Assembly: GCF_014644295.1 (NCBI RefSeq)
Contig: NZ_BMKK01000006.1
Location: forward strand, 62,001 to 126,000
DNA: 64,000 bases
Source of the DNA: Emticicia aquatilis
Lineage (GTDB): Bacteria; Bacteroidota; Bacteroidia; Cytophagales; Spirosomataceae
Reading direction: 5' to 3'
Below the pieces are notes generated by a model. It worked only from the letters and a program-made list of their open reading frames with translations, did no database searches and was not told the origin of the DNA. Shown here piece by piece: positions 1-64,000 of this stretch. Position 1 is the stretch's first letter, and each line of letters starts with the position of its first letter. Position numbers and translations under genes: made by a program.

Positions 1-3000
1 AACGTCTTCAGTTTGGATTTCGACATCTTCTAAAGCAATTAAGAATTGAGAATTAGGAATTAAGAATTGTTTTTCTTTTTCTAAGACCTTCAAGTCTTCC
101 GCACTTAACTGATTGATTCCTTCGGCAATTAACTTCATATCCTTACCATATTTCGGGCCGAGAGCTTTGAAGTTTGGTTTTACTTTCTTTTTCAAGATTC
201 CCGAATCATCATCAATGTACTCGATGGCTTTGATATTTACCTCCGACTTGATGATATCTTCTACATGGCGAATTTGTTCTCGTGTGCTTTCTGATAAAAC
301 TGGAATCAAGATACGTTGCAATGGCTGACGTACTTTGATTTTGTGCGTTTTACGCAATGAGTGAATCAACGAAGAAACCGTTTGCGATAACTCCATCGAA
401 GTTTCGAGATTCGCATCTACCCAGCTTGCATCATAAGTTGGCCAATCAGTAAAGTGTACTGACTCATGTCGAAGTGGCGAATTACTTGCTTTGGCTTCTT
501 CACGAATAGAATCTGTCAGGCTTTTGTATAACCAATCTCCATAGAATGGTGCAATCGGCGACATCAACTGAGCAACTGTTACCAAACATTGTTGGAGTGT
601 TTCGTAGGCTGCTTTTTTGTTTTCAGTCATTTCTCCCTGCCAGAAACGACGACGGCACAAACGCACATACCAGTTAGAAAGTTGGTCGCAAACAAAATCT
701 TGCACCAAACGCCCTGCTTTAGTTGGATTATAATCATCGAACTGTTCACCTACTTCTTTGATGAGCGTATATAATTTCGATAAAATCCAACGGTCCATTT
801 CTGGAAGATTGGCATAAGGCACTCTATCGGTTTCCGACATCTTATAATTATCAAGATTTGCATAAAGTGCAAAGAAATTATACGTGTTGGTAAGCGTTCC
901 GAAAAATTTATTACGCACCTCGGTGATTCCATCCAAATTAAAGCGAAGATTGTCCCAAGGCTCGGCGTTTGTAATCATGTACCAACGAGTTGGGTCAGCA
1001 CCGTATTTACCCAAAGTATCGAATGGGTCGATGGCATTTCCGAGACGTTTCGACATTTTATTGCCGTTTTTATCCAAAACAAGGCCCGTTGAAACCACGT
1101 TTTTGAAGGCAATCGAATCATACAACATTCCAGAAATAGCGTGAAGTGTAAAGAACCAACCACGAGTTTGGTCAACACCTTCGGAGATAAAATCGGCTGG
1201 ATAATTTGCGTCGAAAATCTCTTTATTTTCAAACGGATAATGCCATTGTGCAAAAGGCATCGCCCCCGAATCGAACCAAACGTCAATTAGGTCAGTTTCA
1301 CGCTGCATGAGTTTTCCACTTGCCGAAACCAAGAAAACCTCATCAACATAAGGGCGGTGCAGGTCAAATGTTGAATGAGTGAATGAGTGAATGAAAGATT
1401 CATTCTTTTTGCGTTGCTCCTCATTCAATACATCATCTTTCAAGGCATGTTTAATACCATTAACCAATTCTTCAACCGAGCCGATACACACTTCTTCACC
1501 ATCTTCCGAACGCCAAATTGGTAGTGGAGTTCCCCAATAACGGCTACGACTTAAATTCCAATCAACTAAGTTTTCGAGCCAGTTGCCAAAACGACCAGTT
1601 CCTGTACTTTCAGGTTTCCAGTTGATAGTTTTGTTCAGTTCTACCAACTTATCTTTCATAGCCGTTGTGCGAATAAACCAACTATCAAGTGGGTAATAAA
1701 GCACAGGCTTATCGGTTCTCCAACAATGCGGATATGTGTGTTCGTAACGCTGTACGTTGAAAGCTTTATTTTCGGTTTTTAGTTTAATCGCAATTCGCTC
1801 ATCAACCGAAAGATATTTGTCACGGCCTTGTTTGATTCTTTCTGCCTCTTTTTCGTCGTCGGTCAAATAGGCTTCTTTTACGTACTCTAAAGCAAAATCA
1901 GTGATTTCTTTCACGAAACGTCCTCTACGGTCAACCACAGGCACATCTTTTCCTGTTTCGTCTTTCACCATGATTGACGGAATGCCGTGTTGTTGAGCAA
2001 CTCTAAAGTCATCTGCACCAAAAGTTGGTGAAGTATGTACAACACCAGTACCATCTTCAGTTGTCACGAAATCTCCGATAATTACTCTGAATGCAGGAGC
2101 TTCGGGTTGCACATAAGGAAGTAGTTGTTCGTACTCAATTCCTTCCAAATCTGAGCCTTTACACTCAGCAATGATTGTCCAAGGAATGATTTTTTTATCA
2201 GAAGACTCAAAACCTTCAAAATCTCCATCTTTACCTTTTTCGGAGAAATACTTCCCGATTAGGTCTTTTGCTAAGACCACATTTACAGGTAAATATGTGT
2301 ATGGATTGAAAGTTTTCACCAAAACATAGTTGATGTTTTTTCCAACCGTCAAAGCCGAGTTTGCAGGAAGTGTCCACGGTGTTGTCGTCCAAGCAAGTAT
2401 GAAGACTTCTCCTTCACTTGCTTTAAACAAAAACTCAGATTTATGATTTTCGATAACCTTAAATTGGGCAGTTAAAGATGTATCTTTTACGTCTTTGTAC
2501 GTGCCTGGCATATTTAGTTCGTGCGAACTTAATCCTGTGCCTGCCGCTGGTGAATATGGTTGAATTGTATAGCCTTTATAAAGCAATCCTTTATTGTAGA
2601 ATTCTTTCAATAAATGCCAAATACTTTCGATGTATTCGTTTTTATAAGTAATATACGGATTTTCGAGGTCAACCCAATAACCCATTTTTTCGGTCAAATC
2701 GTCCCATTGGTCGGTAAAACGCATGACCGTTTCACGACATTTTTGGTTATACTCTTCAACTGTTATTTTCTTACCAATATCTTCTTTTGTAATGCCAAGT
2801 TCTTTTTCTACTTGAAGCTCAACGGGTAGGCCATGTGTATCCCAACCACCTTTGCGTTTTACCTGAAAACCACGGAGAGTTTTGTAGCGACAAAAAATAT
2901 CTTTAATCGAACGAGCCATTACGTGGTGAATTCCAGGCGTACCATTTGCTGATGGCGGCCCCTCGAAAAATGTAAAAGTCGGTGAACCTTCACGTACCTC

Positions 3001-3096
3001 AATAGATTGCTCAAAGATTTTGTTTTCTTTCCAGAAAGCTAAAACTTCATCGGCAATAGCGGCATAATTGACTGATTTATATTCTTTGTATTGCAT
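1..3096 (-). CDS. ileS: Isoleucyl-tRNA synthetase, 3' end beyond window
   Basis: Cytoplasmic class I aminoacyl-tRNA synthetase that charges tRNA-Ile. The reading frame is open from an ATG at 3096 to the left edge (1032 codons visible). The HIGH-type ATP motif appears as GTPGIHHVMA (about 2915-2945), and the KMSKS loop as KMSKRLGN (about 1035-1060). The editing domain and the WFDSGAMPFAQW segment lie between them, and the anticodon-binding region follows. Two oddities lie in frame: a stretch reading FIHSFTHSTFD (1366-1398), encoded by a simple ATTCA/CTC repeat, and QFLIPNSQFLI near the left edge (37-69), encoded by an AATTC-type repeat. Both look like dispersed-repeat DNA taken into the gene. 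The product assignment is certain. The C-terminus is not visible. Confidence 0.96.
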   Translation of the reverse strand, partial: MQYKEYKSVNYAAIADEVLAFWKENKIFEQSIEVREGSPTFTFFEGPPSANGTPGIHHVMARSIKDIFCRYKTLRGFQVKRKGGWDTHGLPVELQVEKELGITKEDIGKKITVEEYNQKCRETVMRFTDQWDDLTEKMGYWVDLENPYITYKNEYIESIWHLLKEFYNKGLLYKGYTIQPYSPAAGTGLSSHELNMPGTYKDVKDTSLTAQFKVIENHKSEFLFKASEGEVFILAWTTTPWTLPANSALTVGKNINYVLVKTFNPYTYLPVNVVLAKDLIGKYFSEKGKDGDFEGFESSDKKIIPWTIIAECKGSDLEGIEYEQLLPYVQPEAPAFRVIIGDFVTTEDGTGVVHTSPTFGADDFRVAQQHGIPSIMVKDETGKDVPVVDRRGRFVKEITDFALEYVKEAYLTDDEKEAERIKQGRDKYLSVDERIAIKLKTENKAFNVQRYEHTYPHCWRTDKPVLYYPLDSWFIRTTAMKDKLVELNKTINWKPESTGTGRFGNWLENLVDWNLSRSRYWGTPLPIWRSEDGEEVCIGSVEELVNGIKHALKDDVLNEEQRKKNESFIHSFTHSTFDLHRPYVDEVFLVSASGKLMQRETDLIDVWFDSGAMPFAQWHYPFENKEIFDANYPADFISEGVDQTRGWFFTLHAISGMLYDSIAFKNVVSTGLVLDKNGNKMSKRLGNAIDPFDTLGKYGADPTRWYMITNAEPWDNLRFNLDGITEVRNKFFGTLTNTYNFFALYANLDNYKMSETDRVPYANLPEMDRWILSKLYTLIKEVGEQFDDYNPTKAGRLVQDFVCDQLSNWYVRLCRRRFWQGEMTENKKAAYETLQQCLVTVAQLMSPIAPFYGDWLYKSLTDSIREEAKASNSPLRHESVHFTDWPTYDASWVDANLETSMELSQTVSSLIHSLRKTHKIKVRQPLQRILIPVLSESTREQIRHVEDIIKSEVNIKAIEYIDDDSGILKKKVKPNFKALGPKYGKDMKLIAEGINQLSAEDLKVLEKEKQFLIPNSQFLIALEDVEIQTEDV

Positions 3097-3112
3097 AGTG
3101 AGTGAAAAATTA

Positions 3113-3237
3113 GACAGGATTAAGCGATTTTTAGATTAGTAAGATTAAAACAACTACGATTAATTTACGTCGTTAGAATTTAAAATTCTCTCAAAAAATC
3201 GTGTCCATCTTGTAATCCTTATAATCCTGTCAAGATT
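3113..3237. repeat. Inverted pair of dispersed repeat (GATTAAGCG family)
   Basis: The left arm (3113-3146) begins GACAGGATTAAGCGATTTTT. The right arm (3207-3237), read on the other strand, begins GACAGGATTATAAGGATTAC. A third, clearly related copy lies at 60343-60376 behind an unrelated gene. The arms enclose about 60 AT-rich bases. This is a dispersed intergenic element rather than a gene. Confidence 0.6.
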
Positions 3238-3244
3238 AAGGGTG

Positions 3245-3252
3245 CAAAGATA
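3245..3252 (-). promoter_or_regulatory. Possible -7 promoter element for ileS
   Basis: On the minus strand this reads TATCTTTG, a perfect match to the Bacteroidota -7 consensus TAnnTTTG. No clear TTTG -33 element lies 19-23 bases upstream, so the assignment is tentative. It would give a leader of about 140 bases containing the repeat described at 3113-3237. Confidence 0.35.
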
Positions 3253-3347
3253 AGGATTTTTTACCCTCCGAAGAACATAATTATATTGCTTATTAAACCT
3301 TTATCTACTTTTTTATATCCAAAGGTTATTGAAAAAACAGAAAGGTC

Positions 3348-4778
3348 ATGCTACAAAAACATATTCAACATTTATATTGGCGTGCAGGCTTCGGAGAGCC
3401 TTATGCGGTTGTTCAAGCAGCACAGAGGCAGTCTGCACGACAAGTTTTCAAACAAATGTTAAGTGATTCAGAAGATTTTCGACCGATTGATATAGTTGAT
3501 TTACGTGAAGTTGTTGCTGAGTTTCGGCAACTGCGTGAAATGCGTGATATAAAAAAAGAAGGTAATAGAGAAGAAGTACGTGATAAACTGAAAGATTTAC
3601 AGAAGGATAGAAAAGAAGAACAAGGTACACTCAATACAAATTGGATTGACTTAATGGTGACTTCGAGAGGAGTTTTACGAGAAAAAATAGCTTTGTTTTG
3701 GCATGGACATTTAGTTTCGAGAAGTCTGAATCCTGCTTTTTCGCAAAGTTATCTGAATACACTCCGTGAACACGCTCTCGGAAAATTTGGCGATTTACTC
3801 ATGGCGGTTTCAAAAGAACCTTCGATGCTGCAATTTCTGAATAACAAACAAAATAAGAAACGTAGTCCGAACGAAAATTTTGCTCGTGAATTAATAGAGC
3901 TTTTCACGCTCGGACGAGGAAACTACACCGAAAAAGACATCAAGGATGTCGCCAGAGCATTTACGGGCTGGGATTTTGATTTGCAAGGAAAGTTTATTTT
4001 CAGAGAATTTCAACACGATAACGGAGAGAAAACCATTTTTGGAAAAACGGGCAATTTCAAAGGTGAAGATGTAATTGAGATGATTTTGGAGCGAAAAGAA
4101 ACAGCCCAGTTTCTGACCGCCAAAATTTATAAATATTTCGTCAACGAAAATATAAGTGGAAAAGAGAAGCGAATCGCGGAATTAAGCAAGCGTTTTTACA
4201 AAACCAATTATGATATTGCCGATTTGCTCGAAAATATCTTCACGGCCGACTGGTTTTACGACCAAGAAAATATTGGCTCGCACATAAAATCGCCAGTAGA
4301 ATTGTTGGTGGGAATCAAACGAACCCTCGGAGCGACGTTTGAAGACCAACAACCCGATTTATTTATTCAGAAAGTTTTGGGGCAAGTATTACTTTATCCG
4401 CCCAATGTTGCTGGCTGGGCAGGAGGCAAAAACTGGATTGATAGTTCGAGTCTGCTTTTTAGGATGCAACTACCAGCAATGTTGTTTTTAGGTAAAGAAG
4501 GCAGTATTTCTGCCAAGAAAGATGGCGATATAAATACCGAGTATCAAACAAAAAAGCGAAATTTCAAGGCGAGTGTCGATTGGAGTAATTTCAGTAGAGC
4601 TTTTACTGAGAACGAAAAAAAATTTGTTGACGAAATAAGTCAATATTTATTTCAAGTAACTGCTAATGAGTCATTCATTCAAAACATTGTGAATAAATTT
4701 CAGCAATCTTCAAACGAAGAAAACATCAAACAAACAGCTATTGCACTAATGATGCTACCCGAGTATCAAGTTTGTTGA
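3348..4778 (+). CDS. DUF1800 family protein
   Basis: A 476-residue protein matching the DUF1800 family by its start (HLYWRAGFG), the LTLW-like segment REKIALFWHGHLVS, the conserved SPNENFARELIELFTLG block and the late LLYPPNVAGWAGGKNWID block. The biochemical role of the family is unknown. It is almost always paired with a DUF1501 gene, as here: the partner starts 34 bases downstream, so the two are probably co-transcribed. No convincing signal peptide is visible at the N-terminus. Length is within the usual range for shorter members. Assignment to the family is firm, but function is not. Confidence 0.9.
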   Translation: MLQKHIQHLYWRAGFGEPYAVVQAAQRQSARQVFKQMLSDSEDFRPIDIVDLREVVAEFRQLREMRDIKKEGNREEVRDKLKDLQKDRKEEQGTLNTNWIDLMVTSRGVLREKIALFWHGHLVSRSLNPAFSQSYLNTLREHALGKFGDLLMAVSKEPSMLQFLNNKQNKKRSPNENFARELIELFTLGRGNYTEKDIKDVARAFTGWDFDLQGKFIFREFQHDNGEKTIFGKTGNFKGEDVIEMILERKETAQFLTAKIYKYFVNENISGKEKRIAELSKRFYKTNYDIADLLENIFTADWFYDQENIGSHIKSPVELLVGIKRTLGATFEDQQPDLFIQKVLGQVLLYPPNVAGWAGGKNWIDSSSLLFRMQLPAMLFLGKEGSISAKKDGDINTEYQTKKRNFKASVDWSNFSRAFTENEKKFVDEISQYLFQVTANESFIQNIVNKFQQSSNEENIKQTAIALMMLPEYQVC

Positions 4779-4812
4779 TTTACTTTTCTCCCAAAAACTT
4801 AACTTTAAAACC

Positions 4813-6015
4813 ATGACTTCAAGAAGAGCATTTATAAAAAAATCGGCTTTTGCTACCGTTGGTGGCATGATGATACCTAATTTTTTGAAAGCATTTGAAA
4901 TGCAACATTTAGGTCAAAGCCAAACAACTGATAAGATTTTGGTAGTCATTCAGCTTTCGGGAGGAAATGATGGTTTGAATACCATTGTGCCTTACCGAAA
5001 TGACATTTACTACAAATCTCGCCCAAGTATTGCAATTCAAAGTGAGAAAGTGCTAAAACTCAATGATGAAGTAGGCTTAAACTCTGCTATGGAATCGCTC
5101 AGAGCTTTGTATGATAACGGACAAATGAGTATTATCAATAATGTGGGTTATCCAAACCCTGACCGTTCGCATTTTCGCTCAATGGATATTTGGCAAACCG
5201 CCAGCGAATCGACCGAATACTTAAACACAGGGTGGATTGGTCGCTATTTAGATGCCAATTGTGCAGGAAATTGTGTTCCGTACCAAGCATTAGAAATTGA
5301 TGATACACTGAGTCTTTCGATGAAAGGAGAAAAAGTAAAAGCACTCTCAGTACAAGACCCCGAAAAGCTGTATAAACAAGTAAGTGGTAATTTTATTAAT
5401 AAAGTTGCCCAAAACTCAGCAGCCCAAGGACATGATAATGTTGCGTATTTGTACAAAACATTGGCAGAAACAGCTTCTTCGGCTGAGTTTTTACACACAA
5501 AATCAAAGATATATAGGAGTTCGAGCATATATCCACAAGGAGAGTTGGGGCAACGCTTGAAAACAATTTCGGAACTAATAATTTCGGGAATGTCAACAAA
5601 TATTTATTATGTGAGTATTTCTGGATTTGATACGCATTTCAATCAAGTCAATCAACAAGAGCGACTGTTAAAAAACTATGCCGAGTCGGTAAATGCTTTC
5701 GTGAACGATTTGAAGAAAAATGATAAGTTTAAAGAGGTAGCCATCATGACCTTTTCAGAATTTGGAAGGAGAGTCAAACAAAATGCCAGCGGTGGAACCG
5801 ACCACGGCACAGCTAATAATGTGTTTTTGATGAGCGAAAACCTAAAGCGACCAAAAGTTTTGAATGAAGCTCCCAACCTCACAGATTTAGACGAAGGTGA
5901 CTTGAAGTTCTCTGTGGATTTTAGACAAATCTATGCTTCACTTCTAAAAGATTGGCTAAAAACAGAGAGTAAGGCCATTTTAGGAAAGAATTTTGAAAGT
6001 CTGAAAATATTATGA
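4813..6015 (+). CDS. DUF1501 family protein with Tat-like signal
   Basis: A 400-residue protein of the DUF1501 family, which is distantly related to sulfatase/alkaline-phosphatase-fold proteins. The N-terminus SRRAFIKKSAF followed by a hydrophobic stretch looks like a twin-arginine export signal. Family blocks seen are VIQLSGGNDGLNTIVPY (about residues 45-61), NPDRSHFRSMDIWQTA, the SGFDTHFNQ block and FSEFGRRVKQNASGGTDHGTAN near the C-terminus. The last carries the Asp/His residues expected for metal binding in that fold. It forms a pair with the upstream DUF1800 gene. The substrate is unknown. Confidence 0.9.
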   Translation: MTSRRAFIKKSAFATVGGMMIPNFLKAFEMQHLGQSQTTDKILVVIQLSGGNDGLNTIVPYRNDIYYKSRPSIAIQSEKVLKLNDEVGLNSAMESLRALYDNGQMSIINNVGYPNPDRSHFRSMDIWQTASESTEYLNTGWIGRYLDANCAGNCVPYQALEIDDTLSLSMKGEKVKALSVQDPEKLYKQVSGNFINKVAQNSAAQGHDNVAYLYKTLAETASSAEFLHTKSKIYRSSSIYPQGELGQRLKTISELIISGMSTNIYYVSISGFDTHFNQVNQQERLLKNYAESVNAFVNDLKKNDKFKEVAIMTFSEFGRRVKQNASGGTDHGTANNVFLMSENLKRPKVLNEAPNLTDLDEGDLKFSVDFRQIYASLLKDWLKTESKAILGKNFESLKIL

Positions 6016-6168
6016 CCCTTTTCTATTTTGCAGTCAGGACTCAGAACTCCTAATTCAGAACTTTATTATTAACCATTAAATAAAAAACGAAATAAATTCA
6101 GACTTTATCATCAGAGAATACGTTATTTATATGCAAATTTGTAGTTAATATAGGCTCACTAACCATAT

Positions 6169-8181
6169 ATGAATAACCTTTCCAAAATTATTATTCTGCT
6201 TCTGTTTTCAACTACTGTTTTCGCACAAGGTGTTTGCGATATTACAACAGGGATTGAAAAAGGTGGATTTTCTTTTGATGATCCTTCAACAGTATGTATT
6301 GGACAAGCAGTTAAACTTAAAGACAATTCAGGTGGAACTGGTGTCAGATATATTTTTGGTTATACTGGTCAACCTGCCTCCCAGCTTTCAAGTATTAGTT
6401 CTCAAACCAATCTTGACTATACTTTTCTTGCTGCTGGGCAATATACTGTTCTCCAATATGGTAAGAGGAATGGTAAGGATATGTATTATTGTGATGTGGT
6501 TTATGTGAGGGAGAATAATAAACCAGATATAAGTTATGAAGCATGTGATAATACAAGAATTACATTAACAATAAGGAACTCACCCATTAACAATTTTGAT
6601 TCTTATCGAATAAAATGGAGTGATGGTAGTATTGATAACATACCTATAGGAACAGTTTTACCATATTCTGTAAAAAAAACATTTGCCCCATCCAGCACTC
6701 AAAATATTTTAGTTGAAGGGTTATATACCATACCCAACAATTGCCCTGCACCCCAACCAATTTCCGTTAAAATGGACAGAGGCGATATGTTTCCACGCAT
6801 AGAAAAAGTTGAATTGAGTGAAGATGGAAAACAGGCTACTATCAATCTAATTGGAAACCCAGATGCAGATTACTTTCTATCAAGTCGTTCTATTGACCAA
6901 AATGGAGTTGTACCTAATAATACGATGCCTAAAGTAAAAGTTGGTTCTATAAAAGTTTCGATTCCTGACCCACAAAAAAGCCAATGCTTTTCAGTCGGCA
7001 GAGTAGGACAAGCTGGTTGTTTTGAATTCTCTAACGAAATTTGCACAATCCCTTTTACACTAAAACCAATTAACGACAAATACCAACTAACTTGGCAAAC
7101 AATATCAACAGGAAAAACGCAAAATACAGGTGTTTTTACATTTATCAATCAAGTTAATACCCAAATAATCAGAGATGAAAATGGAGCTAATAAGACAACT
7201 TTTAATAATGTGAGTAGTCCGTATATAGATAACACAGCAGATTGCAATAAAAAATACTGCTACACATTATCATCAAAAATTACTGTTTCTTATGCTGGTT
7301 ATACTGGTGCTAATTATATTGAAACTGCAACAGTAAGTCAAAAACAATGTATTGACCGTAAAGAAATACATCCTCCAGCCATAACTGATGGCTTAGTGAG
7401 TGTAAACGCGGCAAATAATGTTCAATTTACATTCAAGGATAATAGTTCATGGAATTTAGATAGGAAATTGTATCGACTCTATCGATTAGAAGAACCACTT
7501 CAGAAAAAAATTGATAGTACAAATACTATTAGGCCATTTTTAGACACAGGAGTTAACGCTTCTGAAAAATCGTATTGTTACAAAGTTTCATTTGTAGATA
7601 AATGTGGGAGTGAATCTGATTTTTCTCCAGCTTTCTGTACAATATTTTTAAATGAGAATGCCCTAAGAAACTTAGAATGGACAAATACCTCACCATTTGG
7701 AAATACTGCAATTAAAGAGTTTGAGGTTTTAAGTTATAATGAACAAACAAATACGACAACAGTAGAAACAAGCAAGACCGCATCTGAGACTATATTTGTG
7801 CCAGTTCTTGATAAATTTGAAGAAGAAGCCAAGTTCCAAGTAAAAACGATATCAATTGATGGCGAAGAGAGTTTTTCAAATATCTACATTATTCCAATTG
7901 CCGTAAAACTATTTTTACCCGATGCTTTTACCCCGAATAATGATAGTATAAATGAAAACTTGGAGATAAAGGGCTCTATAAAACGTATAACAACTTTTGA
8001 ATTACAAATTTACAATCGTTGGGGGAATCCTGTATTTATTTCTAATGATATAAATTTACAATGGGATGGCACGTTTCAAAATGCCTTGGCACCATCTGAC
8101 ACCTACACATATAAGATTTATGCCAAGGTTAATGATGGCAAAGAAGTAAATAAGACTGGTAAACTTTTGCTGATAAGATAA
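6169..8181 (+). CDS. Type IX secreted protein with gliding-motility (type B) C-terminal domain
   Basis: A 670-residue exported protein. It has an N-terminal Sec signal (about residues 1-19, ending FAQ), a PKD-like region with a Cys-rich start, several fibronectin-like strands with paired cysteines, and a C-terminal sorting domain from about residue 585. That domain contains FLPDAFTPNNDSINE, YNRWGNPVF and WDGTF, the hallmarks of the type B signal. Such domains direct passage through the type IX system and usually remain cell-surface associated. The next gene starts only 9 bases after its stop, so it is probably made together with the two Wzi-like outer-membrane proteins. The ligand is unknown. 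Confidence 0.9.
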   Translation: MNNLSKIIILLLFSTTVFAQGVCDITTGIEKGGFSFDDPSTVCIGQAVKLKDNSGGTGVRYIFGYTGQPASQLSSISSQTNLDYTFLAAGQYTVLQYGKRNGKDMYYCDVVYVRENNKPDISYEACDNTRITLTIRNSPINNFDSYRIKWSDGSIDNIPIGTVLPYSVKKTFAPSSTQNILVEGLYTIPNNCPAPQPISVKMDRGDMFPRIEKVELSEDGKQATINLIGNPDADYFLSSRSIDQNGVVPNNTMPKVKVGSIKVSIPDPQKSQCFSVGRVGQAGCFEFSNEICTIPFTLKPINDKYQLTWQTISTGKTQNTGVFTFINQVNTQIIRDENGANKTTFNNVSSPYIDNTADCNKKYCYTLSSKITVSYAGYTGANYIETATVSQKQCIDRKEIHPPAITDGLVSVNAANNVQFTFKDNSSWNLDRKLYRLYRLEEPLQKKIDSTNTIRPFLDTGVNASEKSYCYKVSFVDKCGSESDFSPAFCTIFLNENALRNLEWTNTSPFGNTAIKEFEVLSYNEQTNTTTVETSKTASETIFVPVLDKFEEEAKFQVKTISIDGEESFSNIYIIPIAVKLFLPDAFTPNNDSINENLEIKGSIKRITTFELQIYNRWGNPVFISNDINLQWDGTFQNALAPSDTYTYKIYAKVNDGKEVNKTGKLLLIR

Positions 8182-8190
8182 ACAAAAAAT

Positions 8191-9657
8191 ATGACTCGAA
8201 ATAGTCTTTTGTTGATAGTATTCCTCACTATTTATGTCAACATCTCATATTCACAGGGCTTCTTTTCAAACATTAAATATCGAGGAGAGGTCAGCACTTA
8301 CCTATCTACATCAAACATAACTCCGTTTTGGCTTCGCTCAAATCAATACGGGATTATACCTACTTCTCCCCCCATCTTATCGCTTAATGGTTCCGCTCAT
8401 AAAGAATATGATTCTACTAAAATAGAACAGAGAACCGGAAAATTTGGCTATGGCTATGGCTTGAATGGAGTTATAAATATTGGCAATGAGAGTCAAATTT
8501 TGATTCCAGAAGCCTATGTTAAAGTTCGCTATGGTACATTTGAGATTTATGTTGGACGGAGAAAAGAGATTATAGGGCTGGTTGATACAATGCTAACTTC
8601 TGGTTCATATATTTGGTCGGGCAACGCTCTACCAATTCCTAAAATTCAGATTTCCATACCCAATTATACTTCTATTCTCGGGCATGGCTTATTGTCAATA
8701 AAAGGTAGTTTTGCACACGGTTGGTTTGGCAACCAAACATATGTAAAAAATTATTACTTACACCAAAAATCGTTATATGGACGTATAGGAAAGCCCAACT
8801 GGAAAATAAATTTTTATAGTGGGTTTAATAGCCAAGTACAATGGGGGGGCTATGCTCCACTATTAGTAAACGATAATTATAGTTCACAAAATGGACATCT
8901 ACCCTCCGACTTTAATGCCTTGATGGGCGTTGCTTTTCCATTACCCTTTGTCAGAAATGCATTCCCTCCTAAAATCAAGTTAGGTTATGATAGTGAGAAC
9001 TATGGTGGGAATCAGTTAGGTAGTGTCGATTTCGCAGGCGAATTAAAATTACCTCAAATCAATATTTTATTTTATCGTCAATTACCTTATGACTTAGGTA
9101 GTCTTTTCTCAAGTTTAGTAAATGCCGATGATGGCCTATATGGAATAGCTCTAAAATTTAAAAAGCCTATTTTTACAGTTAATAAAATTACAGTCGAGGG
9201 CTTCCACAGCTATAATCAAGGGACTTATCGTTCGGGTATTGCTCGATTATTAAATATTCAAGATAAGCATTTTGGAGAACCTCACGGCTACTTTCAACAT
9301 GGTCAATATCAAGATGGCTGGCGTTATAATGAAAACATAATTGGTTCGCCTCTAATGTTAGATAGACACAATGAAACTATTTATAATGCTACTATTCCTG
9401 CGAGCAGTTTTAATCAAGTTAAAAGTATCTATTTAGCATTGGAGGGAAACAGGAAAAGGTATAATTATGGTATAAAAACAAATTATTCGTTATACCGTCA
9501 AAACATTATTAGAAATATTAATCAATTCTCATTTCTTGCATATACTGATTTTTTTGTGAGACAGGAATATCAAATTAAAGTTTCAGTTGCTGGTGATTAC
9601 GGGACAAAGTTAAAAAATAGTAGTGGCGTATCGGTTTCTGTGCTAAAAAAATGGTAA
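8191..9657 (+). CDS. Capsule assembly Wzi family outer-membrane protein (copy 1)
   Basis: A 488-residue predicted outer-membrane beta-barrel with a Sec signal (about residues 1-21). The family is recognised from blocks such as TPFWLRSNQYGIIP, PEAYVKVRYG, VGRRKEIIGL, SGNALPIPKIQISIPNY and SLYGRIGKPNWK. Wzi proteins are outer-membrane lectins that help hold capsular polysaccharide on the cell. The end KKW has an aromatic last residue, as usual for barrels. The next gene is a paralogue with the same blocks in the same order, so the pair arose by tandem duplication. Confidence 0.87.
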   Translation: MTRNSLLLIVFLTIYVNISYSQGFFSNIKYRGEVSTYLSTSNITPFWLRSNQYGIIPTSPPILSLNGSAHKEYDSTKIEQRTGKFGYGYGLNGVINIGNESQILIPEAYVKVRYGTFEIYVGRRKEIIGLVDTMLTSGSYIWSGNALPIPKIQISIPNYTSILGHGLLSIKGSFAHGWFGNQTYVKNYYLHQKSLYGRIGKPNWKINFYSGFNSQVQWGGYAPLLVNDNYSSQNGHLPSDFNALMGVAFPLPFVRNAFPPKIKLGYDSENYGGNQLGSVDFAGELKLPQINILFYRQLPYDLGSLFSSLVNADDGLYGIALKFKKPIFTVNKITVEGFHSYNQGTYRSGIARLLNIQDKHFGEPHGYFQHGQYQDGWRYNENIIGSPLMLDRHNETIYNATIPASSFNQVKSIYLALEGNRKRYNYGIKTNYSLYRQNIIRNINQFSFLAYTDFFVRQEYQIKVSVAGDYGTKLKNSSGVSVSVLKKW

Positions 9658-9673
9658 TGGCGTAAATATGTTT

Positions 9674-9681
9674 TATCTTTG
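9674..9681 (+). promoter_or_regulatory. Possible -7 element before the second Wzi gene
   Basis: TATCTTTG matches TAnnTTTG and lies 24 bases before the ATG of the second Wzi-like gene. No clear TTTG is seen at the proper distance upstream, so this could be chance in AT-rich DNA. Confidence 0.3.
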
Positions 9682-9705
9682 GAAACTTGATAACTCTCTA
9701 ATTCT

Positions 9706-11211
9706 ATGCAGCAGTACCTTATTATCTCAAAAATACCATCTTTTAAACTTTTTTTGAGTATTCTAACCATCAATGTTTGTTTAGCACAAGGTGTCACCAA
9801 AAACATCCGATACGAACTCGAATCTGGTATATATCTATCTACATCAGGTCAAAACCCTTTTTTATTACGTTCTAATCAATATGGAATCATTCCTTTAGAA
9901 TCACAATTTTTAACCCTAAGAGGAGCTACACACAAAGAATACGATTCTACAAAAAACGAGCAAAACAAACAAAAAAGATTTAGTTACGGGTACGGAATAA
10001 GTACGGTTATCAATGTTGGTAAGGCAAACCAAATTATCCTACCAGAAGCCTACTTGAAAGGACGTTATGGAGTATTTGAGTTTTATGGAGGACGGAGGAA
10101 AGAAGTAGTAGGCTTAGTCGATACAACGCTTACATCTGGCTCATATATTTGGTCTGGTAACGCCTTGCCATTGCCAAAACTCCAAATTTCAATTCCTAAC
10201 TATGTTTCAATTCTTGGTAAAGGCCTTATCTCTATCAAAGGAGCCTATGCTCATGGTTGGTTTGGGAGCAGTGATTCTACCAAAAACTTCTTTTTACATC
10301 AAAAATCTCTATATGGAAGAATTGGCAAGCCTAATTGGAGGGTTAAAATGTATGCTGGGTTTAATCATCAAGTACAATGGGGAGGAAAACCACATAAACC
10401 TTATATTGAAAAGGAAACAGGCAAACTCATTACGAACTATGGAAACGATTTCAATACGTATTTATATGTTATTTCGGGGGTTTCTCTCAACCGAAAAGGA
10501 GATGGTATATCAAAAGATGGTATTCCTATCAATGATGCTTGGAATCGTTCGGGCAATCATTTGGGCAGTGTTGATATTGCCACAGAAATGTGTTTTAATA
10601 AATTTGATTTATTTCTTTATCGTCAAAGTTTTTATGAAGACGGTTCATTGTTCTATTTGGGCAATATCACCGATGGGCTATTGGGCCTTTCGTATAAAAG
10701 AAAAAATACAAATGCAGGGTTAATAAAATTTACTTTTGAGTTTATCAATACAAAAAGTCAAGGAGGGCCAGGTGGAAGTGGTAGTACGATTCCGCAAATT
10801 AGAGGTGGCGACAACTATTTTAATAATGGCTTTTATCAGTGGATTTACAAAGGTAATACAATTGGAACACCATTTATAATACCTCTTCGAAATATTCAAC
10901 AAGAAGTCTTTACACCCAATTATGCTTCTATTTCTAAATCCATACCATCAACCTATATGGTAGTCAATAGACTTTCCGGATTTTTTTTAGGGGCTTACTA
11001 TCGAATGAAAGAAATTTCTTTTCTAACAAAATTCTCAAATACAAACAATCATGTATATGGTGTAGATAAGAAGTTTAATCAAACTTCTATACTGCAAAGT
11101 GCACAATTTTCTTACAAAAAGAATATCGTATCTTCCCAGATATCTTATAATTCAGATGCTTTGTTTAAGTCTAATTTAGGTATTGGCCTGCAGCTCATGC
11201 GTACTTTCTAA
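9706..11211 (+). CDS. Capsule assembly Wzi family outer-membrane protein (copy 2)
   Basis: A 501-residue paralogue of the preceding gene. It has a signal peptide (about residues 1-27, ending CLAQG), then NPFLLRSNQYGIIP, PEAYLKGRYG, GGRRKEVVGL, SGNALPLPKLQISIPNY and SLYGRIGKPNWR. The first 230 residues are very close to copy 1. The rest, which includes most predicted surface loops, has drifted much further. This is what one would expect if the two barrels bind different glycans. Its last 36 bases overlap the 3' end of the convergent WbpM-like gene. Confidence 0.87.
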   Translation: MQQYLIISKIPSFKLFLSILTINVCLAQGVTKNIRYELESGIYLSTSGQNPFLLRSNQYGIIPLESQFLTLRGATHKEYDSTKNEQNKQKRFSYGYGISTVINVGKANQIILPEAYLKGRYGVFEFYGGRRKEVVGLVDTTLTSGSYIWSGNALPLPKLQISIPNYVSILGKGLISIKGAYAHGWFGSSDSTKNFFLHQKSLYGRIGKPNWRVKMYAGFNHQVQWGGKPHKPYIEKETGKLITNYGNDFNTYLYVISGVSLNRKGDGISKDGIPINDAWNRSGNHLGSVDIATEMCFNKFDLFLYRQSFYEDGSLFYLGNITDGLLGLSYKRKNTNAGLIKFTFEFINTKSQGGPGGSGSTIPQIRGGDNYFNNGFYQWIYKGNTIGTPFIIPLRNIQQEVFTPNYASISKSIPSTYMVVNRLSGFFLGAYYRMKEISFLTKFSNTNNHVYGVDKKFNQTSILQSAQFSYKKNIVSSQISYNSDALFKSNLGIGLQLMRTF

Positions 11212-13119
11212 TTTGTCTAATTTTTCGTAAATAGAGTTGTTACTGAGATATTCTGGGATAAGTTTCTTGAGTGCCGCAACTATCTCAATATTATTCATCT
11301 TTGCAATTATCGTTTCTAACTTTTGAAACTCTGTTGATAATATATCAAAATCTTCTGCAACAACTTTTGCAATCATAATTTTATTGTGATATGTAGGAAT
11401 TGTATTTTCATTACTATGCAGAAGCTCTTCAAATAGTTTCTCCCCTGGACGCAATCCCGTAAATACAATCTTAATATCTCTATCCAAGACCAAACCAGAC
11501 AATTGCACCATTTTTTTTGCTAAATCAACAATTTTGACAGGTTCACCCATATCAAATACATACACTTCACCACCCTTTCCCATTGTTCCTGCTTCCAAAA
11601 CAAGTTGGCACGCTTCAGGAATAGTCATAAAATAGCGAATAATATCTGGGTGTGTAACAGTTATTGGCCCACCGACCTCAATTTGTTTTTTGAATAGAGG
11701 AATCACGGAACCATTTGAACCCAATACGTTGCCGAATCGAGTAATGATGAACCGTGTACTATTTCCATGATAACTGTTCAAGCCCTGCACATACATTTCT
11801 GCCAAACGCTTGGTTGCCCCCATTACATTAGTAGGATTTACGGCCTTATCAGTTGATACCATCACAAACTTCTCAACGCCGTATTTAGATGAAAGATTCG
11901 CTACATTCTTTGTGCCAAATACATTTACTTTAACGGCATTATATGGATTTTTTTCCATCAAAGGCACATGTTTGTAAGCTGCTGCATGAAAAACTACTTG
12001 TGGGCATTCTTCTCTAAATAATTTTTCAACTGATTTTTCACTCGAAACATTCAAAATTTCAACTCTGATATTTGGTAAAACTCCGCCAATATCCATTCGT
12101 ATTAATTCAGTTTCTAAATCATATAGAGCAGATTCGGCTTGGTCAATCAATACTAACTTACTGGGAGAAAACTTAATTAATTGCCGAACTAACTCACTAC
12201 CAATAGAACCAGCAGCTCCTGTAATCAATACTTTTTTACCTGTGATAAACTGTTTAACTAACCTATTATTTATCGAAATAGCCTCTCTCTCCAACAAATC
12301 TTCAATTTTAATATGTTGAATCTGATTAATATTCAATTCTCCATCCATCCATTGACTAATTGGCGGAATAGTTTTTATTGTAACCTCATTCGACAAAAAC
12401 TCCTCAACTATTTTTGTTTTTGTAGTTGGTGAAATTGACTGAATCGCAAAAATAACCTCCACATGTCCTCCTTTATTACCCTTGATATAATCATTGATTG
12501 CTTCCTTTCTTGAAATTACCTTGACGCCCTCTATTGTCTTATTAATTTTTTGAGGATTATCATCTACAAAGCAAAGAATATTATACTTCTTTTTTTTGTC
12601 TTTCATTAAAGTATTCTTCACCATTAAACCAAGGTATCCCGCTCCATAAATAATCACACTTACATTTGTTTTAAACGAGCCTAAGATATTTTCATAAATA
12701 CTTTTTACTAATAAACGACTAAAAATGAGAGCGAATGAAGAAACAAAATAATCAATTACTAATATAGAAAGTGGCAAATGAAAAAAAACATTTATTTTTC
12801 CTCCCCAAGATATAACATAACATAGTAGCAAAATACCCAGTGATAGTGTATTTACCCTAAATAACATTTTTGCATCTTCAATACTTGTATGGCGAACAAT
12901 ACCAGTATATGACTTAAAATACACAAAAACACATATTTTAACTACTAAAATAATGGCCAAATGATACTTAAATAAATTAGGATTGATATATATTAAATCA
13001 AAATTAAATCTTAGTATTGAGGCGAAAGAGAATGTTGTGGCACAAATAAATAAATCTAATACTAAAATTAGCCACTTTGAAACAAACCTATCTGCATATT
13101 TTTGTAAAAATTGGGACAT
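11176..13119 (-). CDS. WbpM/CapD-like membrane UDP-HexNAc 4,6-dehydratase
   Basis: A 647-residue protein. Four or five membrane segments occupy roughly residues 15-140, a first nucleotide-binding fold follows (about 150-240), and the catalytic SDR domain starts near residue 290 with VLITGAAGSIGSELVRQL. The active-site region STDKAVNPTNVMGATK has Met where classic SDRs have Tyr, as described for WbpM-type enzymes. It also has KHVPLMEKNP and GLRPGEKLFEELL. The family converts UDP-GlcNAc to the 4-keto-6-deoxy sugar with retained configuration. With the WbpV-like and WbpL-like genes at 14734-16591 it probably supplies the first sugar of the glycan. Confidence 0.9.
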   Translation of the reverse strand: MSQFLQKYADRFVSKWLILVLDLFICATTFSFASILRFNFDLIYINPNLFKYHLAIILVVKICVFVYFKSYTGIVRHTSIEDAKMLFRVNTLSLGILLLCYVISWGGKINVFFHLPLSILVIDYFVSSFALIFSRLLVKSIYENILGSFKTNVSVIIYGAGYLGLMVKNTLMKDKKKKYNILCFVDDNPQKINKTIEGVKVISRKEAINDYIKGNKGGHVEVIFAIQSISPTTKTKIVEEFLSNEVTIKTIPPISQWMDGELNINQIQHIKIEDLLEREAISINNRLVKQFITGKKVLITGAAGSIGSELVRQLIKFSPSKLVLIDQAESALYDLETELIRMDIGGVLPNIRVEILNVSSEKSVEKLFREECPQVVFHAAAYKHVPLMEKNPYNAVKVNVFGTKNVANLSSKYGVEKFVMVSTDKAVNPTNVMGATKRLAEMYVQGLNSYHGNSTRFIITRFGNVLGSNGSVIPLFKKQIEVGGPITVTHPDIIRYFMTIPEACQLVLEAGTMGKGGEVYVFDMGEPVKIVDLAKKMVQLSGLVLDRDIKIVFTGLRPGEKLFEELLHSNENTIPTYHNKIMIAKVVAEDFDILSTEFQKLETIIAKMNNIEIVAALKKLIPEYLSNNSIYEKLDKLESTHELQANT

Positions 13120-13156
13120 AGTTTATCAGTTTTTGAGTTTTGGCTAAAACCATCAA

Positions 13157-13186
13157 CAAATTTAGTGAGAAACACTCACACAGCAA
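13157..13186 (-). promoter_or_regulatory. Promoter for the WbpM-like gene
   Basis: On the minus strand TTG (13186-13184) is followed after 19 bases by TAAATTTG (13164-13157). This is a full match to the Bacteroidota TTTG/TAnnTTTG promoter arrangement. Transcription would start near 13150, giving a leader of about 30 bases. It makes the WbpM-like gene independent of the upstream operon. Confidence 0.6.
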
Positions 13187-13225
13187 GTTTCTGACGATTT
13201 ATATATATATAATTTTATTATTCGG

Positions 13226-13259
13226 TAAAAAAAAACCTCTGCCAATTCAGACAGAGGTT
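13226..13259 (-). terminator. Rho-independent terminator after the head-repeat protein gene
   Basis: On the minus strand AACCTCTG pairs with CAGAGGTT (8 bp, 10-base loop), followed by nine U residues. It lies 46 bases after the stop codon at 13305 and separates that gene from the WbpM-like gene. Confidence 0.8.
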
Positions 13260-13304
13260 ATCTTGATAAGTAACATCAGATGCTTAATAGAGAAACATCA
13301 CTTC

Positions 13305-14636
13305 TTATTTTTTTAACTTTGCATTTTCTGCTTTCAAAGCCTTAATTTCTTTGTTCATTTCAATCATGTACAACGTCAATTCTTCAATTTTCTCCATTAA
13401 CTTGGCGGATGTCTGCATTACATCTAAACCATTTTTAGACATTTCTTCTGCTGAAGGTACATTTGGTAAATGTTTGTTCTCTTTCACAAAAGATTCCACT
13501 TTATCTAAAGACATCAACTTATATGATGGTTCAAAAACGTAATCAGCCCAATCAGCACTTCCAGCTACTGCGACCTTTATTTTTTCAGTAATCATTCCAC
13601 CTTTTACCAATAATCGGTATCCACCTGAGGTTGCCGCTGCACGGTCGGCCGCAGCTACTTCACCAACTGCAAGATACTTTGTTGCAAAATCTCCATAAAC
13701 TAAAGGAGTTGTGGTATTTGAATTTGCTATGTAAAGCGTATTACTTTCAGCAGTTAAAGATGACGTTCTCCCCGCAAAGGCTCCAATATAAATATTACCA
13801 GTCCCATTTTTATTCATACCAGCTTCATTTCCAATACCTATATTACTATTTCCTATTGTTCCATTCAAAGCATTCACACCAATTGCTGTATTTTCATTTC
13901 CAGTAGTATTGGTGTAAAGTGCATTAACTCCGATTGCCATATTACTTATACCTGTCGTATTACTAAATAGAGCTCTCCCCCCTATCCCAACATTATATGC
14001 TCCAGACGTATTATTCTGCAAAGTTTGATAACCTATAGCAGAATTCCAAGTGCCGTTGTTCTTCTCTAATGCTGATGACCCCAAGGCAGCGTTGTATGAA
14101 CCAGTCGTATTACCGTATAGAGCATACTCTCCTATTGCAAGGTTATATAGACCACTAGTATTAGCTAATAAAGCTTGATTTCCAAGAGTTGTTTGAGTTG
14201 GACTTAAATATCCGAATCGTACATTATTAACTCTAAACTCAAGAGGAGTAGCATTTGTTGTTCCGATAAAAGACCCAGCTGGAGCAGCATTTCCTAATAA
14301 TGTCCAGTCTCCATCTACACCAGCAACTGAATTTGCATCTGTTGTAGTTGTTAGTGGCTTCCAATTTTTACCATCATAAAAGTAAAAACCAGATAACATA
14401 TCTGTCTGGTACACTATCAATCCATTAGCTGGATTTTGAATTGCATTTCTTTCTTGCAAACTCATACGAGGCATTAATACCCCCTTTGTCGATGATTTAA
14501 TATCTAACACTGCCGACTCATCAGGCTGAGTTGTTCCAATACCAACATTCGCTCTCTCTTTTTGAGCAAAAGCACCCAAAGTACTTAGCGAAAGAATAGT
14601 AGCTACATAAAGCAATTTTGTAATACATGTTTTCAT
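13305..14636 (-). CDS. Secreted head-repeat and coiled-coil protein
   Basis: A 443-residue protein from the ATG at 14636; a TTG 39 bases upstream is less likely. After a signal peptide (about residues 1-25, ending GAFAQ) comes NVGIGTTQPDESAVLDIKS, common at the start of Bacteroidota surface and tail-fibre-like proteins. It is followed by about eight repeats of roughly 17 residues, NTTGxYNxAIGxxAL in form (13800-14170). Then come a conserved VFEPSYKLMSLDKVE block and a C-terminal coiled coil (about the last 35 residues). The repeats resemble YadA/Hep_Hag-type head repeats, so a trimeric fibre is likely. No type IX sorting domain is seen. Its place inside the polysaccharide locus is unexplained. 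Confidence 0.8.
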   Translation of the reverse strand: MKTCITKLLYVATILSLSTLGAFAQKERANVGIGTTQPDESAVLDIKSSTKGVLMPRMSLQERNAIQNPANGLIVYQTDMLSGFYFYDGKNWKPLTTTTDANSVAGVDGDWTLLGNAAPAGSFIGTTNATPLEFRVNNVRFGYLSPTQTTLGNQALLANTSGLYNLAIGEYALYGNTTGSYNAALGSSALEKNNGTWNSAIGYQTLQNNTSGAYNVGIGGRALFSNTTGISNMAIGVNALYTNTTGNENTAIGVNALNGTIGNSNIGIGNEAGMNKNGTGNIYIGAFAGRTSSLTAESNTLYIANSNTTTPLVYGDFATKYLAVGEVAAADRAAATSGGYRLLVKGGMITEKIKVAVAGSADWADYVFEPSYKLMSLDKVESFVKENKHLPNVPSAEEMSKNGLDVMQTSAKLMEKIEELTLYMIEMNKEIKALKAENAKLKK

Positions 14637-14733
14637 TGTCTTAAATATTAGTTGTTTTAATAAATAATTTGTCAATTTTATAAATACTAAGTACGTGAGT
14701 TTTTTAGACTAATTAAAACTTTATTTACAAATT

Positions 14734-15696
14734 TTATTTAATGGTTATTCCAAATTGTCGCTTTTCTCTAACTATATGCATCAATCCCAACAAAAATAGG
14801 AAAGGAATGTAGTATATTATTCTATTTGCTGATTGATTAATAATCCAAATATTTAATATTAATTGTACTCCTGCATATAAAATCGTAACTTGTAAGTGAG
14901 ACAAGTTATAACTATATACCAATATCTGAAATAAATGAAGTTTATGTGCTTTAAAGATATTTTGTTTAAGCTGCAAACGATAAAGTATAGTGTAGATACT
15001 ATCCATTCCATAAATAGTGAATAAAAATATATACTTCCAATCGTGGCTTAGATATATCAAGTGGCCTACACAAAAAATCAGTATGTATGCAATCCCAATA
15101 CTTCCAACATCACCTCCAAAACAAATTGCTTTTTTTCTAAAGTTAAATATTAAAAATACTAAAACACTAATGATAGTTATGTTAGGAAATCCTTGTTCAA
15201 TGAAAAGAAAAACATAATTATTTATATAAGTCAATGTCAATAATATTACCAAACTGTAAGTACCAGTAATACCGTTAATTCCATCCATAAAGTTATAGGC
15301 ATTAAGAATACCAACTCCTATTATCACAATAGGTAAAGTCCAATAATAAGAGTAATGGGTATAAAATGACACCTCACAGAGCAGTAAAACCAATGCTCCA
15401 AACTGTGTAAACAAACGATAACGATTAGGTACTGTGACAATATCATCTATAAAACTGATGATTACTAAACAAGTGAATCCTAAAAAAAAATAAGGGTAAG
15501 AATAGTCTGAATAATAATAAAAATAAATCAAGCCTGCAATCCAATAAACTATTCCTCCACCTCTGATAGTAACTTTAGAATGTAAACTACGCTCATTGGG
15601 TTTATCAATAATATTAAAATAATTAGCTATTTTGATATATAGTATCTCAAAAATAAACAAAAAAGCACCCCAAATTAATAGACTATAATTTTTCAT
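14734..15696 (-). CDS. WbpL/WecA-like undecaprenyl-phosphate sugar-1-phosphate transferase
   Basis: A 320-residue polytopic membrane protein of the MraY/WecA family; the ATG at 15696 is preferred over a TTG two codons upstream. Family motifs seen are PNERSLHSKVTIRGGG (about residues 33-48), the cytoplasmic FIDD, the NAYNFMDGINGITG loop with catalytic Asp, FGGDVGSIG and the His-rich KAHKLH segment. The enzyme starts glycan assembly by moving a HexNAc-1-phosphate to the lipid carrier. It overlaps the preceding reductase-like gene by 14 bases. With the WbpM-like and WbpV-like proteins it recalls the QuiNAc/FucNAc initiation set of Pseudomonas O-antigen loci, but the exact sugar is inferred. Confidence 0.88.
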   Translation of the reverse strand: MKNYSLLIWGAFLFIFEILYIKIANYFNIIDKPNERSLHSKVTIRGGGIVYWIAGLIYFYYYSDYSYPYFFLGFTCLVIISFIDDIVTVPNRYRLFTQFGALVLLLCEVSFYTHYSYYWTLPIVIIGVGILNAYNFMDGINGITGTYSLVILLTLTYINNYVFLFIEQGFPNITIISVLVFLIFNFRKKAICFGGDVGSIGIAYILIFCVGHLIYLSHDWKYIFLFTIYGMDSIYTILYRLQLKQNIFKAHKLHLFQILVYSYNLSHLQVTILYAGVQLILNIWIINQSANRIIYYIPFLFLLGLMHIVREKRQFGITIK

Positions 15697-16591
15697 CAGC
15701 AAAACATTTAATAGTAATTCGTAAGCCTGCTTCGGAAGATATAGGTAAAGGTTTCTTCAGTGCTTTTAATAATTTTTCACTGCTCACTATATAATTTTCA
15801 GTTAACTTTTGTAAACGCTCAGTATCTAATGGTAGATGACATATACTGCCTATTTTTGCAATAAATCTAATGACGGATTGATTAATAAACCAAATTTTTG
15901 ACCTTCGATTTAGCACTTCTCCCATAAGTGTAATTAAACGATTTGTGGACAGCGGTATTTCATCAGCTACATTGTAGATACCCGAAGGAATATCTTCTTG
16001 ATGTATTAATTCATCAATAACAAAGCATAAGTTTGTAATACTCAAAAAAGAGCGTTTATTTTCAAAACAGCCTAAAGGATATGGAATTCCTTTACTTACT
16101 ATTTTATACAATAAATTCAAGTTTCCTTTATTCTCATTTCCATGAACCATGCAGGGACGCAAAACATATACTCTTTTTTCATTGGGTATTGGTTTTGAAA
16201 AAATATACTGCTCTGCCAATAATTTAGACTTCCCGTAGTGAGTTGAGGGATTAGGTATAACTTCTTCCGTTAGAATACCATCTACGCTATCTGCAACAGC
16301 TTTTACTGAACTTAATGTAATAAAAACCTTAGCATTAGAGGCTAAGAACGCATCAAATAGTTTCTTAGTTAAAGCAGTATTTACTTCGTAGTATTCTTCC
16401 AATTTTGTTTTTTTTTTTGTGTCGTGTGCTTTACCAGCTAAATGTATGATTGTATCTGTCTCTAATCTAATAAGGTCTTGATTATTGTTTCTTAGTAAAA
16501 CCTCTGATACATTATTTTCATTAATCTCTAAATACTTTTTTAAGTTTTTTCCAATAAATCCAGTAATACCAGAAATCTGTATATTATACAT
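15683..16591 (-). CDS. SDR sugar-nucleotide epimerase/reductase (WbpV-like)
   Basis: A 302-residue extended SDR. The NAD(P) motif is GITGFIG at residues 8-14, and the catalytic pair is YGKSK near residue 138. LSSVKAVAD, VLRPCMVHG and the C-terminal substrate domain match UDP-4-keto-sugar reductases and 4-epimerases often found beside WecA/WbpL-type transferases. The probable role is to reduce the 4-keto sugar made by the WbpM-like dehydratase, giving UDP-QuiNAc or UDP-FucNAc. A UDP-GlcNAc 4-epimerase cannot be excluded. It begins 2 bases from the GT2 gene and overlaps the WbpL-like gene, so translation is probably coupled. Confidence 0.8.
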   Translation of the reverse strand: MYNIQISGITGFIGKNLKKYLEINENNVSEVLLRNNNQDLIRLETDTIIHLAGKAHDTKKKTKLEEYYEVNTALTKKLFDAFLASNAKVFITLSSVKAVADSVDGILTEEVIPNPSTHYGKSKLLAEQYIFSKPIPNEKRVYVLRPCMVHGNENKGNLNLLYKIVSKGIPYPLGCFENKRSFLSITNLCFVIDELIHQEDIPSGIYNVADEIPLSTNRLITLMGEVLNRRSKIWFINQSVIRFIAKIGSICHLPLDTERLQKLTENYIVSSEKLLKALKKPLPISSEAGLRITIKCFADEKL

Positions 16592-16593
16592 AA

Positions 16594-17415
16594 TTAATTA
16601 AATTGCTCTAAAGTTTTTTTATTTATTTTGTGTCTTTCCTTATCAATAAAAAAACCCCATTTTTTATAATAAGAGAAAGCAGATTTTATGAAAATCTTGA
16701 ATAATCTAAAACTTTTATTTGCACCTCGCTCATATTCATGATAAACCGATACTAATGGAAAATAAAGTGTCTTATATTTTTGGTGTACTCTCCTCGACAA
16801 ATCCCAATCTTCAAAATACATAAAAAATGTATCATCATATAGCCCAACCTCTTTAATGGCATTTAAATTCAACAAGGAAAAGCACCCCGAAAGAACAGGT
16901 ACATTACAAATTTGCTTTTGAGGTACCTTCCTTAATTCATATAAGTCGATAAACTTTCGAAATGCTGTTTTGGGCATCCCTATTTTTCGCCAAATAATTT
17001 GAATTGGAGATGGCAATAGTTTTGGCAAATACTGAATTGAACCATCAGGATATAAAATCTGAGGCATCAACATACCTACAGATGAATCCATTTCAATAAA
17101 CGCAATCATTGTTTCGATGACATTGCCATAAAAAAAAATATCTGGATTGATTACAAAATGATATTTAGCCCCCATATCTATTGCAGACTTAATAGCAATG
17201 TTATGAGCAGCTCCGAATCCGATATTCGCATTATTGTGTACATATTCTATTCTATCATCAAGGGTTTTTAATTTTTTTAAACTATTACTTGTCGAATTAT
17301 CAATTAAATAAAGTCTTACATTTAATTCTGTATCTAAAAAACTTTCAATTGCTTTTCTTAAAGTCTCTGAATCATTATTATACAGTACTATACTGCCAGC
17401 TATTACACATTTCAT
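16594..17415 (-). CDS. GT2 family glycosyltransferase
   Basis: A 273-residue cytoplasmic transferase of the WbbL/rhamnosyltransferase-like branch of family GT2. Seen are SIVLYNNDSETL at the start, LIDNSTSN, NNANIGFGAAHN (the nucleotide pocket), NPDI in place of DXD, PVLSGCFSLL, and FFMYFEDWDLSRR carrying the catalytic Asp region. It would add one sugar to the lipid-linked glycan. It overlaps the upstream GT4 gene by 4 bases (ATGA type). Donor and acceptor cannot be told from sequence. Confidence 0.88.
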   Translation of the reverse strand: MKCVIAGSIVLYNNDSETLRKAIESFLDTELNVRLYLIDNSTSNSLKKLKTLDDRIEYVHNNANIGFGAAHNIAIKSAIDMGAKYHFVINPDIFFYGNVIETMIAFIEMDSSVGMLMPQILYPDGSIQYLPKLLPSPIQIIWRKIGMPKTAFRKFIDLYELRKVPQKQICNVPVLSGCFSLLNLNAIKEVGLYDDTFFMYFEDWDLSRRVHQKYKTLYFPLVSVYHEYERGANKSFRLFKIFIKSAFSYYKKWGFFIDKERHKINKKTLEQFN

Positions 17416-18530
17416 TTATCCTGAAGTAAAATTTGAAATAATTCCTTCCAATTAGAGGCAAAAGGAGATAAAATATTGAGGTCTTTATTACCATCAAAAG
17501 TTATATCATTATTAATGTGTTTTCTCATTAAATCAGCTAAAATTTTAGGATTATTAGCATCGAAAAAATTTACTTTTTGATAATACCCTAAGGTTTCGTG
17601 GGCATAAGGCAAGTCCACTAATAAAATAGGTTTATTAAAATCTTTAAATTCCGATATAGGAAGTCCCCAAGACTCTAATGTTGAAGGAAAAATTAAAACA
17701 TCACATTCTTTATATACTTTAAACACCTCTTCTCTGCTCAATAAGCCCAAAAAGTTGATATTAGGCAAATGTTTATACTTATTGTAAATTAATTTAGAGT
17801 AAATATTTTCACTACCATCTAATGTTATATAAACTTCAAAGTTAGTAATTTTATTTTCATATAGAATTGCACAAGCATCCCCAATTACTTCAAAATTTTT
17901 AAATGGTCTAGGGAAGGCAGGAAAAAAGAAAGTTTTATTTTTTCCATATTTAAAAGCTTCTTTTATATTTGCTGGCACAATTGTGGTTGTTGGTTTAGCA
18001 ACAATTATTCTTTCTTTTGAAATTGAAAATAAATCACTAAAAGCATCTCTCATCCATGAAGATTGCGTAATTAAATACTTATTAGCCTTTATATTAATTT
18101 TATATATATATTTATATAATAATGAAAAGAAAAAAAGAGTTGGCTGCAAATAAATATCTCTAAAATAAACATCTCTAAATATTGAAGCATTATGGCAGTA
18201 AACAGCTTGCTTTTCAGCTTTTACAAACGGAGATACATCATGCAATGATAGCCATAAATACACATCCCATTTTTTTGATAATTTATAAAAATAAAAAAAT
18301 TCGTAAAATAAACGATTTACATATGACTTCCTTGATTTAGGAAATTGTACAAATTCAATATTACTCGATTGATAATGTTCTACCAATTTTATACTGTGGA
18401 CCAGAATTTTAATATTATATTCATATCTATCATGTACCAATTCCCTTATACAATCATCTAATATACTAAAGGGGCCACCTTCAAATAAATTAATTGCAGA
18501 TATTACGATAGTTTTTTTCACAGTTGGCAT
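17412..18530 (-). CDS. GT4-like glycosyltransferase
   Basis: A 372-residue protein with the GT-B fold pattern of family GT4. It has an N-terminal ISAINLFEGGP loop, VKAEKQAVYCHN, and in the second domain ECDVLIFPSTLESWGLPISEFK, which carries the paired Glu residues that bind donor nucleotide in this family. The ATG at 18530 overlaps the stop of the polymerase gene in TGATG form. A GTG one codon upstream is also possible. Sugar specificity is unknown. Confidence 0.82.
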   Translation of the reverse strand: MPTVKKTIVISAINLFEGGPFSILDDCIRELVHDRYEYNIKILVHSIKLVEHYQSSNIEFVQFPKSRKSYVNRLFYEFFYFYKLSKKWDVYLWLSLHDVSPFVKAEKQAVYCHNASIFRDVYFRDIYLQPTLFFFSLLYKYIYKINIKANKYLITQSSWMRDAFSDLFSISKERIIVAKPTTTIVPANIKEAFKYGKNKTFFFPAFPRPFKNFEVIGDACAILYENKITNFEVYITLDGSENIYSKLIYNKYKHLPNINFLGLLSREEVFKVYKECDVLIFPSTLESWGLPISEFKDFNKPILLVDLPYAHETLGYYQKVNFFDANNPKILADLMRKHINNDITFDGNKDLNILSPFASNWKELFQILLQDK

Positions 18531-19903
18531 CACTTTACTTTCAAAAATTTAAATAGAATAATAACTTTATTGAATAAACTGGGTATTAAAACAATGGATA
18601 TCCATGCACCTGTCAAATATGCAACTGCTGGCATTAACGCACCTCTCAAAATAAAAAAAATAAATATGGATGAGTACACTGAAAAAATTTCATCGTAAAT
18701 TCTTTCAGTATTATACATTTTTTCAAGCCAAACTACAAATAGAGCCAATATAAAACCATAGAGAATGATACCAAATATTCCAAAATCAATATATCCTTCA
18801 ACAATAAGAGTAGACGAAATGTTATTGAAATGTAGTCCTTCAAACTGCATTAAAAAGTTTCCGATTAATTCACCAGTTGATATAGGCTTACATTCCCAAA
18901 TTGAACGAGGAACCCAAAATGTGATTGTCCCTAATAATTGATTTCCAAAAGCATATCCATTTTTTCTTACATATAAAATACTTGCCGGTATATTAGCCCA
19001 AGCATCATAATGTAAATCGACAAAATGCTCTTTTATTAATTCTCCATAGTTTACAGATTTTTCTCCCCACTCGTCAATGGATATATGTGTTAACAAAGAA
19101 CTTAGTGGAAATAAGACTACCATCATCACAAATAAAAGTGCAAAAATTTTTATATTTGAATTAATTTTTTTTTTAAATACGAATATAAGTAATGAAATGT
19201 AAACAGGCCCTATTGCATTTCGTCTATCTAACAGCGGATTCTTTGTTAAAAAAACTAAGAATAGTAAAATTATAAACCCCACAAATACATAAAAATTCTT
19301 TTTTTTTGTCAATATATATACAGACATTGTCACAAAAGGTATCATGTAAAGAACTTTTCTTTGAAACATCGCTACTATTCTTTCATCAGCATCCAACTCT
19401 AACTGAAATGTAGATATTATAATTGCCATTTCATTATAGCTCCTTTGTGCAATTATGACACTAAAAAAAAACAATATATACACCATTCTAACACTGTTAG
19501 AACTAAACTTACCTACATGCACTTTAAGCGTTGTGTTTTGTAATATAATAAATAATGCAATAAAATATGTTGTTAAAAAAACAAAAACAAAAAGATTGCC
19601 ACATAATAATAAATCAGTGTCATACTTTGCGTTATTTATTAATTCATAAGAATCATTGTCCAATTGTAAAATTGGAGCAAGAAAATAAAACAAAAACATA
19701 AATACAATTACAGCACCACCAGCTATACTAAACCTTTGAATATGTATGTAGTAATATGTCCCAACGAAAATTGGCAATAAATTTAAAATAAAAGATATTT
19801 TTAAAATCGAGTCTAAGTGAAGTTGAGAAACGAAAATTATTAAACTCAGAAAAACTACTGCTAATAAGCAAATAATCCTCTTGCTCTTTGTTGTATTTAT
19901 CAC
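18530..19903 (-). CDS. Wzy-like O-antigen/capsule polymerase
   Basis: A 457-residue protein with 10-12 predicted membrane segments and one larger external loop (about residues 270-340, WGEKSVNYGELIKEHF to WVPRSIWECKP). This layout is typical of Wzy polymerases, which join repeat units at the periplasmic face. Motifs are weak in this family, so the call rests on topology and on its position in a locus that also has a flippase and transferases. It starts with GTG at 19903. No in-frame ATG occurs before the third membrane segment. The DNA is strikingly AT-rich. Confidence 0.72.
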   Translation of the reverse strand: MINTTKSKRIICLLAVVFLSLIIFVSQLHLDSILKISFILNLLPIFVGTYYYIHIQRFSIAGGAVIVFMFLFYFLAPILQLDNDSYELINNAKYDTDLLLCGNLFVFVFLTTYFIALFIILQNTTLKVHVGKFSSNSVRMVYILFFFSVIIAQRSYNEMAIIISTFQLELDADERIVAMFQRKVLYMIPFVTMSVYILTKKKNFYVFVGFIILLFLVFLTKNPLLDRRNAIGPVYISLLIFVFKKKINSNIKIFALLFVMMVVLFPLSSLLTHISIDEWGEKSVNYGELIKEHFVDLHYDAWANIPASILYVRKNGYAFGNQLLGTITFWVPRSIWECKPISTGELIGNFLMQFEGLHFNNISSTLIVEGYIDFGIFGIILYGFILALFVVWLEKMYNTERIYDEIFSVYSSIFIFFILRGALMPAVAYLTGAWISIVLIPSLFNKVIILFKFLKVK

Positions 19904-19955
19904 GCTTAATGCTTTTTAGAAGACAAAACTGTATAGCAATTGAAAATGTAACTCC

Positions 19956-20834
19956 TTATTTCACAAGAAATTTATTGGAATAAATATCAAATTCTTGCTT
20001 TTTTTCGAAATTATTAATGTAATTCTTATTCAAAAAAATCGTAGGCATCAAAGCATAGCGTATTTGTAATAGTAATCGCTTTTCAGTTTTAGCTGGCTGT
20101 CCTTTATGGAAGCCATAAGTATCTTCAATAAAAGATAGGCCTTTCTTACCTGTGAATTTTCTAAACTTATTTTTACCAAATAAGGCCTCCACTTCTGTAT
20201 CTTCATATCTTCTTATATCTAACCCTTTAGGTTCTAAATGACTACCCTCCACAAAGACATGAGGCCCCGACTCTTCGGTTACCTCTGTTAAATAAATAAA
20301 ATATTTGAGAAAACGAATACCATCATTATCTCTATGCAGATTTTCTGCTTGCTCTGCCTTTTCATGACCTGGCAAGGACCACCATGCCTGAATACTATCA
20401 ATAATAGGTTTACATCCAAAGTATCGCTCACAAACCTCCAATGCAATTGGATTATTGGCAATTTCTAATAGGCGTGGTATTGCTAAAACGTTCTCTATTT
20501 GTGCTGTATGTACTTCTTTGGGAGCATCTTCAATGTTAAATTTGCCAAGATATGGTTTCCACGGGTCAAAGCAAATCATATTCGTTAAACTATCTCTTAG
20601 CTCATCAGCTTCTTCAGTTGTAATAATATTTGGCATCTCACAATACCCTACTTCTTTTAATTTACTATATAGTTTCTCCCCCTGAATTGTCTTATTTTCC
20701 GAAGTAGGTAAAAACTTAGATATAATATCCGCAACAGCTTTACGAATGTGTGGTTTTCTTATTTTCTCTTGAATTAACTGAAATGCAAAAACCCATAGTG
20801 GAGCTCTTTTTCGAGAATTAATTGTATAATTCAT
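19956..20834 (-). CDS. Phytanoyl-CoA dioxygenase (PhyH)-like protein
   Basis: A 292-residue protein that fits the Fe(II)/2-oxoglutarate oxygenase pattern. LHRDND supplies the HxD metal ligands near residue 167, YGFHKG the distal His, and RLLLQIRY the Arg that would bind 2-oxoglutarate. GPHVFVEGSH is a typical PhyH strand. The family hydroxylates small molecules, lipids and some natural products. Here the gene sits between the polymerase and a KpsS-like enzyme, 4 bases from the latter, so glycan or lipid-carrier hydroxylation is a reasonable guess. The substrate is unknown. Confidence 0.78.
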   Translation of the reverse strand: MNYTINSRKRAPLWVFAFQLIQEKIRKPHIRKAVADIISKFLPTSENKTIQGEKLYSKLKEVGYCEMPNIITTEEADELRDSLTNMICFDPWKPYLGKFNIEDAPKEVHTAQIENVLAIPRLLEIANNPIALEVCERYFGCKPIIDSIQAWWSLPGHEKAEQAENLHRDNDGIRFLKYFIYLTEVTEESGPHVFVEGSHLEPKGLDIRRYEDTEVEALFGKNKFRKFTGKKGLSFIEDTYGFHKGQPAKTEKRLLLQIRYALMPTIFLNKNYINNFEKKQEFDIYSNKFLVK

Positions 20835-20838
20835 ATGT

Positions 20839-22257
20839 TTATTTTTTAATTGAATCTATTATCAAATCTATAGTATCTTTATAGTCATCTATTGACATTG
20901 ATATTTTATAATATCCATACACTGTTGACACCGCATTATTAGAATTAGCTATAGTATCTCTCGATGATTGAGATAAAATCTTAAATAGCTGTTCAAAATT
21001 ATCAATTTTAGTAACTAAGGGGTGTTTTTCATAAAATACCTTCCCTAACACGATTACTGGCTTACCCAATACCAGAGCCTCAAATCCTACTGTACTTGTC
21101 AGTGTAATCACTTTGACACATCTTTTTATTAAAATCTTGGCATCTTGACTAAACGGAATTATTACTACATTAGGGATTTGAGATAGTTTTTTATAAAATG
21201 ACAACGAAGGAAAGCCAGCAGCACTAATATGGTCTTTAACATATAATTTATACCCAAATGGCAAATTAAATGCGATATTTATAATGGTATTGAGCTCATC
21301 ATTAAGGTGCCTTGCCCAAATTGATGTAGCAGATTCTGGATGAAAATGTAGTGGATATAAAAAGAATAAATCATTTAACGAGTTATCAATAGGCTCATAG
21401 TATTTTTTTATTATTATAGGAAGTTTTATTTTACGTTTTAACTGCATCCAAAAAGTATTAATTGAAGATACAATCGGGTTTCCTAACTGATAAGCATATG
21501 GCACATCATTCTTTCTTTCTTTTTTCAGATAAATCAACGACTTAATTAAATACCTAATTTTATCTTTCCTAAGGTAAAGCTGTGCCATTGAATCGGTAGC
21601 ATTTAGCCCAACTAATTGCATGTAATCTGGCTGAATATTACTAAAGTTTAATAGGTATTTATCTATATATTCTACTGCCTTTTCATCTAATATATCAGCA
21701 TTATATAAAGCATTATTATACTCTTCTATGTATTGTCTTGAATCTGCATACACTGCATTAAGTACCTCATATCTATTAGGTAAACGTGAATAAATTAATC
21801 CTTTATATTTCGCATTAAATAAGGTAGAGATGTTATATGCTGCGTAGTTAAAACTATTTGAAACAGCTTCGTGCCACACTATATCAATTTTTTCTCTTTC
21901 AAATATTTCATAAAAAAAATTATATAAGCAAACCATTACTTTATTTGTATAATCTTTGGTATGCTTGTTCCCTATATGATTTGCTCTATCATAATCGCTA
22001 AAATATGACTCCCAAATATTAAAATTAGCAATAGAAGTATTTAATAATTTTAAATCATATTTATCTTTATTTAATTTAAAATATTGACTAAAAATGTAGT
22101 CAACAGAAAAATCTAAATTTAATGTATATTGATAAAAAAGACTCTCAGATGCAACTATTACATCAAACCCTTCGTTTTCCAATCTTTTGTATAAATCATT
22201 TGTGAATATTTTCACATCAGGAGCATTATTTAATAATAATAGAATCTTTCTTCTCAT
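20839..22257 (-). CDS. KpsS/Kdo-transferase-like capsule biosynthesis protein
   Basis: A 472-residue protein. The N-terminal half has no motif I recognise. The C-terminal half has the pattern of capsule polysaccharide biosynthesis proteins and Kdo-type transferases: YPLHFHPESATSIWA, LPFGYKLYVKDH, and TLTSTVGFEALVLGKPVIVLG near residues 390-415. Proteins of this type transfer 3-deoxy-ulosonic acids such as Kdo. Since the locus makes a nonulosonic acid, this is a good candidate for the transferase that adds it, but that is inference. It overlaps the flippase gene by 32 bases. Confidence 0.65.
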   Translation of the reverse strand: MRRKILLLLNNAPDVKIFTNDLYKRLENEGFDVIVASESLFYQYTLNLDFSVDYIFSQYFKLNKDKYDLKLLNTSIANFNIWESYFSDYDRANHIGNKHTKDYTNKVMVCLYNFFYEIFEREKIDIVWHEAVSNSFNYAAYNISTLFNAKYKGLIYSRLPNRYEVLNAVYADSRQYIEEYNNALYNADILDEKAVEYIDKYLLNFSNIQPDYMQLVGLNATDSMAQLYLRKDKIRYLIKSLIYLKKERKNDVPYAYQLGNPIVSSINTFWMQLKRKIKLPIIIKKYYEPIDNSLNDLFFLYPLHFHPESATSIWARHLNDELNTIINIAFNLPFGYKLYVKDHISAAGFPSLSFYKKLSQIPNVVIIPFSQDAKILIKRCVKVITLTSTVGFEALVLGKPVIVLGKVFYEKHPLVTKIDNFEQLFKILSQSSRDTIANSNNAVSTVYGYYKISMSIDDYKDTIDLIIDSIKK

Positions 22258-23410
22258 GTTTTAAAAATGATATTATTAATAATAAGATTACCATCAAATA
22301 ATACGATAACTTAATAAATACAAGGAATTTGATGTTTGTTATGTTGTTGTGATATATAAAGAACAGCACAGTATAATATATAACTGTACTGTATATAGTA
22401 TTTTTTAAAATAATAAGCCTTTTATCTACTGAATGAAAATAATAAAATAGCACAGCATATATAGAATACAACACATTACCTACCAACGTTATTTGTAGCA
22501 AATTTAAGTTTTGAACATATAAAGGAAAAAAACTTATAATATATGAATATAATACATATATAAATAAGTTGGAAATAATTGACAAAAACAGTATTTTTTG
22601 TATGAATTTACTGTAATACGCCTTATTTGTGTTTAAAATTAAATCCTTTATATGAACTTGTATCAATGATGTTGGTATAATATTCACTAATGAGAAAAGA
22701 GTAAATATAAATATAAAATCTGCCGCAATATCATGAAAATATTCGCTTATTACTATTCTATCAACTGTTGAACTAAGCATTAGAAATAGTGTATTAAGAA
22801 ATAGTAGATAACTATTCCTCAATACTTCAGCAACATATTTGAAAACTTTAGGAAAAAAATGTATTATTTTAATTAATGTTTTAGAATATACTATTAGATA
22901 CAAAATTATATATGATAGTAAAATTGCAGAACAGTAAAAAAAAAAGTTTTTGTAAAACACCAATAACAGAAATGGAATTATCGGAAATAAAACATCATTC
23001 AATAATAGCAATTTAGAAAATGAAATTAAATCACCTTTAGAACGATAATAAGATTTTAAACTATTAACTAATGCGTAGAAAACCCCTGATAAACTTAAAG
23101 ACAGATATATATAATTTGTATAACCTAAAATAATCCAAAAAACAAATAGTAATATTGATAATAAAGTAACAATAAAATTTAAACTAACAATATAAAATAC
23201 ACCCCTATAATTAGACGATTGCGGCAGTAGTTTTTCCAAAGCCTGACGCCCACCTAAATCAGTTAAATCGTACATTTGAAATATTGATTTTCCAACATTA
23301 AATTGCACAAAATCATTTTTATTAAAAAAAGAGGTAATGTAAAATTGTGTAACTAATGATATTAAAGTTGATAGATATAGTAATAATGTTGTAAAAAATT
23401 TGGTTTTCAT
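22226..23410 (-). CDS. Wzx-like polysaccharide flippase
   Basis: A 394-residue very hydrophobic protein with about 12 predicted membrane segments. Its start resembles the polysaccharide biosynthesis (Wzx/RfbX) branch of the MOP exporters, for instance FVQFNVGKSIFQMYDLTDLGGRQAL. Its likely role is to turn lipid-linked repeat units across the inner membrane. It is a little shorter than the typical 410-480 residues. The start overlaps the pseI stop in TAATG form. The DNA is very AT-rich, like the polymerase gene. Confidence 0.75.
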   Translation of the reverse strand: MKTKFFTTLLLYLSTLISLVTQFYITSFFNKNDFVQFNVGKSIFQMYDLTDLGGRQALEKLLPQSSNYRGVFYIVSLNFIVTLLSILLFVFWIILGYTNYIYLSLSLSGVFYALVNSLKSYYRSKGDLISFSKLLLLNDVLFPIIPFLLLVFYKNFFFYCSAILLSYIILYLIVYSKTLIKIIHFFPKVFKYVAEVLRNSYLLFLNTLFLMLSSTVDRIVISEYFHDIAADFIFIFTLFSLVNIIPTSLIQVHIKDLILNTNKAYYSKFIQKILFLSIISNLFIYVLYSYIISFFPLYVQNLNLLQITLVGNVLYSIYAVLFYYFHSVDKRLIILKNTIYSTVIYYTVLFFIYHNNITNIKFLVFIKLSYYLMVILLLIISFLKHEKKDSIIIK

Positions 23411-24453
23411 TAGTAACTTGTCAACGGTGTCCCTTCGGTATAATTTATCTTTGCCACTTTCCCCAACAACCCCTCATAATACTTAGGTTGCATTCCATCC
23501 CCTGGACGAATCACTCTAATATTTTTATCAGTAAGTAGTTCTCCAGCTTGAATATCTTTCACTACATAAATTGAGCGTTTGAAAAGCAAACTCTTCTTCT
23601 CAGATTCTTGCACCCCATATTGCACAACTCCTAAAGACTGCCAGGCTCTTTCTGTTTCAATAACTAAAGCTTTCAATTCATCAGGTTCAAGAGAAAAAGC
23701 TGAATCAACGCCACCTTCGGCTCTACTCAAACAAAAGTGTTTTTCAATTACTGTAGCACCCATCGTTACAGCGGCTATCGGTACTCCAATTCCCATGGTA
23801 TGGTCACTCAATCCAACCTCACAATTAAATAATTCTTTTAGATGAGGAATCGTTCGAATATTAGAGTTTTCTGGAGTTGCCGGGTAATTACTTGTACATT
23901 TTAATAAAATTAAATCGTTACACCCATTCTCTCTCAGTACTCTTACAGACTCATCTAAATTGGCTATTGTACTTGCTCCCGTTGACATAATCACAGGTTT
24001 ACCTGTTTTTGCGACCTTCTTTAGTAATGGATGATGATTGTTCTCAAAAGAGGCAATCTTGTGAGCAGGAGTATCTAATTTTTCCAAAAAATCGACGGCT
24101 GTATCATCAAACGGTGTTGAGAAGCAAATAATCCCATTATCTGCCGCACACTTATACATTGCGTCATGCCATTCCCAGGGCGTATAGGCTTCTTGGTATA
24201 GTTCGTATAAATTTCGACCAGCCCAAAGTGAAGTAGAATCCTCAATATCAAATAATCCACCCCTTTGATTAATTGTTAATGTATCAGCCGTATAAGTCTG
24301 TAGTTTTATGGCATCTGCACCAGATTTTGCGGCTATTTCTATAATCTTTAAAGCTCTTTCGATTGACTGGTTATGATTCCCAGACATTTCAGCAATAATA
24401 AAAGGTTTGTAAGATTGCCCTATATTATAATTTCCTATTTTCATAAAACACAT
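23410..24453 (-). CDS. pseI: Pseudaminic acid synthase (NeuB family)
   Basis: A 347-residue protein that condenses a 2,4-diacetamido-trideoxy hexose with phosphoenolpyruvate to form a nonulosonic acid. The NeuB TIM barrel shows FIIAEMSGNHNQS (residues 18-30), DAIKLQTYTADTLT, GLSDHTMGIGVP and EKHFCLSRAEGGVDSAFSL, which fit the pseudaminic (PseI) branch better than the sialic acid branch. A C-terminal SAF (antifreeze-like) domain follows from about residue 285. An ATG at 24444 is an alternative start. It overlaps both neighbours by one base, so it belongs to the pse operon. Confidence 0.9.
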   Translation of the reverse strand: MCFMKIGNYNIGQSYKPFIIAEMSGNHNQSIERALKIIEIAAKSGADAIKLQTYTADTLTINQRGGLFDIEDSTSLWAGRNLYELYQEAYTPWEWHDAMYKCAADNGIICFSTPFDDTAVDFLEKLDTPAHKIASFENNHHPLLKKVAKTGKPVIMSTGASTIANLDESVRVLRENGCNDLILLKCTSNYPATPENSNIRTIPHLKELFNCEVGLSDHTMGIGVPIAAVTMGATVIEKHFCLSRAEGGVDSAFSLEPDELKALVIETERAWQSLGVVQYGVQESEKKSLLFKRSIYVVKDIQAGELLTDKNIRVIRPGDGMQPKYYEGLLGKVAKINYTEGTPLTSY

Positions 24454-25235
24454 TACTTATTTACACCTTCAGATAAATGATAATCAAATAATCTAACAGG
24501 AAGATTGATTTGATTTATGGCATATTTAATATCAAAAGGAGTAAACTGGGTATAATGAAAAATACTTGCTCCTGCTACTCCTGTTACATTAACTTTATCT
24601 AATAAATCTGCAAAATGTTCGGGTTTCCCAGCACCTCCACTCGCAATAACGGGTATATTAGTGTCTTTGCGTAGAGTATTGAATAATTCAATATCAAATC
24701 CATTCATCATTCCATCATTCTTAACATCATTAATGAATAATTCTCCCGCCCCTGAATCTTCCATTTCTTTTATAAAATCATTTGCTGAACGATTTATTTC
24801 GTTTTCATAATGATATACCTTATACTCATTATTTACAGATTTAACATCTACTGAAACAACGATACATTGTGAACCAAATATCTTAACAGCCTCTCGTATA
24901 AAACTTGGATTTTTCAAGGCAACGCTTTTTAAAACTACTTTATCAGCTCCTATTTTAAGCAAATTATTAATATCTTCAATAGAGTCAATACCTCCACCAA
25001 TTGTTACAGGCATAAAACATTCGTTTATTACTTGCTTAACAACTGCTAAATTTATTTTACGTTTTTGTTTTGAGGCAAAAATATCAACAAATACTAATTC
25101 ATCTACGTTTCGAGAATTATAAACCCTTGCTACTTGCGTTGGGTTGCCAACCATACGAGGATTATCAAATTGCTTGGTTTTAACTAATGCAAACCCATTG
25201 AATGATAATATAGGTATAACTCTAATTTTAAGCAT
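24453..25235 (-). CDS. HisF-like cyclase subunit of acetamidino-sugar synthesis
   Basis: A 260-residue HisF-fold protein. It has the usual phosphate-binding blocks (MPVTIGGGIDS, IPVIASGGAGKPEH) and the second catalytic Asp region NDVKNDGMMNGFD. The first catalytic Asp of true HisF (in the early CLDV segment) is absent: the sequence there is PILSFNGFALVKT. This divergence and the place between hisH-like and pseI genes identify the HisF2/AglZ type. These partner a glutaminase and the N-acetyl-sugar amidotransferase to form acetamidino groups, rather than making histidine. It overlaps the hisH-like gene by 8 bases. Confidence 0.88.
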   Translation of the reverse strand: MLKIRVIPILSFNGFALVKTKQFDNPRMVGNPTQVARVYNSRNVDELVFVDIFASKQKRKINLAVVKQVINECFMPVTIGGGIDSIEDINNLLKIGADKVVLKSVALKNPSFIREAVKIFGSQCIVVSVDVKSVNNEYKVYHYENEINRSANDFIKEMEDSGAGELFINDVKNDGMMNGFDIELFNTLRKDTNIPVIASGGAGKPEHFADLLDKVNVTGVAGASIFHYTQFTPFDIKYAINQINLPVRLFDYHLSEGVNK

Positions 25236-25830
25236 AAAAATCTATAAAGTTTTTTAATACCTGTAATCCTGCAGTTTGACTTTTTTCAGGATGAAATTGT
25301 GTACCAAAAACATTGTTTTTTTGAACAACTGCTACTAAATCACTCCCATAGTTAACTGTTGCAGCTACATCATTAATGTTTTTTGCATTAAAAAAGTAAC
25401 TATGTACAAAATAGAAATTACTATCTGTAAGTTTGTCAAAATACTGAGGAATCTTAATACTAATATTATTCCAACCAATATGTGGTACAGGTAAATTAGA
25501 TTCAGGAATTCTAATTACTTCACCTTCGATAAATCCCAAACCTTCTGTTAGACCATCTTCATATCCTTTTTCAGCTAATAGCTGCATCCCCAAACAAATG
25601 CCGAGAAATGGTTTACCTTCTGTAACCTTCTCTCTCAAAAAAGAGATAAGATTTCTTTGTTCTAAATTCTCCATCGCTTGGCGAAATGAACCAACACCAG
25701 GAAGTATAATGTATTTTGACTGATTAATTTTTTCAAAATTAGCAGTTACGATACTATCAACATTTAAAAAGCGAAGTGCTTTCTGAACAGAAGCCACGTT
25801 ACCCATTCCATATTCTACTATTGCCACCAT
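25228..25830 (-). CDS. HisH-like glutaminase of acetamidino-sugar synthesis
   Basis: A 200-residue class I glutamine amidotransferase. The catalytic Cys lies in FLGICLGMQLL, and the His and Glu in QFHPEKSQ, so the triad is intact. The ATG at 25830 is preferred over a TTG two codons upstream. Within this operon it would release ammonia from glutamine and pass it through the HisF-like partner to the amidotransferase encoded immediately upstream. No other histidine-biosynthesis genes are present in the window, which argues against a role in that pathway. Confidence 0.88.
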   Translation of the reverse strand: MVAIVEYGMGNVASVQKALRFLNVDSIVTANFEKINQSKYIILPGVGSFRQAMENLEQRNLISFLREKVTEGKPFLGICLGMQLLAEKGYEDGLTEGLGFIEGEVIRIPESNLPVPHIGWNNISIKIPQYFDKLTDSNFYFVHSYFFNAKNINDVAATVNYGSDLVAVVQKNNVFGTQFHPEKSQTAGLQVLKNFIDFYA

Positions 25831-25870
25831 TATCAAGTATAATTAGGTCATACCAAAGTGAAAACTTTCT

Positions 25871-27025
25871 CTAAATTACCTCAAAATTTCGTACTAAGTT
25901 CTTATTGTCATGTCGTAAAAACCTTCCATTTTCATCTTGTGCGAAAAGTACAGGATTGGTAAATGAATCAATTACTGCATCTATCTCATCTATTGTCATA
26001 CCAGAATATTCCATAAAAGATTTAATAGCATAGTGGGGATATTTTCCATCATATTCTTTAACTAAGTATTTGGCTTCTTCTCTTGTCAATCTCTTATTTC
26101 GTATATCTATGCACGCATGGTCAGTTGCCCTTCCAAAACCGTATTTAACAAATTTAAGGTAATCATGTAATCCAACTAATTTTTCATCCAAATTTTCATA
26201 GTTAGTGTAAGTACCTTCGATGGGGCCATCTTCCTTAATAGAAAAACCTGTTTCCTGAAGTATAATATCAAGTTGCTTTCTGGCATCCCAAAAGAAATAA
26301 TGACCTAAAAATATTCCTTTTATACCAACACGATTGATATCTTCGTCAGAAGGATAAAAATATGGTGTTAATTCTTTCGCAGTAATACCTTCAACCCCAA
26401 TCATATCTTGAATTCTATTTCCCAATAGCCCCCCAAACTCTTCCAACCATTTCCGATTTAAAACAGGAACTCTTGTTGCTTCCATAGGGCCACCGTATTC
26501 CTGCTGAGAATTTTCACCCCATATAATGAGTGGTATTCCAAATTTTACTGCAACTATAACAGGTATGGTAAAAATTCCTATATGATTAGGCCACATCTCA
26601 TCGCCTACTCTCTTAAAGGATTCGATAACCATTTTTTTATAGACTTGATGATTCTTTTTAAAATGAATCAAATCAATTCCCATTTTTGTAATATTATCAA
26701 TATTCCTTTGCCCTAACTCTGTCACATACGTTGTTTCAAAACATACAGCTAATGGGTTTAACCCATATTTTTTAGCCATATAGCATTGATATGTACTATC
26801 TTTACCCCCACTTACTGGAATAATACAATCATACCCAATTTCACTATCTTTTTTTTTGTAAGTAGAAATAATCTCCACGAATGCTTTTTCCTTAGCAATC
26901 CAGTCGATTTTATAATCTTTTTCTTCTGCAGCTTGACACGCCGAACATACTCCTTCCTCATCAAAAAAAAGGTCTGGCTTCGTTTCGGGGAAAAGACATT
27001 TTTTACAATATCTTAACTCTAACAT
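25871..27025 (-). CDS. N-acetyl sugar amidotransferase (PseA/WbpG type)
   Basis: A 384-residue protein. The N-terminus has two Cys pairs (CKKC at residues 8-11 and CSAC near 28-31) that probably bind zinc, followed by the ATP pyrophosphatase P-loop PVSGGKDSTYQC near residue 70. The family converts an N-acetyl group on a nonulosonic-acid precursor to an acetamidino group, using ammonia from the HisH/HisF-like pair encoded next. All three genes are in order in one operon. The call is strong; the exact sugar is inferred from pseB, pseC and pseI. Confidence 0.9.
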   Translation of the reverse strand: MLELRYCKKCLFPETKPDLFFDEEGVCSACQAAEEKDYKIDWIAKEKAFVEIISTYKKKDSEIGYDCIIPVSGGKDSTYQCYMAKKYGLNPLAVCFETTYVTELGQRNIDNITKMGIDLIHFKKNHQVYKKMVIESFKRVGDEMWPNHIGIFTIPVIVAVKFGIPLIIWGENSQQEYGGPMEATRVPVLNRKWLEEFGGLLGNRIQDMIGVEGITAKELTPYFYPSDEDINRVGIKGIFLGHYFFWDARKQLDIILQETGFSIKEDGPIEGTYTNYENLDEKLVGLHDYLKFVKYGFGRATDHACIDIRNKRLTREEAKYLVKEYDGKYPHYAIKSFMEYSGMTIDEIDAVIDSFTNPVLFAQDENGRFLRHDNKNLVRNFEVI

Positions 27026-27034
27026 ATTAATTAT

Positions 27035-27688
27035 TTATTTCTTTTCTAACAAAAACATACAATCTATTAAATTCTTGTCGGTAATGTATGGATAAAAATC
27101 CTTTTGAATTACGTCTAAATTTGGGAATGTTTTTTTGTAAATACTACAAAAATCGGCTTTCCATAAAAAGCCCTCGTTTCCTCTGTAATTTACACTTTCC
27201 ACATCTCCTTCAATAAAATACTCAAAACCTGTGATGTACTTTTTTGAACATCTCACTATTTCTGACATAAAACCGTGATGATTTTCAGGAGCAATATGAA
27301 TAAGTACACCATTTGTGCATACCAAATCAAAATAGTTGTCTTTAAACGGCAACTCAAATCCAGAGCCTTGAATAATGTTAATATTTTGAGTGTATTTTTT
27401 CGCTTGTTCCACCGCATATGGCTGTAATTCTACACCATAAAGATTTGTAAATCCCATTTTTTGTAAACCTACTAATTGCATTCCTGTATTGCAGCCAACT
27501 TCTAAAATTTTAGCATCTTTGGGCAAATTACCTAAAATTTTCTCATTTATAGTTGTTTTCGTTACCCCGTAAGTATCTAAATAGAATTTATCCCAATCTC
27601 TTGTATCTCGTGAATTTCTATCTGTGTATTCTTTTCCAAAATCACTTGACCAAAAGTTTTCTTGTGTATTTTTAATTTCAATTGCCAT
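27035..27688 (-). CDS. Pseudaminic-acid-type SAM methylase
   Basis: A 217-residue class I methyltransferase. SAM motif I is KILEVGCNTGMQ near residues 59-70, followed by LYGVELQPYAVEQAK. The N-terminus TQENFWSSDFGKEYTDRN and the region DVESVNYRGNEGFLWKADF match the methylases repeatedly found in pseudaminic acid loci. The role is thought to be methylation of the sugar or its precursor. It overlaps pseC by 11 bases and is followed after 9 bases by the amidotransferase gene. Confidence 0.83.
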   Translation of the reverse strand: MAIEIKNTQENFWSSDFGKEYTDRNSRDTRDWDKFYLDTYGVTKTTINEKILGNLPKDAKILEVGCNTGMQLVGLQKMGFTNLYGVELQPYAVEQAKKYTQNINIIQGSGFELPFKDNYFDLVCTNGVLIHIAPENHHGFMSEIVRCSKKYITGFEYFIEGDVESVNYRGNEGFLWKADFCSIYKKTFPNLDVIQKDFYPYITDKNLIDCMFLLEKK

Positions 27689-28847
27689 TATAATAGTTTT
27701 TAATTGAGTTTATTACAAAATCTTGTTGTTTATCGGTTAAACTTGGATACATTGGTAAACTTAGGCATTTTTCATAATAGGCTTCCGCAATAGGGAAATC
27801 TCCATTTTTCCATCCTAAACCTTGATAGTAAGGTAAGGTATGAACAGGTATATAATGCACTTGAGCATAAATCTCATTATCTTTCAAATAATTATATAAT
27901 CCTAATCTATTGTCAACTTGGATTACATACAAATGATAAGCATGTCCTCTTGGATTATGAAGTGTTTTAATTTGTGTATTTTCAAAAGCTGCATCGTATT
28001 TTCTTGCTATTTCTATACGCCTTTCAATTCCTTCATGAGCCCTTTGTAATTGCGATATTCCTAAAGCTGCATTTAAATCTGGTAAACGATAATTATATCC
28101 CAATTCTTGCATTTCATAGTACCATGCACCATCCTTTTGAGTTTTCTTTACAAACTTATTACTATCCTTCGTAATTCCATGTGTACGAAGCCTTAATAAT
28201 TTTTCATATAGCTCCTTATTATTTGTAGTAATCATACCACCTTCACCACAAGCAATATGTTTTACTGGGTGAAATGAAAAGATAGCTAAGTCGGCATACT
28301 GGCCATTACCACAATTTTGTTGGACACCATTAGAATCCATAAAAAAACCTCCTGGTGAATGACAAGAATCTTCTAAAAGCCAACAATCAAATTCATCCGC
28401 CAATTGTCTGAAAGATTCCATATTTACAGGAAAACCCGCAAAATCTATTGGTATAATGCCTTGAAAAGTGCCTTTGGGAGAATTTACGAGTAATTCTCGC
28501 ACTTTATTAATATCTAAAACAGCAGACTTCTCTTCAATATCAGCAAAAATGACCTCACCTCCACAGTACAAAACACAATTCGCTGATGCTGCAAAAGTAA
28601 TAGGAGAAGTAATAACTTTGGAATTTTTATTTACTCCTAAAGCTAATGCTGATAAATGCAAAGCAGCTGTCCCATTAGATACGGCCACGGCATATTTACA
28701 GCCAATGTAATCGGCAAAAACGTTTTCAAAAGCTTCAATAGTAGGTCCTTGAGTCAGGAAGTTTGACTGCAAAGATTTAACAACTACATCAATATCATCT
28801 TCTGTGATACATTGTCTCCCATAAGGAATAGGTGTCATTAAACTCAT
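27678..28847 (-). CDS. pseC: UDP-4-amino-4,6-dideoxy-N-acetyl-altrosamine transaminase
   Basis: A 389-residue PLP-dependent aminotransferase of the DegT/DnrJ/EryC1 fold, acting second in the pseudaminic acid pathway on the 4-keto sugar made by PseB. Seen are PYGRQCITEDDIDVV at the start, VAVSNGTAALHLS, LLEDSCHSPGG (PLP-binding Asp replaced by the usual family pattern ED), the Schiff-base Lys in FSFHPVKHIACGEGG, and LGYNYRLPDLNAALG. Length and order are normal for PseC. It overlaps pseB by 4 bases. Confidence 0.93.
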   Translation of the reverse strand: MSLMTPIPYGRQCITEDDIDVVVKSLQSNFLTQGPTIEAFENVFADYIGCKYAVAVSNGTAALHLSALALGVNKNSKVITSPITFAASANCVLYCGGEVIFADIEEKSAVLDINKVRELLVNSPKGTFQGIIPIDFAGFPVNMESFRQLADEFDCWLLEDSCHSPGGFFMDSNGVQQNCGNGQYADLAIFSFHPVKHIACGEGGMITTNNKELYEKLLRLRTHGITKDSNKFVKKTQKDGAWYYEMQELGYNYRLPDLNAALGISQLQRAHEGIERRIEIARKYDAAFENTQIKTLHNPRGHAYHLYVIQVDNRLGLYNYLKDNEIYAQVHYIPVHTLPYYQGLGWKNGDFPIAEAYYEKCLSLPMYPSLTDKQQDFVINSIKNYYNGN

Positions 28848-29857
28848 ATATCAGATGAAACGTGGTGTTTTATAAGACTCCTTAAACTTTCTACACTTTC
28901 CCATTCTGTATTACTTCCAGAACTATAACTAAAACCTTCTGAAACTTTCTTAGCATTAAACGCTAAAATGAACTCTGCTAAATCCCATCTATGTGTTGCG
29001 GGAAGAATTGTATAATATTTTCCTAAATCATACGTATAGTAAGAATCAGAGGCAGTTATCATTTCTTCATGAATCTTTTCGCCAGGTCTAATGCCCACCA
29101 CTGGTTTTTCACAATCTGGGCCAATTGCTTCAGCAATATCCGTAATTCTGTATGATGGTATTTTGGGCACAAATATTTCTCCGCCCCAAGCATGCTCTAA
29201 TGCGTGCATGACCATATCAACTCCTCCTGTCAGAGATATATTAAAACGTGTCATATTTGGGTCTGTAATAGGCAGAATACCCTCCTTTACTTTATTCATA
29301 AAAAAAGGAATAACTGAACCATTAGACCCCATTACATTTCCATAACGCACAACAGAAAATCTTATAGGATTCCAACCTTTTATATTATTTGCGGCAACAA
29401 ATAGTTTATCGGAAGCTAATTTCGTAGCTCCGTATAAATTAATAGGTGCAGCCGCTTTATCAGTTGATAACGCAACAACTCTTTCTACATTTGTTTCAAG
29501 GCAGGCGTTAATAACATTTTCAGCACCAAGTATATTTGTCTTAACACATTCCATTGGGTTGTACTCTGCAATGGGTACGTGCTTCATTGCTGCTGCATGA
29601 ATTACATAATCAACACCCTTTAATGCTCTTTTTACTCTCTCAAAATCTCGAACATCTCCAATAAAAAATCTCATTTGAGGGTATTTATTTTCTGGATATT
29701 CTTGAGCCATCTGAAATTGTTTCTGCTCATCTCGTGAAAAAATAATAATTTTGTGTACGTCAGGATATGTGTTTATAATATGCTTTGTCAGTGCTTTTCC
29801 TAAAGAGCCTGTGCCTCCTGTAATAAGAATTGATTTTTCTTTCAATGTAAATGTCAT
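28844..29857 (-). CDS. pseB: UDP-GlcNAc 4,6-dehydratase (inverting)
   Basis: A 337-residue SDR, the first enzyme of pseudaminic acid synthesis. It has the NAD motif ITGGTGSLGKAL (residues 12-23), AAAMKHVPIAEYNP, and an active site with STDKAAAPINLYGATK that keeps the catalytic Tyr, unlike the WbpM-like enzyme at 11176. It ends with GIRPGEKIHEEM. This is the first gene of the long minus-strand operon and has an unusually long upstream gap (284 bases). Confidence 0.95.
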   Translation of the reverse strand: MTFTLKEKSILITGGTGSLGKALTKHIINTYPDVHKIIIFSRDEQKQFQMAQEYPENKYPQMRFFIGDVRDFERVKRALKGVDYVIHAAAMKHVPIAEYNPMECVKTNILGAENVINACLETNVERVVALSTDKAAAPINLYGATKLASDKLFVAANNIKGWNPIRFSVVRYGNVMGSNGSVIPFFMNKVKEGILPITDPNMTRFNISLTGGVDMVMHALEHAWGGEIFVPKIPSYRITDIAEAIGPDCEKPVVGIRPGEKIHEEMITASDSYYTYDLGKYYTILPATHRWDLAEFILAFNAKKVSEGFSYSSGSNTEWESVESLRSLIKHHVSSDI

Positions 29858-30141
29858 GAACTTATGCCTTTATTTTACTCTTTGTAATTGATAGCATTTA
29901 GAATAATCACTCTTTTTGCAAAAGAAGTAATTAAATATGCAATTTTGTATTAATAATAAAACTACGTAGTAATTACGAATTATTTGACTGACAATGAAAT
30001 GGTTTTTTTTTAGTACATCCTAATTTATTGTCGAGCAATTATTGCAAACTATTTATGGTTTCTTTATTACATCAGCAAAACTACAAAAAAACAATAATTA
30101 TCTTATCTAAAACCTAAAAAAATTGATTATACGGCAAACTC
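29858..30141 (-). promoter_or_regulatory. Long AT-rich leader/promoter region before pseB
   Basis: No gene was seen. On the minus strand a TAGTTTTG (-7 consensus) is present at 30083-30076, though no good -33 partner is seen. If used, it gives a leader of over 200 bases. A perfect 10-base palindrome ACTACGTAGT lies at 29961-29970. Long leaders of this kind are known in Bacteroides capsule operons as targets of UpxY-type antiterminators, but no such regulator gene is in the window. Confidence 0.4.
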
Positions 30142-31167
30142 TTAAAACAACTCCCCCATCCGATATTTAGGTAATATATTCAAGTGTTTATAGGCTTTTT
30201 CCGTCGCTTCTCGCCCTCTTGCCGTACGCTTCAAATAGCCTTCTTGAATCAAAAATGGTTCGTAAACTTCTTCGATAGTTTCGGCTTCTTCGCCTACTGC
30301 TGTGGCTATCGTTGATAAGCCTACTGGACCTCCTTTGAATTTTTCGATGATGGTCATCAAAATTCTGTTATCCATTTCATCAAGGCCATCTTGGTCAACA
30401 TCAAGAGCTGTTAGGGCCATTTCGGCAATAGCTATCGTTATTTTTCCATCGCCTTTTACTTGAGCGAAATCTCTGGTTCGACGTAATAAGTTATTGGCAA
30501 TACGTGGTGTTCCTCGACTACGGCGGGCTATTTCATAAGCACCTTCGTCTTCGATGGGCATATTTAATATAAATGCTGAACGTTTTACAATTTTTGTCAG
30601 TAATACTGCATCGTAATACTCTAAGCGAGAGTTGATTCCAAATCTTGCACGAAGTGGTGATGTAAGAAGTCCCGAACGAGTTGTAGCACCAATTAAAGTA
30701 AATGGATTTAATCCAATCTGCACACTTCGGGCATTTGGGCCCGAGTCAAGCATGATATCTATCTTATAATCTTCCATTGCTGAATATAAATATTCTTCAA
30801 CAATGGGATTAAGTCGATGAATTTCATCAATAAAAAGCACATCAAATGGCTCTAAATTCGTTAGAAGACCAGCCAAATCGCTGGGTTTATCCAAAACTGG
30901 GCCTGATGTAATTTTTATATTTGTTCCTAATTCATTGGCAATAATATTAGACAAGGTTGTTTTTCCAAGTCCAGGTGGGCCATGAAGCAATACATGGTCA
31001 AGGGCTTCCTTTCGCTGTTTAGCTGCCAGAACAAATATTTTCAGGTTTTCTAAAATCTTATCTTGACCCGTAAAATCATCGAAAGAAAGCGGTCTTAAGG
31101 CTTTTTCTATCTCTTTTTCGATGGGAGAAAGTGCTTCGCCATCACCTTTGATATAATCTTGTCGCAT
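30142..31167 (-). CDS. ruvB: Holliday junction branch migration helicase RuvB
   Basis: A 341-residue AAA+ ATPase that drives branch migration with RuvA. Walker A is [12 protein letters not shown], Walker B is [10 protein letters not shown], sensor 1 is [18 protein letters not shown] with the arginine finger, and the winged-helix end includes [15 protein letters not shown] and KRTARGRE. The ATG at 31167 (MRQDYIKG) is chosen as start, since homologues begin there; the upstream in-frame codons are probably untranslated. It stands alone, between the polysaccharide locus and a type IX secreted protein. Confidence 0.97.
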
Positions 31168-31200
31168 GAAGTTGAGGAAAGACTTTATTTTTTGAAAGCA

Positions 31201-31235
31201 CAAATATAAGTATTTTGATGAATTAGTTCACCAAA
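31201..31235 (-). promoter_or_regulatory. Probable ruvB promoter
   Basis: On the minus strand TTTG (31235-31232), a 23-base spacer and TATATTTG (31208-31201) form a slightly stretched Bacteroidota promoter. It overlaps the last codons of the upstream gene and places the transcript start about 27 bases before the ruvB ATG. Confidence 0.45.
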
Positions 31236-33943
31236 AATATTCCTCCTCGACGAGTAATTTTTTCTCGGTATGGAAAATATAAACTTTTGTAGCTTACGAC
31301 AAAGGCGTACATCATGGGAGCGATAACTTTACCGTTATAACTACCATCCCAAATTTTTTCTGGGTCGTTTGATTCAAATATTATCTCTCCCCAACGATTG
31401 TAGATGCGTAAATCAAAGTCTGTTATATGAGCATTTGGTATTTGTAGAATATCATTAATACCATCTTTATTAGCTGTGAAAATTTCAGGAACAAATAAGC
31501 GTGGCTCACAACCTTCTTTGATTTCAATCTTATCTGTTGTAGCACAGGTAGTGCTATTCTGAAAGCGGTTTGTTGCTGTTAAGGAATAATTTCCTGTTGC
31601 ACTTACAACGATTGTTGGAGTTGTCTCATTGGTAGGTTTCCACAGAAATCCAGGGTTGTAGGCTTGCTGTAATTTCGGGTCAAGTTTAAGTGTTTCGCCT
31701 TCTATTACGCAAACAAAAGCTGAATCTGGTAAGTTAACTACTGGAGTTGGTTTAATATATAATGTATCTATCACCACAAAATCTTTGCATTTCTCTTTTA
31801 GGGCATTTCCCAGTAAATTATTTAGGAGTGGGATATTCACATTTTTACTCACAATGGTTTCGGAATAAACCGTTAGTGTAAGCTTAACTATGTATCTTCC
31901 TGCTTTTGTGTATGTATGAGATGTCTTCAAACCCGTACCCGTTCCGCCATCGCCAAAATCCCAAGCGGCTTCGCCTTTCATTGGGCTACAAATTCCCTGA
32001 GTTTCAAAAATTGTGGGTTGATTCTGACAATTTCCCGTGTAAGTGGCACTTAGTCCCTCTCCTTCCTGTTTTTGTTTTGCTTGAATAACATTCGGAAACC
32101 CTAAACCGCTATTTCCTAAAACATCAGCCCCAAAACCACCTGTAATAGGCTGATAACCTACAATTGCTGCATTACTGGTTTGAGTTTGTTCAAAGAGGGC
32201 TAATTCATTAGGGTATTGAATATAAGGAATATACTGACTGCCCTCTATCGCCATGTAAATAAATTTGACGCCCATCCCATTCACAGGACCACTTTGCAGT
32301 GCTCCAAACGCAAAAGTTTTTGACTTATCAATCTCTACCTTTCGATTAGCAATATCTACTGGATTCCTCAAATTTAAGTTAAGTTGATAAAGATACGATG
32401 TCTGTCCCTTTGTGGGGTCGCCTTTGAGGGTAACGTAGAGCTTTTGTTCATCGTCCGAAAATTCTACCCCATAGACTTGTGGTGGAGCAGATACACCTAA
32501 ATCAATTGTTAGTGGAGAAGCTCCTAACCTTCCTGTAGCAGGGTCTATATCAAATACTTCTACATAGTTTTTTCCACCTTTCGAAACAGCTATGGCCAAT
32601 TTAGCTCCAGTAGCAGAAAGTTTCATATACCCTTGCTGACTGGTCGCATCATCATGAACTAAACCAAGATTTTGAGTAATTTCGGTTGTGCCTGTCGAAT
32701 CTATTTTCAATATCCTAAAAGTATTCGTCCCTGCATCGTGCGAGTACACAAAAAAGCCAGTTTCATCTTGCTTTTTCATAGCAGTTATGCGTTGGGAAGT
32801 GGTTATGTTTATTGGCACATTCTTCTCAACTACGGCTCCTCTACCATCATTTCGTCTGGTATCTACAATACTGTATGATAATAGCCCTGTATCTTTATTG
32901 ATTGTATAAACATAATACAAGTGGTGCGGACATTCGTTACAGGTATTTTTTGGAATAATAACTGCCGATTGCGTAGAGGTGTTCGTGCCGCCTAATTTAC
33001 TATCCGTCAGTGGGGGAATTGCCGGTAAAAGTGCGTCATTACTACCATAAATTGCCACTCCATCTGTATAAAAAACTAATGAACCTGTTGGACCATAAAC
33101 CATAGCTACACCTTCAGGAGAGCGAATAGGATTACTTGCAGTGGCTGTTACTGGTACAAAAACTGGGTCTGTTGGGTCAGTTTTTCCAAATAAGTCCCCG
33201 TTACTTGCTAAAGTATCTCTTGGAGCTGGTGGACTGGTCTTGGCTTGAAAATCTAAAGTTGCTCCTTGTCCAAAATACCACTTTTCACCACCGCCACTAC
33301 TGGTTTCTTGTATACAAAATTTGACATTGATTTGAGCTATTCGAGAGCAGCCACCAGTTGAATCAAAGACTTCAACCGAATAACACCCCGAAGAATCTAC
33401 TTCAATGGTTTGTGTGGTTTGTCCTTTCGGAAACCAAAGAAATTTTGTACCTTTTGGTGCAATACCCAATTGGTGTCGATATGGGTCGAGTTTGAGTTTT
33501 TTCCCATCACAAAGAGTCGTATCGCTTTTCTTTTTATTGAAAAACAATGGCTGTACTGGTGGTTCTTTTATTGTAATTGTGAGTGTATCTGGAGCTTGGA
33601 CTGTGGTTCCCACAGTACGGATGAGTGTGACAAGGTATTTCCCTGGTGTAGAATAAAAATATTTAGGGTTACGAACTGTTGATACATCATTATTAGTAGT
33701 AGGGTCACCAAAATCCCAAAGCCAAGCAGTTGTTTCTTTCTTTTGGTCGAAAAATATGGTTGGTTCGCTACAATCGGTGTTGGCTGTGGTCGTAGAACCC
33801 ATAGAAGGAGTAGCCGGTATCGCAGCAGAACCGACACAGAGTTTGCCTCCTACATAAAACTGAGCGACAGAATCGAAAGAGATGTATGTAAAAGTGGCAA
33901 TCAGTAAAAAAGTCTTAAGGGTATTGCCAATACGACCTTTCAT
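31223..33943 (-). CDS. Type IX secreted PKD-domain protein with type B C-terminal domain
   Basis: A 906-residue surface protein. A signal peptide (about residues 1-28) is followed by a PKD domain ([19 protein letters not shown] near residue 65), a long beta-propeller-like middle section with [18 protein letters not shown], a second PKD domain ([15 protein letters not shown] near residue 655), and the type B sorting domain at the end ([33 protein letters not shown]). Such proteins leave through the type IX system and stay on the surface. It is divergent from a PorP/SprF gene, its likely anchoring or export partner. The ligand is unknown. Confidence 0.9.
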
Positions 33944-34232
33944 AATTCGTTAATTGTTAGGCTACTTAGATAAACATACAAACCTTAGAAGTGGTTTTTA
34001 TAAATTAAACGACTTTTGAAATTCTTTTATTTGAAACTTCATTACTAAAATAAAAGCTAATATCAAAAAATCGAACAATAATAACACCAATTCTACTACA
34101 AAGACGTAATTTTACAAACAATAGTTACAAAAAATACGTAACACGCCATTAAATCCGTTTAATAATTATTTAGATTGTATTTGGAATGAAATTTGCTTAG
34201 AAATATCCCGTTGAATGCTTTTAATTTAGGCA

Positions 34233-35300
34233 ATGAAAAAACTTTATTTAGGAAGTCTCCTTTTGTCTTTGGTCTGCTGGAATAGCATGGCTCAAGACGC
34301 TCAATTTTCGCAGTTTTATGCGGCACCTATGTATCAGAATCCTGCATTTGCGGGTAGTGCATATGCACCACGGCTGATTGCAAATTACCGAAACCAATGG
34401 CCTTCGATTAATGCCAATTTTGTTACTTCGGCTTTTTCGGTTGACCATTATATAGAAAAACTCAATAGTGGCATCGGTGTTATGATGGTCAATGACTCTC
34501 AAGGCCCTGGCCGATTGAAAAGTAATGAAATTAGTGGTATCTACTCCTATCAAATTCAGTTAGGTGAAGAAAACTTTTTACGTTTGGGGGCTCAAGCTAC
34601 TTACTCAAATAAAAGTTTAGACTATTTAGGACTTACCTTTGGCGACCAATATACTAATCGTGGATACACAGGAAATCCTTCAAGCGACCCATTTGCTGAT
34701 AAAAATAACATTACTCCCATAAAGTTTGTTGATTTTAGCGGAGGAGCATTATTTTATAATAGCCGTACTTGGTTAGGAATTTCTATGCACCATATTAATC
34801 GTCCAACATATACTTTTTTGAATTCTGCCACCAGTAGCCCTATTGCTGGTTGCCCAACTGGCGATTGTTTGCCTCGTAAATTGAGCGTTAGTGGAGGGTT
34901 AAAAATCCCATTGGCTAACCCTTATTCGGGAGCAGCCAATGCCGATAAAGAATTTTCGGTTTCGCCTGCATTTTTATATAAAAGACAAGGAAAATTCGAC
35001 CAATTAGATTTAGGTTTTTATGGCACGTACTCTTCTCTTACGGCGGGATTGTGGTATAGAGGTATTCCCATAAAAAAACAAAATATCTCACGTACCAATC
35101 ATGATGCTTTGGTTTTCTTACTTGGGTATCGTCAAGAAAATTTTTCGATTGGATACAGCTATGATGTAACAATTTCAAGTTTGGGCTTCTCGACTGGTGG
35201 TTCGCACGAAATTTCGATTGCGTATCAATTAGAGCCACTCGAAAGAAATAGTCCACGTCAAAGAAGAAATAAAAAAGAACTTTCATGTCCAAAATATTGA
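34233..35300 (+). CDS. PorP/SprF family type IX secretion membrane protein
   Basis: A 355-residue predicted outer-membrane barrel with a signal peptide (about residues 1-20). The family start DAQFSQFYAAPMYQNPAFAGS is typical, as are YRNQWPSI, GIGVMMVNDSQGPG and GYRQENFSIGYSYD near the end. PorP/SprF proteins help deliver or hold type B sorting-domain proteins at the surface. The divergent neighbour carries just such a domain, 289 bases away. The C-terminus is extended by a basic tail (RQRRNKKE), unusual for a barrel protein. Confidence 0.9.
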   Translation: MKKLYLGSLLLSLVCWNSMAQDAQFSQFYAAPMYQNPAFAGSAYAPRLIANYRNQWPSINANFVTSAFSVDHYIEKLNSGIGVMMVNDSQGPGRLKSNEISGIYSYQIQLGEENFLRLGAQATYSNKSLDYLGLTFGDQYTNRGYTGNPSSDPFADKNNITPIKFVDFSGGALFYNSRTWLGISMHHINRPTYTFLNSATSSPIAGCPTGDCLPRKLSVSGGLKIPLANPYSGAANADKEFSVSPAFLYKRQGKFDQLDLGFYGTYSSLTAGLWYRGIPIKKQNISRTNHDALVFLLGYRQENFSIGYSYDVTISSLGFSTGGSHEISIAYQLEPLERNSPRQRRNKKELSCPKY

Positions 35301-35356
35301 TTTTTTGAAACAATATTTTGCATTTTGCTTTAAAGGTTTGGTTTACCAAGCCTTTT
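35291..35356 (+). terminator. Two hairpins after the PorP/SprF gene
   Basis: A perfect 10-bp inverted repeat CAAAATATTG/CAATATTTTG (35291-35321) includes the stop codon. It is followed by AAAGGTTTGG/CCAAGCCTTT (35333-35356, one G-U pair, 4-base loop) and a T run. The second hairpin is a typical Rho-independent terminator. Confidence 0.8.
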
Positions 35357-35413
35357 TTGTTTTATATTGCGATATAATTCGTAAAACAATCTAAAAACAA
35401 ACCCTAAAATTTT

Positions 35414-36868
35414 ATGGAAAAAAGCATTTGGCGTAAAAAGCCCATGGCAGCTTACGAAGCTGATATGAAGAAATCAGAACTGAAACGAGTTCTTACTAAG
35501 TGGGGGCTTACATCGCTCGGTATTGGTGCAATCATTGGTGGTGGTATATTTACTCTTACGGGTATTGCTGCTCATAACTTTGCCGGGCCAGCATTGGCAA
35601 TCGCTTTTATCATTGCTGCTATCGGTTGTACATTTGCTTCACTTTGTTATAGTGAATTTGCTTCTATTTTACCAGTAGAAGGTTCGGCTTACGCTTATTC
35701 TTATGGTACAGTTGGAGAGTTCTTCGCTTGGATTATTGGTTGGAATCTTATCTTAGAATACATGATGGGTGCAACAACTGTTGCGGTTGCGTGGTCGGGG
35801 TATTTCGAGAAGTTTCTGCACCTATTTGGATTAGAACTACCAGTAACCCTCATGAATGACCCATATACGGCTGGCGAAAAACTTGGTCTTGGTGGCCCAA
35901 CGCCAGCTTTCAATATTGCAGCATTCTTTATCACTTGGGTAGTTACTTCGATTTTAGTAAGAGGTATCCAAGAATCTGCCAAAACAAATAATATCATCGT
36001 AATCGTAAAATTGAGCGTTGTTATTTTTGTAATTTTGGTTGGTGCATTCTTTGTAAAAGTTGAAAACTGGACTCCATTTATTCCTGATACCGTTACGGCT
36101 GCTGATGGCACAACAACATTTGGTTGGGATGGTGTAATTACGGCTGCAACAATCGTTTTCTTTGCTTATATTGGTTTTGATGCCGTTTCTACGCAAGCAG
36201 GAGAGGCAATTAACCCACGCAAAGATGTACCTTTTGCTATCGTAGCCTCTTTAATTATCTGTACAGTTCTTTATATTTTAGTATCGTTGGTACTTACGGG
36301 TATGGTTAAATACGATACGCTCGATTTGAAAGCTCCAGTTGCTTCGGCTTTTGCTGATGCTGGTCTTCCTTGGGCAGTATTTATTATCACACTTGCTGCG
36401 GTGGCTGGTCTTACTTCGGTAATGCTTGTAATGATGCTCGGACAAACTCGTATCTTCTTAGGTATGGCCAAAGATGGTTTGTTGCCAAATTTCTTTAAAG
36501 ATATTCATCCGACATTCAAAACTCCTTGGAAAAGTACATTATTGGTAGGATTTATCGTTTCGGTTGTTTCAGCAGTTACGCCAATTGATAAAGTTTCAGA
36601 AATGTGTTCGGCAGGTACTTTATTGGCATTTGCCATGATTTCGGGAGCAGTATTATTACTTCGTTATCAACAACCAAATATCGAACGCCCATATAAAGCT
36701 CCAATGATTTGGTTTGTAGCTCCAATGGGGGTTTTATTTAACTTATTCTTGATGTCACGTCTTCGTACTGATACTTGGTACGCATTCTTGATTTGGAGTA
36801 CACTTGGTATTGTGGTTTACTTCTTATATAGTCAAAGAAAGAGTAATTTGAATAATATGGATAAATAG
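35414..36868 (+). CDS. APC-family amino acid permease
   Basis: A 484-residue inner-membrane transporter with 12 predicted membrane segments. The first segment holds GIGAIIGGGIFTLTG, the substrate-binding glycine run of the family. FASILPVEGSAYAYSYGTVGEF, FFAYIGFDAVSTQAGEA and GQTRIFLGMAKDGLLP match the cationic amino acid transporter (YfnA-like) branch. It probably imports an amino acid with protons. It is a single-gene unit: hairpins lie before and after it. The exact substrate is not clear. Confidence 0.9.
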   Translation: MEKSIWRKKPMAAYEADMKKSELKRVLTKWGLTSLGIGAIIGGGIFTLTGIAAHNFAGPALAIAFIIAAIGCTFASLCYSEFASILPVEGSAYAYSYGTVGEFFAWIIGWNLILEYMMGATTVAVAWSGYFEKFLHLFGLELPVTLMNDPYTAGEKLGLGGPTPAFNIAAFFITWVVTSILVRGIQESAKTNNIIVIVKLSVVIFVILVGAFFVKVENWTPFIPDTVTAADGTTTFGWDGVITAATIVFFAYIGFDAVSTQAGEAINPRKDVPFAIVASLIICTVLYILVSLVLTGMVKYDTLDLKAPVASAFADAGLPWAVFIITLAAVAGLTSVMLVMMLGQTRIFLGMAKDGLLPNFFKDIHPTFKTPWKSTLLVGFIVSVVSAVTPIDKVSEMCSAGTLLAFAMISGAVLLLRYQQPNIERPYKAPMIWFVAPMGVLFNLFLMSRLRTDTWYAFLIWSTLGIVVYFLYSQRKSNLNNMDK

Positions 36869-36890
36869 TCCGCAGTCAATAGTCGACAGT
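36866..36890. repeat. Dispersed repeat copy (TAGTC..CAATAGTCGACAGT family)
   Basis: The sequence that begins with the stop codon of the permease gene matches, on the other strand, 51159-51184 behind the superoxide dismutase gene region. The shared core is GACTGTCGRCTATTGACT. Confidence 0.6.
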
Positions 36891-36916
36891 AAAACTGACT
36901 AATCATTCAAACAAAG

Positions 36917-36942
36917 ATGGCTTCTGAAAACTCAGAAGCCAT
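36917..36942 (+). terminator. Terminator after the permease gene
   Basis: A perfect 11-bp stem ATGGCTTCTGA/TCAGAAGCCAT with a 4-base loop, followed by TTTTTG. It can also act for the convergent gene ending at 36967. Confidence 0.85.
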
Positions 36943-36966
36943 TTTTGTTTATACAATCTTTATTCT

Positions 36967-38862
36967 TTACGGTTGAACACCCAATTTGATTAAATTATCA
37001 CGAGCATCTTTATAGTTGGGATTTCGCTTCATTACCTCTTTCAAATCTTTGATGGCACCCTGGGTATCGCCTAAGCTATATCGTGCCACTGCACGGTCGT
37101 TATAGGCCGTATCGACCGCAATGCCGAGGTTTATCATCGTTGAGTAATCATCATAAGCTTCTTTAAATTTATTGGCTTTCAGATTGGCAAAGGCTCTAAG
37201 GCCTAAATAAGCATTTTTGTTTTGCCCAAGTTCCATTGCTTTGGTAAAATCTTCGGCTGATTGTAAGAAATTTCCCGCATCTCGGTTAGCAATTCCACGA
37301 TTATAGTATGCTACAAATTTTCTATGATTTGGCGAATTATCAATACTTTTTTGGTAAAGCTCTAATGCCTTTGGCATATTTCCTTTCAAATAATACGCAT
37401 TTGCCAACGCTCCCATCAAGGCATACGATTGTACACCTTTTGAAGCAGCATATTCACCATAACGAATCACTTGGTCGATTTCTCCCGAACGCCCGAAATG
37501 GTTGGCAAGGTTTTCGTTGACAACTGGCGACTCTGGCTCGTATTTGTAAGAATTAGCAAATAAAGTACCTGTATCTTTATAAGTAAGCGTCTGTTTGTAA
37601 GTCAGATACATGAAAACTGGAGCAATCACTAAACTGCCGTAAAGCAAAAGATTTTTAGAGGTTACTTTTTCATTCAGAAAATAGAAAACTAAAAAGATAA
37701 TACCAAAATAAGGAATATAAGTATAGCGTTCGGCCAAAATAGCACCACCAACCGACAAGAATTGAAGTACCAAAACGATTGTAAAGAAAAAGAACATGAT
37801 TCCGAAGAAAATTTCTTTTTTACGACGGAAGAAAAATGCTGCTCCTCCCAAAATCAATAAAGCCCAAATCGGTGCGGTTACGTATTGAATCGCTCCGTAT
37901 TTATCAGGACTTGGGTAGGCATAAAAATTGTGTTGATTAATGGGAATAAACAGCTTGAAGATGTAAACCAAGAAGCCATAGAAACCAAACTTAATTCTAT
38001 CACCCAATGTAAGAGCATCGCTGAGGGCAACGTCGAGGGTCATTTTTTCGAGTCTTCCACCCAAATCTCCGCCACCTTGTACGTGTACGGCTAATGCACC
38101 AAATAATAAAGCTACAATGAAGAAAGGTATTTTTGTGGTAATGTTCTTTACTGTCAAGAAACCTTTATCGAACCAATAATCTATCAGTAATAAAACCAAA
38201 GGTAAAACCACCGCCATTGCTTTTGATAAACACGATAAAACAAAGTAAACAAAGCAAAGAACTAACATTTTTCGCTCGTTTTTCTCCAGATATTTTACGT
38301 ACTGAATACAAGCCAAGAAAAAGAAAAGTGTATATAGCACGTCTTTTCGCTCCGAAACCCAAGTAACCGACTCGACGTGCATCGGGTGAATTCCCCAAAA
38401 AAGAGCCACTAAAAAACTCACCAAAGTATTATTGCGAGTGAGTTGTTGTGAAAAACGGAAAATCAGAAACGTATTAACTAAATGTATGAGCGTATTGGTA
38501 ACGATAAATGAAGTTGAAGCCTTACCAAATAAAGCCGAATTGAGCCAAAGTGAGGCCACTGTGAGTGGATGGTAGTTTAAGGCACATTCAACCGTTAAAA
38601 GTCTGATAAGATTGGCAAATGTTGGGTTTTGAATCATTATGTTTTCAGTGGCATACATTTGGTCGTCCCAGTTGACGAAGCCATTCGAGAAACCTGCCGC
38701 AAAAGCAATGATTACCGTAACAGCCAAAAGAATATAAACCACCGTAGGACTCAACGAAAAGTTATTTTCGCTGGCTTTGGGGGCAGAATACGCCGCAGCT
38801 TGTGGTGTACTGGAAGTTTGTGAAGGTAGATTCTGTTTGGGTTTTTGTTTATTTTTTGCCAT
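36967..38862 (-). CDS. TMTC-like membrane glycosyltransferase with TPR repeats
   Basis: A 631-residue protein from the ATG at 38862; a further 17 codons upstream are open but unlikely. After a basic Gln/Pro-rich start come about 10 membrane segments (residues 40-400). The lumenal-type loop WGIHPMHVESVTWVSERKD is characteristic of the TMTC/DUF1736 group of predicted O-mannosyltransferases. The C-terminal part (about residues 440-631) has four or five TPR repeats (ANAYYLKGNMPKALELYQKS, YNRGIANRDAGNFLQSAEDF). It may glycosylate exported proteins. No partner genes adjoin it. Confidence 0.78.
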   Translation of the reverse strand: MAKNKQKPKQNLPSQTSSTPQAAAYSAPKASENNFSLSPTVVYILLAVTVIIAFAAGFSNGFVNWDDQMYATENIMIQNPTFANLIRLLTVECALNYHPLTVASLWLNSALFGKASTSFIVTNTLIHLVNTFLIFRFSQQLTRNNTLVSFLVALFWGIHPMHVESVTWVSERKDVLYTLFFFLACIQYVKYLEKNERKMLVLCFVYFVLSCLSKAMAVVLPLVLLLIDYWFDKGFLTVKNITTKIPFFIVALLFGALAVHVQGGGDLGGRLEKMTLDVALSDALTLGDRIKFGFYGFLVYIFKLFIPINQHNFYAYPSPDKYGAIQYVTAPIWALLILGGAAFFFRRKKEIFFGIMFFFFTIVLVLQFLSVGGAILAERYTYIPYFGIIFLVFYFLNEKVTSKNLLLYGSLVIAPVFMYLTYKQTLTYKDTGTLFANSYKYEPESPVVNENLANHFGRSGEIDQVIRYGEYAASKGVQSYALMGALANAYYLKGNMPKALELYQKSIDNSPNHRKFVAYYNRGIANRDAGNFLQSAEDFTKAMELGQNKNAYLGLRAFANLKANKFKEAYDDYSTMINLGIAVDTAYNDRAVARYSLGDTQGAIKDLKEVMKRNPNYKDARDNLIKLGVQP

Positions 38863-38923
38863 GATTCTATGAGGTTGAGTTCTCGTTTGCGAATATAGCA
38901 ATTTCTTTGCCAATCATAAAACT

Positions 38924-38959
38924 AAATGGGAGAAGCAGATGGCTCTACTTCTCCCATTT
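38924..38959 (-). terminator. Terminator after the 1593-residue protein gene
   Basis: A perfect 12-bp stem AAATGGGAGAAG/CTTCTCCCATTT with a 12-base loop (itself containing AGA/TCT), followed on the minus strand by a T-rich run. It lies 19 bases after the stop codon at 38978. Confidence 0.8.
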
Positions 38960-38977
38960 TTCGATAAAAATCATCGT

Positions 38978-41900
38978 TTAAAACCCATCTTTTTCATCTT
39001 CTACTTTCTTTTTCTTTTCGTCTTTTTTCTGGGTTTCATCTTTTGGTACATCGGCCAATTTCTTGGCATCGGTTGGTTTTTGGCCAGCCACCTTTGGCTT
39101 TTCCTTAATGCCTCTGTACGTTTCTAAGAAAGTCTTACGGAAAAGCATCGCTTCTGGGAAATCGACTGGAATCACTTGATAATCTTTGATTTTTTTCTTG
39201 TCTGCTTTTGCTGTAATGGCAGCATTGAAATTATCATCTGACGAAATCAAGCCCATTTGGCCATCTTTGTAGCCCATGTAGTACCAGTTTTCGCCAGAAA
39301 GTTCTAAGAAAATATACATTTCGTCGCCAGTGATTGGGTTTTTACGAATCTCTATATAACCATTGATTTTGGCGTTAATATCAGTTTCACCAATGTTTGA
39401 AATACCAAGTTTCCCAACGCTTCTGTATGAATTGTATTTCGGCGACCATAAGAGTTTTAAGTCACTGAAAACAATAGTATTGGCAAATTTTGGTGAAAAC
39501 TTAAACAACGGCACATATTCACGGGCCGATTTTGCTTTGTAATCATCAATATCTTTATCGCCTACAAATTTGGCAATTTTTGTAATCAATTCCGATGAAT
39601 TTAGTTCGATTGCTGCCTCATTTACACCTAAATCAAGGTTTGTTTTCACGATTTTTTCAGCCATATTCGTTAGTAAGGGCTGAGCAATCGGGAAGTTTAC
39701 GAGCATCATGGTATTGAATTCGTGATTTGCTGTATCCAAGCGTATTTTGGCAAAACCCGAAGTTTGGACGTATTGAGAAATTTTCTCATTCAAGAGGTCG
39801 AACCTTCCTTCCAAATTGATGATTCCTTTTTCATCCAAAATCTCGTATTTATTACTGGCCAAAGTTCGGCCTTCTTCTGGAATGATGCTGAATAACTTGT
39901 TGGGTTCATCTCGTCGGCACACTCCACTTGCCAAGAAAACGTTTTGGTCTTCAGGTACTTCTTTGGTTGATAAGAATGTTGGATAAAGACCATTCGACGA
40001 AGTCGTTGTACGGAAATGAAGTCCCGCAAAAATTGGCGAGTTGCCACTTTTTAAGTTTTTATCAACCGTAATCCTGATCTCTTCCGATTTATTCCCTTTA
40101 TAAGTTATCCAATATCCACCGAGTTTAGGGTATTTTTTGAGTTCGGGAATAATATAACCATCAAGCGAGAGATTTTTGATTGGGGCAAGCATTGTAATTT
40201 CGCCTTTGTAAAGCATTTTTGGCGAAAGGAACATACTATCACGCTCGATAACGGTTGCTCGTGCCACGGTCGATAGTTCTTTGTTTTTACTTCTTTTGGC
40301 AGCTTCACCGTCCATCGTAATTTCTCGCAATTCAAAGTTACCCATCTTGATATTGAAGGTGTCTTTTTTCACGTTTACGAACTGATAGGTGGCATCACCC
40401 GTGAATTTATTTTTTGATACAATCTGAATATTCCCGTTAATCAAATTATGATAACCATTGAGCGTATCAATCGTCAGGCGTGCGTTTTTAAATGGCAACA
40501 TATCGGCATCTCGACGAATAGCTACTTGTCCTTTATCAGGAATAATTTTCGCATCGGCCGATTTAATGTATGGTACTCCACCAATATTTAAAGTCATTTG
40601 GTCGATGTCATAAGCGGCCGAATTTCCATTAAACGCCAAGCCTTGCTGCGAAGCATTGGTTGAAGTAAAGATTGTCGTTTCGACATCACCTTTCATCGAA
40701 ATCTTCTTGTCTTTGATATTCCATTCAGCACGGTCAACGTTGGTTTTGTAAGCCGCATACGGGAATTCGAGCGTTGAGCCAGTGCTATCATTGAAGTTTC
40801 CTTGATTGGTAGCAATATTTACGATGCTATTATTTACGTTGAAGTTTACGTTTACGTTTTTACCCAAGAGTACTGACTTAGCAGTTGTTTGAGTTGACTT
40901 TACGTTAAACTGCGACCTATCCGCAATAAAACCTTCTTTATTAAACTTAAATTGGTCGGAAGCAGTCTCGGAGTCAGTACGAATCAATTTACCCAAACCA
41001 AACAAACCACCCGTACGCACAACTAACTTACCTTTGAGTGAAGATGTACCCGTGTAGAAGTTAAAACCTGCCTTCGAGGCAATAATCATACTATCAACTT
41101 TTGGCATCCATTTCAAAGTATAATCGTTAATATCAACCTGCGGGAAATACGAGCCTTTCAGCACGCTTTCATTCACTTTTCCGAGTTGACCAGAAGCCGT
41201 CAAGGAATCTGCCATGAAAAGAATTTCTTTGGCGGTCATGCTTGCCGCAAGGTGATTGATATTTCCTTCGGAGTGGAGGCCTTTTCCATCCATTGCCAAA
41301 GCCGATGAAAAATTGACAGACGTTTCGTTACCAAAGACATTATATTTACCATTTGGCACTTTATGCAAGAAACCGAGTGTGGTATCAGGCATGATTCTCA
41401 GTACTTCTTTGAATGGCTTAAAGATATTTCCCGAATAGAATGTTCCATCAAACTCAATATCTTTTACGGCCAAACTATCAAAGTCGATTTTCGGAACATC
41501 AAAACGCACATCTCGACTATATTTTCTTATCCCACGAGCTGGCTCATCAAAATATACAATTACCCCTTCATCAATTTTCAGCCTTGGGTATTGTGGCAAA
41601 TATACTTTCCCTGATTTATTATCTGGACGATTTAGGAAAAGCGTACCGGGCTTTAAGAATTTTATGTGTCCACCAATTTCCTGACGGCCACCCTTACGAT
41701 AAACCTCTTGAGGTGTGAAAGTTACAGAATCAATTTTATTGAGGGAAAGTGAGAACTTTTCGTAATCAAACAACAAATCTTTTCCCGAAAAACGGTAGTT
41801 TTTTGCTTTAAACTGCCCACTAAAGGTAAATGTACGATTTTTTGAAACCTTGATAGTACGGTCATACGGCAATACATAAATTTTAAGTGAATCACTTAAA

Positions 41901-43759
41901 TTAAATCGACGTATTCCTCTAATTGTTAGGGTTTTATCATTCAAATTGAGGGTTGCATTTGAAGTCGAGTCTTTGCTATTTCCGTAAATAGATGGAATCA
42001 AGAAATCATCAAAATCTCGTTTTCCTGCAAAAGCAGATAGATAGTGTTGCCCTTTGCTGGTTATCTTGAAAATATCGTCAGAAGGATTGTAATCAACAAA
42101 ACCTTGCTGCACCGCAACCATCAAACCGCCACCGATGTTTTTCTTAGGCACTTTGTTATAAGCTGCAATTTCATCAAGCGTAAAAGTCAGTTTGTTATTT
42201 TTTTGCGTGAAATTTCCCACCATCAACAGTGGATTGAAACCCGCACTACTGTTAAGAGCAGTTACTCGTTGAGCATCATAAAAATCGAATGATTCAAAAA
42301 CCGCAGGAACTTGTGTTCGGGCCGAAACGATGTAAAAATCCATTCGACCTTCGTTCAAATTCCAACGCATCGCATCCGACTTGATATTCATTTGATGGTA
42401 AGTATCAGAAAACGTAGTTTCTTTAAATCCACCGACATCAATTTTATTCAGACGTAAAATGTAGTTCTTTTGGTTATAATTAAACTTTACGGCTGGGTGA
42501 TAAATGGAATCTTTGTCTATAAAAGTCACAAAATTGGCCAACTGTGAAGTAATCAACGAATCGCTTAATTCAAAACGTGTGCTACTTGCCTTGAAGAAAA
42601 ACTTCCCATCTTTTTTAACCGAAATATTGGAATAGCGATTTTGAACCGAAGAAGAGAAAATTCTGCTTCCTGACATCGAAAATCCACCACGATATTCAAT
42701 ATTTCGGTCGATATTCTTGATAAAAGCATCGCTTTGATAAGACATAAAGCGAGGGTACGTCGGCGGAACGCCTTTATTTCTTTTCTCACTTTTATACTCA
42801 AAAACACCTCTGATTGGAGCAGTTAGACGGTCGGTGTAAGTCAGTGTTACGTCTTCTGCTGAAAACTTCGGATTTCGGATTTCAAAAGCAAAATCGGTCA
42901 AAACAACTGAAATTTGTGGTAATTTAGCACTTTCAAAGGTAAATAAACCACCTTTTCCGACATAAATTCCATCTTTTAGCGAAACCGTTCCGCTGGTCTT
43001 TTTTATCCAAACCGAATCACTGGCCGTAACCATCACAAAATCAATATCGTTAAGCTGAATCGAAAGACCACCGATGACAGGCATCGGTTTTTTATCTGGT
43101 GTAAAAGTTGACTTTGCGGCTGTAATAACTGTTTCGGGAGCTGGTGGCGTATCCCAATCGTCAAAATATTTGGTTTCAGGAAGTTCGGTTGGTGTTAGTG
43201 TCGTTTGTGGATTAGTTGGAGTTGTTGTAGTCGGTGCGGGTGCGTTAGTTTCTCCTTTCTTATCTAAAAATTTTATCTCATAAGTTCCACCCAAAGCATA
43301 CAATCGATTGAAGTTTGACGCATAAAGTCGGCGTTTTTCGATAAAATCTTTCAGAATTTCCAACATCTTAGTCGAGGTCTTCAAATCATACCCATCGACA
43401 AACTTTTGAGTGATTTCTATCAGACTGGTAATTTTTTCGTCCGAAAACTTTTCTTGCTCAATCGCCTTATCAAGAATCGTAAAGAAAAAATAAAACTGTG
43501 CCATTTTATGGCCACGAGTTCCCATACTACGGCACGTTGCGATAAGTGCTTTTTTCTGTTCTGGGCTAAAACGGGAAGCCCAGTAGGCTTCAAATTTTTT
43601 ACCAGTTGCAATCGCTACTGAATTATTGTCGGTTGCCATCACGGTCTGAATATCCGTAATGAATGTTTCGGGTTGCTCAGAAAGTCTTATTAGCTGTGCT
43701 TTTGACGAAAAAGACAGCAACGCAATTACCGAGAAAAATATTATTCTAAAGTGTCTCAT
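38978..43759 (-). CDS. Giant secreted protein of unknown function (1593 residues)
   Basis: I do not recognise a named family. A Sec signal (residues 1-21, ending SKAQ) is followed by an alpha-helical start (about 25-170), a Thr/Pro-rich linker (about 172-200), and then about 1300 residues dominated by short beta strands. Phrases such as SDAMRWNLNEGRMDFY and NVDRAEWNIKDKKISMKGD recur and recall LptA/OstA-like or AsmA-like beta-groove segments. The last 45 residues are Lys/Asp/Glu-rich. No type IX sorting domain and no C-terminal barrel signature are seen. A periplasm-spanning role is a guess. The gene is followed by its own terminator and preceded by prmA. Confidence 0.85.
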   Translation of the reverse strand: MRHFRIIFFSVIALLSFSSKAQLIRLSEQPETFITDIQTVMATDNNSVAIATGKKFEAYWASRFSPEQKKALIATCRSMGTRGHKMAQFYFFFTILDKAIEQEKFSDEKITSLIEITQKFVDGYDLKTSTKMLEILKDFIEKRRLYASNFNRLYALGGTYEIKFLDKKGETNAPAPTTTTPTNPQTTLTPTELPETKYFDDWDTPPAPETVITAAKSTFTPDKKPMPVIGGLSIQLNDIDFVMVTASDSVWIKKTSGTVSLKDGIYVGKGGLFTFESAKLPQISVVLTDFAFEIRNPKFSAEDVTLTYTDRLTAPIRGVFEYKSEKRNKGVPPTYPRFMSYQSDAFIKNIDRNIEYRGGFSMSGSRIFSSSVQNRYSNISVKKDGKFFFKASSTRFELSDSLITSQLANFVTFIDKDSIYHPAVKFNYNQKNYILRLNKIDVGGFKETTFSDTYHQMNIKSDAMRWNLNEGRMDFYIVSARTQVPAVFESFDFYDAQRVTALNSSAGFNPLLMVGNFTQKNNKLTFTLDEIAAYNKVPKKNIGGGLMVAVQQGFVDYNPSDDIFKITSKGQHYLSAFAGKRDFDDFLIPSIYGNSKDSTSNATLNLNDKTLTIRGIRRFNLSDSLKIYVLPYDRTIKVSKNRTFTFSGQFKAKNYRFSGKDLLFDYEKFSLSLNKIDSVTFTPQEVYRKGGRQEIGGHIKFLKPGTLFLNRPDNKSGKVYLPQYPRLKIDEGVIVYFDEPARGIRKYSRDVRFDVPKIDFDSLAVKDIEFDGTFYSGNIFKPFKEVLRIMPDTTLGFLHKVPNGKYNVFGNETSVNFSSALAMDGKGLHSEGNINHLAASMTAKEILFMADSLTASGQLGKVNESVLKGSYFPQVDINDYTLKWMPKVDSMIIASKAGFNFYTGTSSLKGKLVVRTGGLFGLGKLIRTDSETASDQFKFNKEGFIADRSQFNVKSTQTTAKSVLLGKNVNVNFNVNNSIVNIATNQGNFNDSTGSTLEFPYAAYKTNVDRAEWNIKDKKISMKGDVETTIFTSTNASQQGLAFNGNSAAYDIDQMTLNIGGVPYIKSADAKIIPDKGQVAIRRDADMLPFKNARLTIDTLNGYHNLINGNIQIVSKNKFTGDATYQFVNVKKDTFNIKMGNFELREITMDGEAAKRSKNKELSTVARATVIERDSMFLSPKMLYKGEITMLAPIKNLSLDGYIIPELKKYPKLGGYWITYKGNKSEEIRITVDKNLKSGNSPIFAGLHFRTTTSSNGLYPTFLSTKEVPEDQNVFLASGVCRRDEPNKLFSIIPEEGRTLASNKYEILDEKGIINLEGRFDLLNEKISQYVQTSGFAKIRLDTANHEFNTMMLVNFPIAQPLLTNMAEKIVKTNLDLGVNEAAIELNSSELITKIAKFVGDKDIDDYKAKSAREYVPLFKFSPKFANTIVFSDLKLLWSPKYNSYRSVGKLGISNIGETDINAKINGYIEIRKNPITGDEMYIFLELSGENWYYMGYKDGQMGLISSDDNFNAAITAKADKKKIKDYQVIPVDFPEAMLFRKTFLETYRGIKEKPKVAGQKPTDAKKLADVPKDETQKKDEKKKKVEDEKDGF

Positions 43760-43813
43760 AAGGATAGGGAAGAAGAGACTTTTGGGTAAAACTAAATATC
43801 AATTATGAATGAT

Positions 43814-44638
43814 TCAACTCTTAAAAACGACCGAAGCCCATTGATTCTTGCTTAGTTGAGCTACTTTTTTTAAACCTACCGATTCGGCAACCGCTTGAAT
43901 ATCAGCAATATCGGCTTCATAAAAACCACTTATGATAAGAGTTGCTCCCTCAGCCATGAAGGTTGCATAAGACGGAATTTGCTGTAAAAGAATGTTCCGA
44001 TTGATATTAGCCAAAACGATTTCATACTTATCCCGTGGCTCATCTTCGATTGTACCCAATCTAACTGCAATTTTGCTCGTATTGTTTAAAGCAATGTTTT
44101 CGATTGTATTCTCAACTGACCATTCATCAATATCAAAGGCACTTACATATTTTGCACCCAATTTTTCGGCTAAAACTGCCAAAATACCCGTTCCCGTGCC
44201 AACATCAAGCACTTTTTTATCTTGGTGCGGAATCGTGAGTTGATGCTCCATGACCATCGAAGTGGTTTCATGATGCCCAGTTCCGAACGACATTTTAGGA
44301 GTTATGATGATTTCGTAGAGATAATTAGGTTGAGGCTCGTGAAAATCGGCACGCACGTAAATATCATTTCCTATTGAAATGGGTTGGAAGTTTTTTTCCC
44401 ATTCTTCGTTCCAGTTTTGCTTAGCAATCTGCTTGAAAGCGTAAGAAATTGGTGTTCGCTCAGCATAGGTTTCGAGCATATTTTTGACTGCTAAATCTTC
44501 AAAAAGTTCTTCTTGAATATAAGCTTCCAAGCCATCTTCGGTTTCGACAAAAGTTTCAAAGCCAAGTTCGGCCAATTCGGCCATCATGATTTCGTTGAAA
44601 TCAAGGTCAATTTGTAAGGAAAGTTCGATGTATGACAC
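43814..44638 (-). CDS. prmA: Ribosomal protein L11 methyltransferase
   Basis: A 274-residue SAM-dependent methylase that modifies ribosomal protein L11. The SAM motif is KVLDVGTGTGILAVLAEKLG, preceded by MSFGTGHHETTSMV and followed by the catalytic-site motif VLANINRNIL in place of NPxY-like sequences. A GTG at 44638 (VSYIELSLQ) is taken as start, because homologues begin there; the longer frame starts with TTG at 44707 and adds 23 residues without similarity to the family. The gene stands between the export operon and the giant gene. Confidence 0.92.
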   Translation of the reverse strand: MSYIELSLQIDLDFNEIMMAELAELGFETFVETEDGLEAYIQEELFEDLAVKNMLETYAERTPISYAFKQIAKQNWNEEWEKNFQPISIGNDIYVRADFHEPQPNYLYEIIITPKMSFGTGHHETTSMVMEHQLTIPHQDKKVLDVGTGTGILAVLAEKLGAKYVSAFDIDEWSVENTIENIALNNTSKIAVRLGTIEDEPRDKYEIVLANINRNILLQQIPSYATFMAEGATLIISGFYEADIADIQAVAESVGLKKVAQLSKNQWASVVFKS

Positions 44639-44725
44639 TTTTACGGATTTTATTTGATTACACAAGTTAAGCCGTAAAGTTCGGAATTTCTTCGCTATCA
44701 ACAACAAAATTATTGCAAATGGCTT

Positions 44726-45934
44726 CTATTGATTGATACTTTTGAAGGAAAAGGTGCTGATATTAAACAAAAGAGCCTTTGGAAGAGCAAAATCAGAGAG
44801 ATTCAAATTTTCAAAAATCTGATGATTAGTCGCTTTAATGATAAGATGATAATGTTGATTATCAGAAAGACTTTCGATATTTACAACACTATTTAGTTCA
44901 GCAACTGGGTCAAAAACATCAATTTGAGCATTACATTGCTTTAGCTTTTCTACCAAATTAATTACTAATGAGCATTTTATGCTTGGTGTATTAGGTTTGT
45001 AACTAATTCCTAAAATTAGAATTTTAGGGTTGGTGTTTTGTGGGAAAGCGTTTTGAAGTTTGTCAAAAACAAGTTTAGTAATCGTTTGGGGTAAAGCGTC
45101 ATTGGTCTCGCGAGCTGCTGAAAGTATATTGTTTTTTTCAGGAGAAAGATGATTCAGGTATTGCGAAGCCAGAGGCAGACAATCACCACCTACAAGACCA
45201 GTTGAAAATTTAAGAAAATTCCACTTAGTGCTACTCGCTTGCCAAACTTCATCAAATGAGATACCGTTTTCAGTCAAAATCGCCGCTGTGTTATTCATGA
45301 AAGCGATATTAATATCTCTTTGGGCATTTTCAAGTAATTTTGCAGCCTCGGCAACTTTGATTGAGGGAGCTAAATACGTTCCAGCTTCAACAATCGAACG
45401 ATACAATTCATCAACTCTTTGAGCAGTCTCAGGGTTTGACCCAGAAGTTATTTTGATAGTATTTTTTAACGTATGAAAATTGTCAGCAGTATTGATTCTT
45501 TCGGGCGAATAACCTACAAAAAAATCTATATTAAATTTTAAACCACTTATTTCCTCTAAAATTGGAACGCAAAGCCCTTCAGTACAACCAGGAAAAACGG
45601 TTGACTCGAATATAACTAAATCGTTTTTTTTAAGAAAGGGGGCTATACTTTTGGTTGCAGCTAATAGGTTAACTACATTCGGACTTTCGTCTGTATTTAC
45701 TGAAGTAGAAACTGCGATAATAAAAATATTACAGTTGGAAAGACTATTTATATCATTTGTGAGTGTAAGGTTTAAAAGAGGGTTTTCTTCCCTTAACCTT
45801 ACAATCTTAACATCATCAATATCAAAGCCAATGGTTGGGTATTTTTCGCTTAAAGCTAAAGTCAAAGGCAAACCGATGTTTCCTAATCCAATTACAGCAA
45901 TATGGAGATTTTGTATTTTTATCAACTTAAGCAA
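44726..45934 (-). CDS. Nucleotide-sugar dehydrogenase (UDP-ManNAcA/WbpA-type)
   Basis: A 402-residue enzyme that oxidises C6 of a UDP-sugar to a uronic acid. The NAD motif is [13 protein letters not shown] (residues 12-24). The middle-domain sequence [21 protein letters not shown] and the catalytic Cys in [10 protein letters not shown] fit the WbpA/VipA/TviB branch. [16 protein letters not shown] opens the C-terminal domain. There is no ATG near the start: TTG at 45934 (overlapping rfbA by 8 bases) or TTG at 45925 just after the rfbA stop must be used. The start is therefore uncertain. Confidence 0.87.
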
Positions 45935-46787
45935 TTAAGTTTAATAAATAAGCACCATAACCACTCTTTACCAATGGTTTAGCGATTGCTTCTAATTGCT
46001 GAGCATCAATAAAGCCCATACGATAGGCAACTTCTTCAATACAACCAACTTTCAACCCTTGTCGCTCTTCGATAACTTGAACGAACTGCCCCGCTTGCAT
46101 TAAAGATTGAAAAGTGCCCGTATCAAGCCAAGCCGTTCCTCTGTTCATGATACCTACTTGGAGTTTTCCTTGTTCTAAATAAACCCTGTTTATATCCGTT
46201 ATTTCAAGTTCTCCTCTTGGAGAAGGTTTGATATTTTTAGCTATCTCGACTACCTTATTATCGTAGAAATACAAACCAGGCACCGCATAATTAGATTTTG
46301 GTTTTTCTGGTTTTTCTTCAATCGAAATTGCTGTTTGGTTTTCGTCAAATTCTACAACGCCGTATCTTTCTGGGTCATATACTTGATATGCAAATACAAC
46401 GCCACCATCGGGATTTGTGCTGTTTTGTAATAGTTTACTCAAGCCGCTACCGTAAAAAATATTATCGCCTAAAACCAAAGCAACACTATCATTTCCAATA
46501 AAATCAGCACCAATAATAAAAGCCTGAGCTAAACCATCGGGACTTGGTTGCTCAGCATAACTAAAGCTACAACCTATGCGAGAACCATCACCTAATAATT
46601 TTTGAAAATGAGGTAAATCATGAGGTGTAGAAATAATTAATATCTCTTTGATTCCAGCCAGCATTAATATAGAAAGTGGATAATAAATCATAGGCTTATC
46701 ATACACAGGCATTAATTGCTTACTTACTGCCAATGTGAGTGGGTGCAATCTCGTACCCGAACCTCCTGCTAATATTATTCCTTTCAT
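45927..46787 (-). CDS. rfbA: Glucose-1-phosphate thymidylyltransferase
   Basis: A 286-residue enzyme that makes dTDP-glucose from dTTP and glucose-1-phosphate. The start [17 protein letters not shown] is the family signature, followed by [46 protein letters not shown] and GTAWLDTGT. Length and order are normal. The rest of the dTDP-rhamnose pathway (rfbB, rfbC, rfbD) is not in the window. It is the third gene in the export operon. Confidence 0.96.
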
Positions 46788-46811
46788 ATAGATACTTTGT
46801 CTTCGAAATCT

Positions 46812-47846
46812 TTACTTAATTATCAATTTATAGTTTTTCTTTCTAAGTATTCCAAAAATGATACCAAATATTCCTCCTAAAAAAGTAGCTATCAAAACAA
46901 CTATTGTTCTTTTTGGCTCACTTCTTTTATTTGGAACAACTGGTGGCTCTAAAACTTTCAATACAGGTGTTTCTTGCTGTAATTTCAACTTAGCCTCCTC
47001 ATACTTTTGTAATAAAGTATTATAAAAAGTTGATGAAATCTTGTATTCTGACTCTATGCGTTCTCTTTGTAAGTCAGCAGCTTGTAATTTCATCATTGAA
47101 AGCTGATATTGGTCACTATACTGTGCTTTTTTAGCTTGATTTGTATAATATTTACCTTTAGCGGCATCTAACCTTTCTGCTAAAAAGTTTAAATCTCGTT
47201 TTGCTTTTTCTGTACGATAATTAGTTATGTAATTCGTCAAAAAATTCATACTATAATCAGTAATAATTGTAGCAACAACTGGGTCCGGTAGTTTTACTGT
47301 TACAGTAATAAGTCCAGTCTTTTTATCAATGACAGCACCAATGCGTTCTCTTAAGTCTTTTAAATCCTTTTCAGTCTGATAACTTACAGCAATATATTGA
47401 TTACTCGTTGGGAATTTAATTTTGGTATTTTTCTCTTCAATCTTATTATCTAAAACAAAGGTATCGTAAAACTGACTAAATGTCATTTCCTTATTATCCT
47501 TAGTTTTAACCTTAATTTTAAGCAAATCTAAAAAAAATGGAGTACTTTTTAAAACATCAGGGTACAAATCAGGACGTATTGCATCTGAACCACCTCCACC
47601 TGCACTACTAACATCAATGCCAGCTAAACTTGCTAAACCTGCAAACTGCCCTAAACCTCCAGCTTTAGATTGGTACTCTGGTAATATTTTTCCTGTCGAG
47701 ATAAACTCCTCGCGTGCTGTTAAGGCATAATAAATCCCAGCAAAGGCAAACAATAAAGTTATTAGAATTATCCAAATCTTCTCTTTCCAAATTATTTTAA
47801 AAAGAGCATTAAAGTCAATACTAACAATATCTTTTTCTTCTTCCAT
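46812..47846 (-). CDS. Wzz-like chain-length/export co-polymerase
   Basis: A 344-residue inner-membrane protein with the Wzz topology. A membrane segment lies at about residues 24-44, followed by a large periplasmic domain with coiled-coil helices (about 210-290), a Pro-rich stretch PVLKVLEPPVVPNKRSEP, and a second membrane segment at about 312-332. The Wzz domain sets chain length in polysaccharide synthesis and contacts the Wza export pore. No tyrosine kinase domain is attached, so phosphorylation control, if any, comes from elsewhere. It follows the Wza-like gene by 17 bases. Confidence 0.85.
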   Translation of the reverse strand: MEEEKDIVSIDFNALFKIIWKEKIWIILITLLFAFAGIYYALTAREEFISTGKILPEYQSKAGGLGQFAGLASLAGIDVSSAGGGGSDAIRPDLYPDVLKSTPFFLDLLKIKVKTKDNKEMTFSQFYDTFVLDNKIEEKNTKIKFPTSNQYIAVSYQTEKDLKDLRERIGAVIDKKTGLITVTVKLPDPVVATIITDYSMNFLTNYITNYRTEKAKRDLNFLAERLDAAKGKYYTNQAKKAQYSDQYQLSMMKLQAADLQRERIESEYKISSTFYNTLLQKYEEAKLKLQQETPVLKVLEPPVVPNKRSEPKRTIVVLIATFLGGIFGIIFGILRKKNYKLIIK

Positions 47847-47863
47847 AATCCGCTTTATATAGA

Positions 47864-50200
47864 TTAAAATGTTCTAATAACTGTTACTAAAATAGTCGCT
47901 ATTGAAACCATAGCAGAACTGATTGCTATACGCTCAGCAGGTGTCCATTTATACCTTTTTCTGACTGGAACAATAATCTCTGAACCATTCTCAATTTTAG
48001 GAAATGCTCTAACACCTAAAAAACTTCTTGTTCGGTCAAGTCTTCCATTTCCGTATTTTACATAAGTCTTTTTTACAAATGCACTATCTGTTGTCCCACC
48101 AGCTAAATCTAAATATTTTTTCAATTTTAAACCAGATGAATAAGGAACCGTTGTTGGGTTGTATACTTGTCCATTTACAGTAACCGTCTCTTTCTTACGA
48201 GGAATTTCTAAGGCATCTCCTGTGTTTAGAACTAAGTTATTTACATCATTTCTATCCTGTAATACCTTAATAATATCAACACCAATTACCTTTCCTGCTC
48301 TTGTAAACTTTGCACTACCTAAATCTGCTTCACTTTTTAACCCACCTGATTTGAGTATTAAATCTGAAATTTTTTCTGTTTTATCTTTTAAAGCATAAGG
48401 GCCAGGATAGAAAACCTCTCCTGTTATAGTAACGTTCTTTTGCTCTTCATAACGAGGTAAAACTCTTATATATACTCTATCGAAAGGTTTTAATAATAGT
48501 TTTTTACTTTCAGCTCCTATTAAATTTCTATCTACATCTATTGTTTCAATTTTGATTGATTGTTCTTTAGAAACACCTATTGTATCTGCTTTAATTCTTC
48601 GAGCAATTTCAATTTTTGACGCAGATGCTCCATCAGTAAAACCACCAGCCATTGTTACTAAATCTGAAACTGTCATATTATCAGCAAACTCATAAGTTCC
48701 AGCTTTATTGATAGCTCCACTTATTGAAACAGTCAAACGCTCTCTTAAATCCTTATATGACTTAATAAACAATGTGTCTTTTAATTTCAAACGAATATCT
48801 TCGGACTCACTATTCAAGATTTTGGATAAATTGAGTGGTATAATCTCTGGTTCAAGGTTTTCTCTCTCTCGTTTTAATAAAATTCTTTCCTTAAAAGCAT
48901 CTTGCTTCAAACCTTCTGCACGAGCAATTAATTGTTTTACGGTTATATCTTTTTCTAATTCATAACTTCCTTCTCTATAAACGGCTCCTTTGATTGTGAC
49001 AATATTTTCAAAACGATTCAATATTTTACCAATCGTATAAATATCTCCTTTTTGAGGAGTAAAGTTAGCTATCTCATTCTGGTCGATACTAATAATACGC
49101 TTTTCAGTGGGTGTTGCTCTTTCTAAAGAAATTGTTTTTGAGTAGGCTAATTCTTTAAAACCACCAGCAAAAGCCAAGACATCTTTCAACGTTTCATCTC
49201 TTTTCACCTCAAAAATTTTAGGATTTCTTACTTCTCCGATAAGTGATACACGGGTATCAACATAAGGAATACGAATAATATCTTGGTCTTGGAGAATGAT
49301 ATTATCCTTTTGGTCGCCATGTAATAAGAAATCGTAAACATCTAATGTTCTAATAACTTTTCCATTACGAAACACTTCTATATTTCTTAGTGAACCAATT
49401 TCAGATGGTCCACCACAAGCATAAAGAACATTAAATACATTTGCGAGCGACGGGACAGTAAATGTTCCTGGTTGAAGAGCCTCTCCGATAACCGTTACGG
49501 AAATACTTCTAATATTTCCCAAAGTTATATCTGCGTATAATCCTCCGCCTGAACTATTTAGGCCAGCAAATCGACTTTTCAATCTATTTATTATTCTTTC
49601 ACGAGCCTGCTCAATTGTTAATCCACTCACATAAATAGGACTAAGAATATCTAACTGGACAGTTCCCTCAGGAGAAACCTTTGTTTTGTAAGTTTGTACA
49701 GCAAAGCCTGTAATTGAAATATTTAATTCATCCCCAGTTCCTAAGATATAATTTTTGGGTGTTGGGATACGTAAATTAGGTTCAAAAACAATCTTTTTAT
49801 TATTAAACAAATTAAGTCCATAATACTTTTCTCTTCTTATGGCCGTACTATCTTCTTTAATTTGTTGTCTTACACTTTTAGTAGAAGTCGTATCGTTTAA
49901 TCTTCTTTCAGTATCAGTGGTATTTGTATTAACTGGGGCCTTTTTATCAGCTTGAAGTTTGGTCATTCTTTCTTTGAACTTAGAAATATCAGCTGAGCCA
50001 AAACCTTTAGCCGCTGCTGCTGCCATTAGTTGTTCTTCTGTCATTCCGCTCTCTTGAGCTTGTTTCATGAACTGCTGAATTTGGTCATCTGATAGTTCGT
50101 CGACACTTTGTGCAAAAGCAGTAGAAATACCTAAAAGGCTAATAAAAACAAAAAGTGAAAGTTTACTTATCGAAAGAATGAGTTGTTTTTTTAGATTCAT
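47864..50200 (-). CDS. Wza-like polysaccharide export protein with SLBB repeats
   Basis: A 778-residue outer-membrane export protein. A signal peptide covers about residues 1-30; a Gln/Met/Ala-rich helix follows. A polysaccharide-export domain starts at about residue 150 (YILGTGDELNISITG). Then six SLBB-type segments follow, each with a GEVxxPGxY-like core, for example VIGEALQPGTFTVPS, LIGEVRNPKIFEV and ITGEVFYPGPYAL. The C-terminal hydrophobic helix would span the outer membrane. It lacks an obvious lipoprotein Cys. It heads the operon that also encodes the Wzz-like protein, RfbA and the dehydrogenase. Confidence 0.9.
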   Translation of the reverse strand: MNLKKQLILSISKLSLFVFISLLGISTAFAQSVDELSDDQIQQFMKQAQESGMTEEQLMAAAAAKGFGSADISKFKERMTKLQADKKAPVNTNTTDTERRLNDTTSTKSVRQQIKEDSTAIRREKYYGLNLFNNKKIVFEPNLRIPTPKNYILGTGDELNISITGFAVQTYKTKVSPEGTVQLDILSPIYVSGLTIEQARERIINRLKSRFAGLNSSGGGLYADITLGNIRSISVTVIGEALQPGTFTVPSLANVFNVLYACGGPSEIGSLRNIEVFRNGKVIRTLDVYDFLLHGDQKDNIILQDQDIIRIPYVDTRVSLIGEVRNPKIFEVKRDETLKDVLAFAGGFKELAYSKTISLERATPTEKRIISIDQNEIANFTPQKGDIYTIGKILNRFENIVTIKGAVYREGSYELEKDITVKQLIARAEGLKQDAFKERILLKRERENLEPEIIPLNLSKILNSESEDIRLKLKDTLFIKSYKDLRERLTVSISGAINKAGTYEFADNMTVSDLVTMAGGFTDGASASKIEIARRIKADTIGVSKEQSIKIETIDVDRNLIGAESKKLLLKPFDRVYIRVLPRYEEQKNVTITGEVFYPGPYALKDKTEKISDLILKSGGLKSEADLGSAKFTRAGKVIGVDIIKVLQDRNDVNNLVLNTGDALEIPRKKETVTVNGQVYNPTTVPYSSGLKLKKYLDLAGGTTDSAFVKKTYVKYGNGRLDRTRSFLGVRAFPKIENGSEIIVPVRKRYKWTPAERIAISSAMVSIATILVTVIRTF

Positions 50201-50240
50201 TTTGTAGCTGCCTATGAATAAAAGGGCGTTAATTAAAACA

Positions 50241-50274
50241 CAAAACTAAGTATTATATAGCAAAATTAATCAAA
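50241..50274 (-). promoter_or_regulatory. Promoter for the export operon
   Basis: On the minus strand TTTG (50274-50271), a 22-base spacer and TAGTTTTG (50248-50241) match the Bacteroidota consensus. Transcription would start near 50234, about 34 bases before the Wza-like ATG. A second TAATTTTG (50268-50261) lacks a -33 partner. Confidence 0.55.
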
Positions 50275-50346
50275 TAAATTTTGTTTATTTATTTTTTGGT
50301 AGATAGAAATACTCTCATAATCTTTCAAATTCCTAATTTTTCATAA

Positions 50347-50386
50347 TAAAAAAGGATAGGTTTCACGACGAAAACCTACCCTTTTC
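50347..50386 (-). terminator. Terminator after superoxide dismutase
   Basis: On the minus strand AAAAGGGTAGGTTTT pairs with AAACCTATCCTTTT (one mismatch) and is followed by TTTATTATG. It lies 20 bases after the stop codon at 50406. Confidence 0.8.
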
Positions 50387-50405
50387 ATTTATAACTTCTA
50401 TTTTC

Positions 50406-51032
50406 TTATGAGTTTGGAATTACTCTTTTCGCATTTGAATAACGTTTTTGTACTTCTTCCCAATTAACAACATTCCAGAATGAATCTATGTAATCTGGGC
50501 GTTTGTTTTGGAATTTCAAATAATATGCGTGTTCCCAAACATCTAAACCTAAAACAGGAATACCTTTTTTCTCGGCTACATCCATCAAAGGATTATCTTG
50601 ATTTGGAGTTGATGTGATGAAAAGCTTCTCTTGATCATCAACACAAAGCCATGCCCAACCTGAACCAAAACGGCCGATAGCTGCTTTTTTGAATTCTTCT
50701 TTGAAATTAGCCAACGAACCCCAAGTTTCGTCGATAGCAGCACCCAATGTGCTTGAAGGCTCGCCTCCACCATTTGGTGAAAGAATATTCCAGAATAAAT
50801 CGTGGTTGAAATGTCCGCCACCATTGTTACGAACTGGTGCTGGATATTTACTAATATTTGCTAATAACTCTTTCAATGAAAGGCTTTCCATTTCTGTACC
50901 AGCAATTGCATTGTTGAGGTTTGTTACATAAGCTTGATGATGACGGTCATGGTGAATTTCCATGGTTGCTTTGTCGAAGTGTGGCTCTAAAGCGTCACTT
51001 GCATACGGTAGGGGTTCGAGTGTATATGCCAT
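50406..51032 (-). CDS. sodA: Superoxide dismutase (Mn-type pattern)
   Basis: A 208-residue Fe/Mn superoxide dismutase that breaks down superoxide in the cytoplasm. The metal ligands are His27 (MEIHHDRHH), His77 ([10 protein letters not shown]), Asp164 and His168 (LDVWEHAYY). Gly-Gly before His74 and Gln145 in NQDNP fit Mn-dependent or dual-metal enzymes better than iron enzymes, though metal use cannot be proved from sequence. No signal peptide. It has its own terminator. Confidence 0.94.
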
Positions 51033-51158
51033 TTTTGAAACAAAATTTAAAATATTAGATGATAATTTTATGCTACGCTATTTGTAAGCAGATGATTGAA
51101 AATAAACGACATCTGTATTTGTGCAAACCTTTACTAACAAATACTTTATACCACTGTG

Positions 51159-51184
51159 GACTGTCGGCTATTGACTATGGACTA
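51159..51184. repeat. Dispersed repeat copy (second of the GACTGTCG family)
   Basis: Reads GACTGTCGGCTATTGACTAT and is the reverse-strand match of 36866-36890. It lies in the 189-base gap between the tadA stop and the superoxide dismutase start. Confidence 0.6.
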
Positions 51185-51221
51185 CTTATCAACACTAAAC
51201 CGTAAACGCTAACTTTCAATT

Positions 51222-51677
51222 TTATGTTCGCAAACCTTTGAAAAAATTCTTTAGAAGCATTTCACAATCGGTTTCTAAAATACCTTTTACAACACTTGTT
51301 TTGGGGTGAAGTATCGGCGGACTTACTCGACTAAAACCTCTTTTGGTATCGGATGCTCCGAAAACTATGCGGTCAATCTGCGACCAATGTAATGCTCCTG
51401 CACACATCACGCATGGCTCAAGGGTTACGTAAAGTGTACAATCTTTCAAATATTTCGCTCCCAAAAATTGAGTTGCGGCCGTAATGGCTATGATTTCGGC
51501 ATGGGCAGTTACATCATTTAGCTGTTCGGTTTGGTTACTTCCTTTACCTATAATTTTACTTCCACCAGCCACTACTACTGCCCCAACTGGTATTTCGCCA
51601 GCTTCGCCGGCTTGAATGGCCAAGTCGAGGGCTTTTGCCATGAAGTATTCATGCGAATATAAAGGATAGTTTTTCAC
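51222..51677 (-). CDS. tadA: tRNA-specific adenosine deaminase
   Basis: A zinc-dependent deaminase that changes the wobble adenosine of tRNA to inosine. Zinc and catalytic residues are in TAHAEIIAI and EPCVMCAGALHWSQI. The C-terminus FFKGLR is typical. A GTG at 51677 gives 151 residues and fits family length; another GTG at 51680 and an ATG at 51641 (loses the conserved HEYF) are alternatives. The frame stays open to 51887, but the extra 70 residues run through a simple repeat and the rpsA promoter and have no family similarity, so they are not counted. Confidence 0.9.
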   Translation of the reverse strand: MKNYPLYSHEYFMAKALDLAIQAGEAGEIPVGAVVVAGGSKIIGKGSNQTEQLNDVTAHAEIIAITAATQFLGAKYLKDCTLYVTLEPCVMCAGALHWSQIDRIVFGASDTKRGFSRVSPPILHPKTSVVKGILETDCEMLLKNFFKGLRT

Positions 51678-51715
51678 CACAATTTTTGCTTTTTCCGCAA
51701 AGATAGCTGTGATGC

Positions 51716-51740
51716 GAGATATGAGATATGAAATATGAGA
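51716..51740. repeat. Short simple repeat (GAGATATGA/AATATGA units)
   Basis: Three degenerate tandem units of about 8 bases upstream of tadA. They contribute only to the spurious extension of the tadA reading frame. Confidence 0.5.
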
Positions 51741-51811
51741 AAAAACTACATTCAATCTATATTTTTCGTTGAAAATCAGCTTTTTAAGTAAAAATATTCG
51801 ACTTGAAAAGG

Positions 51812-51840
51812 TTGTTTTTACAGAAATTTTAGTAATTTTG
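51812..51840 (+). promoter_or_regulatory. Promoter for rpsA
   Basis: TTG (51812-51814), an 18-base spacer and TAATTTTG (51833-51840) match the Bacteroidota consensus. Transcription would start near 51847, giving a leader of about 88 bases. The leader begins with a small hairpin TCCTTT/AAAGGA (51844-51859). Confidence 0.65.
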
Positions 51841-51934
51841 CACTCCTTTTTGCAAAGGAATACTTTATTTTTAACAATTTTCAACACGGGCAGCTCGACG
51901 GGTTGATGTATAAAGAGCTAAAAATCAACATATT

Positions 51935-53767
51935 ATGGCAGCACAAATTGCAGATTTCGACTGGGATAAGGTCACCAAAAGAGGTATTGGCGGAGGCTAC
52001 TCAGCCGACGAAAAAGCAAAATTAGAAGCACTCTACTCAGAGACGCTTGCTAATGTAACAGAAAAAGATGTAGTAATGGCAACGGTAGTGGGTATCACTG
52101 ACCGTGAAGTATTGCTTAACATCGGTTTTAAATCAGACGGTTTAGTTTCGACTTCTGAATTCCGTGACCTTCCTAACCTTGCAGTAGGTGATACAGTGGA
52201 AGTTTTCATCGAAAAACAAGAAGATGCAATGGGCCAATTGGTTATCTCTCGCAAAAAAGCAAGAGTATTGACTGCTTGGAGCAACATCGAAAAATCATTT
52301 ACTGAAGATGCAATTATCGACGCTTTAGTAAAACGCCGTACAAAAGGTGGTTTGATTGTAGATATTTATGGAATTGAGGCATTCTTGCCAGGTTCACAAA
52401 TTGACGTGAAACCAATTCGTGACTTTGATATTTTCGTTGGTAAGAAAATGGAAGTTAAGGTTGTGAAAATCAACCATACTAACGATAACGTAGTAGTTTC
52501 ACACAAAATTCTTATCGAGAAAGACCTCGAAACTCAACGTCAGGTTATCCTTACTAACCTTGAGAAAGGACAAGTATTGGAAGGTGTGGTTAAAAACATC
52601 ACTAACTTCGGGGTATTCATTGACCTTGGTGGCGTAGATGGTTTATTGCACATCACTGATATTTCTTGGGGCCGTATCAACCACCCGAACGAATTATTGA
52701 AACTTGACCAACGTATCAAAGTTGTAGTTTTAGACTTTGACGAAGACAAGAAACGTATTTCGCTCGGTATGAAGCAATTGGAGTCTCATCCTTGGGATTC
52801 TTTGGCTGCTGAACTATCAATCGGTTCAAGAGTTAAAGGAAAAATCGTAAACATCGCTGATTACGGTGCTTTCTTAGAATTGAAACCAGGTGTTGAAGGT
52901 TTAATCCACGTTTCAGAAATGTCATGGTCACAACACTTACGTAACCCATCTGATTTCTTGAAAATCGGTGACGAAATCGAAGCTGTTGTATTGACTCTTG
53001 ACCGTGACGAGCGTAAAATGTCATTGGGTATCAAGCAATTGACAGAAGACCCTTGGACTAAACAAGACCTTATCAACAAGTATGCAGTGAACACAAAACA
53101 CACTGGTACTGTACGTAACATGACTAACTTCGGTATTTTCTTAGAATTAGAAGAAGGTATTGATGGTTTAGTTCACGTATCTGACTTGTCTTGGACTAAG
53201 AAAATCAAACACCCATCTGACTTCGTGAAAGTTGGTGATGCTCTTGAAGTAATGGTATTAGAATTAGATGGCGAAAACCGTCGTTTAGCTCTTAGCCACA
53301 AACACTTAGAAGAAAATCCATGGGATACATTTGAGCATATCTTCACAGTAGGTTCAGACCAAGAATGTACAATTATCTCTAAAAATGACAAACAAGCAAC
53401 ACTTGAGCTTCCATACGGAATCGAAGGATACGCTTTGTTGAAGCATTTAGCTAAAGCTGACGGAACAGTAGCTGAAGTTGGTGAGAAATTAACATTCCAA
53501 GTGTTGGAATTCCACAAAGAAGAGAAGAAAATCATGCTTTCTCACTCTAAAACCTGGGAAGCTCCAAAAGAAGAAGCTCCAAAAGAAGCTAAGAAAAAAG
53601 GTGGAAAAGAAGTAGCAACATCTGCTCCTGAAGAGAAATCAACTCTTGGCGACCTTTCAGCTCTTTCTGCATTGAAAGATGCAATGGTAGAAGGCGAGAA
53701 AAAGAAACTTTCTAAGAAAAAAGATGCAGCAGCAGCAGAATCAACAGATGCTGAGGCAGAAGCTTAA
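51935..53767 (+). CDS. rpsA: 30S ribosomal protein S1
   Basis: A 610-residue RNA-binding protein. Six S1-type domains can be seen, starting near residues 45, 125, 210, 295, 380 and 465. Domains 3 to 5 are the most canonical (GVVKNITNFGVFIDLGGVDG, GKIVNIADYGAFLELKPGVEG, GTVRNMTNFGIFLELEEGIDG), while the first, second and sixth are divergent. The last 80 residues are a Lys/Glu/Ala-rich tail typical of Bacteroidota. In this phylum S1 matters for initiation because Shine-Dalgarno sequences are rare. It is a single-gene unit with promoter and terminator. Confidence 0.97.
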   Translation: MAAQIADFDWDKVTKRGIGGGYSADEKAKLEALYSETLANVTEKDVVMATVVGITDREVLLNIGFKSDGLVSTSEFRDLPNLAVGDTVEVFIEKQEDAMGQLVISRKKARVLTAWSNIEKSFTEDAIIDALVKRRTKGGLIVDIYGIEAFLPGSQIDVKPIRDFDIFVGKKMEVKVVKINHTNDNVVVSHKILIEKDLETQRQVILTNLEKGQVLEGVVKNITNFGVFIDLGGVDGLLHITDISWGRINHPNELLKLDQRIKVVVLDFDEDKKRISLGMKQLESHPWDSLAAELSIGSRVKGKIVNIADYGAFLELKPGVEGLIHVSEMSWSQHLRNPSDFLKIGDEIEAVVLTLDRDERKMSLGIKQLTEDPWTKQDLINKYAVNTKHTGTVRNMTNFGIFLELEEGIDGLVHVSDLSWTKKIKHPSDFVKVGDALEVMVLELDGENRRLALSHKHLEENPWDTFEHIFTVGSDQECTIISKNDKQATLELPYGIEGYALLKHLAKADGTVAEVGEKLTFQVLEFHKEEKKIMLSHSKTWEAPKEEAPKEAKKKGGKEVATSAPEEKSTLGDLSALSALKDAMVEGEKKKLSKKKDAAAAESTDAEAEA

Positions 53768-53788
53768 TTAGTTTCTAAGCAATATAAC

Positions 53789-53820
53789 AAAAAAGGCTTC
53801 TCGTAAGGGAAGCCTTTTTT
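53789..53820 (+). terminator. Terminator after rpsA
   Basis: A perfect 12-bp stem AAAAAAGGCTTC/GAAGCCTTTTTT with an 8-base loop. The A-rich upstream arm lets it act in both directions, so it can also end the convergent Uma2-family gene. Confidence 0.9.
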
Positions 53821-53853
53821 GTTTACTCCAGTTTTATATAAAATGTTATTTTT

Positions 53854-54462
53854 CTACTGCTCTACACCTTCATCAGCTAAAAATTTACCGATATTAAAAT
53901 ATTCCCCATCAAGCAACTCTATTTCTTGATTCCAATTTTTGGTTAACCAGTCTTGGTCTTTGGTAGCTACCATTACTTTCTGATGTTTAGTGAATATCCA
54001 CAATATCTTTTCCACACCAAAATCAAGTAATTTATGGGTTTTAGTAAAAACATAGCCAAAGTCTTTTTCATCAGATAAATCTATACGAATATCTATCTCA
54101 ATGGCAATTTTTGGTGCAACTTCTACGTAATGGCGGAACGCCGCCCGTGTATTAATTTTATTGGGAGAAAGAGTCTGTTTATCATAGATGTATATATCAC
54201 CCGAAAGATTATTATTTTTATCAAGATGTGTGCCGACTCCAACCAAGAAATAATACTCTTTTGCTTTAGTAAGGTAAAGAGATTCTAATAAATATTGAGC
54301 AATAAATAACTGCAATCCGCTTACATACACAATTTCTTCAATGGTTCGTTTCTTTGCTAAAACATCTTTATAACCCATGTAATAAAATGACTTCCCATCA
54401 ATTACTTCATAAATTAGACTATCCGAAATTACATTTTGTTGGTTTGGTCTATTTTCAGCCAT
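53854..54462 (-). CDS. Uma2-family (DUF820) PD-(D/E)XK-like protein
   Basis: A 202-residue protein with the Uma2 pattern: a helical start, GDIYIYDKQTLSP (first acidic ligand region), then the core VAPKIAIEIDIRIDLSD with the E-x-D pair, and a strand-rich end (VEKILWIFTKHQKVMVAT). The fold is that of restriction-endonuclease-like nucleases; the biological role of the family is unknown. The usual Lys of the active site is not obvious. It is a single gene, convergent with rpsA. Confidence 0.72.
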   Translation of the reverse strand: MAENRPNQQNVISDSLIYEVIDGKSFYYMGYKDVLAKKRTIEEIVYVSGLQLFIAQYLLESLYLTKAKEYYFLVGVGTHLDKNNNLSGDIYIYDKQTLSPNKINTRAAFRHYVEVAPKIAIEIDIRIDLSDEKDFGYVFTKTHKLLDFGVEKILWIFTKHQKVMVATKDQDWLTKNWNQEIELLDGEYFNIGKFLADEGVEQ

Positions 54463-54516
54463 AATTTAAAAAGTAGTTACATTAAGTTATCAATTTATAT
54501 CTTTTTTCTACAATTT

Positions 54517-54539
54517 GACAAGTTAGAAACTTGTCTTAC
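54517..54539. repeat. Dispersed palindromic repeat (ACAAGTTrGAAACTTGT family)
   Basis: ACAAGTTAGAAACTTGTCTT, an imperfect palindrome with a second copy at 61929-61950 (ACAAGTTGGAAACTTGTTTT). Both lie just after the 3' ends of minus-strand genes. Confidence 0.6.
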
Positions 54540-56876
54540 TTACTCGCCTTTCACCATTACCGAAATACTACTACTTCTGCCTTTATCGTCAGTGCAAGAT
54601 ATTTTGAGTTTACCGAGACTTGGTGTAAAAAAAACTGGCTTATTGGCGGAGTTTTTTTGTAATAGTCGGTCGTTGATGTACCAATATACTTCTCTCACAT
54701 CATTAGCAGTTTGGCACGCCAACTGCATTTGTTGCATATCATTTTCACTCAAATAATACTCACTTCCATTATTTGGATTGGTAATAATCGGTGCGTTACT
54801 GGCTGTTTTGAAAAACCTCGTACAATTCGGATTATGCGTCGGAATCTTTTCGTAAAGAATATGTTTTAATTCATAAAAACTAAGCAATTCGGGAGCGAGA
54901 TTGCTGTAAAGTTTCTCTTTGTATCCATCTAATGGCAAGCACTGTGTGCAATAACTCATTGATTCTGAAAGGTTTACGTAGAATTTCTTGAGGTGCGTAC
55001 ACTTACGTGTGTGCGAAATATTCTTGATAGAATAATCTAAGATTTTATTGCTGCAATATTCGCTCGGCAAATCACCAGACTCGGCACAAACTTGGCGAGA
55101 TACAACTTCCTTTGGCTGACGAAACCAAACGCTCGAAGTGTTATAATCAATCGTATTAAAAATCTGAAAAAGCAAAGGCGTAGCAATTTCTGCACCGCTT
55201 AATTCGGGAACGCCTTCGCCCGAAAAATTTCCAACCCAAACTCCAACCGTATATTTTTTATTATAGCCAATACTCCAAGCATCACGACGACCAAACGATG
55301 TACCTGTTTTCCAAGCAATTTTTGGTAAACGATAAGTATAATCAAAATTATTAGGTAAATCTGGGCGTTTGATTTGAGCTAAAATTTCGGTGATTAGATA
55401 AGTAGCTGATTGGGAAATAATTGAAGCATGACTCACATTCTTTTCTGTAAATTTATCATCTAACATCTTTGCTTTCTGCCAATTTCCGTCATTAGCAAAG
55501 GCAGCGTAAAGTTGAGTCATTTCTTCAAGCGTTACGCCACAACCGCCAAGCACGATTGAAAGTCCTAAATCTTTTTCTTGTTTTTTAACTGTCTGAAAAT
55601 CAGCTTTCTTGAGTTGTTCAATGAGCGTTGTTTTACCTAAATCTTTTACCACTTTTACCGCTGGAATATTTAACGAATTGGCCAAAGCAAACTCAACCGA
55701 TACTTTTCCGTTAAACTTTCGGTCAAAATTTTCTGGTTCAAAACCATTAAAATTTGTCGGTACATCGTTGATGATATTTTTAGGCGTAATAATTCCTTTA
55801 TCGAAAGCGGTAGCATACAAAAGTGGCTTTAAAGCACTTCCTGGTGAGCGAATTGCCTGCACACCGTCCACTTGTCCACCATCAAGTTTATCATTAAACC
55901 CAGCCGAACCAACGTATGCCTCCACTTGCATGGTTTCGTTATTGATTACCAACACAGCGGCATTATTGATATTCATAGCCCTTGTCCGATTCACATAATT
56001 TGCCACCATCTGCTCGACCTTGGTTTGCGTGGCTTTGCTGACGCTCGAATGAATAATGGCTTCATCGGCAAACTGTTTTTTTAGCCTAAGCGATAAATGC
56101 GGAGCATCTTTCGGTGCTTCGTGCCGAGCAACTCTTAAAGGCTCTCGTAAAGCATCATTAATCAATTGATTATCAAATACTTCCGCTTTTTGAAATCGTT
56201 TGAGCCATTTGTTGCGTTCTTCAACGATTAATGGATTTTTTGTTCCCAATCGCAAACTTGTTGGTCGATTGGGGATAATAGCAAGAGTAGTTACTTCGGC
56301 CAAACTCAGTCTATCGGGTGATTTCTGAAAATACAAATACGAAGCCGATTTTATACCTTCTATATTTGAGCCATAAGGCACAAGATTGAGGTACATTTGC
56401 AGGATTTCGTCTTTAGAATAGAAGATTTCGAGTTGAATTGCTCGAAGGATTTCGGAGATTTTATTCCAGTAAGTTCGCTCATCGGGGTTCAACATTCTTA
56501 CCACCTGCATCGTGATGGTACTCGCCCCCGACGTTCTTCGATTTTTTGTGATATTCTTGAAAGCTGCCCGAAAAATAGCAATAGGATTTACCCCAAAATG
56601 ATAATTGAAATACTTGTCTTCTTTTGCCAAGATGGCTTTGCGTAGCGTGGGCGTTATTTCTTTCAACTCTACAAACATTCGCCATTTTTCATCCGTACTC
56701 AAAAAAGCATGTAAGATTTCTCCTTTTTTATCGGTAATGAGGGTAGAATATGGAACATTTACTTTTGGAGGAAAAATAATATTTAACGCTACTAAAACGA
56801 TGATAAAAGCAAAAAACACTTTTACCCAACGGCGTTTGAAAATTTCTTTGAGTTTAGGGTTTATTCGTTCAAACAT
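54540..56876 (-). CDS. pbpC: Penicillin-binding protein 1C
   Basis: A 778-residue bifunctional peptidoglycan enzyme at the inner membrane. A short cytoplasmic tail and a membrane anchor (about residues 18-38) are followed by the GT51 transglycosylase domain (ILAKEDKYFNYHFGVNP, then SGASTITMQVVRML). The transpeptidase has SxxK in SPGSALKP (near residue 345), SLN in LANSLNIPAVK and KTG in WKTGTSFGRRDAW. The C-terminal PBP1C domain (about the last 90 residues) closes the protein. The ATG at 56876 is preferred over one 24 bases upstream. The alpha-2-macroglobulin gene often found beside pbpC is not present. Confidence 0.95.
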   Translation of the reverse strand: MFERINPKLKEIFKRRWVKVFFAFIIVLVALNIIFPPKVNVPYSTLITDKKGEILHAFLSTDEKWRMFVELKEITPTLRKAILAKEDKYFNYHFGVNPIAIFRAAFKNITKNRRTSGASTITMQVVRMLNPDERTYWNKISEILRAIQLEIFYSKDEILQMYLNLVPYGSNIEGIKSASYLYFQKSPDRLSLAEVTTLAIIPNRPTSLRLGTKNPLIVEERNKWLKRFQKAEVFDNQLINDALREPLRVARHEAPKDAPHLSLRLKKQFADEAIIHSSVSKATQTKVEQMVANYVNRTRAMNINNAAVLVINNETMQVEAYVGSAGFNDKLDGGQVDGVQAIRSPGSALKPLLYATAFDKGIITPKNIINDVPTNFNGFEPENFDRKFNGKVSVEFALANSLNIPAVKVVKDLGKTTLIEQLKKADFQTVKKQEKDLGLSIVLGGCGVTLEEMTQLYAAFANDGNWQKAKMLDDKFTEKNVSHASIISQSATYLITEILAQIKRPDLPNNFDYTYRLPKIAWKTGTSFGRRDAWSIGYNKKYTVGVWVGNFSGEGVPELSGAEIATPLLFQIFNTIDYNTSSVWFRQPKEVVSRQVCAESGDLPSEYCSNKILDYSIKNISHTRKCTHLKKFYVNLSESMSYCTQCLPLDGYKEKLYSNLAPELLSFYELKHILYEKIPTHNPNCTRFFKTASNAPIITNPNNGSEYYLSENDMQQMQLACQTANDVREVYWYINDRLLQKNSANKPVFFTPSLGKLKISCTDDKGRSSSISVMVKGE

Positions 56877-56887
56877 AAAAATAATGC

Positions 56888-56935
56888 TACACAGATGCAC
56901 GAATTAAACGAATTTATGCGAATTTTATGCAGATT
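56888..56935. repeat. Dispersed repeat (CACAGATGCACGAATTAA family)
   Basis: A low-complexity stretch with repeated GAATT units between pbpC and the KdsC-like gene. I know similar text from other Bacteroidota intergenic regions, but there is no second copy of this one in the window. Confidence 0.35.
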
Positions 56936-56962
56936 ATTTTTGAATGACCTAAACCTAATTTC

Positions 56963-57484
56963 ATGGATATTAAACTCAAGTCTCAGCTCCGAAAAATTAC
57001 AACTTTTATTTTTGATGTTGATGGTGTTCTGACCGACGCAACTGTTATTGCCTTACGTGGTGGCGAATTGGCTCGTGTATTTAATGTAAAAGATGGCTAC
57101 GCTCTCGGAAAAGCCATTCGTTCGGGATTTAGAATTGCGATTATTTCGGGCGGAAAAGAAGAAAGCATCAGAGAAAGACTCTCGCCTTTGGGCATTAAAG
57201 ATATTTTTCTGGGCGTAAATACCGACCAAAAATTAAGCGTTTTTGATAAATATATTGCCGATAATAATCTTTCGGCCGATGAGATTGTATTTATGGGCGA
57301 TGATTTGCCCGATTGGGAAATTATGAAGCACCGAGAAGTATTATCTGCTTGCCCAGCCGATGCCGTGGAAGAAATCATCGAGGTGGCAGCTTTCAATTCA
57401 ACTCGTAAAGGTGGAGATTGTGCCGTGCGTGAAGTAATTGAATTGGTAATGAAAGAACAAGGTAAGTGGATGAAGATTTTTTAA
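56963..57484 (+). CDS. kdsC: KdsC-like HAD phosphatase (Kdo-8-phosphate phosphatase family)
   Basis: A 173-residue HAD hydrolase of the small C0 type. The nucleophile motif is FDVDGVLTDA (residues 14-23), the Thr/Ser motif lies in IAIISGGKEES, and the final metal-binding motif is VFMGDDLPDWEIM. RKGGDCAVREVIELVM is typical of the KdsC family end. It removes phosphate from Kdo-8-phosphate during lipid A-core synthesis. Some relatives act on nonulosonic acid 9-phosphates, so a role in the pseudaminic-type pathway is not ruled out, but the distance argues against it. Confidence 0.88.
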   Translation: MDIKLKSQLRKITTFIFDVDGVLTDATVIALRGGELARVFNVKDGYALGKAIRSGFRIAIISGGKEESIRERLSPLGIKDIFLGVNTDQKLSVFDKYIADNNLSADEIVFMGDDLPDWEIMKHREVLSACPADAVEEIIEVAAFNSTRKGGDCAVREVIELVMKEQGKWMKIF

Positions 57485-57506
57485 CCCTCGGCTTCGCTCG
57501 GGTACC
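57483..57506. repeat. REP-like element
   Basis: ACCCTCGGCTTCGCTCGGGT starts right after the KdsC-like stop codon. ACCC/GGGT pairs and an inner GC/GC pair form a weak hairpin. This text (VPERSRG when translated on the other strand) recurs in many Bacteroidota genomes. Confidence 0.5.
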
Positions 57507-57554
57507 AACTCCCAGCAAAAAGTAAAAAACATTCGCATATTCATAATTAAATAT

Positions 57555-58475
57555 ATGAAACGTCGAGAATTTATAAATCTAACTGCTACGAGTGCATTGC
57601 TTTCGTCGGTCGAAACGCTGGCACAAGAAATACCTTGGGTATCAAATGTTGACCCCAAATTTCAACTAAAGATAATGGCTACTAACTGGGGCTGGAGTGG
57701 TTCGCTCGATGCCTTTTGTGCTGCTGCCAAGAAGGAAGGCTATGATGGTATCGAAATGTGGTGGCCAAACGAAACCAAAGACCAAAAAGAACTTTTTGCA
57801 GCACTTGAAAAGTATGATTTAGAAATTGGCTACCTATGCGGTTCTGGCCATAAAGACCCAGTCATTAATCTTGAAAGTTTCAAAAAAGCCATTAATGCCG
57901 CCTCAACGCAGTCAGCCAAGAAGCCTTTGTATATCAATTGTCATAGTGGGAAAGATTTTTTTACGTACGAGCAAAGTAAACTTTTCATTGACCATACGAC
58001 CGAAACGACAGCCAAGACAGGAATTAAAATTTGCCACGAAACCCACCGAGGGCGAATTATGTTTGCGGCTCATATTGCACGAAACTTTATTGAAAAAAAT
58101 CCCGCTTTACGCCTAACGCTTGATATTTCACATTGGTGTAATGTACATGAGTCTTTGCTCGAAGACCAAGCTGAAACCGTTGCGATGGCATTGGAAAGAG
58201 TAGAACACCTACACGCACGCATAGGGCATCAAGAAGGCCCACAAGTGAATGACCCAAGAGCTCCCGAATGGGAAAGTGCTGTAAAAGCACACCTTGCGTG
58301 GTGGGATAGAGTTCTGGAAAGAAAAATGAAGGCTGGCGAAACAATGACGATTTTGACCGAATTTGGTCCACCGAATTATTTGCCGACCTTACCATACACA
58401 CAACAACCAGTAGCCGACCAATGGGCGATAAATGTGTGTATGATGCAAATGCTCAGAAAACGATATTTACGATAA
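57555..58475 (+). CDS. Exported TIM-barrel sugar isomerase/epimerase-like protein
   Basis: A 306-residue protein of the xylose-isomerase-like TIM-barrel family. MKRREFINLTATSALLSS at the start looks like a Tat-type export signal (RREF), so it probably acts in the periplasm. EGYDGIEMWWPNE, LTLDISHWCNVHE and LTEFGPPNY carry the Glu, Asp/His and Glu that would bind a metal ion. The family converts or cleaves sugars and sugar acids. The substrate is unknown. It is not obviously in an operon: 70 bases and a REP-like element lie before it. Confidence 0.82.
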   Translation: MKRREFINLTATSALLSSVETLAQEIPWVSNVDPKFQLKIMATNWGWSGSLDAFCAAAKKEGYDGIEMWWPNETKDQKELFAALEKYDLEIGYLCGSGHKDPVINLESFKKAINAASTQSAKKPLYINCHSGKDFFTYEQSKLFIDHTTETTAKTGIKICHETHRGRIMFAAHIARNFIEKNPALRLTLDISHWCNVHESLLEDQAETVAMALERVEHLHARIGHQEGPQVNDPRAPEWESAVKAHLAWWDRVLERKMKAGETMTILTEFGPPNYLPTLPYTQQPVADQWAINVCMMQMLRKRYLR

Positions 58476-58884
58476 AAAAAAGACCGAGCTATCTAAAGAT
58501 TGATAGCTCGGTACCTGTCGTTCATGGAAAACAAGAAAGCACGTAAATCCTTTCAATATTTGAAAAAATTCTACTCTGATTATGTTAGTCTAAAAAGCAT
58601 ACCAAACTTGGCACGCTACCGTTTACACTATACCAAAAATTAGCAAGTGGATACAATTGTGGATAAGTTGATTATTTCTTCAAAAACTCTTATAATCAGC
58701 TCATTATTTCACTGATTTATCGTTTCTATGCTTCATCACTAAAAGAAGCCTTTTCGCTAATCAGAAATAACCATTCATGTAAATCTTGGATAATATCTAC
58801 CGACTTACTGTACGTTTGCCACGCTTTTGTTCAGAAATCATTTCACAAACAAAGCATAAACTATATCTAAACCGTCAGAAAACC
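58476..58884. other. 409-base gap with no gene
   Basis: No convincing gene was seen. It contains the hairpin at 58483-58512, and one exact DnaA-box-like 9-mer (TTATCCACA on the minus strand, 58666-58658). An upstream in-frame extension of the prohibitin-family gene begins with TTG at 58786, which I consider untranslated. It is AT-rich and may hold the promoter of that gene, but no full TTTG/TAnnTTTG pair was found. Confidence 0.5.
58483..58512. terminator. Strong hairpin after the isomerase-like gene
   Basis: A perfect 11-bp stem ACCGAGCTATC/GATAGCTCGGT with an 8-base loop. It has no T run on the plus strand but is preceded by eight A residues, so it would work as a terminator only on the minus strand, where no gene is seen. 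Confidence 0.5.
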
Positions 58885-59790
58885 ATGTTTTTAGTCGTTA
58901 TCGGAGTTATTATTTTGATAGTGGCATTTGCTATCAATACTCCTTCTTTACAATTTTCTCGTTTTTCTCGCCCGCTTAAATTCGTGGGACTTATTTTCAT
59001 TATTTTGGGCTTTGCCTCTTCGACCGTCAAGCAAATTGACGCTGGTCGAGTTGGCGTGCAATCACTTTTTGGTAAAGTCCAAGAAGGCACGCTTACAAGT
59101 GGTTTGAATTTTATTAATCCTTTAGTTGATGTAACTGAGTTCGACACTCGTACTCAAAATTACACCATGTCGGGCGTGCATGACGAAGGTAAACAAGCAG
59201 GCGATGATGCCATTAGAGTACTTTCATCAGATGGACTTGAGGTTGTGATTGACCTAACCGTGCTTTATCGAGTACAACCCGACCAAGCACCAACAATTTT
59301 ACGAAAAATCGGAGCAAATTATGAAGATGTAATCGTGCGTCCAATTACCCGTACTCGTATTCGTGATATTGCGGCTTATTATGAAGCAGTCGCATTGTAT
59401 TCGACCAAAAGAGACGAGTTTCAAGGAAAAATCTTTAAGGCTATCGAAGCCGATTTTAAGGCTCGTGGATTGGTTTTAGAACAACTATTGGTCAGAAACA
59501 TTAATTTGCCTGAGTCTGTTAAGAAAACTATTGAATCGAAAATAAACGCTGAGCAAGAAGCACAAAAAATGCAGTTTGTATTGCAGAAAGAAAAACAAGA
59601 AGCCGAGCGTAAGCGTGTAGAAGCACAAGGTATTTCGGACTATCAGAAAATTATTACAACCACCTTGACTGACAAACAATTACAGTACGAAATGATTAAA
59701 GCTCAGAAAGAAATTGCCACTTCGCCCAATTCAAAAGTGATTATTATGGGAGGAAAAGGAAATACGCCTATTATGATAAATGATAAGTAG
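58885..59790 (+). CDS. Prohibitin/SPFH family membrane protein
   Basis: A 301-residue protein from the ATG at 58885. One or two membrane segments at the N-terminus (about residues 1-18 and 28-45) are followed by an SPFH domain (GRVGVQSLFGKVQEGTL, VIDLTVLYRV, RTRIRDIAAYYEAVALYS), and then a long coiled coil rich in Lys, Glu and Gln (about 215-275). SPFH proteins form ring-like membrane scaffolds that control proteases or membrane domains. The C-terminus VIIMGGKGNTPIM is normal for the bacterial prohibitin-like branch. A terminator follows it. Confidence 0.92.
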   Translation: MFLVVIGVIILIVAFAINTPSLQFSRFSRPLKFVGLIFIILGFASSTVKQIDAGRVGVQSLFGKVQEGTLTSGLNFINPLVDVTEFDTRTQNYTMSGVHDEGKQAGDDAIRVLSSDGLEVVIDLTVLYRVQPDQAPTILRKIGANYEDVIVRPITRTRIRDIAAYYEAVALYSTKRDEFQGKIFKAIEADFKARGLVLEQLLVRNINLPESVKKTIESKINAEQEAQKMQFVLQKEKQEAERKRVEAQGISDYQKIITTTLTDKQLQYEMIKAQKEIATSPNSKVIIMGGKGNTPIMINDK

Positions 59791-59813
59791 CGAAGATAAA
59801 AAAGAGAAAAACA

Positions 59814-59845
59814 AAAGAGCCTTGCAGATAACTGCGAGGCTCTTT
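59814..59845 (+). terminator. Terminator after the prohibitin-family gene
   Basis: A 14-bp stem AAAGAGCCTTGCAG/CTGCGAGGCTCTTT with one G-U pair and a 4-base ATAA loop. The T run afterwards is short (TTTG), so it is a moderately strong terminator. Confidence 0.75.
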
Positions 59846-59980
59846 GTATTTGCAACATGATATAAAAACGCTGATGTTATATAAAATGTTTCTTGTTTGA
59901 AAAATTATTTAATTATTTTTCAAAAAAAGATTTATTTTTACGATTTCTAAAAAATTGTGGTGAATTTATAAATGCAGCCC

Positions 59981-60002
59981 ACTTATTCACTCATTCATCA
60001 AC
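59981..60002. repeat. ATTCACTC-type simple repeat
   Basis: Reads TTATTCACTCATTCATCAAC in the gap before the small unknown gene. The same ATTCACTC units code for FIHSFTHS inside ileS (1366-1398, minus strand). Confidence 0.5.
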
Positions 60003-60018
60003 CTAATCATTAAATTCC

Positions 60019-60342
60019 ATGCGTCAGTCTATCATCTACGAAGTAACGATTAATTATATTGGCTCATTAAGCGATATTCGGAAACGTGAGCCTTTTGTGG
60101 TTTACTTTTCAAACCTCAAACGAGCCATTGAGTGCGTGCAAAGCAATTTAGCAGTGAATGGCTGGGAACAAAAGAAGGTAAATTACACAGCAGTTTATCG
60201 GACGCTCAAAGTAAAAAATAAATTTGTGTGCGACTTCGATGCCATGAAAGTGAAGTTTTTTCAGGTAATTATCACAACAAAGACGCTCAACCCATTGTTG
60301 ACTACACTCGGAATTGATGAGTTTCCTACCACAAAAAAGTAA
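60019..60342 (+). CDS. Small unknown protein
   Basis: A 107-residue basic protein (RQSIIYEVTINYIGSL at the start). Its Lys-rich, strand-helix pattern shows no motif, signal peptide or membrane segment that I recognise. It begins with a good ATG and its codon use resembles that of its neighbours, so it is probably real. The next gene lies 172 bases away, across two repeats, so it probably is transcribed alone. No function is proposed. Confidence 0.6.
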   Translation: MRQSIIYEVTINYIGSLSDIRKREPFVVYFSNLKRAIECVQSNLAVNGWEQKKVNYTAVYRTLKVKNKFVCDFDAMKVKFFQVIITTKTLNPLLTTLGIDEFPTTKK

Positions 60343-60376
60343 GATACGATTAAGCGATTTTAGGATTTACAAGATA
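60343..60376. repeat. Dispersed repeat copy (GATTAAGCG family)
   Basis: GATTAAGCGATTTTAGGATT, matching the left arm at 3113-3146. It starts at the stop codon of the small unknown gene. Confidence 0.6.
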
Positions 60377-60383
60377 TTATTTT

Positions 60384-60419
60384 TTCATAGAATCGGGTTT
60401 ACAAACCCAATTCTATGAA
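60384..60419. repeat. 36-base palindrome
   Basis: TTCATAGAAT, one mismatch, GGGTT, loop TACA, AACCC, ATTCTATGAA. The stem is about 16 bp with one internal mismatch. No T run follows on either strand, so it is more likely an interspersed repeat than a terminator. Confidence 0.6.
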
Positions 60420-60514
60420 GGAAACAAGCAAATTGATTTGGGGGATTTCTTCAGAAAAATTAAATTTTTTCTTTTCTTTGTGCAATTACTTACTTTAACC
60501 TAAAACATAATCAG

Positions 60515-61849
60515 ATGCAGTTTTCAAAACCTAAACTGAGTTTTTCACAAATTATTAATATGAATGTCGGATTCTTTGGCATTCAATATAGTTTTGGTCT
60601 TCAACAAAGTGCTGTAAACCCAATTTATGACTTCTTGGGGGCAAGTCCCGACGAAATTCCGTTGCTCAATTTAGCTGGCCCAATGACTGGTCTTTTGATT
60701 CAACCGATTATTGGAGCAATGTCTGACAAAACTTGGTCGCCTCGTTTTGGCCGTCGTAAGCCGTACTTCTTTGTTGGGGCTTTAATGTGCAGCTTGGCTC
60801 TTTTCCTCTATCCTTTTAGTAGTACATTGTGGATGGCTGCTGGGCTTCTCTGGATTTTGGATGTGGGCAACAATACTGCCATGGAGCCTTACCGAGCATT
60901 TATTGCCGATAAACTTGATGCTTCGCAGCAACCAACGGGCTTTCAGGCACAAAGTTTCTTTACTGGTTTGGGGCAGACACTGGTGAATCTTTCGATTTTT
61001 ATTTTTCCGATGATATTCTTAGGCACAACTGGTTCTTTGCCTACTTGGGTTTATGCGTCCTTCTTTTTAGGGGCAGTTTGTTCGATTGGCTCAGTCTGGT
61101 GGAGTATGCGTACAACTGCTGAGATTCCGCCAAGTGAAGAAGAACTTGCCGAAATGAAACGAAATCCTTTAAATATTTTTTCACCATTTATTGATATTAT
61201 CTCAGCTATCCGTGATATGCCAAAAGTTATGTGGCAGTTGGCTTTAGTTTATTTGTTTCAATGGTACGCATTGTTTTGCTACTGGCAGAACTCATCGAAA
61301 AGTATTGCACAATCGGTTTGGAAAACTACAACTTACCAAGACAATCCTATTTATAACGAAGCAGTTAGTTGGACAGGCTTAGTAAATGGCTGGTATAACA
61401 TTGTAATGTTTTTGGTAGCATTTAGTTTAGTTGGTTTTGCTAAAAAATATTCTCCCAAATTGGTTCATACCTTTTGCTTGATTTTGGCAGGAATTGGCTT
61501 TCTGGCTTTTCCACTGATTGAAAATAAATATTTGCTTTTCCCTGCGATTACGGGTTTTGGAATTGGTTGGGCAAGTATGATGGGAATTCCGTATTTGATT
61601 GTAGTTGGCGAAATTCCGAAAGAACGTTACGGCGTTTATATGGGAATTATCAATATGATGATTGTGATTCCAATGCTGATTCAGACCCTTACTTTTGGCT
61701 ATATCCTGAAAAATTTCTTGAATAACGACCCAGGTAAAGCCATTACGTTTGCAGGAATACTTTTATTAATTGCGGCAGGAGCAACGCTGCTCATCAAAGC
61801 AAAAAAAGTAGAAGGTGATGTAAATATGCCAATGGGCGGAGGGCATTAA
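60515..61849 (+). CDS. MFS sugar transporter (SLC45/GPH-like)
   Basis: A 444-residue inner-membrane transporter with 12 predicted segments. The loop between segments 2 and 3 is the family motif GAMSDKTWSPRFGRRKPYFF, and the region IQYSFGLQQSAVNPIYDFLG at the first segment is typical of the SLC45/sucrose-transporter-like branch found in Bacteroidota. It probably imports a disaccharide or glycoside with protons. The convergent TIM-barrel gene may act in the same sugar's use, but shared control is not visible. Confidence 0.87.
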   Translation: MQFSKPKLSFSQIINMNVGFFGIQYSFGLQQSAVNPIYDFLGASPDEIPLLNLAGPMTGLLIQPIIGAMSDKTWSPRFGRRKPYFFVGALMCSLALFLYPFSSTLWMAAGLLWILDVGNNTAMEPYRAFIADKLDASQQPTGFQAQSFFTGLGQTLVNLSIFIFPMIFLGTTGSLPTWVYASFFLGAVCSIGSVWWSMRTTAEIPPSEEELAEMKRNPLNIFSPFIDIISAIRDMPKVMWQLALVYLFQWYALFCYWQNSSKSIAQSVWKTTTYQDNPIYNEAVSWTGLVNGWYNIVMFLVAFSLVGFAKKYSPKLVHTFCLILAGIGFLAFPLIENKYLLFPAITGFGIGWASMMGIPYLIVVGEIPKERYGVYMGIINMMIVIPMLIQTLTFGYILKNFLNNDPGKAITFAGILLLIAAGATLLIKAKKVEGDVNMPMGGGH

Positions 61850-61888
61850 ATGATGCTTAATGTTGAATGATAAATGTTTGATAAATGA

Positions 61889-61920
61889 AAAGCCTTCAAA
61901 ATTTTAGTTTTGAAGGCTTT
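61889..61920. terminator. Bidirectional terminator between convergent genes
   Basis: A 13-bp stem AAAGCCTTCAAAA/TTTTGAAGGCTTT with a 6-base loop. It can serve the MFS gene (plus) and the TIM-barrel gene (minus), each ending within 40 bases. Confidence 0.85.
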
Positions 61921-61928
61921 CCTATGAA

Positions 61929-61950
61929 ACAAGTTGGAAACTTGTTTTAC
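61929..61950. repeat. Dispersed palindromic repeat (ACAAGTTrGAAACTTGT family)
   Basis: The second copy of the element at 54517-54539, ACAAGTTGGAAACTTGTTTT. It lies 4 bases after the stop codon of the convergent TIM-barrel gene. Confidence 0.6.
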
Positions 61951-61954
61951 AAAC

Positions 61955-62878
61955 CTATGGCAAATATTGACGAATGTAATTTCTACTTTGCAAAATTGCT
62001 TTTGTTACATCATCAGGGCTTCCCTCGAAGGCTTTGTCTTCCACTTCAATCACAACTGGGCCACGATAACGCACATCAGTGAGTGCAGCAAAGAATTTTC
62101 CCCAACGAACATCTCCCAGACCAGGCAGTTTTGGTGAATGATATTCAAGCGGATTGGCTAAGATTCCAACTCTATCCAATTTATCGTGATATACTTTTAC
62201 ATCTTTTAAGTGAATATGATGCAAACGGTCTTTGTATTGATAAATTGGTTTGATTTCGTCCATCATCTGAAAAATCATGTGCGATGGGTCATAATTCAGT
62301 CCGAAAAGTGGGGTTTTGAAGGTTTCAAACATTCTGTCCCAAACAACTGGGCTGATTGCTAAGTTTTTTCCCCCCGGCCATTCATCATTCGTAAAGAACA
62401 TTGGGCAGTTTTCAATACCAATCTTAATACCTTCTTGCTCAGCAGTTTCGATGATTGGCTTCCACAATTTCTTAAAGATTTTCAAATTATCTTCGATATT
62501 TTTCTTGGGGTCACGCCCAATAAAAGTATTCATTACAGGAACACCAAGCGTATTGCAGGCTCTAATTACTTTCTTGATATGCTCAATATAAAATTCAGAT
62601 TTTGCCTTATCGGCATCTAATGGATTAGGGTAATAACCTAAGCCCGAAATACTAATGTTTTTTTCGTGAAGATATGATTTGATATACTTCACTTGATGTG
62701 GGTCGTGTAGTTTATCGACATTGATGTGGGTTACGCCTGCATAACGACGTGTCTCGCCTCCCTCTGTTGGCCAACACATCATCTCTAAGCACGAAAATTC
62801 GTGTTTAGATGCAAAATCTACTACGTGTTCAAAGCCAAAATCGGCCAGAATCGCACTTACAAATCCGAGTTTTAACAT
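61955..62878 (-). CDS. Cytoplasmic TIM-barrel sugar isomerase/epimerase-like protein
   Basis: A 307-residue protein of the xylose-isomerase-like TIM-barrel family without an export signal. Seen are HEFSCLEMMCWPTEGGETR, GIKIGIENCPMF, GLNYDPSHMIFQ (metal ligands), HHIHLKDVKVY and VVIEVEDKAFEGSPDD at the end. It shares only family-level blocks with the protein at 57555. The family includes inositol and hexulose isomerases and epimerases. A perfect promoter lies just upstream, and the gene faces the MFS transporter. Confidence 0.84.
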   Translation of the reverse strand: MLKLGFVSAILADFGFEHVVDFASKHEFSCLEMMCWPTEGGETRRYAGVTHINVDKLHDPHQVKYIKSYLHEKNISISGLGYYPNPLDADKAKSEFYIEHIKKVIRACNTLGVPVMNTFIGRDPKKNIEDNLKIFKKLWKPIIETAEQEGIKIGIENCPMFFTNDEWPGGKNLAISPVVWDRMFETFKTPLFGLNYDPSHMIFQMMDEIKPIYQYKDRLHHIHLKDVKVYHDKLDRVGILANPLEYHSPKLPGLGDVRWGKFFAALTDVRYRGPVVIEVEDKAFEGSPDDVTKAILQSRNYIRQYLP

Positions 62879-62907
62879 AATACTTGTTGAATAGAAGTTT
62901 GTTCAAT

Positions 62908-62937
62908 CAAATTTATGAAAAAAATACCTTCGTCAAA
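62908..62937 (-). promoter_or_regulatory. Promoter for the cytoplasmic TIM-barrel gene
   Basis: On the minus strand TTTG (62937-62934), an 18-base spacer and TAAATTTG (62915-62908) match the Bacteroidota consensus. The transcript would start near 62901, about 23 bases before the ATG. The rest of the 327-base gap up to the sigma factor gene is AT-rich and shows no gene. Confidence 0.6.
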
Positions 62938-63150
62938 ATCCAAATATCATATTTCAACGTATGTTATTCTTTAAAGCAGCATTTATTGTTTATGATTATA
63001 TACTTTTGTTTAAACAAATAGACATATAAGCATAAGCCCAATTAAAACGTAAAAGTGAGTATTATTTGCTATAATCGTGCTTTTTAGTTAGTATTTAATA
63101 GTCCACCGCCAATTACGTTTAACTTTTTATAAATATTTTTACACAAAAGC

Positions 63151-63182
63151 TTGTTTTTACAAATACATTTTGTTTAACTTTG
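63151..63182 (+). promoter_or_regulatory. Promoter for the sigma factor gene
   Basis: TTG (63151-63153), a 21-base spacer and TAACTTTG (63175-63182) form a consensus Bacteroidota promoter, giving a leader of only about 17 bases before the ATG at 63206. The promoter contains the TTG that would otherwise extend the reading frame to 63170. Confidence 0.65.
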
Positions 63183-63205
63183 CTTCAACAAAAATAAACA
63201 AAGCT

Positions 63206-63718
63206 ATGACTGCTCTCGAATTCAACTACGCCATATCAAAAACATCAAAGTCATTGAAGCCTTTTGCTATGAGGCTCACAAAAGACAATGAAGATGCCAA
63301 TGATTTATTACAGGATACACTCATGAAAGCATTCTTGAATCGTGATAAGTATTCGGACGGTACAAACCTAAAAGCATGGCTTTATACCATCATGAAGAAT
63401 ACGTTCATTACGAACTATCAGAGAATGGTGAGAAAGAATACTTTTATTGATACAACGGATAATCTTCATTATATCAATAGCACTGAAAGTTTAGTTGATA
63501 ATGATGCTTATTCGTCGTTTGCGATGGAAGACATCAATAATGCGGTAGAAACACTCGATGAAGCGTATCGTCAACCATTTATGATGCACTTCAAGGGTTT
63601 TAAATACCATGAAATTGCTCAGAAATTGAGTATTCCGATTGGTACAGTAAAAAACAGAATACATATTGCAAGAAAAGAATTAAAGGATAAATTGTACATG
63701 TACGCTTATTCTTTCTAA
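63206..63718 (+). CDS. ECF-type RNA polymerase sigma factor
   Basis: A 170-residue sigma-70 family protein. Region 2 is at about residues 20-85 (MRLTKDNEDANDLLQDTLMKAF, LKAWLYTIMKNTFI), and region 4 at about 115-165 (EDINNAVETLDEAYRQPFMMHF, KYHEIAQKLSIPIGTVKNRIHIARKELK). Such factors redirect RNA polymerase to a stress or surface regulon. No anti-sigma gene is adjacent within the window. Start and promoter choice are given at 63151-63182. Confidence 0.93.
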   Translation: MTALEFNYAISKTSKSLKPFAMRLTKDNEDANDLLQDTLMKAFLNRDKYSDGTNLKAWLYTIMKNTFITNYQRMVRKNTFIDTTDNLHYINSTESLVDNDAYSSFAMEDINNAVETLDEAYRQPFMMHFKGFKYHEIAQKLSIPIGTVKNRIHIARKELKDKLYMYAYSF

Positions 63719-63730
63719 TAATATTATTTT

Positions 63731-63810
63731 GATGGTTACGACCATCTGTATAGTTTTTGGTTAAAAAAGAGGAAGGTTCAAAAAGGTTGTATGCTTTGCT
63801 GACAACCTTT
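63731..63810 (+). terminator. Hairpin and terminator after the sigma factor gene
   Basis: A first small hairpin GATGGT/ACCATC with a TACG loop (63731-63746) is followed by a perfect 9-bp stem AAAGGTTGT/ACAACCTTT (63782-63810) and TTTC. The second is the likely Rho-independent terminator and may also serve the minus-strand gene at the right edge. Confidence 0.75.
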
Positions 63811-63843
63811 TTTCATTTTTGGGCAGCAGAAATTCACAATTTC

Positions 63844-63999
63844 TTATTTGACACACAACCAAATATAGAAACCATTCAAACAAACTGATGCAAGTAAATT
63901 GAGCCACATCGTATTTTTGAAATTCGCTTGACTTTTATTCTTCAGCGTTTTCAGAAACCACCAACCAAAAAATGCGAGCGTAGGCAGATTGAAAATAGA
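63844..63999 (-). CDS. C-terminal part of a membrane protein, runs off the right edge
   Basis: The minus-strand frame ending with TAA at 63846-63844 reads as a hydrophobic C-terminus (FNLPTLAFFGWWFLKTLK, then NFKNTMWLNLLASVCLNGFY). The pattern of two membrane segments with a short basic loop resembles the end of UbiA-type prenyltransferases from Bacteroidota, but only 51 residues are visible and that suggestion is weak. Confidence 0.5.
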   Translation of the reverse strand, partial: SIFNLPTLAFFGWWFLKTLKNKSQANFKNTMWLNLLASVCLNGFYIWLCVK

Positions 64000-64000
64000 T

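Follow-up and report, generated by a model that had tools for sequence, protein, structure and literature searches.

How can a gene cluster for pseudaminic acid (Pse) function if it encodes only some of the pathway proteins? This question is raised by a stretch of 64,000 nucleotides from Emticicia aquatilis (contig NZ_BMKK01000006.1, positions 62,001 to 126,000), referred to here as the window. The first-pass annotation had described pseB, pseC, a methylase gene, an amidotransferase trio and pseI in series, with overlaps or gaps below 40 bases. Order and spacing were confirmed by analysis of the open reading frames in the window and the families by NCBIfam models, with which the proteins from PseB to PseI were scored against the curated cut-offs. 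All genes are located on the minus strand. PseB, an inverting UDP-GlcNAc 4,6-dehydratase (28844..29857; TIGR03589, 513.9 bits, cut-off 407.75), overlaps by 4 bases with the aminotransferase PseC (27678..28847; TIGR03588, 461.1 bits, cut-off 423.5), which overlaps by 11 bases with a pseudaminic-acid-associated methylase (27035..27688; TIGR03587, 220.2 bits, cut-off 112.05). After a gap of 9 bases follows a WbuX/PseA-type N-acetyl sugar amidotransferase for the acetamidino group (25871..27025; TIGR03573, 379.7 bits, cut-off 203.2) and, after 34 bases, a WbuY/HisH-type glutaminase (25228..25836; TIGR01855, 225.4 bits, cut-off 105.4). The latter overlaps by 8 bases with a WbuZ/HisF-type subunit (24453..25235; best family TIGR03572, 271.1 bits, below the cut-off of 299.7), which shares one base with the pseudaminic acid synthase PseI (23410..24453; TIGR03586, 486.7 bits, cut-off 340.25). 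Thus, pseudaminic acid biosynthesis is represented in the window by equivalogs of PseB, PseC and PseI. The trio adjoins nonulosonate genes and was assigned to the acetamidino-forming WbuXYZ/PseA proteins, with WbuZ below its cut-off. The same trio was found beside PseI in three further loci (L034, L038, L056) with 72-74% identity of WbuX. An acetamidino derivative of Pse is known in Campylobacter jejuni, according to the accessible part of PMC3426422.

The segment 23410-29857 is the opening of a Wzy-type O-antigen or capsule cluster on the same strand. It is followed by a probable Wzx-type flippase (22226..23410), assigned by its hydrophobic sequence and its place in the cluster. Scans of this protein with family models gave no match; it is 31% identical to a part of a 403-aa protein of the matching Runella limosa locus. 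Next are a KpsS-like glycosyltransferase, probably using a CMP-sugar (20839..22257; PF05159 Capsule_synth, 45.9 bits), a PhyH-like dioxygenase, probably a tailoring enzyme (19956..20834; PF05721, 23.9 bits, gathering 22), and a probable Wzy-type polymerase (18530..19903) with matches below the cut-off to TIGR04370 (33.1 bits, cut-off 40) and PF14296 (19.6 bits, gathering 26.6). Two glycosyltransferases, GT1-like (17412..18533; PF00534) and GT2-like (16594..17415; PF00535), an NAD-dependent sugar epimerase/reductase (15683..16591; PF01370) and a WecA-like lipid-carrier sugar-phosphate transferase (14734..15702; PF00953) were also assigned. A CapD/WbpM-like dehydratase (11176..13119; PF02719, 397.8 bits) is a probable further member.

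PseF, PseG and PseH had been reported as not encoded in the window, and this was verified. With PseF, GNATb (see below), a PseH-like protein and a formyltransferase (one query each), two GNATb-PseH fusions and two PseG proteins as tblastn queries, neither these proteins nor relics of pseF, pseH, GNATb or PseG were detected in the window (best E 0.31). One proposal was that the KpsS-like or the PhyH-like protein replaces PseG or PseH. A GT-B fold is expected for KpsS-like proteins as well as for PseG, and the KpsS-like and PhyH-like genes also occur close to PseI in the loci L034 (Runella limosa) and L030 (Emticicia agri). However, PhyH and Capsule_synth are other enzyme classes, and the two proteins look like a tailoring enzyme and a transferase, respectively. 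Three other Emticicia loci (L031, L032, L033) contain neither gene in stretches of 15-21 kb and no PseG either. Since these loci do without both genes in the stretches covered, we regard such a replacement as extremely improbable.

The whole assembly (36 contigs) was examined for the remaining proteins. For PseF (TIGR03584) one match over the cut-off was detected, at C1:236411 with 304.3 bits. The PseH model (TIGR03585) gave 14 matches in the genome, none of them over the cut-off; two adjoin PseF. A GNAT protein of 155 aa on contig C1 reached 48 bits against the PseH cut-off of 93.1 and contains the acetyl-CoA loop. It is PseH-like only. Another PseH-like protein, at C6:22266 (50.7 bits), was set aside, as no recognisable sugar gene was found among its translated neighbours. 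PseG (TIGR03590) gave no match in the assembly at E <= 0.001 and was likewise not detected when 11 genomes of the genus were searched. Thus, the suggestion that the missing genes lie elsewhere held for PseF and a PseH-like protein, both on C1, but not for PseG. Six genes serve to identify a Pse locus; judging from its gene content, the present lineage is expected to make a nonulosonic acid, with no recognisable PseG in the 11 genomes examined.

A GNAT-fold protein, named GNATb, is encoded at C1:237088-237657, where relatives carry PseG. In this lineage GNATb occurs alone or fused to a PseH-like domain. On C1 the genes of PseF, GNATb, the PseH-like enzyme and a second PseI, 61% identical to PseI of the window, are mutually adjacent. 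A second PseB and a second PseC (67% and 62% identical) were found in the final 2.3 kb of contig C4, which ends 78 bases past the second PseC. Judged from the sequence, the pseudaminic pathway is split between the window cluster, the genes on C1 and those on C4.

According to the first-pass annotation, the window locus would be a spare copy if another complete operon, including pseB, pseC and pseI, were found. Second copies of all three genes exist, but B/C and F/H/I are located on different contigs, and a full second pse operon was not found elsewhere in the genome. Hence, the window cluster cannot be called self-sufficient, nor is it simply a spare copy. A decaying copy, made redundant by C4 and C1 genes which make all Pse, would agree with the second PseB, PseC and PseI. 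It would also agree with the lack of PseF, GNATb and PseH in the window locus and with their partial loss from the related locus of Runella limosa. Yet all seven window genes from PseB to PseI have full-length, tightly overlapping open frames. Moreover, the trio and the methylase adjoin the cluster's own wzx, wzy and transferase genes, and no member of the trio was detected among the ten C1 proteins scanned. We therefore consider a redundant copy quite improbable. In Runella limosa, GNATb and pseF of the acetamidino locus are decayed, and an undamaged set is present elsewhere in the same genome; this arrangement would support a supply in trans. The nearest relatives of the window PseI adjoin GNATb and a PseH-like enzyme.

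On the whole we favour, with some reserve, the reading that the window cluster uses PseF, the acetyltransferase and GNATb of C1 in trans, and that GNATb performs the UDP removal of PseG. The earlier idea that an unrecognised protein replaces a step would then probably apply to PseG, with GNATb on C1, and not one of the two window proteins, as the best candidate.

The distribution of both proteins was investigated in related genomes. PseG was over the cut-off in 36 of 150 genomes of the family. The 58 family genomes with PseI over the cut-off contained PseG (36) or GNATb (20), in no case both; the remaining two have PseG below the cut-off (126.3 bits in G090, 67.6 bits in G107). Among 60 PseI-bearing loci, many of them fetched owing to a GNATb or PseG match, GNATb (limit 120 bits) was found in 30, PseG in 20, both in none and neither in 10. 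These ten include L034 with a decayed GNATb, L171 with PseG below the cut-off and L157 with a distant GNATb relative (72 bits, below the limit); in L049, L053, L057, L059, L062, L063 and L064 nothing was recognised as PseG or GNATb. Apparent co-occurrence with PseG in L036, L051 and L058 was rejected, as the GNATb matches of 40-50 bits are other acetyltransferases by position. At phylum level (395 genomes) GNATb was detected in 10, PseG in 57 and both in none, with about 1.4 expected; in one search at most eight candidates per genome were scored. This agrees with exclusivity but is weak alone and not significant by itself. Plasmid records searched at 1e-8 gave no GNATb match.

In the PseI tree the slot switched between PseG and GNATb about 10 times (9-10 in bootstrap), five of the switches being forced by well-supported branches. 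The five independent pairs were all in opposite directions (sign test, p 0.0625). Displacement of PseG by GNATb is well supported by these patterns. An alternative source of the exclusivity could be that GNATb indicates a different sugar.

The make-up of the loci was compared. In L031, L032 and L033 from Emticicia, PseB, PseC, a methylase-like protein (27-30% identical to the window methylase), PseF, a GNATb-PseH fusion and PseI form one operon. The record of L033 is titled complete chromosome. Within the stretch bounded by PseB and PseI, L039 and L150 encode only PseB, PseC, PseF, the GNATb-PseH fusion and PseI. GNATb co-occurs with PseH-like enzymes in some loci, with a formyltransferase and no PseH-like match in L050 and L151, and with ATP-grasp ligases in L155 and L158; in L156 it is fused to such a ligase. 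PseG likewise co-occurs with PseH-like enzymes or with a formyltransferase (L036, L041). Thus, the acyl step varies independently of PseG and GNATb.

GNATb belongs to PF13420 and matches only acetyltransferase families. By this family and its top fold matches, which are acetyltransferases, it is no homologue of PseG; it may function like PseG without being one. Of 24 PseH-like proteins, 18 contain the acetyl-CoA pyrophosphate loop [QR]xxGx[GA] in register, and of 34 GNATb proteins none does; in L155 the pattern occurs elsewhere in the chain, out of register (1/34). The first Arg of the loop is present in 23 of the 24 PseH-like proteins; that of L150 has His for Arg. In six PseH-like proteins, too, the loop is not perfect, so that its loss alone is no proof. 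Furthermore, an Asn and a Ser found in all 24 PseH-like proteins are changed to Arg in 33 and to Leu in 27 of the 34 GNATb proteins. Invariant in GNATb are R34, R42 and E160 (34/34); R145 and H166 are kept in 33. To our knowledge, no activity is on record for any GNATb, and no GNAT-fold enzyme hydrolysing a nucleotide sugar is known.

These features bear on two other functions. GNATb may be a second acyltransferase for another position or donor, with an unlinked host hydrolase or phosphatase removing UDP and a differently acylated Pse as the sugar. Its family and its top sequence and fold matches argue for this. A HAD-like protein adjoins GNATb in L156, and the accessible part of PMC7874193 describes Aeromonas islands lacking PseG, one subgroup of which has a HAD-family hydrolase. 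We rate this function as unlikely, given the missing loop and the missing Asn and Ser. GNATb is also kept alongside formyltransferase or ATP-grasp ligases, L039 and L150 hold no other candidate between PseB and PseI, and the mutual exclusion with PseG would be left unexplained. Somewhat less plausible still, and improbable in our view, is a role of GNATb as a pseudoenzyme, which would assist the PseH-like enzyme or PseI as a partner without catalysis and enable either one or a shared interface to remove UDP. The frequent fusion to a PseH-like domain and the loss of cofactor features are consistent with it. However, many GNATb proteins are unfused, some beside formyltransferase instead of a PseH-like enzyme, and the strictly kept charged residues named above resemble an active site.

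In the preferred reading, with GNATb acting as hydrolase, the window cluster would be that half of a split pathway which is specific for modification and polymer, and it would feed a surface polysaccharide of the Wzy type. PseB and PseC would form UDP-4-amino-4,6-dideoxy-AltNAc. Two further steps would be supplied in trans from C1:236405-239138, namely N-acylation through the PseH-like enzyme and activation with CMP through PseF. GNATb, lacking the acetyl-CoA loop and matching catalytic positions, would remove UDP and provide the free sugar for PseI. From the trio and the methylase an acetamidino, possibly methylated, derivative is predicted, and a local transferase, with the KpsS-like protein as candidate, would use the CMP-sugar. 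In more general terms, the chances seem about even that a GNAT-fold protein lost acetyl-CoA use, became a UDP-sugar hydrolase and was repeatedly swapped with the GT-B-fold PseG in pseudaminic operons of Bacteroidota. If so, GNATb would represent a new enzyme family, possibly re-using an acetyltransferase pocket for the next pathway step. PseG would then have been displaced non-orthologously, along an evolutionary route that is conceivable. Loci that otherwise seem "incomplete" would have their gap closed, and GNATb could serve as a new biocatalyst in the preparation of Pse.

Related systems were compared as far as the accessible parts of the sources allow. The canonical PseBCHGIF pathway is described for C. 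jejuni and Helicobacter pylori (PMC7910423). The families of PseB, PseC, PseI and PseF are common to Emticicia aquatilis; in contrast, its assembly gave no PseG, a GNAT-fold protein occupies the slot and the genes are on three contigs. In the five-gene flm set of Aeromonas caviae, PseG and PseH domains are combined in one protein (PMC3426422, PMC7874193). The set is compact, and pseF and pseI flank a gene for a two-domain protein, as in L031-L033, but the domains are PseG and an acetyltransferase in A. caviae and GNATb and a PseH-like domain in Emticicia. The lack of a PseG orthologue in Pse loci has already been noticed in Aeromonas islands, for which chimeric proteins were suggested and, in the part seen, no GNAT-type substitute was proposed (PMC7874193). 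Acinetobacter baumannii has the modules psaABCDEF, psaABCGHF and psaABCIJF, in which nucleotidase and acyltransferase genes are exchanged in an otherwise fixed pathway; there, however, PsaI and PsaJ share 78.9% identity with PsaD and PsaE (PMC9676051, PMC6586298). In a literature search of partly accessible sources, with most subscription journals outside its scope, no report of a PseG substitute or of a GNAT protein in the place of PseG was found.

The best structural and profile matches of GNATb are H. pylori PseH (4ri1; accessible part of PMC4363471) and SpeG-type spermidine acetyltransferases, from which it differs by the absent acetyl-CoA loop and matching catalytic positions. The predicted structure (pLDDT 92.3) has the fold of the GNAT superfamily. 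Its top Foldseek match was 4ri1 (E 1.1e-13, TM 0.76/0.78), with nearly equal scores for SpeG structures. In the sequence profile, spermidine/diamine acetyltransferases were the best solved relatives (8fv0, E 5.3e-10) and 4ri1 was sixth (4.4e-7). Perhaps GNATb descends from the PseH line. In the model of GNATb only, the strand 97-104 is followed by a single helix (106-131), and the fusion model shows two helices (106-109 and 113-131).

The seven genes for PseB, PseC, a pse methylase, the acetamidino trio WbuX, WbuY and WbuZ, and PseI were found as open reading frames on the minus strand at 23410-29857, where the first-pass annotation had placed them. Neighbouring genes either overlap by 1, 4, 8 or 11 bases or lie 9 or 34 bases apart. 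Six of the seven exceeded a curated NCBIfam cut-off; for the HisF-like WbuZ its own family was the best match, with a score below the cut-off. The reported absence of PseF, PseG and PseH from the window also held, as none was detected among the scanned proteins, nor did the complete window contain a relic of them when searched in translation. A probable Wzx is encoded 3' of PseI. The downstream part of the cluster further includes a protein of KpsS type (PF05159), one of PhyH type and a probable Wzy polymerase (its two model matches are below cut-off), and is completed by two glycosyltransferases, an epimerase and a WecA-like transferase. As a whole, it resembles an ordinary Wzy-type cluster for O-antigen or capsule. 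Judged by the families of trio and methylase, the product is likely an acetamidino, perhaps methylated, Pse derivative. Near the glycan cluster, a CHU_C-type protein with PKD domains and a PorP/SprF-like protein (31223-35300) point to type IX secretion.

For the missing steps it had been proposed that the enzymes lie elsewhere, that a step is replaced or that the sugar is another one. The genome (6.75 Mb in 36 contigs) contains a single PseF above cut-off, at C1:236411. Its neighbours are two GNAT proteins and another PseI, which is 61% identical to the window PseI. One GNAT protein is PseH-like; the other, at C1:237088-237657, is termed GNATb. A second PseB (67% identity to the window copy) and PseC (62%) are located at the end of contig C4, where PseC ends 78 bases before the contig end. 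PseG gave no match in any of the 36 contigs. Thus, a merely split pathway accounts for PseF and a PseH-like enzyme, both on C1, but not for PseG, and mostly explains the earlier finding. The C1 locus (L003:9875-11092) has no pse methylase. Six kin loci (L160, L164, L173, L174, L175 and L177) carry one between a DinB-like gene and pseF; the window methylase (27035-27688) is 59-61% identical to these six.

Among 150 family genomes, PseG was above cut-off in 36 (any match in 42), PseI in 58 and PseF in 51. None of the 11 genomes from the genus of the window, among them its own genome, yielded a PseG. PseI was above cut-off in ten of these; the exception is G128, whose contig stops shortly past pseF and a 20-residue GNATb piece. 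PseF was likewise above cut-off in 10 of 11; the locus of G094 has another cytidylyltransferase-family protein.

In three Emticicia loci (L031-L033) the operon order is PseB, PseC, a methylase-like protein (27-30% identity to the window methylase), PseF, a 339-aa protein and PseI. The 339-aa protein corresponds to the two C1 GNAT proteins fused, GNATb being N-terminal and the PseH-like part C-terminal. In other genera PseG occupies the slot of this fusion, and in L167 and L180 PseG is itself fused to a PseH-like domain. GNATb was detected at 160 bits or more in 20 of the 150 family genomes; below that, a relic in G095 (156.7 bits, 13 stops) was followed by the next match at only 31.6 bits. The 58 genomes with PseI comprise 36 with PseG, 20 with GNATb and none with both; in the last two, G090 and G107, PseG was below cut-off. 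Fisher's test of this cross-table gave 1.3e-13, a value that ignores kinship. On a PseI tree of 54 proteins, 51 of them labelled GNATb or PseG (loci with neither gene were excluded), the label switched 10 times (bootstrap 9-10), at least five times on well-supported branches. GNATb and PseG were opposite in all five independent pairs (sign test p 0.0625, the minimum possible for five pairs), and the genera g13, g38 and g47 each include both kinds. In a phylum sample of 395 genomes GNATb occurred in 10, PseG in 57 and both in none, which is not significant alone. From this displacement we infer that GNATb performs the step of PseG.

Four reasons make it improbable that GNATb is simply one more acyltransferase. 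Firstly, the acyl step varies by itself while GNATb stays: besides PseH-like enzymes, a formyltransferase occurs with PseG (L036, L041) or GNATb (L050, L151), and an ATP-grasp ligase occurs with GNATb (L155, L158) or fused to it (L156). Secondly, features needed by an acetyltransferase are lost. Of 24 distinct PseH-like proteins, 18 had the acetyl-CoA loop in register and 23 its first Arg; of 34 distinct GNATb, none had either. Since six PseH-like proteins have an imperfect loop, five of them with the Arg retained, the loop alone is not decisive. An Asn column of the PseH-like proteins (24/24) is Arg in 33 of 34 GNATb, and a Ser column (24/24) is mostly Leu (27/34). H. pylori PseH is reported to bind acetyl-CoA partly via Asn131, with Tyr138 as probable general acid and Ser in its place in RimL and MccE (PMC4363471); the two columns may correspond to Asn131 and Tyr138/Ser. 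In the predicted GNATb model the helix from 106 begins almost directly after strand 97-104, and the PseH-like half is modelled with a loop region (269-276) at the corresponding place. Thirdly, GNATb keeps a strict residue set of its own, with R34, N35, R42, Q52, W93, S101 and E160 invariant in 34 of 34 and E99, R145 and H166 kept in 33. The fourth reason is the predicted fold (mean pLDDT 92.3), whose first match among solved structures was H. pylori PseH, SpeG spermidine acetyltransferases being close behind. The sequence profile reverses this order, placing SpeG-type proteins ahead of PseH. GNATb is therefore placed close to PseH and SpeG among GNAT-fold proteins; a derivation from PseH with the UDP-sugar pocket retained is an attractive assumption.

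The lack of PseG matches throughout the genus, combined with a GNAT-fold substitute that did not co-occur with PseG, is to our knowledge new. The literature searched, which included few subscription journals, contained no description of PseG being replaced by a GNAT-type protein. Pse islands without PseG are described for Aeromonas in PMC7874193, whose authors suggested chimeric proteins. For Acinetobacter, nucleotidase and acyltransferase pairs are reported to be swapped for others (PMC6586298, PMC9676051).

The closest relatives of the window PseI are the PseI proteins of L056, Runella limosa (L034) and Emticicia. The same trio occurs in L038 and L056, where GNATb and a PseH-like enzyme separate WbuZ from PseI. 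This pair is missing at that place in the window, whose WbuZ and PseI genes overlap by 1 base. Runella limosa shows an intermediate state: its acetamidino locus has decayed copies of GNATb and pseF beside open PseH-like and PseI genes. The genome of Runella limosa has another locus, composed of PseB, PseC, methylase, PseF, fusion and PseI, in which GNATb and pseF are open. Because the decayed locus coexists with an open second set, supply in trans is plausible for the window cluster. The decayed GNATb gene (13 stops) and the pseF fragments lie at about 9000-9500 of L034, and also in L170, the other locus genes being open.

Further variants were observed. GNATb is fused to a PylC-like/ATP-grasp ligase at L156:5917-7470 and stands beside an epimerase and ATP-grasp fusion in L155 and L158; these three loci may represent atypical branches of Pse acylation. 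On the contig of the Emticicia agri locus L030, four genes (L176:8985-11915) for a GNAT, an aldo/keto reductase, a cytidylyltransferase-family protein and a class III aminotransferase lie between PseC and the GNATb-PseH fusion. L176 has no standard PseF and is possibly a further pathway variant; a keto reductase and a class III-type aminotransferase are also reported for Aeromonas islands (PMC7874193). A distant GNATb relative (L157:7197-7736 in G273, 72-81 bits) is accompanied by PseB-like, PseC-like and WbuX-like genes and an only remote PseI (25%), perhaps representing another sugar pathway.
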